NCBI RefSeq assembly: GCF_014697475.1
Contig: NZ_JACJRV010000069.1
Span: forward strand, 1-38,479
DNA: 38,479 bases
Direction: 5' to 3'
Source of the DNA: Nostoc sp. FACHB-152
GTDB lineage: Bacteria; Cyanobacteriota; Cyanobacteriia; Cyanobacteriales; Nostocaceae
In this document: piece by piece, positions 1 to 38,479 of the stretch
Layout: each line of letters begins with the position of its first letter
Numbering within the stretch: position 1 is the stretch's first letter
Position numbers and translations under genes: made by a program
Notes under the pieces: generated by a model
What the model saw: only the letters and a program-made list of their open reading frames with translations
What the model was told of the DNA's origin: nothing
Databases searched by the model: none

Positions 1-387
1 GATTCTGTTCAATGTGGTTCAGTATGTCGCACATTTTTCTGTGTAAAAAAAGCTTTCTGATGTTCTTTTATCACAGAATGATACTATTTTGGAGATGTCT
101 ATTAGGTAGGCAAAGACTTTTTCAGAATTTTATATATATAAAGAAATTGCCTAAAAACTGTTGCAATATTTATGATGACGTTATATTTGTTAGTAATTAA
201 GCAATTTCAGTATATATATTATCGCTAATCTAATTATCTAATTGTATTCTAGAAATATATGGCGTAGCGAGGCAGCTTTCAACAGCCATTAGAGCAAAAA
301 TTAAAAACTATCTAGAATTTGCATTGATTTTTCTAGTATCAACTAAGAGTCCCATAAGCTTGTAAACTTTAAAAACTATAAATTTTT
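1..387. other. Intergenic, AT-rich upstream region
   Basis: This is AT-rich DNA upstream of the first kinase. A 62-codon open frame at 12-200 has no recognisable protein pattern and no convincing ribosome site, so I do not call it a gene. Nothing else recognisable is seen. The region presumably holds the promoter of the kinase at 388. Confidence 0.5.
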
Positions 388-3300
388 ATGACTATGTTTA
401 ATAAAGCAATGAAGATTTTATTAGTTGATGATAACCCTGTAGAATTAATATTTTTATCTAAAATCCTTGAATCACAAAATTATCAGGTAGAAAAATTTAA
501 GTCTGGGCAACAGGCAATTAATGCAGCAATAGCCGCCCCACCTGATTTGATTGTAGTTGACATTTTCCTGCCCGACATAGATGGTTATGAAGTTTGTCAA
601 TCTCTGCAAGCTAATCAACAAACTCAAAATATTCCCCTAATTTTTCTTAGCACTATAGAGAATCTGAGAGAGAAACATAAATTCTTTCGACTAGGTGCTG
701 TTGATTATATTAGTAAACCTATATGCGCTGAAGAAGTTTTGGTGAGAATTGGCAGCAAAATTAAGCTAAAGCAAGAACAACTCAAAAAATATCCAACCAA
801 GCAAATTACTGGCTGGAATTATTACGAGCAAAAAAAAGATTGGGATTTCTTAGAAGTGGAAACCATGACGGCACAATTAGAAATTGCCTCATTACCAGCA
901 GAATTAGCAACGCCAGAAAAACAAGCTAGTGAAGCACTAGTCCAACAAAATTTGCAACTGCAACAGGAAATTCAAAAACGCTTATTGGTAGAAGCTGCCC
1001 TCAAAACTAACGAAACAAGATATCGTTATTTAGTAGAAACATCCCAAAGCATCATTTGGTCAGCCGATATAGCTGGCAAAATAACCTTTGTCAACGCTGC
1101 TGTTCAACAGATTTATGGTTATGCACCAGAAGAAATGCTTGGGGAAAGCTGGGCTAATTTTGTCTTGCAGGAACAATTATTTGATTTTCAAGAAAATTTT
1201 CAAGAAATACTTCAAGGAAAATCTGTTTCTCAATTTGAAATTATTGGCTTGGCAAAAGATGGTAGCCTAATTTATTTAATCTTTCAAGCGATCGCTCTAC
1301 GTAATGAAGCCGGAGAAATTGTCGGTGTGACAGGTACCGCTTGTAATATTACAGAATATAAACGAGCCGAACAAGCCGAAACTACACGCCGCGTTTTGGA
1401 AGAAAAGTTAGCTTCTGCCTTTAGATCATCTCCTGACCCAATTACTTTGTCTACATTTCCAGATACACGCTACATCGAAGTTAACGACAGTTTTTGTAGA
1501 GTGTTTGGGTATGAGCGTACCCAAATAATTGGTTACACTGGTCAAGAATTGCAGATTTGGTCTAATCCCGAAGAATGTGTTTTACTTACCCAAATTCTGC
1601 AACAAACAAAAGTTATCCGCAACCACGAAGTTGATTTCCATACTATTAATAGGGAAATCAAAACAATGTTGTTTAGTGCAGAATTGATAGAAATTAATCA
1701 GCAGAAATATGTATTAAGTACAGCCAAAGACATCACTGAACGCAAGCAAGCAGAAAATGAAACTAGATTATTACTATTAACATCTCAAGCCATTACCCGC
1801 GCCGTCGATATTAACAGTGCTTTAAAAGTCGTGCTGCGCTTAATTTGCCACTCGATAAACTGGGATTTTGGCGAAGCATGGTTGCCAAGTGATGATGGCA
1901 AGTTTTTAGAATATAGTTTAAGCTGGCACGAACCAGAGAGTATTTTAGAAACATTCTGCCAGGAAAGCCAAACTCTAAAATTTGCCCTTGGGGAAGCACT
2001 ACCAGGACGCGTGTGGCAAACTAGACAACCAGAATGGATTGCAGATGTTTCTGGTTTGACAAAACCAATTTTTTCGCGATCGCAACAAGCAACTAAAGTA
2101 GGATTAAAAGCTGGTTTTGGTGTGCCAATTGTGGCTGACGGCGAAATATTAGCCGTTTTAGTCTTTTTTAAACGCTCCTCCGTAGCAGTCGATAAGCGTT
2201 TGCTGATGTTAGTTGGTACTGTTGCGACTCAGTTAGGTAGCTTAATTCAACGCAAACTTATAGAAGCAGCTCACAGAAACAGTGAAGAACGGTTGCAACT
2301 AGCTTTAGAAGCAAGCAATTTAGGCTTGTGGGATTGGAATCTCAAAACTGGCAAAATTTACCGTGATTGGCGGTGGAACAAAATGCTGGGTTACGCAGAA
2401 AACGAAATTGAGAATCACCACCAAGCTTTTGAGCAATTAATCCACCCCCAAGATTTACCCGCAGTCCAATCGGCTTTAAATGACCATTTCCAAGATGATA
2501 GTGTTATTTATGAAGTAGAATACCGAATGCGCTGTGCTTGGGGTGAATGGAAGTGGATACAGTCTCGCGGTCAGATTGTGGAACACGACGATTTAGGTGA
2601 ACCACTACGGATGACAGGTACTCATAAAGATATCAGCGATCGCAAACTTGCAGAACTAGCCTTGCAAGAAAGTCAATTGCGCTATCAAAGATTAGCTGAA
2701 GCTTCGCCTGTAGGTATATTCCATGCTGATAAATCAACCTATTGTCATTATGTAAACCAACGCTGGTGTGAAATTACTGGGATGTCACAACAAGAAGGTT
2801 TAGGGAAAAGCTGGGCAAAGGCTGTACATCCAGAGGATCGCGAGCGCGTCCATGCAGCATGGCATGAAGCCGCCGCAACTAAATCTCCATATAAGTGTGA
2901 GCATCGTTTTATGCGCCCTGATGGTAAAAGTATCTGGGTAATTAGCCAAGCAATCCCAGAATTAGACGAAAACGGAGAAATAAAAGGACACATTGGCACA
3001 ATTACAGATATTAACGACAGAAAACTAGCCGAAGAAGCTTGGCGTGAAAGTGTTGCACGAGAACAAGCAATCACCCAAGTAATTCAAAAAATGCGCCAAA
3101 CTCTAGATTTAGAGACAATATTTGCGGCCACAACCGCAGAATTGCGCCAAGTACTGAATTGCGATCGTGTAGTTGTCTATCGTTTTAACCATGATTGGGG
3201 CGGTGAATTTGTTTCAGAGTCAGTGGCAGCAGGGTGGAATTCTTTAATAGACCAACAAAAACATTATCATATTCTTACAACTTCTTACTTCAAAGATAGC

Positions 3301-5202
3301 CGTTGCCTTGAGTCTATTATGGAGAGTCCTGCTTGCCCAATTCAAGATACTTATCTGCAAGCAACCCAAGGCGGTATTTACAACCAAGGCACAAATTTCA
3401 GTTGTATTGCAGATATCTACGAAACTGGATTTGATGATTGTTACATCAACTTATTAGAGTATTTTCAGGCTAAAGCTTATATCATTGTCCCCATTTTTTG
3501 TGGTAACCAACTGTGGGGATTATTGGGAAGTTATCAAAACTCAAGTCCCCGCCAATGGAGAGATGGAGAAACGAACACAGCTGTTCAAATTGGGCATCAT
3601 TTAGGAGTTGCTTTACAGCAAGCACAATTGTTGACCCAGACTCAAAGACAGTCACAAGCATTACAACAAGCAGTGATTGCGGCTGATGCTGCCAACCGTG
3701 CCAAAAGTGAATTTCTCGCCAACATGAGCCACGAATTGCGTACACCTCTTAACGCCATTCTCGGCTTTACCCAAGTGATGAACTATGAGAATACTCTCTC
3801 TAGTGAACATCGACAAAATTTAGCAATTATCAATCGTGCTGGCGAACATCTACTCAACTTAATTAACGACATTTTAGAAATGTCCAAAATCGAAGCTGGC
3901 AGAACTACATTAAATGTTAGTAGTTTTGACTTAATTGCACTGTTAAAAAACCTGGAAGAGATGTTAAGCTTGCGGGCTATTTCTCAAGGTTTACAACTGA
4001 TATTTGAATATGCACCAGAGATTCCCCAATATGTGCAAACAGACGAAAGCAAACTGCGGCAAGTCTTACTCAACCTTTTGGGAAATGCGATTAAATTTAC
4101 CAAGACTGGCAGTGTAAACCTGCGCGTCAGCGTCGGGGGAGCAGGGGAGCAGGGGAGCAGGGGAGCAGAGGAAGAAGATTTTACTCCCCACACCCTACAC
4201 CCTACACCCCACACCCCACTCTCCACTCCCTACTCCCTAATCTTTGAGGTAGAAGACACGGGTGCTGGTATTGCTCCAGAAGAAATTGGATTGTTATTTG
4301 AAGCCTTTGGGCAAACAGAACTTGGGAGACAATCTCAACAGGGAACTGGACTGGGTTTAGCAATTAGTCGTAAATATGTGCAACTGATGGGGGGAGAGAT
4401 CACTGTCAGCAGTAATGTGGGCGTGGGAAGTACATTTACTTTCAATATTGAGATTGGTTTAGCCTCTATTAATGAAGTTCCTATTAGCAAGACTCAATCT
4501 CAAATTATTGGTTTAGCACCAGGACAAACTGAGTATCGCATTTTGGTTGTCGATGATGTTTTTGAAAGCCGTTTACCACTAGTTAAATTATTAGAATTAA
4601 TGGGTTTTACGGTGCGCGAAGCCACAAATGGACAAGAAGCGATCGCATTGTGGCAACAATGGCAACCACATCTAATTTTTATGGATATGCGAATGCCTAT
4701 CATGGATGGTTACGAAGCCACAAGGGTAATTAAATTAAAAAAAGAGGCACTTAAGTTGCCAGATATTTATCCGATTATTCTTGCCTTAACTGCCAATGCT
4801 TTTGAAGAACAAAGAGAGGCAATACTAACGGCAGGTTGTCATGATTTAATTAACAAACCTTTTCGCCAAGAAGAAATATTAGAAATACTCAGTAAATATT
4901 TAGGCGTTAACTATATTTATCAAGAAAAATCTCAGCCTAACTCAGATGGTATACCGTCAAATATCAAGTCTAGTCTTACCCAATCAGAATTATTGCCGTG
5001 GTTGTCGCAAATGTCTCATGAATGGCTGGCGCAAGTATATCATGCTGCGGCTCAATGCAGTGATGACTTGATATTACAATTAATGAGAGAAAGTCCTACA
5101 ACCAATACTGAATTACAACAGTATTTATCAGATTTGGCTCATGATTTTGAGTTTGATAAAATTATGGAATTGGCAAAAAAGGCCAGTGAGAAAATACCTT
5201 AA
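388..5202 (+). CDS. Multi-sensor hybrid histidine kinase (REC-PAS-PAS-GAF-PAS-PAS-GAF-HisKA-HATPase-REC)
   Basis: A 1604-residue, probably cytoplasmic signalling kinase with no clear membrane segment. Domains in order: receiver (about 8-125, phospho-acceptor D58 in VVDIFLPDIDG), PAS (208-330), PAS (335-455), GAF (460-625), PAS (630-755), PAS (755-875), a cyanobacterial-type GAF (890-1085), HisKA with H1115 in MSHELRTPLN, HATPase (N1233 in NLLGNAIKF, then DTGAGI and GTGLGLAI), second receiver (1385-1500, D1433 in FMDMRMP), and a helical C-terminal tail. The signal sensed is unknown. The GAF domains could bind a chromophore or small molecule, but no diagnostic bilin cysteine is assigned here. 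A low-complexity stretch of about 35 residues (1250-1284), encoded by tandem DNA repeats, is inserted between the N and G1 boxes of the ATPase domain. Start 388 is used, but ATG 409 (MKILLVDDN) fits receiver N-termini better. Function is certain at family level only. Confidence 0.9.
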   Translation: MTMFNKAMKILLVDDNPVELIFLSKILESQNYQVEKFKSGQQAINAAIAAPPDLIVVDIFLPDIDGYEVCQSLQANQQTQNIPLIFLSTIENLREKHKFFRLGAVDYISKPICAEEVLVRIGSKIKLKQEQLKKYPTKQITGWNYYEQKKDWDFLEVETMTAQLEIASLPAELATPEKQASEALVQQNLQLQQEIQKRLLVEAALKTNETRYRYLVETSQSIIWSADIAGKITFVNAAVQQIYGYAPEEMLGESWANFVLQEQLFDFQENFQEILQGKSVSQFEIIGLAKDGSLIYLIFQAIALRNEAGEIVGVTGTACNITEYKRAEQAETTRRVLEEKLASAFRSSPDPITLSTFPDTRYIEVNDSFCRVFGYERTQIIGYTGQELQIWSNPEECVLLTQILQQTKVIRNHEVDFHTINREIKTMLFSAELIEINQQKYVLSTAKDITERKQAENETRLLLLTSQAITRAVDINSALKVVLRLICHSINWDFGEAWLPSDDGKFLEYSLSWHEPESILETFCQESQTLKFALGEALPGRVWQTRQPEWIADVSGLTKPIFSRSQQATKVGLKAGFGVPIVADGEILAVLVFFKRSSVAVDKRLLMLVGTVATQLGSLIQRKLIEAAHRNSEERLQLALEASNLGLWDWNLKTGKIYRDWRWNKMLGYAENEIENHHQAFEQLIHPQDLPAVQSALNDHFQDDSVIYEVEYRMRCAWGEWKWIQSRGQIVEHDDLGEPLRMTGTHKDISDRKLAELALQESQLRYQRLAEASPVGIFHADKSTYCHYVNQRWCEITGMSQQEGLGKSWAKAVHPEDRERVHAAWHEAAATKSPYKCEHRFMRPDGKSIWVISQAIPELDENGEIKGHIGTITDINDRKLAEEAWRESVAREQAITQVIQKMRQTLDLETIFAATTAELRQVLNCDRVVVYRFNHDWGGEFVSESVAAGWNSLIDQQKHYHILTTSYFKDSRCLESIMESPACPIQDTYLQATQGGIYNQGTNFSCIADIYETGFDDCYINLLEYFQAKAYIIVPIFCGNQLWGLLGSYQNSSPRQWRDGETNTAVQIGHHLGVALQQAQLLTQTQRQSQALQQAVIAADAANRAKSEFLANMSHELRTPLNAILGFTQVMNYENTLSSEHRQNLAIINRAGEHLLNLINDILEMSKIEAGRTTLNVSSFDLIALLKNLEEMLSLRAISQGLQLIFEYAPEIPQYVQTDESKLRQVLLNLLGNAIKFTKTGSVNLRVSVGGAGEQGSRGAEEEDFTPHTLHPTPHTPLSTPYSLIFEVEDTGAGIAPEEIGLLFEAFGQTELGRQSQQGTGLGLAISRKYVQLMGGEITVSSNVGVGSTFTFNIEIGLASINEVPISKTQSQIIGLAPGQTEYRILVVDDVFESRLPLVKLLELMGFTVREATNGQEAIALWQQWQPHLIFMDMRMPIMDGYEATRVIKLKKEALKLPDIYPIILALTANAFEEQREAILTAGCHDLINKPFRQEEILEILSKYLGVNYIYQEKSQPNSDGIPSNIKSSLTQSELLPWLSQMSHEWLAQVYHAAAQCSDDLILQLMRESPTTNTELQQYLSDLAHDFEFDKIMELAKKASEKIP
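4135..4238 (+). repeat. In-frame short tandem repeats inside kinase ATPase domain
   Basis: Two back-to-back tracts lie inside the kinase gene. One is an 8-bp period tract based on GGGGAGCA (4135-4168). The other is a 7-bp period tract based on CACCCTA/CACCCCA (4184-4238). They are translated in frame as Gly/Glu/Ser-rich and then Thr/Pro/His-rich residues. Such tracts are common between genes in Nostoc-type genomes and unusual inside a catalytic domain. Confidence 0.85.
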
Positions 5203-5220
5203 AATTAGTTAAATAAAGAT

Positions 5221-5706
5221 TTACCATAATTTGATTAATTGCTTACTTTGTAGCCATAAATCAAACCTATGGATATCTTTTTCAGTTTCAAATGCAGCAA
5301 TTGGTAAGTAGTGAAATTGGGTTTTACTCATATATAAAAAGTAATAATCAGCTTTTTTTCTAACTTCAATAAATTGTTCGTATGTCATTTTAATGATACT
5401 GCCGTCTGCGTAATATAAACCAAAAAAATTTTCATCTATTTCGCAGTGTCTAGCTTGGAAGTTTAATGCAGATGTTTGCTTTTGGACTCTAAAAAATAAA
5501 GGTGCAGAGGCAGTATAAGCAAGTATTCCTAAAAAATATACCGCCCACCAGTCAAAGCGATTTTGCAGAATAGAAAATATAATACTCATCGTTGCTAATA
5601 TTGACAAAACAATGAAGTTGCGTTTTATCCGTCTGTAATATTCAACGGTCAAAACTGCACGTAATTCTTTGGGTGTGGTTTGAAAAGTTTTAGTTTTAAT
5701 TTGCAT
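5221..5706 (-). CDS. YcxB-like membrane protein
   Basis: A 161-residue protein. Two hydrophobic segments near the N-terminus (about residues 32-50 and 54-72) are followed by a soluble C-terminal domain that resembles the YcxB-like family (NFQARHCEIDENFFGLYY, then a conserved YLPIAAF near the end). The family has no firm biochemical role. It is most likely an inner-membrane protein with a cytoplasmic beta-rich domain. It converges on the preceding kinase with a gap of about 18 bp and no obvious shared terminator. Upstream, a 135-bp spacer holds a cyanobacterial repeat. The call rests on pattern resemblance. Confidence 0.65.
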   Translation of the reverse strand: MQIKTKTFQTTPKELRAVLTVEYYRRIKRNFIVLSILATMSIIFSILQNRFDWWAVYFLGILAYTASAPLFFRVQKQTSALNFQARHCEIDENFFGLYYADGSIIKMTYEQFIEVRKKADYYFLYMSKTQFHYLPIAAFETEKDIHRFDLWLQSKQLIKLW

Positions 5707-5732
5707 ACTATTTTTTTAATTGAATAATGTTT

Positions 5733-5781
5733 TTTAACGCAGAGGGGCGCGAAGGAAAGCGCAAAGGTACGCAGAGGTTTG
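5733..5781. repeat. Purine-rich GCAGAG interspersed repeat
   Basis: The spacer carries GCAGAG...GCGCAAAGG...ACGCAGAGG, a purine-rich motif that I recognise as a frequently repeated intergenic sequence in filamentous cyanobacteria. The origin of the repeat is not known to me. Confidence 0.4.
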
Positions 5782-5841
5782 CCTAATTTTATTAGCAATG
5801 TATTAAGTACCTCAGCAGATTAGGAAACGCTATATCCCCTG

Positions 5842-7464
5842 CTACACCACAGGTAACAACACTTGAGAACCCGCCTCGCCGCCGCAATTTATTGTCAAGG
5901 TGATGATTTGGGCATTAAATAAATCATCACTATTCATGACTGCGCTATTTCCAGAGTTCATCGCGTAGGCAGGAAAACAGGCTGCACTTAAACTTAAACG
6001 TAAGGCGTTACCTTTGGCAATGCGTACACAAGTGGTTTGTAATTGAATTTTTAGTGGCATTGAAGTTTGTTTTTGACAATGCAAATAACCTTGAGTCAAG
6101 TTAAATACACGCCCATCAAGATGCACTTGAGATAACACGGCACACAAATCATAACTAGGTTGATCGGCACTGCAATAAATTTCTACTATGACATCCCCTA
6201 GTAAATGTAAGTCTGCTGTTAGCGGTTGACTGGTGTAAGTTAAAACATCTGAACGGCAATCGATATGCGATCGCTCAAATACACCCGCAGGTATTCCCGC
6301 ATGACCACCCAAAGATGGCACTGGTCGCCAAGGGTCGTGAACTAAGACATCTTGGGGATTGGGGATTGGGGATTGGGGATTGGGGGTTAAGGTTCCTGAA
6401 TCTTCGCGGATGCTGGCAAGTCCAGTGGTTGACAAATAGTAAGATTTCTGATTTGCTATGTTTAAACTGGGGAAAGTGCGCCACATATTACTTCCCATCT
6501 CAAACAAGCAAATAGACGATTCTTGTAATAAGCCTGTATCTATATCTTTAAGAAACTGATCAAACCAGCGAATCTGCATCGCATCTACAGGACTGGCAGC
6601 TTTAGCACCAAAGTCAATTTCACCAACTTTCCGACCCCAAGGTAAATGCGCCCAAGCCCCAACTAATAAATGTTGCGGTGCAGTAAGCTGGGCTGCCATC
6701 TCTTGATATAAATGCAGTGTACCGCGCAGGTAAGTATCAAACCATCCCCCAATATGCAACATCGGCAAGTCTACATTTTGTAAGTGTTGTTTGGGTGATA
6801 GTTCTGACCAATAGCTATCGGGTTGAGGATGCGTTGCCCACTCGTGATAAAACGAATCAGGCGCAAGTTTATGGAGAATTTCGGGATTATTTACAGGTAA
6901 ATTGCGAGAAGCGGCAAATAATGCTTGATAAGCTGTTTTATCATCACGTAACCGCGCCGTTTCTGTGGCTAATTGAATTGCCCAAGCAAGATTAGTTTGT
7001 AAACAGAATGCACCACTTTCATACGCCCAATCTGTATATAAATCATAGCCAATCATGGCGGGGCAAATTGTTTTTAAGGCGGTAGGTTTCGCAGCCGCAG
7101 CGTATAGTTGTGTCATTCCTTGATAGGAAAAGCCATACATCCCGACTTTGCCATTACTTCCTGGTAGATGTGCTGCCCAATAAACGCTATCTTCACCATC
7201 AGCAATTTCATGGGCAAATAACTTAAACTCTCCCGCAGAAGTGCCGCGTCCGCGCACATCTTGAATCGCTACAATATAGCCGTGAGCAGCATACCAACTC
7301 GGATGAGCATACACCACAGTAGACGCGATCGCTCTACCATAAGGTTGTCGCATTAATAATATAGGAAAGTTTTCGGTTGCGTCAGGCCGATAGATATCCG
7401 CATCTAAGCGTATACCATCACGTGTATACATTGATGCAGTTTGTTTAGGCAGAACTTTGTACAT
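5842..7464 (-). CDS. CocE/NonD family (peptidase S15) serine hydrolase
   Basis: A 540-residue alpha/beta hydrolase of the X-Pro dipeptidyl-peptidase/CocE class, which cleaves acyl or peptide bonds with a Ser-Asp-His triad. The nucleophile is S113 in YGFSYQG. The N-terminal core carries QDVRGRGTSAGEF, typical of the family. GGWFDTYLRG and GAWAHLPWG are the usual acid and histidine regions. The C-terminal third (about 380-540) is a beta-sandwich X-Pro/CocE C-terminal domain. No signal peptide is seen, so it is probably cytoplasmic. The substrate cannot be inferred. Residues about 358-371 (PNPQSPIPNPQ) are encoded by a 7-bp tandem repeat inserted in frame just before the C-terminal domain, suggesting a tolerant linker. 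The ATG at 7464 starts MYKVLPKQTASM. Confidence 0.85.
   Translation of the reverse strand: MYKVLPKQTASMYTRDGIRLDADIYRPDATENFPILLMRQPYGRAIASTVVYAHPSWYAAHGYIVAIQDVRGRGTSAGEFKLFAHEIADGEDSVYWAAHLPGSNGKVGMYGFSYQGMTQLYAAAAKPTALKTICPAMIGYDLYTDWAYESGAFCLQTNLAWAIQLATETARLRDDKTAYQALFAASRNLPVNNPEILHKLAPDSFYHEWATHPQPDSYWSELSPKQHLQNVDLPMLHIGGWFDTYLRGTLHLYQEMAAQLTAPQHLLVGAWAHLPWGRKVGEIDFGAKAASPVDAMQIRWFDQFLKDIDTGLLQESSICLFEMGSNMWRTFPSLNIANQKSYYLSTTGLASIREDSGTLTPNPQSPIPNPQDVLVHDPWRPVPSLGGHAGIPAGVFERSHIDCRSDVLTYTSQPLTADLHLLGDVIVEIYCSADQPSYDLCAVLSQVHLDGRVFNLTQGYLHCQKQTSMPLKIQLQTTCVRIAKGNALRLSLSAACFPAYAMNSGNSAVMNSDDLFNAQIITLTINCGGEAGSQVLLPVV
6352..6386. repeat. TTGGGGA heptanucleotide tandem repeat inside hydrolase gene
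   Basis: Five consecutive 7-bp units (TTGGGGA, the last TTGGGGG) lie within the coding sequence. Because 35 bp is not a multiple of three, the frame must have been kept by the insertion as a whole. The repeat is translated on the reverse strand as a Pro/Asn-rich linker. Confidence 0.85.
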
Positions 7465-7766
7465 GAATGTGATGACAGAGTTTAATAAATAACTACAGAT
7501 GACAAAAATGTAACAAACAGCCAGCCGCTAGAATACAGTAAACAGGTTTAATTATTGAACACACTTGTGTAGGGAGGCAATAGGAAATAGGCAATAGGCA
7601 ATAGGCAATAGGGAATGGGGAATAGGCAATAGGGTAGGTAAAAGTGTACTGATTTTTTACTAATCAAATATGATTCTTAATATAAAGATGTGTAAATAAT
7701 TTTGTTTAAGTGCTTAAATATCAATGTTGAAATTGTGAATATATTGCCTGCATCAAGGAGGTTCAT
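7465..7766. repeat. Intergenic region with AATAGGC heptamer repeats (7576-7635)
   Basis: This is the divergent promoter region between the reverse-strand hydrolase and the forward kinase. At 7576-7635 a run of imperfect CAATAGG/AATAGGC heptamers matches the short tandemly repeated repetitive sequences of heterocystous cyanobacteria. No further gene is seen. Confidence 0.75.
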
Positions 7767-7769
7767 CTG
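7755..7769 (+). promoter_or_regulatory. Strong Shine-Dalgarno ahead of a possible CTG start
   Basis: AAGGAGG at 7755-7761 is a near-perfect Shine-Dalgarno sequence, but no ATG, GTG or TTG follows at the right spacing. The kinase reading frame is open back to here, and CTG at 7767 lies 5 nt downstream. The first conventional start, GTG 7830, has no Shine-Dalgarno of its own. Confidence 0.45.
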
Positions 7770-7829
7770 AGTAGCGATTGCCCAGAAATATTCAATTTAC
7801 AACAACAATTTTCTCCGCAGCAATCTCAT

Positions 7830-10800
7830 GTGGGCGATCAATCTACAGAAGAAAGGTTGACGGCAATCTTTGAAAACATGACTGAAGCGTTGATTGCGAT
7901 GGATACCTCATGGCGGGTTACATCTGTCAACAATAAAACAGAGCAGCTTTTGGGTAAAAACCGAGATAGTTTACTTGGTCAACTATTGTGGGATGTATTT
8001 CCGGTAGAGGCAACAATTCAGTTTGATCAGGCAATTACTGCACAATTTTCCCAAGAATTTGAGGAGTTTTATCCCAGCTTAAACCGTTGGTTAACAGTCC
8101 GGCTGATTGGGTGTGAAAACGGTATACTGGCATACTTACTCGATATTACAGCCAGAAAAGAATTAGAAACAACGCTGCGTCAAGAACAAAATTTTCTCAA
8201 CGTCTTGTTAGATAACGTCCAAGCCGGAATTGTGGCTTGTGATGCCCAAGGGCAATTAAAACTATTTAACCAAGCAGCACGAGCATTTCACGGATTACCT
8301 GAGCAACCCCTGCTACCAGAAAAATGGGCAGAACATTATGATTTGTATTTGCCCGATGGCAAAACACGGATGAACACAACCGATATCCCCTTGTATCGAG
8401 CATTGCAGGGGGAGCAGCTGAATAATGTTGAGATGATGATTGTACCGACGCAAGGAGTACCTCGCATTCTCTCGGCAAACGGTCAAGCAATTGTCGATGT
8501 CAATGGTGAGAAACATGGTGCTGTTGTCGTCATGCATGATATCACCGCTAGTAAGCAATCTGAAGAAGCACTCCGCAAAACTGAGCAACGCTACCGTTCA
8601 GTAGTAAACAATGTGAAAGACGTAATATTTCAAACTGATGCCGCAGGATTATGGACGTTTCTCAATCCTGCTTGGACAGAAATTACCGGATTTTCTATTG
8701 ATGAAAGTATCGGCACTAATTTTTTAGAATACGTGCATCCGAGCGATCGCCAATACAATTTAGAACTTTTTCAACCTTTAATTCAACGACAAAAAGATTT
8801 TTGTCGCCATGAAGTTCGTTATCTTACCAAAACCGGAGACTTTCGTTGGATTGAAGTATTCGCCCGTCTGACTTTAGATGATGAAGGCGCAATCCTGGGT
8901 ACTTCTGGAACCTTAAACGACATTACCGAACGCAAACAGGCTGAGGAAAAACGAGTCCAACTGATCCGCGAACAAGTAGCTCGTACTTTAGCAGAGACAG
9001 CGCAACAACAGGCAGCTTTTTTAGCAGAAGTTAGTGCCGTCCTCGGATCTTCGTTAGATTATGAACAAACTCTGAGGAGTGTGGCTAATTTAGCTGTCCC
9101 TTATTTTGCTGACTGGTGTAGTGTAGATTTGCTGAATGACGATCGCACTATTAGCCGTGTTGCTATTGCTCATTGTGACCCTCAAAAGGTGCAATTTGGC
9201 TGGGAACTGGCGCGAAGATATCCTAGGCATTTAAATGATGGCTATGGTATGTCTTTGGTGATGCAAACTGGCAAAAGTGAAATTGCCCCAGTCATCACTG
9301 ATGAGCAATTAAGTGCTGCTGTTCAAGATCCTGAATATTTGCAAATTTTACGCGGACTTGGCTTAAGTTCATGTATCATTGCACCTTTAATAGCCAGGGG
9401 AAGAGTGTTAGGCACGATTTCTTTTGTGTTTACCGAATCTCATCGTCACTACAGCAAAGTAGATTTAGCCCTGGCTGAAGATTTAGCGCGTCGAGCCGCG
9501 ATCGCAATTGATAATGCGCGTCTTTATCAACAAGCCCAACAAGCAAAAGAAGCCGCCGAAAAAGCCGCAGATCGCACAGTCCGTCTGCAAACCGTTACTG
9601 CCGCCCTATCACAATCTCTCACCCCTGTGCAAGTTGTGGATGTGATTGTGGAACAAAGTATGGCAGTATTAGAAGCCGCTTCTGCAATGGTAGTTTTGGT
9701 AAGTAAAGATCGCAAACAACTAGAAATTGTCAAAGCTGTCGGTTATGAAGCCGAATCGCTGGAATCTTGGCGACAGTTTCCTATTGATACTAATGTTCCC
9801 TTAGCAGAAGCCATCCGAACAGGTGAGCCAGTTTGGATGGAAACCTTAACAGATAGAATTAACCGCTATCCTCATCTGATTGAGTATTATAGCCGCTCTG
9901 AATACACCTCATGGATGTCGCTACCCTTGATGTTTGAAGGCAAAGCAGTGGGCGGAATCTCGCTAAATTTTAAACAGTTTAAGCAACTGAGCGCAGACGA
10001 TCGCGAATTTATTTTGGCCATTAGCCGTCAATGCGCCCAAGCAATTTCCCGCGCTCAATTGTATGAAGCAGAACGCCAAGCTAGAGCTAATGCAGAACAA
10101 GCAAACCGCGTCAAAGATGAGTTTTTGGCAGTACTTTCTCATGAGTTGCGATCGCCCCTCAATCCTATTTTAGGATGGACACAGCTACTGCAAAGCCAAA
10201 AATTGCCACCCACAAAAGTAACTCAAGCATTACAAACAATTGAACGCAACGCCAAACTGCAAGCACAACTAATTGAAGATTTGCTTGATATTTCGCGGAT
10301 GATGCAGGGCAAACTCAGCCTGAATATTGCCCCAATTAACTTAATATCAGTAATTGAGAATGCCATCGAAACGGTGCAGTTAGCGGCGGCGGCCAAATCT
10401 ATTGAGATTCAAACTGTCTTGCAACCCAACCACAATCAGACAGTCGGTGATGCTAATCGGTTGCAACAAGTTATCTGGAATTTGCTTTCTAACGCCATCA
10501 AGTTTACCCCAGAGGGCGGAAGAATCGAAATTAAGTTAGAGCAGCAAGGCAACCAAGTAAAAATTCAAGTAACCGATAATGGTAGAGGCATCAAACCAGA
10601 TTTTTTACCTTATGTGTTTGAATATTTTCGCCAAGCTGATAGTAGCACTACCCGGCAATTTGGTGGATTAGGGTTAGGGTTAGCGATTGTACGTCAGATT
10701 GTCGAATTACATGGTGGCACTGTGCAAGCACAAAGTCCCGGCGAAGATTTGGGAGCGACGTTTACTGTTTTGTTACCCACAACTCAACTGCGATCGCCTT

Positions 10801-11222
10801 TAACTTCAGCCACTCAACGAGTAAACCAGTCGATTGACTTAACAAATTTAAACATCCTGGTTGTAGATGATGAACCAGATATGGGCTTGCTAGCCGAATT
10901 TATTCTGACTCAGTATGGTGCCAAGGTGACTGTAGCTTCCTCAGCTTTAGAGGTATTGACAATTTTGATGCAGTTTACTCCTGATTTACTGCTGTGCGAT
11001 ATTGGAATGCCAGATATGGATGGCTATATGTTGATGCGACATATCCGAAAATTGTCGCCTGAAACAGGCGGGAAAATTCCTGCCATTGCTTTGACTGCTT
11101 ACGCCAGCGAAAGCGATCGCCATCAGGCTTTAGCTGCGGGATTTCAACGGCATATATCTAAGCCAGTTGAGCCAGAAGCTTTAATTGCAGCAATTGTATC
11201 GGTAATCAGTAAACAAGCGTAA
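7830..11222 (+). CDS. Multi-sensor hybrid histidine kinase (3 PAS-2 GAF-HisKA-HATPase-REC)
   Basis: A sensory kinase of 1130 residues from GTG 7830, or 1151 if translation starts at CTG 7767. Domains: PAS (about 8-108), PAS (115-235), PAS with PAC tail (250-367, ending DITERKQAE), GAF (394-560), GAF (586-742), HisKA with H771 in LSHELRSPLNPILGW, HATPase (NLLSNAIKF near 886, then DNGRGI and GLGLGLAI), and a C-terminal receiver (1009-1128) with phospho-acceptor D1057 in LLCDIGMPDMDG and downstream K in ISKP. There is no membrane segment, so it is probably a soluble sensor. No response-regulator gene lies beside it; the fused receiver may pass phosphate to a distant Hpt protein. The stimulus is unknown. 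Confidence 0.9.
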   Translation: MGDQSTEERLTAIFENMTEALIAMDTSWRVTSVNNKTEQLLGKNRDSLLGQLLWDVFPVEATIQFDQAITAQFSQEFEEFYPSLNRWLTVRLIGCENGILAYLLDITARKELETTLRQEQNFLNVLLDNVQAGIVACDAQGQLKLFNQAARAFHGLPEQPLLPEKWAEHYDLYLPDGKTRMNTTDIPLYRALQGEQLNNVEMMIVPTQGVPRILSANGQAIVDVNGEKHGAVVVMHDITASKQSEEALRKTEQRYRSVVNNVKDVIFQTDAAGLWTFLNPAWTEITGFSIDESIGTNFLEYVHPSDRQYNLELFQPLIQRQKDFCRHEVRYLTKTGDFRWIEVFARLTLDDEGAILGTSGTLNDITERKQAEEKRVQLIREQVARTLAETAQQQAAFLAEVSAVLGSSLDYEQTLRSVANLAVPYFADWCSVDLLNDDRTISRVAIAHCDPQKVQFGWELARRYPRHLNDGYGMSLVMQTGKSEIAPVITDEQLSAAVQDPEYLQILRGLGLSSCIIAPLIARGRVLGTISFVFTESHRHYSKVDLALAEDLARRAAIAIDNARLYQQAQQAKEAAEKAADRTVRLQTVTAALSQSLTPVQVVDVIVEQSMAVLEAASAMVVLVSKDRKQLEIVKAVGYEAESLESWRQFPIDTNVPLAEAIRTGEPVWMETLTDRINRYPHLIEYYSRSEYTSWMSLPLMFEGKAVGGISLNFKQFKQLSADDREFILAISRQCAQAISRAQLYEAERQARANAEQANRVKDEFLAVLSHELRSPLNPILGWTQLLQSQKLPPTKVTQALQTIERNAKLQAQLIEDLLDISRMMQGKLSLNIAPINLISVIENAIETVQLAAAAKSIEIQTVLQPNHNQTVGDANRLQQVIWNLLSNAIKFTPEGGRIEIKLEQQGNQVKIQVTDNGRGIKPDFLPYVFEYFRQADSSTTRQFGGLGLGLAIVRQIVELHGGTVQAQSPGEDLGATFTVLLPTTQLRSPLTSATQRVNQSIDLTNLNILVVDDEPDMGLLAEFILTQYGAKVTVASSALEVLTILMQFTPDLLLCDIGMPDMDGYMLMRHIRKLSPETGGKIPAIALTAYASESDRHQALAAGFQRHISKPVEPEALIAAIVSVISKQA

Positions 11223-11229
11223 AAGTCAT

Positions 11230-11397
11230 CAATACGTCAGTCTGTTATATCAATACATCGGTCTGTTATATCAATACATCGGTCTGTTATATCAATACGT
11301 CGGTCTGTTATATCAATACGTCGGTCTGTTATATCAATACGTCAGTCTGTTATATCAATACATCGGTCTGTTATATCAATACGTCGGTCTGTTATAT
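11230..11397. repeat. Eight tandem copies of a 21-bp unit
   Basis: Eight consecutive 21-bp units start at 11230, 11251, 11272, 11293, 11314, 11335, 11356 and 11377. Each reads CAATAC(G/A)TC(G/A)GTCTGTT followed by ATAT. A broken ninth unit starts at 11398. The array begins 8 bp after the kinase stop codon. Variation is confined to two positions. No long open frame crosses it. Confidence 0.95.
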
Positions 11398-11507
11398 CAA
11401 TACAAAGACGTGCCAGCGTTAACTCTATCTAATCTAAAAATTTTCTTACTGTTATTTTTTTTGTTGCAATGGGTACATTAAATATACAGATTACTACGTA
11501 ACTATTT

Positions 11508-11882
11508 ATGCCTCTTCAAAATACAAGCAACCGTTTGCGCCCTCAACTGATAAGTCAAGATGTAAGTTCATTGCACGGGTTGCAAACCGTTAGCACTTAT
11601 GACACATCCCGTGCTGATGCTACCGTGGCAAACATACAACAAGCTTATCAAGCAATGTTAGCGCAGCAGCAAGCAGAAACAGAAAAATTAGCTTTATATC
11701 GCGCTGCTGCTGATGCGGCTAGATTAGCAGAATGGGAATTTCACAATGCAATCTTAGCCATGAAAGAAGTAGTACGTGGACAATATGGCTCAGATAGCGA
11801 TCAAGCTCAAGCGGTGGGATTGAAGAAAAAATCAGACCGCAAGCGTCCTAGCCGCAAAAAGCCGGTTATGGTTACAAGTTAA
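11508..11882 (+). CDS. Small coiled-coil hypothetical protein
   Basis: A 124-residue protein of no recognised family. The N-terminal 40 residues look disordered. Residues about 42-92 are Ala/Gln/Glu-rich and strongly helical (AYQAMLAQQQAETEKLALY), probably a coiled coil. The C-terminus is very basic (KKKSDRKRPSRKKP), which could bind nucleic acid. The ATG at 11508 has no strong ribosome site, but codon use looks real. It stands alone between a repeat array and an HPP gene. No function is proposed. Confidence 0.55.
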   Translation: MPLQNTSNRLRPQLISQDVSSLHGLQTVSTYDTSRADATVANIQQAYQAMLAQQQAETEKLALYRAAADAARLAEWEFHNAILAMKEVVRGQYGSDSDQAQAVGLKKKSDRKRPSRKKPVMVTS

Positions 11883-12194
11883 TTATCTTGGGCGATCGCT
11901 TTCATATGCTTTTGAATTGCGATCGCAATTTATCTACTTTCTGATAAATATCAAGCAAACTTATCAATAATATTAGTTATTTATATAAGTTTTATGTATC
12001 TTTGATCGAGTTCAAAGGATATTTTGGAAATTATATGTCATTGTTTCATGACATTATGTAACTAGCAAACTTTTTAAATCAATGAACTTGAATTTCGTAT
12101 TACTCAAAAAATCCCTATAAGAAGAAACTTTTAACCCTGTTTCCTGTTCCCTTCTTCACCTAAAGACTGTTGGTTGTAGTTGCGCTCAAAAATT
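11883..12194. other. Intergenic region with two palindromes
   Basis: There are two HIP1 octamers here. One lies inside a perfect 16-bp palindrome, AATTGCGATCGCAATT (11915-11930). A second inverted repeat, ATGTCAT-6 nt-ATGACAT (12035-12054), lies about 140 bp upstream of the HPP gene and could be an operator or a hairpin. No gene is seen. Confidence 0.5.
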
Positions 12195-12788
12195 ATGAAA
12201 GGTTATCTACCCAAAAAGCAGAATTATTCAACCTATTTAGCCAGATTTAAATATCAAAATATTCAAGAGAAATGGAAAAATTACTGCTTTAAAATACGTG
12301 GAAGTAAGCGTTCATTCTGTTTAGACAAACCTCATCACAGACACATTTTTTGGAGTTGGTGCGGTAGTTTCATCGGCATAGCAGCAACAGCTTATCTGTC
12401 TGTAAAAACTAATTCTCCTTTGTTGATGGCTCCCTTTGGTGCTACTAGCGTATTAATCTTTGGTATACCCGACAGTCCTTTAGCCCAACCCCGTAATGTC
12501 ATTGGTGGTAATTTTGTAGCGGCATTAGTTAGCCTGACTATTCTGCATCTTTTTGGTTCAGAACCTTGGGCAATGGGATTGGCTGTAGCCACAGCCATTG
12601 GAATGATGCAACTTACTGCAACTTTGCATCCCCCTTCAGGCGCAGTTGCATTAGTGGTCATGATGACAAAAGCATCCTGGGCATTTCTTTTGACTCCTGC
12701 CTTAGAAGGTTCAATTATTTTGGTTCTGTGCGCTGTCGTATTTAATAATTTGGCACACGAGCGAACATACCCCAAATATTGGTATTAG
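12195..12788 (+). CDS. HPP family integral membrane protein
   Basis: A 197-residue protein. About 45 basic N-terminal residues are followed by four hydrophobic segments (roughly 50-70, 75-95, 115-140 and 160-185). The family signature HPPSGAVAL sits between the third and fourth. Other family motifs seen are MAPFGATSVLIFG and PRNVIGGN. HPP proteins are inner-membrane proteins; some cyanobacterial members have been reported to act in nitrite transport at the chloroplast or cell membrane, but the substrate of this one cannot be read. I place the start at ATG 12195 (MKGYLPKK) rather than the upstream TTG 12180. The gene stands alone. Confidence 0.85.
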   Translation: MKGYLPKKQNYSTYLARFKYQNIQEKWKNYCFKIRGSKRSFCLDKPHHRHIFWSWCGSFIGIAATAYLSVKTNSPLLMAPFGATSVLIFGIPDSPLAQPRNVIGGNFVAALVSLTILHLFGSEPWAMGLAVATAIGMMQLTATLHPPSGAVALVVMMTKASWAFLLTPALEGSIILVLCAVVFNNLAHERTYPKYWY

Positions 12789-12790
12789 AT

Positions 12791-12872
12791 AGCAATACGG
12801 TTCCGTTAAAGGGGAAAGGCGAAGGGGGAAAGAAGAAGAAAAAACCTTGAACCCTTACCCTTTAACCCCTTC
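12791..12872. repeat. Partial copy of the MITE found at 23029-23152
   Basis: AGCAATACGGTTCCGTTAAA and the following purine-rich tract match the reverse complement of the right end of the 23-kb MITE, with few mismatches over about 40 bp. The matching tract on the opposite side (CCCTTACCCTTTAACCCC) is also present, but the second terminal repeat is missing. It seems to have been replaced by another repeat element. Confidence 0.75.
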
Positions 12873-13273
12873 GGGGTGACGCTCGCAAGCTTGCTAACGC
12901 CAGTCGCTCATGGGGGAAACCACGCCACGTGCTTCAAGCCGGGGAACCCGTCCAACGCACTGGCTCAACTTTTCGCTCCGACCCGGAGAGGGGCATAAAT
13001 CTTCCTAGTTTTGAACGAAAAAACAAGTTTTGAAAGCCTCTCTCCTTGCAGGGGAGAGGTTTGGAGAGGGGTTTTTAACATCCGTCGAACTCACGTTATA
13101 TTAAAGCCCCTCTGCGCGACAGATAGGGGTTGAGGTGAGGTTATCGAACTCACGTTTTTTGTAACTACAAACAGGCTGAACAACCTGCTTTTGTGGTTGA
13201 GTCTGTTTTTCCTGGGTAATAGAGTGTGAAATAAAATATCAGATTTCAACACAATATCTAGGATATATAGCCG
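12873..13273. repeat. Composite of interspersed hairpin repeats
   Basis: A gene-free stretch made of nested inverted repeats. At about 12898-12974, GCCAGTCGCTCATGGGGG...GCACTGGCTC is a GC-rich hairpin module common in Nostoc-type genomes. At 13038-13064, CCTCTCTCC-TTGCAGGGGAGAGG can fold. CGAACTCACGTT occurs twice (13086 and 13146). The base composition is well above that of the neighbouring DNA. The following 13274-14048 is AT-rich and has no convincing gene. Confidence 0.6.
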
Positions 13274-13519
13274 TTGGCAGTTGAGTCTAATACAAACCTA
13301 ACCCCTAACCCCTTGCCTTGTAAGATACAGATGGCGAATAGGGGGGCAGACCCCTTATTTACCTACAAATTGGCTTGTAAAGACTTACCATTACTACGTC
13401 TCTACTGGAATGGCGAAATTTCCTGGAGTCAACAAGGAGAGATGTCAAAAATGTACTGTACCCAATCAAGAACTGCTATGTATGCATTACGTTTCAGAAA
13501 TCTAGATGGGAATCTCTAA

Positions 13520-14048
13520 CTAGCGCAGCTATGCACTAGCAAAACAGAGGACACTTGATTATCTAATTTCAGAAACTACAGAGCAGACAGAATTCCAACC
13601 CAACCCTGAGATATTTCCTCACAACTTTATTCATTAGAGAAAGATATTTGACCTTTTCAACTCATCTAAGAAAGCTTGGTTGGCAGTTTATGAACACGAG
13701 CGGTAAAAAACATTTTGCTTGTGCAGTTCTGACAGCCGCTCTCTTGAATTTATCAAGATTCTAAGCCATATACTCACCTCATAATTTAATAAGCAATATT
13801 AAACATCTATCTAGTGGTATATATTTTAGCAGTACTCAAGAGAATATTTTATACTCACAAATACGTGTTTTTTTATAATTCGATAAATAAACATTTCTTA
13901 AAAAAATTGTGTTGCATAAGGGCTGCATTTTTCAGTAGAAACTCTATAATCAAATCAGCAGGGCAAAAAGTTATTGAATATACAGTTTACTCATTAGCTT
14001 TATCTAATGCCTCTGCAAATTCCCCATTACTAAAAGAGAACTAAAATC
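13520..14048. other. AT-rich leader region of the peptide gene
   Basis: About 530 bp with no supported gene precede the GG-leader peptide. It probably holds the peptide promoter and 5' untranslated region. AAGAGAAC at 14034-14041 is the only plausible ribosome site, just before ATG 14049. Confidence 0.4.
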
Positions 14049-14357
14049 ATGCAAAGCACATTATTCACCACATTAAACGCTAGCGAAGAAGCAAATATTT
14101 CTGGTGGTACCAGCAAAAAGTCTTCTAAAAAAGCATTGGCATTGTTATTCGCAACCACTAACACTGCTAAGACTGACGTAGATCAAACAAATAATTCTAC
14201 TGTTACCAATAACGTTACTGGTAGTAAAGTTGACGTTAAACTAGGTGACATCATTGGAAAGAATATCGGTGTTGGTATAACAGTTAACGCTAATACTACT
14301 GTTACAACCACCGTCAACCAATCAAATTCAAATAAATCAGGTAACTCAGCAGGCTAA
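14049..14357 (+). CDS. Double-glycine leader secreted peptide (bacteriocin-like precursor)
   Basis: A 102-residue precursor. Residues 1-20 form a leader with the pattern LFTTLNASEEANISGG, the hydrophobic-Glu-Ile-Gly-Gly arrangement that C39 peptidases cut after GG, predicted here after G20. The mature 82 residues begin TSKKSSKKALALLF. They are then dominated by Asn, Thr, Val and Ser in alternating patterns (TVTNNVTGSKVDV, TVTTTVNQSNSN), suggesting a beta-rich, possibly aggregating product rather than a lanthipeptide. There are no cysteines at all. The matching exporter lies 1 kb downstream on the same strand. Antibacterial action is not shown; adhesion or signalling is equally possible. Confidence 0.7.
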   Translation: MQSTLFTTLNASEEANISGGTSKKSSKKALALLFATTNTAKTDVDQTNNSTVTNNVTGSKVDVKLGDIIGKNIGVGITVNANTTVTTTVNQSNSNKSGNSAG

Positions 14358-14822
14358 AGCTAAAGCTGTACTGTAAACTTAAAAGATTTAGTAGAAGGGA
14401 AATAATAAACGCAAAGACACGATTAACCGAGTCTTTACGGAGACAAAAAAGAGCGTTTAGTACAATCACCCTGTTGACGCAGGTTAATCTACCTTTACGC
14501 AAATGCTAATTGACTTAATCCTACCAGCCACTTAGCTTGTCTTTATCTGGGTTATCTTATCATACGTTTATTAAAACCCATCTACTTCATCACAAAATTT
14601 AACAAAGCCTTATTGATGGTTGTAAAATATTAACTATCAATAGGGCTTAATTAGCTAATTATTTAAAGATACTGTTCCTTTCTGGCACTAATCATTGAAG
14701 AAGGAAAGCTAGAGGGGATCAAGAAAATAAACTTATCAAACACCCTCTGAAAAAAAACCAGCAATTTAGCCTAAAGTTAAGATTAAAAGTATAAAAATCA
14801 CTCAAAAAACTTATTGTTTATA
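14358..14822. other. Gene-free gap after the peptide gene
   Basis: This is AT-rich DNA between the GG-leader peptide and a large hairpin element. An AAAGAC/GTCTTT inverted repeat near 14409-14434 is too weak, without a T-run, to call as a terminator. No gene is supported. Confidence 0.4.
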
Positions 14823-15025
14823 GTCTTATACCAATTTTTTATGAAGCTGCATAGAATTTGATCCCCCCTAGCCCCCCTTAATAAGGGGGAAATAGAAAAA
14901 TATCTATCAAAGTCCCCCTTTTTAAGGGAAGCCACTGCGTTGCAGGGGTTCCCCCCGTTGTAGCAAGTTGCGTGGATTTAGGGGGATCGAGATATGTGCA
15001 ACTTCACATTAAATTGGGATGAGAC
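14823..15025. mobile_element. Large imperfect inverted-repeat element (MITE-like, nested)
   Basis: The ends pair over about 30 bp: GTCTTATACCAATTT and GAAGCTGCATA on the left, against TATGTGCAACTTC and AAATTGGGATGAGAC on the right. A second nested inverted repeat, GATCCCCCC...GGGGGATC with AAGGGGG/CCCCCTT arms, lies inside. A GC-rich insert, GCCACTGCGTTGCAGGGG, which is itself a common cyanobacterial repeat, lies in the right half. There is no coding capacity. It is probably a non-autonomous element or a REP-type hairpin that later received insertions. Confidence 0.65.
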
Positions 15026-15281
15026 AAAATTGAAGAAGTACATCTATTTGATGGACAGACTCTGGTGATTTTTAGTAATCAGAGGATAATAGCAAAGTTA
15101 TTAAAATGAATGAATCAGCTGTAAAATAATTGACAAAAGTAATATTATAGCTTTTCAAACTATTCAAAAATCTACCATTGCAGATTTAGAAGAATTTGAT
15201 GAGCGATCGCCTTTACTAGAAAGTGAGTGTGAAGAGTCAGAATGATAATAAAAATAAACTTTTGGTCAAATTTTTAACCAC

Positions 15282-15307
15282 GCAGGGGGAAAAACCCTGC
15301 TTTTTTT
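15282..15307 (+). terminator. Rho-independent terminator
   Basis: GCAGGG (15282-15287), a 7-nt loop and CCCTGC (15295-15300) are followed by seven T. It lies 38 bp before the exporter gene, so it may end transcription from the peptide side or attenuate read-through into the exporter. Confidence 0.75.
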
Positions 15308-15345
15308 AGTTTTGGTCAGGATGTAATTGGGTACTGGAGTGTGAA

Positions 15346-17490
15346 ATGAAATATCAAGTTGTAACACAACATAGTGAAGAAGATTGTGGGGCGGCTTGTC
15401 TTGCTTCCGTTGCCAAACATTATCGGCGTAATTTTACACTAAATCGCATCCGAGAAGCAGTAGGCACAGGGCAATTAGGAACAACACTGTTGGGCTTGAG
15501 ACGGGGAGCCGAGGCGCTTGGTTTTAATGCACGCTCTGTCAGAGCATCCAGTGAAATATTAGACAAGATAAATCAAGCCCCACTGCCTGCAATTATTCAC
15601 TGGAAAGGCTGCCACTGGGTTGTTTTGTATGGCAAAAAAGGTAATAAATATGTAGTTGCCGACCCAGCCATTAACATCCGTTATGTCTCTAAAAAAGAAT
15701 TAGCGGAGGCTTGGGCAGATAAGGTGATGCTGCTACTAGAGCCAGATACGGCTCGCTTTTATGCTCAACCAGATGACAAGGTAGAAGGGATTGGCCGTTT
15801 TTTGCGGCGTACATTGCCTTATAGCGGCGTTATATTCCAGGCCTTTCTGTGTTCTACAGTTATTGGTCTGCTTTCGTTAACTTCTCCTTTTCTGGTGCAA
15901 ATTCTGACGGATGATGTCTTAGTTCGGGGCGATACCAAGCTTCTTGCTGCTGTAATTATTTCCGTTGTCGTATTGAATTTAGTTTCCAGTGGTCTGGTAT
16001 TGGTTCAAAGTAACCTAATTGCCCATTTTGCTCAACGGCTTGAGTTAGGGCTAATTCTAGAATTTGCTAGAGCAATTCTGCGGTTGCCTCTAACTTATTA
16101 TGAATCACGTCGTAGTGGCGAAATTGTCAGCAGATTACAAGATATTCAAGAAATTAATGGCTTAATTTCCCAAGTAGTTATCAGCCTGCCCACCCAATTT
16201 TTTATTGGAATGATTTCTTTAGGTTTCATGCTGTTTTATAGCGTGAAACTCACTGTGGGAGCAGCTGCTGTGGCTGTTGTTATGAGTTTATCTACCTTTG
16301 TTTTCTTGCCTACACTTCAACAAAAAATCAGACGTTTAATGGTATTAGATGCAGAAAACCAAGGCGTTCTGGTGGAAAGCTTTAAAGGCGCACTGACACT
16401 CAAAACTACTACTGCTGCTCCTCAATTTTGGGAAGAATTTCAGAACAGATTTGGTCGGCTATCAAACATCGCATTTCGGACAATTCAAATTGGAATTGTT
16501 AACAACATTTTCACTGGGTTAGTTAATGCTGTTGCCAGTGTCGGTATGCTTGGTTTAGGCAGTATGCTAGTTATTAGTAAAGAACTAACCCTGGGTCAAC
16601 TCCTGGCATTTAATGCCATGAATGGTAATTTTTTGGCATTGATTGGTACGATATTGGGATTTATAGATGAATTCACTCGTGTCAAAACTGCCGTAGAACG
16701 ATTAACAGAAGTTATTGACTCTACACCAGAAGTAAAAGTAGATGATAGAAGACCTTTTGCGAAAATTCCTGACAATGCAGATATTATTTGCAGCAATGTA
16801 AACTTTCACTATCCAGGTAGGCTAGAGCTACTGCAAGATTTTTCTCTCAAGATTCCTGGCGGTAAAGTTGTTGCTCTGATTGGGACATCAGGCTGTGGAA
16901 AAAGTTCTCTGGCGAAACTAATTGCTCGATTATATGAACCTATTTCTGGCAATATTCGCATTGGTATGTATAATACACAAGACTTATCCCTTGATTGTTT
17001 ACGGCAACAAGTTGTCCTGGTTCCTCAAGATGCTCATTTTTGGAGTCGCACGATTATTGAAAACTTCCGCTTAGGTGCGCCTCACGTCACCTTTGAGCAA
17101 ATTGTGGAAGCTTGCCAAATTGCTGAAGCCGATGATTTTATTAGTAAACTCCCTGAAAAATATCAGACTGTTTTAGGTGAATTTGGATCAAATATTTCGG
17201 GTGGACAACGCCAAAGACTGGCTATAGCAAGAGCTATCGTCAACGACCCGCCAATCCTAATTTTAGATGAATCGACGGCTGGACTTGATCCTGTGAGTGA
17301 AGCTCATGTTTTAGATCAATTACTAGAGTATCGCCAAGGTAAAACTACGATTTTAATTAGCCACCGTCCTAGAGTTATTGCTCGTGCTGATTGGATTGTG
17401 CTACTAAACCAAGGCAAATTGCAAATTCAGGGAACTCTAGAAGATTTACGTACCAAAGCAGGAGAGCATTTAGACTTTTTAACTCCTTAA
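15346..17490 (+). CDS. Peptidase C39-containing ABC exporter (PCAT)
   Basis: A 714-residue half-transporter that cuts double-glycine leaders and exports the mature peptide. The C39 peptidase domain spans 1-140, with catalytic C14 in EEDCGAAC, the His in KGCHWVVLYG and the Asp in VADPA. The membrane domain has six hydrophobic segments (about 155-450). The ATPase domain has Walker A K519 (GTSGCGKSS), the LSGGQ-type signature ISGGQRQRLAIARA, Walker B D641-E642 (ILILDEST) and the H-loop ISHRP. Length is normal for HlyB/LagD-type exporters. No HlyD adaptor lies next to it, so an outer-membrane route would need distant partners. The neighbouring GG peptide at 14049 is the likely substrate. Confidence 0.92.
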   Translation: MKYQVVTQHSEEDCGAACLASVAKHYRRNFTLNRIREAVGTGQLGTTLLGLRRGAEALGFNARSVRASSEILDKINQAPLPAIIHWKGCHWVVLYGKKGNKYVVADPAINIRYVSKKELAEAWADKVMLLLEPDTARFYAQPDDKVEGIGRFLRRTLPYSGVIFQAFLCSTVIGLLSLTSPFLVQILTDDVLVRGDTKLLAAVIISVVVLNLVSSGLVLVQSNLIAHFAQRLELGLILEFARAILRLPLTYYESRRSGEIVSRLQDIQEINGLISQVVISLPTQFFIGMISLGFMLFYSVKLTVGAAAVAVVMSLSTFVFLPTLQQKIRRLMVLDAENQGVLVESFKGALTLKTTTAAPQFWEEFQNRFGRLSNIAFRTIQIGIVNNIFTGLVNAVASVGMLGLGSMLVISKELTLGQLLAFNAMNGNFLALIGTILGFIDEFTRVKTAVERLTEVIDSTPEVKVDDRRPFAKIPDNADIICSNVNFHYPGRLELLQDFSLKIPGGKVVALIGTSGCGKSSLAKLIARLYEPISGNIRIGMYNTQDLSLDCLRQQVVLVPQDAHFWSRTIIENFRLGAPHVTFEQIVEACQIAEADDFISKLPEKYQTVLGEFGSNISGGQRQRLAIARAIVNDPPILILDESTAGLDPVSEAHVLDQLLEYRQGKTTILISHRPRVIARADWIVLLNQGKLQIQGTLEDLRTKAGEHLDFLTP

Positions 17491-17682
17491 GTTTCTTTGA
17501 TGACTTTCGCTAAATTATACTAAAGGCGATCGCAAAGCAAAAACTGAGACATAGAATAGAGCCTTGTCTACCTGCGCTCACTATGAGATTTACAAATGAT
17601 TACTGCCAGATATATCAACACGTCAATGATAATTTGTGCAGTAATCATTTTTTTTGTTACTTTCAACAATAAAATGAATTTA

Positions 17683-17982
17683 CTAAGCCAAAATATCATA
17701 ACGGCGGATGTCTAGAGGTACAGCAACTAATCCTTCTAGCTTGCTGACTGCGGCTTGCAGATGGGTTGATGCTAAATGGTTATCCAGTGCCTCAGGCGAT
17801 TGCCACTCCTCTACAAAAGTAAAATCTGTAGGATCAGATTGATTTTGTAAAAGTTCATATTTAATAACGCCTGTTTCTTTTCTAGTTGGCTCAATCAATC
17901 CCAACAATAAAGCTTTCAGTTCTTCTACTTTATCTGGTAAAGCCACAAGACGAGCTACAACATGAATGCGTTGGTTAGCCAT
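17683..17982 (-). CDS. Antibiotic biosynthesis monooxygenase (ABM) domain protein
   Basis: A 99-residue protein that is one complete ABM/YgiN-like ferredoxin-fold domain (dimeric alpha-beta barrel). Matching patterns are VVARLVALPDKVEEL at the N-terminus, ETGVIKYELLQ, and FVEEWQSPEALDNHLAS. Family members include quinol monooxygenases and heme-degrading enzymes, but no catalytic residue defines this one. It is cytoplasmic. It has its own start (ATG 17982) and is separated from mtnB by a repeat-bearing spacer, so it may not be part of that operon. Confidence 0.85.
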   Translation of the reverse strand: MANQRIHVVARLVALPDKVEELKALLLGLIEPTRKETGVIKYELLQNQSDPTDFTFVEEWQSPEALDNHLASTHLQAAVSKLEGLVAVPLDIRRYDILA

Positions 17983-17984
17983 TG

Positions 17985-18050
17985 GTCGTTAGTGATTAGT
18001 TATTAATTATTAGCCATTAGTTCATAGTCAACAGTCTATAGTCAATATAG
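17985..18050. repeat. ATTAGTT-type heptamer repeats
   Basis: Degenerate tandem units of the GTTAGTGATTAGTTATTA and CATAGTCAACAGTCTATAGTC type lie between the ABM gene and mtnB. They resemble the long tandemly repeated sequences of Nostoc-type genomes. Confidence 0.6.
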
Positions 18051-18137
18051 CAATCCTATTTGATTTACAAATTACTCTTGAGCGCAGGCAATAGGTTTGT
18101 TTGGATTTCCTACACAGTTTGCTATAGTTGCTTTCAT

Positions 18138-18773
18138 TCATATCTTTATGCCTAACTCAAGGGCTGCAACCATGTAGCGGAAGATGTAGTCTAATAATTC
18201 AATATAATTACGAGCCGCTTCCAAAGAAGAAGCCCAAACTGTCAAACCATGATCCCGAATTAGCAATGCAGATATTTGCGGTGTAGTAACAGCAAAGCGT
18301 TGTTCAATATCAACAGCAATTTGGGCAACTTGGAGATGATTAACAAAAATTGGGATGACACAACAGGGATTTTCTTGCCAAACTCCTAAACCTTTGAGCA
18401 TTTCTAACCCAGGTAAAGCTAAAGCTTCACCTTCAACGAAGCGAGAAACTAAATTGCTCTCAATTGAATGTATATGATAACAAGCTTGTGATTCTGGAAA
18501 CAGGCGGTAAATTAGTTGATGAATGGCTGTTTCTGCTGAAGGTAGCACCTGAGTGGCTGATGCTTCGACTTTGCCATCTGGAGTGATGCGAACAAAATCA
18601 TTTAGTAATAACTCACCTTTAGATTTACCACTGGCTGTAATCCAAAAACTACCATCAGACAAACGAGCCGAGAGGTTGCCAGCAGTTCCTACCATCCAAC
18701 CTTGTTGATAAAAATAACGAGCAGTGGCAATTAGTTGCTCACGAGGATCTGCTATTGTTGGGTTTGACTCCAT
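18138..18773 (-). CDS. mtnB: Methylthioribulose-1-phosphate dehydratase
   Basis: A 211-residue class II aldolase-fold enzyme that dehydrates 5-methylthioribulose-1-phosphate in the methionine salvage pathway, using a metal held by histidines. Seen: the GNLSARLSDGSFWITASGKSK region, the metal-ligand HIHS motif (CYHIHSIESN) and the C-terminal RDHGLTVWASS with the third histidine. Length is normal. Its first 22 bp overlap the end of mtnX upstream, indicating translational coupling. It is the last gene of an mtnD-mtnX-mtnB order on the reverse strand. Confidence 0.9.
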   Translation of the reverse strand: MESNPTIADPREQLIATARYFYQQGWMVGTAGNLSARLSDGSFWITASGKSKGELLLNDFVRITPDGKVEASATQVLPSAETAIHQLIYRLFPESQACYHIHSIESNLVSRFVEGEALALPGLEMLKGLGVWQENPCCVIPIFVNHLQVAQIAVDIEQRFAVTTPQISALLIRDHGLTVWASSLEAARNYIELLDYIFRYMVAALELGIKI

Positions 18774-19393
18774 GATTTCGCTAAATAATTGCGGATGTCT
18801 AAAAAATCATTCCAAGAGATATAAGGTTTTTGGTGTTCATCTAAATATTTTGTTAAGGGAGCGCGTGCAAAGACAACAGAAGCTTGCAATCCCATATTTA
18901 AGTCTGTGATGGAGTCACCAATAGCTATTTTTTCATCGGCTGGGTACTTATCCATAACCTGCACCTTGGCGAGAAGTTCTGTATCTCCTTCATATTGAGA
19001 AATGACTTTTAAATAAGTATCACTAGTATCTACATCTACAGCATAAATGCTCTCTACTCTATGCACTAACTTATCTAAAACAATCTCTACCATTCCCCGC
19101 AAACCCCCAGAAATTACTATTAATGGGACTTTTTGAGTCTCTAGAAAATCCAAAAATTCTATAAAACCGTGACGTATCAATTGAGGCTGAGTAAATTCAA
19201 TAATTTCTGGGTAACTTGCCGATGGGATTGATTGCAGAATTTGTTTGACACCCTCTCGGAGGGTCATTCTTTTGGCATACATTTCAGGTATTACTTTTGC
19301 AGAAACTTCTGGTGCAAACTTTTTTAGAACTGCGACAAAAGTTTCTTCAACTGTAATAGTGCCGTCGAAGTCACAAAAAACAATCCGCTTCAC
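18752..19393 (-). CDS. mtnX: 2-hydroxy-3-keto-5-methylthiopentenyl-1-phosphate phosphatase
   Basis: A 213-residue HAD-superfamily phosphatase that removes the phosphate from the enol intermediate of methionine salvage, giving the acireductone used by MtnD. The nucleophile motif is FCDFDGTIT (residues 6-14). Motif II is VISGG and motif III is IAIGDSITDL. The start is GTG 19393, with AGGAGA 6 nt upstream. It overlaps mtnB by 22 bp. An MtnX-type pathway also needs an MtnW-type enolase, which is not in this window. Confidence 0.9.
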   Translation of the reverse strand: MKRIVFCDFDGTITVEETFVAVLKKFAPEVSAKVIPEMYAKRMTLREGVKQILQSIPSASYPEIIEFTQPQLIRHGFIEFLDFLETQKVPLIVISGGLRGMVEIVLDKLVHRVESIYAVDVDTSDTYLKVISQYEGDTELLAKVQVMDKYPADEKIAIGDSITDLNMGLQASVVFARAPLTKYLDEHQKPYISWNDFLDIRNYLAKSWSQTQQ

Positions 19394-19430
19394 TTGTTCT
19401 CCTGACCAAATTGTTGATTGAATTTTGAAA

Positions 19431-19985
19431 TTACTTCGCCAGAGGTTGGCGATCGCGAATTTCTCTGCCTGTATAATGAGGTGTCCAACCGTCTGTAGTA
19501 ATGAAATATCGTACTGCTTTTACCCGCCTTGCTGGAGTCAGATAAAACCAATGTTCGGTTCCGCCGGGGACGTTGATATATTCTTCTGGTTGTACAGTCA
19601 GTTCTACTTGACTACCATCAGGACGTACAAAGCCAAAAATTGCTTCTCCATCGATGACATAGCGCACTTCATCATCTGTATGGGTATGAATTTGGTCAAA
19701 CTTGGCCATTAACCCATCAAGGTTAGGAATTCCAGGATGAAGGACAACTAAATCACGCGTTTTATAGCCATCTGTCTGTTGTAGTTGTTCAAAGTAACTA
19801 TCCAAAGCTTGGAGTACTTGTTCTTTTTCTTCTTCGTTGAGGCTGTCCTGTGCTAATAAGCGTTGGAGTTCGGTGTCTTCTGGGACAGTCCAGCGATTAA
19901 TTTGAATATTCAGGGGAGCTAATTCTTGGGTAATACGAACTAAATCAGTGTGGAGAGTTCCATTTTCTAGTTTGAGAACCGCCAT
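19431..19985 (-). CDS. mtnD: Acireductone dioxygenase
   Basis: A 184-residue cupin metalloenzyme (Fe or Ni) that oxidises acireductone to the 2-keto acid precursor of methionine plus formate. The metal ligands are visible in HTHTDDEVRYV (His, His and Glu) and GTEHWF (fourth ligand). The reading frame is open further upstream, but ATG 19985 (MAVLKLENG) is chosen because AGGAGGT sits 5-6 nt before it. It is first in the mtnD-mtnX-mtnB run, with about 37 bp to mtnX. Confidence 0.92.
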   Translation of the reverse strand: MAVLKLENGTLHTDLVRITQELAPLNIQINRWTVPEDTELQRLLAQDSLNEEEKEQVLQALDSYFEQLQQTDGYKTRDLVVLHPGIPNLDGLMAKFDQIHTHTDDEVRYVIDGEAIFGFVRPDGSQVELTVQPEEYINVPGGTEHWFYLTPARRVKAVRYFITTDGWTPHYTGREIRDRQPLAK

Positions 19986-20097
19986 TGTTGACCTCCTAAA
20001 AATAGCTAGGATAAGGCTTTGAGGCATCCAAAAATTACTTGTGCATACAGGCAATAGGCAATAGATTAGTTTGAAAGTAAAAATTCAGGAGTCAGAA

Positions 20098-20427
20098 TTA
20101 TTGGGTAACTTCTAGTGCAGCGCGCGGTGAGACTTCAGTATTCAACCAACTGAGAAAACCTTCATTAACTGCTACGGGAGAAATTTCGGCAATGAAATTA
20201 GTATAAGTAATATACTCTTGAATCACTTTTTCTATTTCTAAGGCATAACCATCTTGCGTTTTGACAATTAAAACAACTTCTGGTTCTTCAGTAATTTCTC
20301 CTTGCCAACTATAAGCACAAGTAATCGGAAACCAATTGACACAAACTGCTAACTTACGTTGCAGTAACGCCCAACCAATTTGACGCGCTTCATCTGTATT
20401 GTTTAAAGTTACATAGTAGAGTTTCAT
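20098..20427 (-). CDS. cutA: Divalent-cation tolerance protein CutA
   Basis: A 109-residue CutA1-type trimeric ferredoxin-fold protein linked to copper and divalent metal tolerance. Seen: YVTLNNTDEARQIGWALL, KLAVCVNWFPITCAYSWQGEI (family C-x-N pattern and the SxYxWxG-like loop) and EVVLIVKT. Length is normal for the family. A 112-bp spacer containing CAATAGG repeats separates it from mtnD. It was probably cytosolic from its lack of a signal peptide. Confidence 0.9.
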   Translation of the reverse strand: MKLYYVTLNNTDEARQIGWALLQRKLAVCVNWFPITCAYSWQGEITEEPEVVLIVKTQDGYALEIEKVIQEYITYTNFIAEISPVAVNEGFLSWLNTEVSPRAALEVTQ

Positions 20428-20957
20428 AAAAATCCCGATCTAAAATTCGAGTGAGAAAACACGCTCTAGTTTTTAGCGTGGCTCTATTGCTAGTAAATAG
20501 CCAAAATAGCTATTTAGAGCTTCTACTGATATCTGCTTCTCTACAAAAGTAAATTTATTTTATCTCTTTATGCCAGTGTATTCACTATGTAAAACTCTTG
20601 AGCTTGGTGCCGTTGCTTCAAGATAGGGAAATGCAATGGCGCATCGCTAACTCGTGCAAGCCTACTATCACTGTGTTTGAAGATGCTTGGCTGTGGACTT
20701 TTGTGTGTTGGTTTTAGGCGATCGCTTTACACTCAGCAATACTACACTTAATTTCTCTTAGTAATCTGTTTGATTACCCTACACAAACCTGTTTGTGCTT
20801 TTTTCCTCTCAACTCACGGGTTGGCTACAGAAAAATTTTTATCAGTAACAATACCAAAGTTTAATCAAGAATTATTTGACATATTAAAGAGGCAAATTTG
20901 TGCTAATAAAGATAATATTTTCTATAATGGGGAATCTAAAGTTTGAGAAATAATCAA
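20428..20957. other. Intergenic region, no supported gene
   Basis: A gap of 530 bp between divergently oriented cutA and the winged-helix protein. It contains one HIP1 site (20719) and a 28-codon open frame at 20632-20718 (MQWRIANSCK...) that is too short to support. It probably contains two divergent promoters. Confidence 0.4.
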
Positions 20958-22178
20958 ATGCAGTTACAGCCTCCCCCAAAAAAATTTCTCTCTACACTAT
21001 TGGAAGTAAGAGATTATTATGCTCCGATGGTAGAAAAGTATGGAAAATTGTATAAAGAAGCTTTAGAAAACTTAAATCATGTAGAAGCATTATTATCTAA
21101 CTGGCCTTTAACCTTGGAAGTTGGTATTAATGGCTTAAAAGGAGAAGTAGGCGAGGAAATATTTACTTCTTCTATCCCAAAAAGCTTGAATGGCAATAGC
21201 GATAACATCTTAGGAACGGGGCCAGAACTATTAGAACCTAAGGGTACTGAACTACCAGATGTAGAAAACTTCGCAAGAGATAATGGAGCTTCTGTCAACA
21301 CAGAAGATGACAACTTATCATTAGATTCTAGTGATACAGTAGCTCCTGCTGGGGAAAACTTATCTTCAGATGAAAGCGAGGATATTCCTGAGACTGAAAC
21401 CAAATCTCATGAGTCTAATGCTCATGAACTTCAAGCCACAAGTGATAAAGCAACTTTGACTTTAGATAACAATGACAACATTGTAGAAGTCTCAAGTGAA
21501 TTAGTAGAACCTAGCACTACTGAGCCATCTTTTGCGGAAAATCAAGAGAAAGCAAAACAACCGTCAAACAAATCGTTATTGGGATCAGATATTCCCATGC
21601 TGAGTGAGTATCAATCTCTAAAACGCATAGAAGCGGTGCAAAAACTGTTACAGAAACATACAGGTAGTGTATGCCATATCGATTTTGTGGTGCGATCGCT
21701 ATATGGAGAGTTAGAGCCAGAATTTTGGAAAGTAGTCAAAGGTAGAGTTCAATCAACACTGACTCAAGGAAGAGAAAGTAATAAATGGTCATTGGTTCCA
21801 GGTAAACCTGGTTACTACACCATAGATTTAAAATTACTCAACACTCCTCGCAAAGATGCTTCTTTTAAGCAGAGTACAACGAAAAACAAAAAACCTGACC
21901 CACAGGCGAAAACTAATAGCATTCCTATGAAGGGAGAGTTTGAAGGAAAATTTGTGATTGATGCGATTACTTTATTGCTGCAAAAAAATCCTAGAAAAGT
22001 CTTTGATGTAGCTGAAGTTATTAACAAACTATACGGTCATCTCGAACCTGAGCAAGTGCAAGAAGTCAAGCCTAAGGTACTAAATGAATTATCGCGGGGT
22101 TATCGTACAGGAAGATTTTCAAGAGTGCCGGAAGAAAAAGGACTTTACATTTGGGATTCTAAGTATCTACCAGAGTAA
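20958..22178 (+). CDS. Protein with two winged-helix-like repeats and an acidic linker
   Basis: A 406-residue protein of no family I can name with certainty. The N-terminal 60 residues are helical. Residues about 75-205 are acidic and Ser/Thr/Asn-rich, probably disordered. Two related modules of about 75 residues follow (about 215-290 and 325-405). Each has a helix, a VxxVVxxLYGxLEPE pattern (VVRSLYGELEPE and VINKLYGHLEPE), a helix with V(K/Q)..L..G....(K/R)(W/F)S.VP, and a hairpin ending GYYTID or GLYIWD. That order fits a winged-helix DNA-binding fold such as HARE-HTH. A DNA-binding role is inference. ATG 20958 is used; TTG 20943 is possible. Confidence 0.65.
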   Translation: MQLQPPPKKFLSTLLEVRDYYAPMVEKYGKLYKEALENLNHVEALLSNWPLTLEVGINGLKGEVGEEIFTSSIPKSLNGNSDNILGTGPELLEPKGTELPDVENFARDNGASVNTEDDNLSLDSSDTVAPAGENLSSDESEDIPETETKSHESNAHELQATSDKATLTLDNNDNIVEVSSELVEPSTTEPSFAENQEKAKQPSNKSLLGSDIPMLSEYQSLKRIEAVQKLLQKHTGSVCHIDFVVRSLYGELEPEFWKVVKGRVQSTLTQGRESNKWSLVPGKPGYYTIDLKLLNTPRKDASFKQSTTKNKKPDPQAKTNSIPMKGEFEGKFVIDAITLLLQKNPRKVFDVAEVINKLYGHLEPEQVQEVKPKVLNELSRGYRTGRFSRVPEEKGLYIWDSKYLPE

Positions 22179-22592
22179 GCCGTCCATAAAACAGTACTTT
22201 CCAAATCATCAGAATTCAAGATTAAATGAGAACGAGGGAATGCCCATAATCCTTATTAGGGCGTTGCTAGTTCAGGGGATATCTCTTATGGGTTAGGTAT
22301 CTTGTTTGCCCTGAAACTAAAAGGTACTGGCAAGATACCTTAAGAGTCAAAATAAATTTGAAAAGTAGTATAGCAGGTGACAGGTGACAGGGTTAAAAGT
22401 CTTTTGCTGTCTCAGTTTTATGATTTACCGATGTCCTAAATACCTTGGCTATTGCCATAGCTAAAAAATCTAGCTGTAGTCACATAGGTTAGGACATATT
22501 AAAAGCGTGAATGCTAAGAATAGTAATACTTTTGCCTTGTGCCTTCTGCTATAAATATGCCTAGTTCAAAAACCTTATGTACTTGCATGAAT
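22179..22592. other. Gap with GTGACAG repeats
   Basis: About 410 bp without a gene on the forward strand. GCAGGTGACAGGTGACAGGG at 22373-22392 is a 7-bp short tandem repeat. Nothing else is recognised. Confidence 0.4.
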
Positions 22593-22757
22593 TTACCACA
22601 ATAACATTGGTAAACCTGCGACTAAAGAAGCAATGCTTGTCCAAAGGGTGAATTGCTCAAGATTCCCTTCATCTAAAGCAAGACTCATTTGCTGAATTGC
22701 TGATAATAGTGCTACCAGTATTAATACAAAGACTGTAAAATACCTAAAAGCAATCAT
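22593..22757 (-). CDS. Small hydrophobic (membrane) protein
   Basis: A 54-residue open frame with two hydrophobic segments (about 5-22, YFTVFVLILVALL; and 41-53, IASLVAGLPMLLW) joined by an acidic loop (LDEGNLEQF). It looks like a genuine two-pass or hairpin membrane miniprotein. The frame ends TAA at 22593. GGGC...AAAG upstream is a weak ribosome site. No family recognised. An inverted pair, TACTTTGCCC and GGGCAAAGTA, flanks its promoter (about 22756-22854), which may be regulatory. Confidence 0.5.
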   Translation of the reverse strand: MIAFRYFTVFVLILVALLSAIQQMSLALDEGNLEQFTLWTSIASLVAGLPMLLW

Positions 22758-23018
22758 ACTTTGCCCTACTTTACTTTTAAAGTAAACATATTAGGTTTTA
22801 ACAATCTATACTGGGTTTTTCTGTTTCCTAATTAGCACTTTAAAGGGCAAAGTATAAATAATCTATAAATATCTAATTCATTAAAAAAATCAATATTTTT
22901 TCTTATATAAATGTAAATTTAACACTGTTTCTATTTATATAAAAGTCATATTTAATTTTAAAAAATTCAGTACATTGTTACCTGCCTTATTGACTGTTGC
23001 CTATTACCTGTTGTTTTT

Positions 23019-23162
23019 CTACATAAGTCAATACGGTTCGGATAAGCATTTTGAACTAAGAATTGCTTTGGGGAAAAGGTTAAAGGGTAGGGGTTAAAGG
23101 TTTTTTCTTCCCCTTTTCCCCTTCACCTTTCCCCTTTAACCGAACCGTATTGCTACATAAGT
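23019..23162. mobile_element. MITE with 13-bp terminal inverted repeats and 10-bp target duplication
   Basis: The element at 23029-23152 (124 bp) begins CAATACGGTTCGG and ends CCGAACCGTATTG, a perfect 13-bp inverted repeat. It is flanked on both sides by the direct repeat CTACATAAGT (23019-23028 and 23153-23162). The interior has purine- and pyrimidine-rich arms (TTAAAGGG, CCCTTTAA) and no coding capacity. It must be moved by a transposase elsewhere. A partial relative is at 12791. Confidence 0.9.
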
Positions 23163-23457
23163 ATGTTCTAATCAAACTGCCGCTCTGCTCCCCTGCCACC
23201 TGCGGCCTATTTGTATCAAACTTAAAGTGGAAAGGTATTACAGCTTATCCAGCACTCAGGTTAAATAAAAACAGGGGAAGTTTGAAAAACATCACTCCTA
23301 ATTCTTTTCTGTTAACTTCCCCGAATAAATAGTATACAACGGTAACTTTATAGGTTTATAGTATTTAATAAATTTCAGAGCAGTAATTCTGATGATTAAC
23401 TTGCTATACCACCACTTAATTGCCAAGTGGATATCGTTGTTTAAATTTGCAACCCTT

Positions 23458-24513
23458 ATGTTTCCAAAGCAAAGGCGATTGCGCTTTTATGCTTACCCGT
23501 TACCTATCGTCGGAGCTTTTATTGCAGGTCTTGGTTTAAGCCTGCTATTTGCTGCTTGTTCATCACCATCAAATGTTAATACTCCTAACCCGAACGCTAC
23601 ATCAGTAAGTAATTCAGCTACAAATCAAGCCAAGGTCGTGCGATTTGGCTATCAAAAATCGTTGATTTTACTCAAGACTAAAGGTGTATTAGAAAAGCGT
23701 TTGTCTCCAGAAGGAGTAGCTGTAGAATGGATTGAATTCCCAGCAGGGCCACAACTACTAGAAGCAATGAATGTCGGTAGTATTGATTTTGGTCATGTAG
23801 GCGAATCACCACCAATATTTGCCCAAGCAGCAGGTGCAGCATTAACTTATGTAGCTGGTATTACACCAAGTCCTGCGGGTTCAGCAATTCTTGTGCCAGA
23901 AAACTCTCCGATAAAACAGCTAAGTGAACTTAAAGGTAAAAAAGTTGCCTTTCAAAAAGGTTCGAGCGCCCATTTATTATTAGTTCAAGCTCTCCAAAAA
24001 GCGGGATTGAAATATACGGACATTGAGCCGAAATATTTGCCGCCAGCCGATGCACGTGCAGCATTTGTTAAAGGAAGTGTAGATGCTTGGGTAATTTGGG
24101 ATCCCTTTTATGCAGCAGCACAACAAGCAACTAATGCGCGTGTTCTAGTTGATGGCACGGGAATTAATAAACAGGGAGGCTATTATTTAGGAAGCCGCAA
24201 GTTTGTGACTGAAAACTCTGAAACTGTGAAGGCAATACTTGAAGAAATTCAAAAACTAGAAGAATGGTCGCAACAGAATCGAGAAGAAGTAGCAAAAACT
24301 CTTGCACCTGTACTCGGCATTGATATTGAAACAATGAGAACAGCAACTAAAAGACGAAGTTTTGGTATTGTTCCTATCGACGATCGCCTGATAAATTTAC
24401 AGCAAGAAGTTGCAGATACTTATTATCAACTAAAGCTCATACCCAAACAGGTTAACGTCAAAGATGCCGTGTTAACAAAAGAACAGTACGCTGCATTTTC
24501 ACCAAAAATTTAG
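23458..24513 (+). CDS. Aliphatic sulfonate ABC transporter substrate-binding lipoprotein
   Basis: A 351-residue periplasmic binding protein of the SsuA/TauA type, probably delivering alkanesulfonates to an ABC importer. It has a lipoprotein signal ending LLFAAC (Cys at residue 34). The mature part has KVVRFGYQKS, VEWIEFPAGPQLLEAMNVGSIDFGHVGESPP, KGKKVAFQKGSSAH and DAWVIWDPFYAAA, all typical of the family. ATG 23458 (MFPKQRRL) gives a normal signal peptide; ATG 23392 would add 22 residues. No permease or ATPase gene is adjacent. The next two genes are oxidoreductases, so they may act on the imported compound. Confidence 0.88.
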   Translation: MFPKQRRLRFYAYPLPIVGAFIAGLGLSLLFAACSSPSNVNTPNPNATSVSNSATNQAKVVRFGYQKSLILLKTKGVLEKRLSPEGVAVEWIEFPAGPQLLEAMNVGSIDFGHVGESPPIFAQAAGAALTYVAGITPSPAGSAILVPENSPIKQLSELKGKKVAFQKGSSAHLLLVQALQKAGLKYTDIEPKYLPPADARAAFVKGSVDAWVIWDPFYAAAQQATNARVLVDGTGINKQGGYYLGSRKFVTENSETVKAILEEIQKLEEWSQQNREEVAKTLAPVLGIDIETMRTATKRRSFGIVPIDDRLINLQQEVADTYYQLKLIPKQVNVKDAVLTKEQYAAFSPKI

Positions 24514-24539
24514 CAATTTTTTCAGACTTCAGACTTCCT

Positions 24540-25358
24540 ATGACTAATCCTACAGAACTATTGCGATCGCGCTACGGTGAACTGACCTTTAATTCCGAAA
24601 TTTGGAATGAATCACTCACAACATTGCTATCTCATCGCTCAATTCGCGCTTATTTACCAGACTCATTACCACCAGAAACCCTAGAATTGCTAGTAGCGGC
24701 GGCGCAGTCGGCTTCAACTTCTTCTAATCTACAAACCTGGAGTGTGGTAGCAGTAGAAGACACCCAACGCAAAGAAGAATTATCCAAGTTAGCCGGAAAT
24801 CAAGCGCATATTCGCCAAGCACCTTTATTTTTAGTATGGTTAGCAGATTTAGCGCGGCTGAGTTACGTGGCGGAAAGTCGTGGTATTAGCCATGAAGCCT
24901 TAGATTATCTGGAAATGTTTGTCATGGCGACTATTGACGCAGCCTTAGCAGCCCAAAACGCAACTGTTGCTGCTGAGTCTTTAGGTTTGGGAACAGTTTA
25001 TATCGGTGGTATCCGCAATAAACCAGAAGAAGTTGCAGCCATTCTCAACTTACCGTCTTCTGTCTATGCTGTGTTTGGGTTGTGCGTAGGCTATCCAAAC
25101 CCGGAAGTTGCAGCTGCAATTAAACCGCGTTTACCTCAGTCTGCGGTACTGCACCGCGAAACTTATAAACTAGCCCAACAAGATGAAGCGATCGCTCATT
25201 ATAATGACATCATCAAAGGCTTTTATACAGAACAACAAATGAATGTTGCTGGCGACTGGTCAGAACACTCCTCGCAACGCATTGCCACTGTAGAATCTTT
25301 AAGAGGACGCGATAAACTGCGTGAAGCCTTGCATAATCTTGGGTTTAAGTTACGATAA
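24540..25358 (+). CDS. NADPH-dependent nitroreductase family flavoprotein
   Basis: A 272-residue FMN enzyme of the nitroreductase/NfsA group. Seen: SHRSIRAYLPDSLP (phosphate and FMN contact), AAQSASTSSNLQTWSVVAV, the helix DAALAAQNATVAAESLGLGTVYIGGIRN, and VFGLCVGYP. This is the usual order and length. It starts 26 bp after the sulfonate-binding protein and ends 15 bp before the SDR gene, which suggests one transcript. The native substrate is unknown; an oxidoreductase for a sulfonate-derived or quinone compound is possible. Confidence 0.88.
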   Translation: MTNPTELLRSRYGELTFNSEIWNESLTTLLSHRSIRAYLPDSLPPETLELLVAAAQSASTSSNLQTWSVVAVEDTQRKEELSKLAGNQAHIRQAPLFLVWLADLARLSYVAESRGISHEALDYLEMFVMATIDAALAAQNATVAAESLGLGTVYIGGIRNKPEEVAAILNLPSSVYAVFGLCVGYPNPEVAAAIKPRLPQSAVLHRETYKLAQQDEAIAHYNDIIKGFYTEQQMNVAGDWSEHSSQRIATVESLRGRDKLREALHNLGFKLR

Positions 25359-25373
25359 ACACGAATAAAGCTT

Positions 25374-26162
25374 ATGGATTTGCAACTTAGGGGCAAAGTA
25401 GCCTTGGTAACAGCTGCAAGTAAAGGACTAGGCAAAGCTACAGCACGGCAATTTGCCCTTGAGGGTGCAAAAGTCGTCATCTGCGCCCGTAGTCAATTAA
25501 TTGACAAAGCTGCTGCGGAAATTGAGAACGAAACAGGCGCACAAGTGCTATCTCTGCGTGCAGATGTTACCCAACAAGCAGATATTGAACGGGTAATTAA
25601 TGCCACAGTCGAGAAATTTGGTGGTTTGGATATTCTTGTGACTAATGCAGGCGGGCCACCATCAGGTACTTTTGATGACACTGATTTAACAGCTTGGGAA
25701 AACGCTATCAACTTAAATCTGCTGAGTGCGGTGTCTTTGGTGAAGTCTGCTTTACCTTACTTACGTCAATCTCTCGCACCAGCAATTCTGACAATTACTT
25801 CCACTTCCACTAAACAACCCGTGAAAAATCTGGTGTTATCAAACTCCATCCGGTTAGCAGTGATTGGGTTAACAAAAACTCTCAGCCAAGAATTAGGCAA
25901 AGATAACATCCGTGTCAACAGCATTTTACCGGGATGGACATACACTGAACGAGTAGATGAATTAATTAACGCTCGGATAGCTAAAAGTGGCAACACAAAA
26001 GCCGAAGAAATCGCCAGTATTGATACAGCTATCCCATTGGGTAGAATGGGAACACCAGCAGAGTTTGCCAATGTTGCCGTTTTTTTGTGTTCACCCGCCG
26101 CCTCGTATGTCAATGGCGTGATGCTACAGGTCGATGGCGGACACAATGCAGGTACATTTTAA
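25374..26162 (+). CDS. SDR family oxidoreductase with atypical active site
   Basis: A 262-residue Rossmann protein similar to 3-oxoacyl-ACP reductases. The cofactor region TAASKGLGKATA (TGxxxGxG variant), the VTNAGG motif near 89-94 and the C-terminal GGHNAG are present. The catalytic YxxxK is replaced: S156 and R160 (LSNSIR) occupy the Tyr and Lys positions, followed by the usual AVIGLTKTLSQEL helix. This matches the BKR-like SDR subgroup known to lack the perfect tetrad. It is the third gene of the 23.4-26.2 kb run. Reductase activity is therefore uncertain. Confidence 0.85.
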   Translation: MDLQLRGKVALVTAASKGLGKATARQFALEGAKVVICARSQLIDKAAAEIENETGAQVLSLRADVTQQADIERVINATVEKFGGLDILVTNAGGPPSGTFDDTDLTAWENAINLNLLSAVSLVKSALPYLRQSLAPAILTITSTSTKQPVKNLVLSNSIRLAVIGLTKTLSQELGKDNIRVNSILPGWTYTERVDELINARIAKSGNTKAEEIASIDTAIPLGRMGTPAEFANVAVFLCSPAASYVNGVMLQVDGGHNAGTF

Positions 26163-26230
26163 ATAATAAATTAGCTATTAGTTATTAGCGATCGCCAAAC
26201 CAATCACTAATAACTAATGACTAATTCTAA
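26163..26230. repeat. Inverted ATTAGTTATTAG / CTAATAACTAAT repeat around a HIP1 site
   Basis: AGCTATTAGTTATTAG and CACTAATAACTAATGAC face each other around GCGATCGC between convergent genes. The structure could act as a bidirectional terminator or just be a heptamer repeat. Confidence 0.5.
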
Positions 26231-26274
26231 TTATTACCTGTTAAGGCGGGTAAATTCTTCACTTAAACAAGAAA

Positions 26275-26631
26275 CTATTTGTTTTTGTTATTTTTGTTCT
26301 TGTGGCTTTGCCGTCCGGCTTCAGCGTGTTGCTCGCTGCTACCGCCTTGAGTACCTTTTGATTCATTATTGGTATCTTCGTCATCGTTATCGCTTGCTTT
26401 CTTGCGACCGCCACCGTGAGAGTTTTTACCACCTTCACGACCGATTTCAGCCATATGTTCTCTATCTTGGCTGACAGTTTCGCCACCTTTGCGTCCAGCT
26501 TCACGAGCTTCTTCAGAGGTAAACTCATGGGCTGTACCTTTTTCGTGAGCAGCGTGTCCGCCTTTGCTGGCGATTTCGCGTTGCTTATCTTCGTCCATAG
26601 AGGCAAAACCGCGTTTACTTGTGTCTGACAT
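26275..26631 (-). CDS. KGG-repeat general stress protein
   Basis: A 118-residue, highly hydrophilic protein of the GsiB/KGG group. The repeats include EIASKGGHAAHEKG, EAREAGRKGGETVS and MAEIGREGGKNSHGG. The C-terminal part is disordered and Asn/Lys-rich (GRQSHKNKNNKNK). Such proteins are made during desiccation or osmotic stress and are thought to protect the cytoplasm. Its start is ATG 26631, with AGGAGCG about 8 nt upstream. It runs convergently with the SDR gene. Confidence 0.9.
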   Translation of the reverse strand: MSDTSKRGFASMDEDKQREIASKGGHAAHEKGTAHEFTSEEAREAGRKGGETVSQDREHMAEIGREGGKNSHGGGRKKASDNDDEDTNNESKGTQGGSSEQHAEAGRQSHKNKNNKNK

Positions 26632-27539
<908 letters not shown>

Positions 27540-27607
27540 GGAATTTGCTCTAAATTCCTCATTAGACTCATAATTAAGCCTCTCAATAGCAAGCTTCTTT
27601 AGCATCG

Positions 27608-27709
27608 TAGGGTGGGTACTGCCCACCTTACCAGGAGAGTTTTAAGCGTAAAACTTCAAAAAGAATAAAAATCTTTAGTGGCAGAAGGAGCAACTTGCTC
27701 CTTTTTTTT
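27608..27709 (+). terminator. Hairpins after psaC ending in a T-run
   Basis: GGTGGGTACTGCCCACC near 27611 can fold. GGAGCAA-C-TTGCTCC at about 27687-27701 is then followed by eight T, a good Rho-independent terminator for psaC. The gap continues to the glmS start. Confidence 0.75.
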
Positions 27710-27803
27710 ATCAAAACCTACCTCTACTCCCTGATACTGCTACACCCTTTTTGCCAACAACTATACTGGATTTAATAATCCTGATACCAAAATGGTGTGA
27801 GCA

Positions 27804-29666
27804 ATGTGTGGAATCGTTGGGTATATCGGCACTCAAGCTGCAACAGAAATTTTACTGTCTGGTTTGGAAAAACTAGAGTATAGAGGCTACGATTCTGCGG
27901 GAATCGCCACAATTTGGGAAGGAGAAGTTAATTGTGTCAGGGCTAAAGGAAAACTGCATAACCTGCGTTCTAAACTCGAACAGCTAGAAAACCCTGCCCA
28001 AATAGGCATTGGTCATACTCGCTGGGCTACTCATGGTAAACCAGAAGAGTACAATGCCCATCCACACATGGATACAGCACTACGTATTGCGGTAGTTCAA
28101 AATGGCATTGTGGAAAACTACCGCGAGTTACGCGAAGAATTAAAACAAAAAGGACATAAGTTTCGTTCCGAAACTGATACAGAAGTAATTCCGCATTTAA
28201 TTGCTGAATTGTTAAAAAATCCTTCGTTAAATTTTTTAGAAGCAGTTCGTCAAGCTGCTAATAAACTAGAAGGTGCATTTGCGATCGCAGCTATTTGTGC
28301 TGACTATCCTGATGAATTAATTGTTGTCCGTCAACAAGCACCCTTAGTAATTGGCTTTGGACAGGGTGAATTTTTCTGTGCTTCCGATACCCCGGCGATC
28401 GTTGCTTATACCCGTGCAGTCCTACCCCTAGAAAACGGTGAAATTGCTCGTCTCACACCATTAGGTGTGGAAATTTATAACTTTGCTGGCGAAAGGTTGA
28501 AAAAACATCCCCGTTTGCTCAACTTGAGTCCCACGATGGTAGAAAAACAGGGATTCAAACACTTCATGCTCAAAGAAATTTACGAGCAACCAGGAGTGGT
28601 GAGAGCTAATTTAGAAGCTTACTTTCATAATTCTGGCGATGCTTCACCTGTTAACCTTGGCTTATCTGAATCACTTTACGCAGATTTAGAACAAATTCAC
28701 ATCGTCGCCTGTGGTACAAGTTGGCACGCTGCCTTAGTTGGCAAACACTTATTAGAACAATTAGCAGGAATTCCGACTCAGGTACACTACGCGTCTGAGT
28801 ATCGCTATGCACCATCACCTTTGACAGCTAATACATTAATTATTGGTGTTACTCAATCAGGTGAAACTGCCGATACCTTAGCAGCTTTAGCAATGGAAAA
28901 AGAACGCCGCCAAGGTCAAGAAGCGAAATATCAAGCGCGACTGTTAGGTATTACCAACCGCCCAGAAAGCAGCCTTGGTCATATGGTTCCCCATATTATC
29001 AGTACCTTAGCAGGGATAGAAATTGGTGTAGCAGCAACGAAGACATTTATTGCTCAATTAATGGCGTTTTATGCTTTAGCGTTAGATTTAGCTTATCGCC
29101 GTCAAACAGTTTCACAAGAAACTATAGAGAAAATTATTCATGGATTGCGCCACATTCCTCAAGAAATTGAAGAAACATTGGCAAGCCAGGAAAATTTAAC
29201 CGAACACCTAGCGCACGAATTTGCTGATACTCAAGACTTCATCTTTTTGGGTAGAGGAATTAACTTCCCCATTGCTTTAGAAGGGGCTTTGAAATTAAAA
29301 GAAATTAGTTACATTCACGCCGAAGGTTATCCGGCTGGGGAAATGAAACACGGCCCCATTGCACTGTTAGATGCGAAAGTTCCGGTGGTGGCGATCGCAG
29401 TTCCTGGTAGTGTCTATGAAAAGGTAATTTCTAACTCTCAAGAAGCCAAAGCCAGAGATTCGCGGTTAATTGGTGTTACGCCTGTGAAAGACGGCGAAGC
29501 AGCAGAAATTTTTAACGACTTGCTCCCTGTTTCATCAGTAGATGAATTACTATCACCCATCCTTACAGTTGTACCTTTGCAACTATTGGCTTATCACATT
29601 GCCGCCCGTCGCGGTTTAGATGTTGACCAGCCTCGGAACTTAGCAAAATCGGTGACTGTTGAGTAA
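27804..29666 (+). CDS. glmS: Glutamine-fructose-6-phosphate aminotransferase (isomerizing)
   Basis: A 620-residue cytosolic enzyme that makes glucosamine-6-phosphate from fructose-6-phosphate and glutamine, the first step to UDP-GlcNAc. The glutaminase domain starts MCGIVGYIG with nucleophile C2. GHTRWATHG and NGIVENYREL follow. Two SIS domains are present (IVACGTSWHAALVGKH, VTQSGETADTLAAL; FLGRGINFPIALEGALKLKE, HAEGYPAGEMKHGP). The C-terminal DQPRNLAKSVTVE is the part whose DNA is the TnsD recognition site in Tn7 relatives. Its stop is followed after 25 bp by a Tn7-like end, exactly the attTn7 spacing. Confidence 0.98.
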   Translation: MCGIVGYIGTQAATEILLSGLEKLEYRGYDSAGIATIWEGEVNCVRAKGKLHNLRSKLEQLENPAQIGIGHTRWATHGKPEEYNAHPHMDTALRIAVVQNGIVENYRELREELKQKGHKFRSETDTEVIPHLIAELLKNPSLNFLEAVRQAANKLEGAFAIAAICADYPDELIVVRQQAPLVIGFGQGEFFCASDTPAIVAYTRAVLPLENGEIARLTPLGVEIYNFAGERLKKHPRLLNLSPTMVEKQGFKHFMLKEIYEQPGVVRANLEAYFHNSGDASPVNLGLSESLYADLEQIHIVACGTSWHAALVGKHLLEQLAGIPTQVHYASEYRYAPSPLTANTLIIGVTQSGETADTLAALAMEKERRQGQEAKYQARLLGITNRPESSLGHMVPHIISTLAGIEIGVAATKTFIAQLMAFYALALDLAYRRQTVSQETIEKIIHGLRHIPQEIEETLASQENLTEHLAHEFADTQDFIFLGRGINFPIALEGALKLKEISYIHAEGYPAGEMKHGPIALLDAKVPVVAIAVPGSVYEKVISNSQEAKARDSRLIGVTPVKDGEAAEIFNDLLPVSSVDELLSPILTVVPLQLLAYHIAARRGLDVDQPRNLAKSVTVE

Positions 29667-29686
29667 AAAGTTACTAACTAATAAGT

Positions 29687-29691
29687 AACAT
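29687..29691. other. Candidate 5-bp target-site duplication (left copy)
   Basis: AACAT precedes the TGTACAAC transposon tip. Tn7-like insertion duplicates 5 bp. The partner copy would lie at the distal end of the element, outside the window, so this is a prediction. Confidence 0.5.
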
Positions 29692-29762
29692 TGTACAACA
29701 ATAAAAAAGTCGTATAACAAATAAAAAAGTTATACAATATATAAAAAAGTTGTACAATTTAT
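29692..29762. mobile_element. Tn7-like transposon end (glmS-proximal, R-type) with TnsB repeats
   Basis: The tip is TGTACAACA at 29692. Three units with an exact 20-bp period follow: ACAACAATAAAAAAGT, TAACAAATAAAAAAGT and CAATATATAAAAAAGT, ending at 29710, 29730 and 29750. A final TGTACAATTTAT repeats the start of the unit. This is the expected look of TnsB-binding sites. The tip is 25 bp after the glmS stop codon, and tnsA is transcribed away from glmS, as at the Tn7 right end. Confidence 0.85.
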
Positions 29763-29794
29763 CCTGTAGGTGTATCTGCAAGCATCTACAGGAG
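29763..29794 (+). promoter_or_regulatory. tnsA: Hairpin overlapping the tnsA ribosome site
   Basis: CCTGTAGGTG (29763-29772) and CATCTACAGG (29783-29792) pair over 10 positions with one G-T pair and a 10-nt loop. The second arm includes AGG of the tnsA Shine-Dalgarno AGGAG (29790-29794), so folding of a transcript that starts upstream would hide it. Confidence 0.5.
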
Positions 29795-29799
29795 TTTTT

Positions 29800-30618
29800 A
29801 TGGCTAAAAGCAAACAAGATTGGACGCAAGCCAAGTTTGAGCGTTATTGTAAGGAAGGCCGAGGTCAGGGTAGTGGCAAAGGCTATAAGCCGTGGATAAA
29901 GATTCAGGACTTTCCCTCAAGGGGTCGTGTCTCCAGACCAGCAGGTTGGAAAACAAACCGAGAACATCATCTTTTTTCCGATAACGAGAAGCGACTGTTT
30001 TATGTATTTGAGTGGTCAGATGCGATCATAGATATAAGAGAACAGTTTCCTCTAATTGAGCTTGACTTAGCAATGAGTATCGCGGATGAAATGGGTATTA
30101 ACTATCCCAAAGACCCGCAAAGCAATACGCCCCGTGTTTTAACTACCGATTTTATGCTTTCTGTCAAGCAAGATAAGAATATAGTTCAGAAAGCACGAAC
30201 ATTTAAACTAACCAAGGATTTGGGAAGTAAGTCGGTAGCTGAAAATTTTGAATTAGAAAAACGTTACTTTGCTGCCAAAGGTATTGATTGGGGAATAATC
30301 ACGGAAAAAGAAGTCCCTAAGCAATTAGCTGAGAATGTTGAATGGATTCATACTGCTTATAAATTAGAAGGAAATGCAGATATAAATATTGAAGAATTAC
30401 GTAACATCGCAAATATTTTAAAGTTTAGACTTCAGGAAAGTGATGCAAGTATCAATAAAATAACGACGGATTTAGACAAGGATATGAATATGGAGTCTGG
30501 CACGTCTCTTTATCTTTTTAGACACCTTATTGCTCGGAAAGAAATCATTATGGATATGCTGGCAACTAAAATATCTAGTTGTCCCTCTTCTAAAGAAATT
30601 CAAAAAATAATTTTTTAG
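29800..30618 (+). CDS. tnsA: Tn7-like transposition endonuclease TnsA
   Basis: A 272-residue protein, almost exactly the size of Tn7 TnsA (273). In the TnsAB transposase it cuts the 5' ends of the element, so that excision is cut-and-paste rather than replicative. The PD-(D/E)xK core is visible: E63 (DNEKRLFYVFEWSD), D117 (VLTTDFML) and K136 (ARTFKLTKDL). Residues 145-272 form the C-terminal winged-helix region that contacts TnsC. ATG 29800 follows AGGAG; an upstream in-frame start (29770) lies in the hairpin and is less likely. It is the first gene of tnsA-tnsB-tnsC, 22 bp before tnsB. Confidence 0.93.
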   Translation: MAKSKQDWTQAKFERYCKEGRGQGSGKGYKPWIKIQDFPSRGRVSRPAGWKTNREHHLFSDNEKRLFYVFEWSDAIIDIREQFPLIELDLAMSIADEMGINYPKDPQSNTPRVLTTDFMLSVKQDKNIVQKARTFKLTKDLGSKSVAENFELEKRYFAAKGIDWGIITEKEVPKQLAENVEWIHTAYKLEGNADINIEELRNIANILKFRLQESDASINKITTDLDKDMNMESGTSLYLFRHLIARKEIIMDMLATKISSCPSSKEIQKIIF

Positions 30619-30640
30619 AAGATAGGACGAGGTACTTTGT

Positions 30641-32875
30641 ATGATTCATGATTTGTTTGTAAATGACCTGATTGAATGGATTGATGAATCAGGCAATAAT
30701 TTTATAGAACGAGTTCTCTGGATTGATGAAGGATATATTATTGCTTTTGTTTATGATATAAACGCTAAAACAGGATTTCCAGAGGCTAAAAAAGTTTCAG
30801 AGATTAGAGAGGCTATTTCTGATGGTCATGCCTTGAAGCTTAAATCAGACCCGTGGGCAAGAATAGTAAGAGATGAAGATTTATCACCAAAGGAAAAAAA
30901 ACTTAGAGATAGGGCTTGGCAAATAATTTCATTTATCGTTACTCAAGAACCCTCAATATACTATCGGGACTATAGAGGTACTTTAGTTCAACAGGTTCTC
31001 GAAAAATATAATGCAGGTAGAACTGAAGGTGAATTAGTACCAATAACTGTTTATAAATATTTAAGAAGATTTTGGCAGAGGGGTAAAAATAAGAATGCTC
31101 TCTTGCCTGATTATGCAAATTCTGGTGGTAAAGGAAAGCCTAAAATTTCTGGAGATAAGAAAAGGGGAAGACCAAGAAAATACGCACAAGTTCCAGAAAT
31201 TGGTATTGGAAGAAATGTTACAGAAGAAGATAAAAGAATATTTAGATTTGCAATTGCTAAATTCTATAATAATTCCAAAAAAAATTTTTTAACAACTGCT
31301 TATGATTTAATGATTAAGGAATATTACTCTGAAGATTTTTATTACGATGAAAATGGAGTAAAGAAATGTATTTTAATTCCTCCAGATAAACGACCTACAT
31401 TTACCCAATTTAAATACTGGTACGAAGTAGAGCAAACTGATATTAGAAAAACTATTATATCTCGTAAGGGTTCGAGAAAATATGCTTTAGAAAATCGAGC
31501 CATTACCGGAACTTCTCAAATGGAAACTATTGGGCCAGGGTCTAGATATCAAATTGATGCTACGATCGCAGACGTATATTTAGTATCTATTTACAACCCC
31601 AACTGGATTATTGGTAGACCTGTTATATATGTGGTGATTGATGTTTTTAGTCGCATGATAACAGGGGTTTACGTTGGATTAGAAGGGCCATCTTGGACAG
31701 GAGCAATGATGGCTTTAGCCAATGCAGCCGCAGATAAGGTGAAGTTTTGCCAAGAATATGGTATTGAGATTTCTGAAGATGAGTGGCCATGCAGGCATAT
31801 TCCTGATGCCATTTTGGGAGACCGAGGTGAATTAGCAGGGATGAATGTAGAAACATTAATCCCTAATTTAGATGTTCGTATTGAAAATGCTGCTCCCTAT
31901 CGAGCAGATTGGAAAGGATTAGTAGAAAGACAATTTCGTACTATTCATGGGTATGTAAAACCATTTGTTCCTGGTTATATAGATACTGACTTTAGACAGA
32001 GGGGAGGACATGATTATCGCCTTGACGGTAGGCTTAACATAAATGAATTTACTAAAATAGTTATATTTTTGATTCTCCAGCATAATAATCATGATTATTT
32101 AAATAATTATGCTAGAGATGAAATGATGATTACTGATGATGTTAATCCTATACCTAGAGAATTGTGGCAATGGGGAATTGCTAATCGTTCCGGTAGACTG
32201 AGAACATTTCCAGAAGATATTGTGAAGCTGAATTTAATGCCAACCGGAAAAGCAACAGTTACCGCTCGTGGTATTAAATTTAAAGGAATGTACTACACTT
32301 GCGAGAAGGCAAGGAAAGAATTTTGGTTTGAAAAATCTAGAAGTAGTTTATTATCTAAATCCGAGAAATCGTTGGATATATCATATGATATTCGACAGCC
32401 GAACTTTATTTATTTACGTTCTCCAAACGGTAGAGATTTTGAAAAATGTTGGCTTTTGGAATCACAACAAAGATATTTAGATAAAAACTTTTATGACATT
32501 GATTACTTATTAGCATATGAAAAATTGCAAAGTCAAAAAAATCAAGGTACTCGATTACAAGCAAAAGCTGATTTGATAGCAAATATAGAAAGTATAGTTA
32601 GTCAGGCTAAAGAAGAGACTAAAGCAGTTTTAGATGATACTCTAAGTGATAGACAAAAGGTTAGTGGTATTCGACAAAATAGAGCAGATGAAAAAAATAA
32701 TCGACGTAAAAATGAATCATTTGAACTAACAAAAGCAGAAACTCCCAATGCTGATAATGCTAAGAATCAGATAAGCACTCAAACTGAAGATTCAGAGGAT
32801 TCAAAACTATTACAGCCTGATCATATGGATTTACTCAAACGGAAAAGAAAGGAGCGTAAACGTGGGCAGGAATGA
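30641..32875 (+). CDS. tnsB: Tn7-like DDE transposase TnsB
   Basis: A 744-residue Mu/Tn7-family transposase that binds the transposon ends, cuts the 3' strands and joins them to the target. The integrase core is intact: D306 (SRYQIDATIADV), D394 (ILGDRGELAG) and E429 (WKGLVERQFRTIH), with VVIDVFSRMITGVYVG between. An N-terminal region with helix-turn-helix DNA-binding domains precedes (about 90-280). A beta-barrel region and a charged, Lys-rich tail that would contact TnsC follow. It overlaps tnsC by 14 bp, consistent with coupled translation. Low GC and codon use match the rest of the element. Confidence 0.95.
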   Translation: MIHDLFVNDLIEWIDESGNNFIERVLWIDEGYIIAFVYDINAKTGFPEAKKVSEIREAISDGHALKLKSDPWARIVRDEDLSPKEKKLRDRAWQIISFIVTQEPSIYYRDYRGTLVQQVLEKYNAGRTEGELVPITVYKYLRRFWQRGKNKNALLPDYANSGGKGKPKISGDKKRGRPRKYAQVPEIGIGRNVTEEDKRIFRFAIAKFYNNSKKNFLTTAYDLMIKEYYSEDFYYDENGVKKCILIPPDKRPTFTQFKYWYEVEQTDIRKTIISRKGSRKYALENRAITGTSQMETIGPGSRYQIDATIADVYLVSIYNPNWIIGRPVIYVVIDVFSRMITGVYVGLEGPSWTGAMMALANAAADKVKFCQEYGIEISEDEWPCRHIPDAILGDRGELAGMNVETLIPNLDVRIENAAPYRADWKGLVERQFRTIHGYVKPFVPGYIDTDFRQRGGHDYRLDGRLNINEFTKIVIFLILQHNNHDYLNNYARDEMMITDDVNPIPRELWQWGIANRSGRLRTFPEDIVKLNLMPTGKATVTARGIKFKGMYYTCEKARKEFWFEKSRSSLLSKSEKSLDISYDIRQPNFIYLRSPNGRDFEKCWLLESQQRYLDKNFYDIDYLLAYEKLQSQKNQGTRLQAKADLIANIESIVSQAKEETKAVLDDTLSDRQKVSGIRQNRADEKNNRRKNESFELTKAETPNADNAKNQISTQTEDSEDSKLLQPDHMDLLKRKRKERKRGQE

Positions 32876-34226
32876 GAAAAAAGTTGTTAGTATTCCTAAT
32901 GGAGAATTAGCAGTTATTGCCAGATATATAGATCAAAAACTTCCAGAATACAACACTAATCCATTAATTCAGGCATTACCTCCTATCTTATCAGCAGAAG
33001 AATTTATTGATAAAGTAACGAGAACACCAGATTTTGATGAACAAGAGAGGGAGCTAGAAGCGCATTATAGGTTTCATTGCATTGAGAGGCTATCTAGATA
33101 CTTTGATCCTCAAAATAAAACGGTTGAACTACAGAAGGTTATTTGTGCATTAATTATGACGGGCTATTTAGCTCGGAATATTTTGAAACCTGAATATGCA
33201 AGTCGTTCTAGGCAAATCTATAACGCAATCAAAGATGGCGGAGGTAAAAACTTAGAAAACTATGTTAATCTTCCTACATCTGCTTCTGGTTTAACCCTAA
33301 TTGGCCCATCAGGGATGGGAAAATCTACAAATTTCCAAAATATTCTTAATCTTTATCCTCAAGTAATTCTTCATCCTGAGTATAGTGTTTACCAAATCGT
33401 TTGGTTGAAGGTTGACTGCCCTCATGCGGGTTCTTTGAAGGGTCTGTGTACTGATATTTTTCTTGCTGTTGACAGGCTATTAGGTACTAACTACTTTAAA
33501 AAATTTGGTTCCTCGCGCAACTCTGAAGATTATATGTTGGCTCAAGTTGCCCAAATTGCCCATACTCATCATTTAGGGGTTTTAGTTATAGATGAAATGC
33601 AGAATCTAGTTACAGCAAGAAGAAGTAGCTCAGATATGTTGAACTTTTTAGTAAAAATGGACAATACTGTAGGGATTCCAGTAATTCGAGTTGGTACAAA
33701 CGAGGCTTTTCCTATTCTTCAAGGAAATTTTAGAAATGCTAGGAGAGGTACAGGAGAAGGTAGTGTAATTTGGGACAGAATGGTAAATGATGATGAATGG
33801 TATTTCTTCATGGAAGGAATGTGGGATTACCAATGGACAAAAACACCTGTCCCTTTCTCCGATGAAATAAACGAAGTTTTTTACGACGAAAGCCAGGGAA
33901 TCATTGATATTGCTGTTAAACTTTACAAAATGGTGCAATGGAGAGCGATTTCAATTGGTGGTAAAGAAATTATTACTACTGAGCTAATTCGCCGAGCAGC
34001 TAAAGACGGGCTATATTTAGTCAAGCCAATGCTAGATGCAATTAGGTCAGGGGACAAGGAATGGATGATTAAGTATAAAGATATTGCTGATCTCGATACG
34101 ACAGAATATCACAATAAATGTCTATCTGAGCTTGAGTCTAACGATTTGAAAGATATTCGCAGATTAGCTAGAAAGCAACAGAATCAGCAGAAAGTACTCG
34201 CCGAAGCTCAATCATGTAATTCTTGA
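32862..34226 (+). CDS. tnsC: Tn7-like AAA+ regulator TnsC (frameshifted C-terminus)
   Basis: A 454-residue AAA+ ATPase that links target selector (TniQ/TnsD) to TnsAB by forming filaments on DNA. Walker A is GPSGMGKS with K154, Walker B is VLVIDEMQ with D244-E245, and a sensor-type VIRVGTNEAF follows. The start is GTG 32862 with AAAGGAG upstream, overlapping tnsB. The frame stops at 34226 (AEAQSCNS), but the +1 frame continues without a stop from 34168 and reads into the next 100-residue frame. The joined product would be about 556 residues, the size of E. coli TnsC (555). A late indel is therefore likely; the ATPase core is unharmed, but the C-terminal contact region is lost. Confidence 0.92.
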   Translation: MGRNEKKVVSIPNGELAVIARYIDQKLPEYNTNPLIQALPPILSAEEFIDKVTRTPDFDEQERELEAHYRFHCIERLSRYFDPQNKTVELQKVICALIMTGYLARNILKPEYASRSRQIYNAIKDGGGKNLENYVNLPTSASGLTLIGPSGMGKSTNFQNILNLYPQVILHPEYSVYQIVWLKVDCPHAGSLKGLCTDIFLAVDRLLGTNYFKKFGSSRNSEDYMLAQVAQIAHTHHLGVLVIDEMQNLVTARRSSSDMLNFLVKMDNTVGIPVIRVGTNEAFPILQGNFRNARRGTGEGSVIWDRMVNDDEWYFFMEGMWDYQWTKTPVPFSDEINEVFYDESQGIIDIAVKLYKMVQWRAISIGGKEIITTELIRRAAKDGLYLVKPMLDAIRSGDKEWMIKYKDIADLDTTEYHNKCLSELESNDLKDIRRLARKQQNQQKVLAEAQSCNS

Positions 34227-34230
34227 GCTT

Positions 34231-34533
34231 TTGAACTTGGAAGTAGAACCTGCTAAAGCAAAGGAATGTGCAGAACAAATTTTTTATAGTGATGAAGATG
34301 CAGATATTCCATCTTTAGTTAAGAAGGCATATGCTCTCGCTTTGCAAGGGGGTCAAGTAAATGAGAGCCTTACTAAAACAAGTATCAAGAAAGCTAAATC
34401 AAAGCCAAAGTACCAAGAGAATGATATTCGACGAATTGTCGAGAATGCAAAGAAAGAGAAAAAATCGGCATATGAGGATTTGAAATTAGCAGGTATAATC
34501 AAAAACCCAGTTGAAGATTTTATAAATATTTAA
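34231..34533 (+). pseudogene. Detached C-terminal segment of TnsC
   Basis: About 100 codons in the frame +1 to tnsC. Upstream in the same frame the reading continues as HVILELLNLEVEPAKAKECAE, with no start codon of its own except TTG 34231, and then a helical, Lys-rich sequence ending GIIKNPVEDFINI. This resembles a C-terminal domain tail, not an independent protein. Joined to tnsC it restores the usual TnsC length. It could be a separate small protein if translated from TTG, but no ribosome site is seen. Confidence 0.65.
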
Positions 34534-34540
34534 ATGCTCA

Positions 34541-35491
34541 ATGCTTAGTTTTTTCCCAACTCTGTATCCCGATGAACTGTTATATAGCACTTTAGCTAGA
34601 TACCACATTCGGAGTGGAAATAAAAGTTTCAAGCAAACTGACTTAGAGCTATTTGGTTACAGTTCTCAACAAATATGCAAAATTACTTTAACTAATAATT
34701 TAAATTATTTAGTAAAAAACTTCCCTTTACGCTCCCAGCAAAAAGTTGAAAACTTACTACAAAATCATACACTATATCCCTTTTATGCAACTTTTTTAAT
34801 GCCACAGGAGGCTTGGCTACTAAAGAATTCAATGAGTAAAAAACTCAGTGGCTCTATACTAGATGTTGCTAAAGTTGCTACTAATTCTAGTAGTGATTCA
34901 AAAAAATTTTAAAAATTTTGTCCTGACTGTTTAGAAAAAGATACCCAAAAGTATGGTGAACCATACTGGCATAGAATACATCAAGTTCCTGGCATTTTAG
35001 TTTGTCCAATTCATAGTGTCCTTTTACAGGATAGTTGTGTACAAGTTGAATCGAAAGGCATATATTATCATGCTGCCAGCATAGATAATTGCTTATTAAC
35101 AAATAATGTAAAAAATTTGACAAATAACACTGTAACAACACTTTTAACACTGGCAAATGATATTAATTGGCTAATTCATTGCAATTTTGCCTTTCAAGGT
35201 TTGGCTTGGCTTCGCGCTCAGTACCAGCGTTACTTAGTGGATAAAGGATTGCTAAAAATCTCTCTTGGTGGCAAGTTTAACTTTGATGAGTATGGTTTTG
35301 CCCAGCTTATATTTGAGTTTTATGGTCAAGAATCCTTAGATGTCCTCAATCCAAAGTTGGCCCAAAATCAAGGTAAATATTTTTCTCACTGCTTGTTTGG
35401 ATGCGACCTAAACCCAGCAATTGACCGCATAACTCATATCTTAATGATAAAATTTTTAGCAGATTCTATAGAAGAGTTTTTTCAGTCATGA
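34541..35491 (+). pseudogene. tniQ: TniQ/TnsD-family target selector, interrupted by one in-frame TAA
   Basis: The single frame 34541-35491 encodes about 316 residues, with one stop at codon 124 (TAA 34910-34912). The N-terminus FFPTLYPDELLYSTLARYHIR and the YPFYATF region match E. coli TnsD. Directly after the stop comes the zinc-binding module FCPDC...YGEPYWHRIHQVPGILVCPIH. Then come LRAQYQRYLVDKGL and a C-terminal SLDVLNPKLAQNQ that aligns with TnsD near residue 290. The C-terminal DNA-binding half of TnsD is absent, so size fits TniQ of an RNA-guided route better. A Tyr codon (TAT/TAC) turned TAA would explain the stop. The gene follows tnsC and precedes cas6. Confidence 0.85.
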
Positions 35492-35728
35492 TCTTCATTT
35501 AAAAGTTTTAAAGAAATTAATAAAAAGCAATAATAACTAATCAAAATTATTGTTGTTGGTTATTATTTTAAATATTTTCAGATTAGTGAATCAGGTAATC
35601 TAAGTAATACGGTAGTTATTCAATACCTGTTTGCATCTGCTTAGATCTGTCATATAAAAATGATTGTTGATAGGAATTTACTTACGCAGACTCCCTCAGA
35701 AACATCTTCAAAGCCAAAAGAGCTTTTA
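35492..35728. other. AT-rich gap before cas6
   Basis: About 240 bp of AT-rich DNA separating the tns block from the cas block; probably the cas promoter. The cas6 frame is open from ATG 35660, within this gap, and that start cannot be excluded. Confidence 0.5.
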
Positions 35729-36352
35729 ATGTCTCAGTTTCCATATATAGATTTAACTTTTAGCCTTATTGGTGAGACATTACCTTTTGACCACGGCTAT
35801 GAATTATTTTCTGCGATCGCCCACTTTGAACCAAAACTTCATAAATTAGACACAATGGGAATTCATACCATTGCAGGTATTCCCAAGAATGGGGTGATTA
35901 ATCTGACCCAAAATTCTAGGCTTCGTATTCGGATACCAGTAAATCAGGTACGTTTGGTTTACCCATTAGCAGGCAAATCCTTGAGAATTGGCAAGCATAC
36001 AATTCGTTTAGGTATTCCTGACATATGTTTGCTTCAACCTGCGGAGCAATTGCGATCGCGCATCGTAATCATCAGGGGCTATGCAGAGCCGACGGGGTTT
36101 TTAGCAGTAGCAAAACGCCAGCTTGAAAAACTTGGAATCCAAGGAATGGCTGCTATCCAGCAAAAAGCTGACGGTAGAGTAAAACATAGAACTATCAAAG
36201 TTCACGATTCTACGCTTGTCGGCTTTTCGCTCAATGTGACAAATCTCAGTGATGAGGATTCGCTGGTATTGCAGATGTACGGCATTGGGGGTAAGCGCAA
36301 AATGGGTTGTGGATTGTTTGTACCTATGCAAGAACAGCTAACTAACAATTAA
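35729..36352 (+). CDS. cas6: Cas6 CRISPR RNA endonuclease (I-MYXAN/Cmx6 type)
   Basis: A 207-residue protein from ATG 35729 (MSQFPYIDL), or 230 from ATG 35660. Cas6 cuts the CRISPR transcript inside each repeat and stays on the 3' hairpin. It shows two ferredoxin-like halves. IPVNQVRLVYPLAGKSLRIG is typical of the Myxan subgroup. The C-terminal glycine-rich loop GIGGKRKMGCGLFVP is the Cas6 RNA-binding signature. It is the first gene of cas6-(cas8/cas7 remnant)-cas5 and appears intact. Its natural substrate would be the array at 37494. Confidence 0.85.
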   Translation: MSQFPYIDLTFSLIGETLPFDHGYELFSAIAHFEPKLHKLDTMGIHTIAGIPKNGVINLTQNSRLRIRIPVNQVRLVYPLAGKSLRIGKHTIRLGIPDICLLQPAEQLRSRIVIIRGYAEPTGFLAVAKRQLEKLGIQGMAAIQQKADGRVKHRTIKVHDSTLVGFSLNVTNLSDEDSLVLQMYGIGGKRKMGCGLFVPMQEQLTNN

Positions 36353-36365
36353 AAATCCCTGCAAT

Positions 36366-36584
36366 ATGCCAAGGATTGCTAGTCAGGTCACTCCGAAAAT
36401 TCATCTAACCATAACTCAGCCCACCACAACTTTATTGCATCGTGCAGGGATGGCTGGGCTTTGGATGACACTCAAGCAACTGGAAAACTTGGGTGTAAAG
36501 GTTTTTCCTGGAGTCAAGGAAACAGTACAAAATTTAAAGAAGGTTATAGCTAAAGATTTGATGTTATCAAGGAAGCGTTCTTGA
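36366..36584 (+). pseudogene. Chimeric remnant: Cas8 N-terminus joined to Cas7 C-terminus
   Basis: A 72-residue frame between cas6 and cas5. Residues 1-44 (TPKIHLTITQPTTTLLHRAGMAGLWMTLKQ in part) carry the LLHRAGMAGL block of Cmx8/Cas8a1-type large subunits. Residues 45-72 (FPGVKETVQNLKKVIAKDL) look like the end of a Cas7/DevR-type backbone protein. Type I-B CASTs usually have the order cas6-cas8-cas7-cas5, so one internal deletion of about 2.5 kb, leaving an in-frame fusion near 36480-36510, would produce it. Cascade could not form on target without Cas7. The Cas7 assignment of the tail is inference. Confidence 0.65.
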
Positions 36585-36585
36585 A

Positions 36586-37218
36586 ATGACAAGAGTAGCA
36601 TTGAAAGTTGAGGTTCCCATAGCTTCCTTTCGTAAGTCTCGCGCTAGGGAATACATCGAAACTTACCCCGTACCACCACCATCAACAGTGTACGGAATGT
36701 TACTGTCTCTTATTGGGGAGGTTGATAGATATAAGCATTGTGGGGTGAAACTGGCGATCGCACTTCTATCTGAACCAGAAAAGTCAACTGTCATTCGCTC
36801 TATTCACCGATTTAAAACGAAGAATATCTGTGACCCTAAAAATAATAAACCTGATTACCAGGAGTTACTAACTAATATTGAGTTTGTGGTTTGGGTGGAT
36901 ACTGGCGTAGATACAGCTAAACCAAATTTAGTGCAACGTTTACAACAAGCATTTACTAACCCAACTTCTGTTCATCGTTTTGGTGGACTGTGTTTAGGTG
37001 AAAGCCGGGACTTGGTGAATGATATTACTCTTTTACCTGAAAATTACTGTGCAGAATCAATGCGATGGTTAATTCGTGATGAATATGGGTTACTCACTTT
37101 ACCTTACTGGGTAGACCATGTAGGTTCAAGAGGAACACGATGGCTGCGTTACGAGATTCAGGAATGTCAAGTATTTCAACCACCAGAATTATCTTGGACT
37201 TTGGTTCAAAGTGATTAG
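36586..37218 (+). CDS. cas5: Cas5 (I-MYXAN/Cmx5, DevS type)
   Basis: A 210-residue RAMP-fold protein that caps the 5' handle of the crRNA in type I Cascade. The N-terminal Cas5 signature VEVPIASFRKSRAREYIETYPVPPPSTVYGMLLSL is complete. VHRFGGLCLGESRDLV is a second typical block, as is PYWVDH near the end. The ATG is 1 bp after the remnant's TGA, so translation is coupled. Length is close to normal and no damage is seen. With Cas7 and Cas8 missing from this locus, its function would depend on a second system. Confidence 0.85.
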   Translation: MTRVALKVEVPIASFRKSRAREYIETYPVPPPSTVYGMLLSLIGEVDRYKHCGVKLAIALLSEPEKSTVIRSIHRFKTKNICDPKNNKPDYQELLTNIEFVVWVDTGVDTAKPNLVQRLQQAFTNPTSVHRFGGLCLGESRDLVNDITLLPENYCAESMRWLIRDEYGLLTLPYWVDHVGSRGTRWLRYEIQECQVFQPPELSWTLVQSD

Positions 37219-37493
37219 AGGTATCTTAACTTTTGCAAGCACCTCTGCTTGGGAAATTTAAATGCTATCAAAAGTAGTTTTACTTTCTTATTTTACGAGC
37301 CTTTTAGGGATTTTATATGCTTCCAAGGTGCTTGCAACTTCCTAGAATGCTTTAAATATAAGGGTTAGCAGTTTTAACAACTTCGTTTTTGCTGTGAATA
37401 GCTATTAATTTTTGCAACTTGGCTAACCTTAAATAGTAGATGCTTGTAAAATTCATGTAGAGCTTAGGCAAGTCAATAAATATGGCTATCGCT
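37219..37493 (+). promoter_or_regulatory. Probable CRISPR leader
   Basis: 275 bp of AT-rich DNA with T-runs (TTTTACTTTCTTATTTTA) between cas5 and the first repeat on the same strand. Its location and composition fit a leader and promoter for the array. A pair AGGGTTAGCAG and TTGGCTAACCTT within it can fold. No gene. Confidence 0.55.
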
Positions 37494-37815
37494 GTGCTTT
37501 AGCATTAGATGTCGTTAGGCGTTGAGCAGGTTACTTTGCAAGCGCAAGACCCGCCTCCCACGAATTAGTGCTTTAGCATTAGATGTCGTTAGGCGTTGAG
37601 CAGGGCGTAGTTAAGCTAATGGCTTTTGATGAAGATTGTGCTTTAGCATTAGATGTCGTTAGGCGTTGAGCAGTTGCCTTGAATTACAGTAAAGTTTGCA
37701 CCTACAGCCGTGCTTTAGCATTAGATGTCGTTAGGCGTTGAGCAGCTTGATGGAGACAAATCATTAATAGTAAAGTTGGGTGCTTTACCATTAGATGTCG
37801 TTAGGCGTTGAGCAG
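37494..37815 (+). CRISPR. CRISPR array: five 36-bp repeats, four internal spacers
   Basis: Repeats at 37494-37529, 37568-37603, 37638-37673, 37710-37745 and 37780-37815. The repeat starts GTGCTTTAGCATTAGATG and ends TCGTTAGGCGTTGAGCAG. The first four are identical; the fifth has one change (G to C at position 9). Spacers are 38, 34, 36 and 34 nt. The start GTGCT and end AGCAG form a near-palindrome. If Cas6 cuts 8 nt from the end, the crRNA handle is TTGAGCAG. cas1 and cas2 are absent nearby, so it was not obviously acquiring spacers here. Confidence 0.97.
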
Positions 37816-37886
37816 GTAGAGATAGTGCCGTTATTCGTACATCCAGATTTGGGATTTGTCATGAAATGTCTTTAGGCGTTATTGGC
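37816..37886 (+). CRISPR. Terminal spacer and degenerate sixth repeat
   Basis: A 35-nt fifth spacer (37816-37850) follows the variant repeat. At 37851-37886 a degraded repeat aligns in register: 23 of 36 positions match overall and 17 of 20 in repeat positions 11-30 (ATGTCTTTAGGCGTT), while the last six match none. The distance is exactly one spacer length, so it is a true end-of-array repeat. It resembles the atypical or delocalised guides of some CASTs. Confidence 0.85.
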
Positions 37887-37919
37887 TTAGATATAAATAA
37901 GTTTTCTCTGAAGACAAGA

Positions 37920-38314
37920 TTAGCGATCTTGAGTATCTTCATTCCGGTAAATTTTGGCGATTATTTTTTCCCATTGCTCAATTTGGTTCTGTAGTTGTAA
38001 TCGCCGATCGCTCAAATCTTGACTATCATCAACAGACACATCCTGACCGCTTAATCGTTCATGATAAATAGCAATCAGTTCGGTTAGGGCTTTTTTATTG
38101 CTTGCTGATCCTCCTGGGTCAGAGAACTCACATTGACTGGAATCAGCTTTCTGCCAATTCTCTCCACAAATTCAGACCGACTTAAATCCATGCTGTCGGC
38201 GATCACATCTAATCCTTCAATCCCGGTAGGAGTTAGGGCTAGGTTAACTCGTTTCTTCACCTCATCGTACAGTTCTGGTACGTCTTTTTGACCTTTTTGC
38301 CCTTTCTTACCCAT
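37920..38314 (-). CDS. Ribbon-helix-helix-like cargo protein, with candidate -1 frameshift
   Basis: The zero frame encodes 76 residues. It starts MGKKGQKGQKDVPELYDE and has the pattern RVNLALTPTGIEGLDVIADSMDLSRSEFVERIGR, which resembles a ribbon-helix-helix DNA-binding motif often seen in cyanobacterial accessory proteins. It ends AIKKP. At 38091-38096 the coding strand reads A AAA AAG, phased as a slippery heptamer. In the -1 frame the reading continues for 55 more residues (ALTELIAIYHERLSGQD, then a Gln/Glu-rich helix) to TAA at 37920-37922, giving about 131 residues. It opposes the array. A homopolymer indel would look the same. Confidence 0.6.
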
Positions 38315-38479
38315 TGCTGTCTAGTTTTTACATCCCTCCCAATCATAGTAAACACATTCAGCACTTTAAGTTAAACATTACAGCAGTTTCCTGTGTTATG
38401 AGGTACAGTAACAGCAATTAGTAAACCAGTTTCTTAAATGTTGAGGATTCATTAAGTTGAGTGCAACTGAGATAACTGT
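38315..38479. other. Window edge, nothing recognised
   Basis: 165 bp upstream of the cargo gene. It should hold that gene's promoter. I looked here for a distal Tn7-like end and saw none. Confidence 0.4.

Follow-up and report, generated by a model that had tools for sequence, protein, structure and literature searches.

The window, i.e. the whole stretch of DNA analyzed (38,479 bp), is one entire contig (G000:C157) of an 8.6 Mb genome assembled in 190 contigs, and its closest named relatives are cyanobacteria. The host gene glmS is an open reading frame at 27804..29666 (+ strand), the 3′ end of which marks the attTn7 site; all 11 same-genus genomes (11/11, this one included) contain a single match to it at E ≤ 1e-150. 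As proposed in the initial annotation, a Tn7-like element end (TGTACAAC...) starts at 29692, 25 bp past the glmS stop (29666). According to sequence patterns, this glmS-proximal end (29692..29759, + strand) carries three TnsB-type sites of ~20 bp each, at 29701, 29721, and 29741, similar to the sites that related elements have at their ends. The preceding AACAT (29687..29691) may be the left copy of a 5-bp duplication of the target, and the contig ends before any distal copy. Within 3 mismatches, the near-end pattern matched the genome nine times. Only the window's own end was an exact match, and the reversed pattern used as a control gave six matches, so that the eight inexact ones are at chance level.

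A TnsC search of genome_contigs returned 18 related loci (L001-L018). GlmS lies directly upstream of tnsA, within about 220 bp, in 12/18 of them. The spacing between the glmS stop and the element end is 25-26 bp in the window, L002, L004, L014, and L047; in six further loci the pattern did not locate the glmS stop, and three of these (L003, L006, and L007) are without any GlmS match.

Past this end, tnsA, tnsB, tnsC, tniQ, cas6, cas5, and a CRISPR array follow on the same strand. This gene list of the initial annotation was confirmed by profiles, PDB matches, and repeats, except that tnsC and tniQ are each in two pieces. tnsA (29770..30618, + strand) and tnsB (30641..32875, + strand) are two separate open frames and are not fused. 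TnsA matches the Pfam families TnsA_N and TnsA_C and TnsB matches Mu-transpos_C; among solved structures, the closest in sequence are Tn7 TnsA (1t0f, E 1.1e-41), Tn7 TnsB (7pik, E 7.7e-117), and, for TnsC, Tn7 TnsC (8glu). TnsB of the window is 93% identical to that of L002. Alignment with the Tn7 proteins shows that the acidic residues of the transposase core are kept in TnsB, as are the E, D, and K positions in TnsA, which we take to be the catalytic residues.

The first piece of tnsC (32862..34226, + strand, 454 aa) matches the AAA_22/TniB profile and Tn7 TnsC (8glu) with an E of 6.4e-80. A detached C-terminal piece of 100 aa (34231..34533, + strand) is an open frame that matches residues 441-556 of L002 TnsC. 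In L002 and L012, tnsC is one frame of 556 aa, while in the window it is split by a frameshift near 34197, where the sequence is one base longer than in L001, L002, and L012. Five relatives were aligned in this base-by-base comparison; L003 and L014 are too diverged there, yet open. The next gene, tniQ (34541..35491, + strand), is interrupted by an in-frame stop at 34910-34912, a place where the frame is open in the four relatives aligned (L001, L002, L012, and L014). TniQ and TnsD Pfam matches fall on its two pieces. The TnsD match is partial and the gene is short, as for the truncated-TnsD-like TniQ of type I-B1. For the open TniQ frame of L002, the nearest solved structure by sequence is Tn7 TnsD (8glu).

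The cas genes are represented by two open frames, cas6 (35660..36352, + strand; type I-MYXAN Cmx6, TIGR02807, 267.9 bits for a cut-off of 98.85) and cas5 (36586..37218, + strand; Cmx5/DevS, TIGR02586, 152.7 bits for a cut-off of 111.5). Cas5 is nearest to the Cas5 of structure 8fcj, from the Peltigera membranacea cyanobiont (E 3.5e-71). Between the two genes lies a 72-aa ORF (36366..36584, + strand), in which about the first 45 residues of Cas8 are joined to about the last 33 of Cas7. Its Cas8 portion reaches 31.4 bits with the I-MYXAN Cas8 model, below the cut-off of 80.85. In L002, Cas8 exceeds this cut-off and Cas7 passes a type I-B Cas7 model; L002 Cas8 is also nearest to 8fcj, and its residues 383-498 match the separate Cas11 chain. 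From the start of cas8 to the end of cas7 we count 219 bp in the window versus 2,569 bp in L002. By this comparison, a deletion of about 2.35 kb took out nearly all of cas8 and cas7. The cas8 and cas7 alignments with L002 overlap by 8 bp at the junction (within 36480-36487), which fits the short homology expected at a deletion junction; the overlap is shorter when L012 and L005 serve as reference. A cas8-cas7 fusion is seen in none of the nine related loci with Cas7 matches. In a profile scan of ten ORFs, one of them antisense (38084-38314), we found no Cas1, Cas2, or Cas3 family match, as the initial annotation had stated.

The CRISPR array (37494..37886, + strand) consists of five 36-bp repeats (37494-37815) with one mismatch in all five together, a degenerate sixth repeat (37851-37886) with 13 mismatches, and five spacers of 34-38 bp. 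In a comparison with plasmids, 7 Sphingobium records were hit by spacer 1 (68% of its length, E 0.4) and 13 records by spacer 2 (65%, best E 0.9), both at chance level; most of the latter are Providencia and Proteus plasmids, where the match falls in a conjugative transfer gene, and one is a Calothrix plasmid. No plasmid was hit by spacers 3-5. Patterns of the five spacers with every sixth base left free gave 0 matches in viral_contigs, and nothing over 14 bp was matched in the fetched loci outside the array itself. L005 and L014 have their last spacer in common (92.5% over 40 bp), and this spacer has a 13-bp match to L047 and L048 near their glmS side (E 0.24), which we take as chance.

After the array, a conserved stretch (37887..38378) matches L001, L002, L005, and L014, where it occupies the same position between array and tnsD. 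It includes the small antisense ORF (38084-38314, - strand), which is RHH-like with a weak RHH_1 match below cut-off. A 375-bp part of the stretch (37948-38322) also matches a sequence near glmS in the congener G007, and we considered that it could be host flank, with the distal half of the element deleted. We rejected this reading because the same stretch comes after the array in L001, L002, L005, and L014. At 38379, by repeat comparison, a multicopy insertion of IS630 type begins, and the contig stops (38379..38479) after its initial ~100 bp. This IS end is common to ten other contigs of the genome, always at a contig end: it terminates C7, C72, C83, C84, C103, C116, C133, C137, and C169, with the last 95 bp identical in all nine, and it starts C71. 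Related copies in G010 (L060) and G028 (L064) adjoin frames with IS630 HTH or DDE_3 domains. In L002, homology to the window extends to position 18190 and tnsD starts shortly afterwards, at 18408 (or at 18300 with an earlier start), so that tnsD would be expected just past the end of our contig. It could sit in an unassembled gap, and PMC11406308 reports some I-B1 members without tnsD.

A distal partner for the glmS-proximal end was sought in the rest of the assembly. A right-end pattern, drawn by eye from L007 and L046, had one match with 3 mismatches (C112:2614-2638) and none in its control. We did not accept it as the partner: it adjoins a relic of another element (a left end and 47 aa of TnsA, also on C112), its next 5 bp are ACAAT, not AACAT, and its neighbour pdxA is 0.30, 3.45, and 2.41 Mb away from glmS, in contig coordinates, in the three congeners with both genes on one contig (G005, G008, and G003, respectively). 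A stricter right-end pattern gave no match in L006, L007, and L046, where the right ends were read by eye. Contig C173, which carries mfd (next to glmS in G009), was considered as the downstream flank, and no link to the window was found.

Four separate lesions lie within 9 kb, namely the cas8-cas7 deletion, the tniQ stop, the tnsC frameshift, and the IS end. We asked whether the missing parts are encoded elsewhere. When L002 Cas8 and Cas7 were searched against the whole genome with E up to 1, only the scar in the window was returned; L002 TnsD, under the same limit, found tniQ and two chance-level matches (E 0.2 and 0.6). These results bear on the idea that the element is an intact resident I-B1 CAST and that what look like lesions stem from errors of sequencing or assembly. 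In its favor, the genome is broken up into 190 contigs, the tnsC and tniQ lesions are single-base changes that could be sequencing errors, and tnsA, tnsB, cas6, and cas5 are open. Against this, a 2.35-kb loss with a clean junction and an IS are harder to explain as sequencing errors, there are four lesions rather than one, and genes that had merely been misplaced by the assembly should give a match on another contig. We consider an intact element very unlikely. With high confidence, we identify the locus as a type I-B1 CRISPR-associated Tn7-like transposon that has degenerated and lies at attTn7, downstream of glmS. The resident type I-B CAST of the initial annotation thus holds as to type (I-B1) and site, but the element is degenerate, with cas8 and cas7 lost and tniQ and tnsC broken.

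To estimate constraint, dN/dS was computed by the simple Nei-Gojobori method, which averages over both lineages and so does not date the lesions. Versus L002, we obtained 0.038/0.222 for tnsA, 0.032/0.181 for tnsB, 0.142/0.614 for cas6, and 0.072/0.46 for cas5. These ratios are low (0.16-0.23), as if the four genes had been constrained until recently. For tnsC versus L012, values were 0.040/0.205 (0.20) in the 5′ part and 0.066/0.185 (0.36) in the 3′ piece; for tniQ versus L002, they were 0.024/0.312 (0.08) and 0.073/0.153 (0.48), respectively. The higher ratios 3′ of the lesions, taken over 100 codons in tnsC and 192 in tniQ and covering both lineages, weakly suggest relaxed constraint.

The low ratios of the four open genes, together with the five repeats that differ by one mismatch in all, would also agree with a reduced element that is still in use. 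A related element could carry it in trans, for which TnsA, TnsB, and the ends would be kept; alternatively, Cas6, Cas5, and the array could be kept for another purpose, e.g. lending guides to another effector. However, searches of the genome gave no other match to Cas8 or Cas7 of this family, no other site within 3 mismatches of the array repeat, and a single TnsC match; a 247-bp cas6 relic is present on contig C171. The rise in dN/dS 3′ of the lesions (0.48 vs. 0.08 in tniQ, 0.36 vs. 0.20 in tnsC) also speaks, if weakly, against continued use, to which we give little credence.

Identity computed in 300-bp steps is not uniform along the element. tnsA and tnsB are 90-97% identical to L002. From about 32,990 to 34,190, identity is 91-96% to L012 versus 77-85% to L002, and after ~34,190 it is again 89-94% to L002, through tniQ and the start of cas6. 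At the protein level, TnsC of the window is nearest to that of L012 (93%, vs. 79% to L002). In a TnsB tree, the window groups with L002 and with L047 of G006 with a support of 100/100. In the TnsC tree the window row stands in an unresolved fork, so the case for a tnsC exchange is the identity profile. By that profile, the element is a mosaic, its tnsC matching one relative and its tnsA and tnsB another. The combination of a tnsC of one lineage with tnsA and tnsB that match another gives a slight hint that TnsC is exchangeable. We regard as improbable a more elaborate scenario, in which a non-autonomous I-B1 CAST depends on incoming relatives, having shed its targeting parts while retaining the transposase, near end, Cas6, Cas5, and array, and in which recombination of tnsC between lineages is a means of changing partners.

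For the ancestor of this degenerate element, the family literature would predict two target routes. In the first, TnsD would recognize the end of glmS; in the second, TniQ together with a Cas6-Cas8-Cas7-Cas5-crRNA complex would recognize guide-matched DNA. TnsC would link either route to the TnsA+TnsB transposase. In the present copy, the guide complex is not expected to form, since both Cas7 and Cas8, whose gene also contains the Cas11 part, have been lost. As tniQ is truncated and the assembly yielded no TnsD, neither route seems to be present. The two functions put forward in the initial annotation, guide-RNA targeting by TniQ and homing by TnsD, thus appear unavailable here, and the copy is most likely unable to choose a target by itself. 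With these parts lost and tnsC lacking its C-terminal part, it would not be expected to move on its own, and loss of activity is expected from the sequence. No damage is apparent in tnsA, tnsB, or the near end, so another I-B1 element might move the copy in trans. We conclude that the copy is most likely a stranded relic.

All nine genes are single open frames in 3/18 related loci (L001, L002, and L014), in the order tnsA-tnsB-tnsC-tniQ-cas6-cas8-cas7-cas5-array-tnsD. L004 has eight open genes and a tnsD that is open up to the end of the fetched stretch; L003 and L016 have eight open genes, and tnsD is absent from the fetched stretch. At least one tns or cas gene is split, shortened, or missing in the fetched stretch of 9/18 loci (L005, L006, L008, L009, L011, L012, L013, L015, and L017), so that damage is not rare among relatives; several of these are draft or metagenome contigs, and errors or contig ends may explain part of it. 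Whether tns and cas blocks stand apart in relatives, a check put forward in the initial annotation, has a mixed answer: cas matches lie beside the tns genes in 12/18 loci, but there is none in the fetched stretch, in some cases cut by a contig end, of the other six (L006, L007, L010, L011, L017, and L018). In L006 and L007, a right-end-like sequence ends about 6.4 kb after the left end, so that both appear to be short elements that lack cas genes.

A locus in which tns genes, cas6, cas5, and an array are neighbors need not be a functional CAST. Here cas8 and cas7 are lost, yet at first sight nothing seems to be missing, and our analysis corrects a reading that would list a broken element among CAST candidates. 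For V-K, a different type of CAST, there is precedent for decay, as PMC9938897 left out twelve degenerated Cas12k proteins. In PMC8649781, the Tn7-like transposons of cyanobacteria are reported to include nine minimal I-B systems, and transposons that carry single components of CRISPR-Cas are mentioned as well. A search by title and the start of the abstract, which could miss a paper on this exact genome, found no published I-B1 CAST with loss of cas8 and cas7.

TnsA, TnsB, and TnsC are homologous to those of Tn7 over most of their length, and insertion is likewise just after glmS; the window differs by its cas genes and array, and no tnsE match was found in the ten ORFs scanned. With the I-B2 CASTs (PmcCAST, Tn7744), the element shares the relatedness of its Cas5, and of L002 Cas8, to the 8fcj proteins. 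However, I-B2 elements have a fused TnsA-TnsB and a tRNA-gene site according to PMC11406308, whereas tnsA and tnsB are separate here and the site is glmS. The same review describes I-B1 CASTs as close to Tn7 and naturally occurring in cyanobacteria only, with TnsD acting at glmS and a TniQ that evolved from a truncated TnsD and is coupled to type I-B Cascade.

Gene content, site, and the nearest solved relatives place our element, on sequence grounds, with the type I-B1 CASTs of the AvCAST/Tn7743 kind. TnsA, TnsB, and TnsC are separate and Tn7-related (tnsC being frameshifted), the site is glmS, and cas1, cas2, and cas3 are absent among the ten ORFs scanned on a contig that stops before the distal part. 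Of the full cas6-cas8-cas7-cas5 set, cas8 and cas7 are reduced to the 72-aa scar. By its sequence, the element is thus a descendant of an I-B1 member and is itself incomplete. The likeness to AvCAST/Tn7743, drawn from the description in PMC11406308 and not from an alignment, covers the separate tnsA and tnsB of Tn7 kind, the glmS site, the short tniQ with a partial TnsD domain, the type I-B Cas genes, the array, the lack of any visible cas1 or cas2, and the cyanobacterial host; the window differs in that it has no working cas8 and cas7, that tniQ and tnsC are broken, and that tnsD was not found. Among the 18 loci, the closest counterpart for tnsA and tnsB (92-93%) and tniQ (88%) is L002, an I-B1-type element of Nostoc parmelioides FACHB-3921 with the same gene order and a very similar near end. 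In contrast to the window, L002 has cas8, cas7, and tnsD as open frames, and its tnsC is 79% identical to ours.

Comparison of the element following glmS with its relatives showed that the tnsC region (32990-34190) shares 91-96% identity with the Nostoc carneum locus L012, compared to 77-85% with L002, the I-B1-type element of Nostoc parmelioides FACHB-3921. However, L002 is the nearest relative of the flanking tnsB and tniQ. This stretch is probably a recombination patch, by which TnsC would have been swapped. Elsewhere in the window, a tandem repeat of a 21-bp unit (8.4 copies, 95% matches) is present at 11228-11403, and heptamer repeats are found at 4182, 6352 and 7575.

The same genome carries a second, different Tn7-like element (C112:2600-9700; L084), which includes a match to TnsB (E 1.8e-8). 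Judged by eye, its 904-aa frame resembles a fused TnsA-TnsB and is accompanied by TnsC-like and TniQ-like frames. This element adjoins an I-B1-type relic, of which a left end and 47 TnsA residues remain and which is abutted by a right-end-like sequence. On another contig, a short cas6 relic (C171:326-572; L038) shows 89% identity to the cas6 of the window, and its neighbours resemble, by eye, phosphate-transport genes.

Among related arrays, the last spacers of L005 (17281-17320) and L014 (17354-17393), from two different hosts, are 92.5% identical and are followed by a degenerate repeat. A search for their target found none. This spacer could be an old shared one or a dedicated guide. In L012, the sole spacer between the two detected array repeats (17123-17158) is a near-palindrome, AGGCCCAAGTTGGGCCT.

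Near glmS (L041:4423-4797), the congener G007 has an isolated 375-bp segment that matches, at 94%, the sequence 3' of the CAST array, and no transposon end was seen in this congener. This copy is possibly the footprint of a lost CAST. In the congeners G003 and G010, a Tn7-like end stands immediately 3' of glmS (L045:224, and L048:8814 on the minus strand). The nine tns/cas proteins gave zero matches in the ~9 kb fetched for these loci, which are possibly tns-less derivatives or relics.

Short Tn7-like elements, kin of the I-B1 CASTs, were found in L006 (6822-13191) and L007 (6823-13187). They carry tnsA, tnsB, tnsC and a single TnsD-like gene, with no cas match, and both tnsA and tnsB are split in L006. 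Finally, one contig of G007 (C212; L087:2388-7001) groups cas6 with a Cas8-like frame and a frame of 820 aa. The group resembles a conventional immune locus, located outside a transposon and belonging to this same Cas family.
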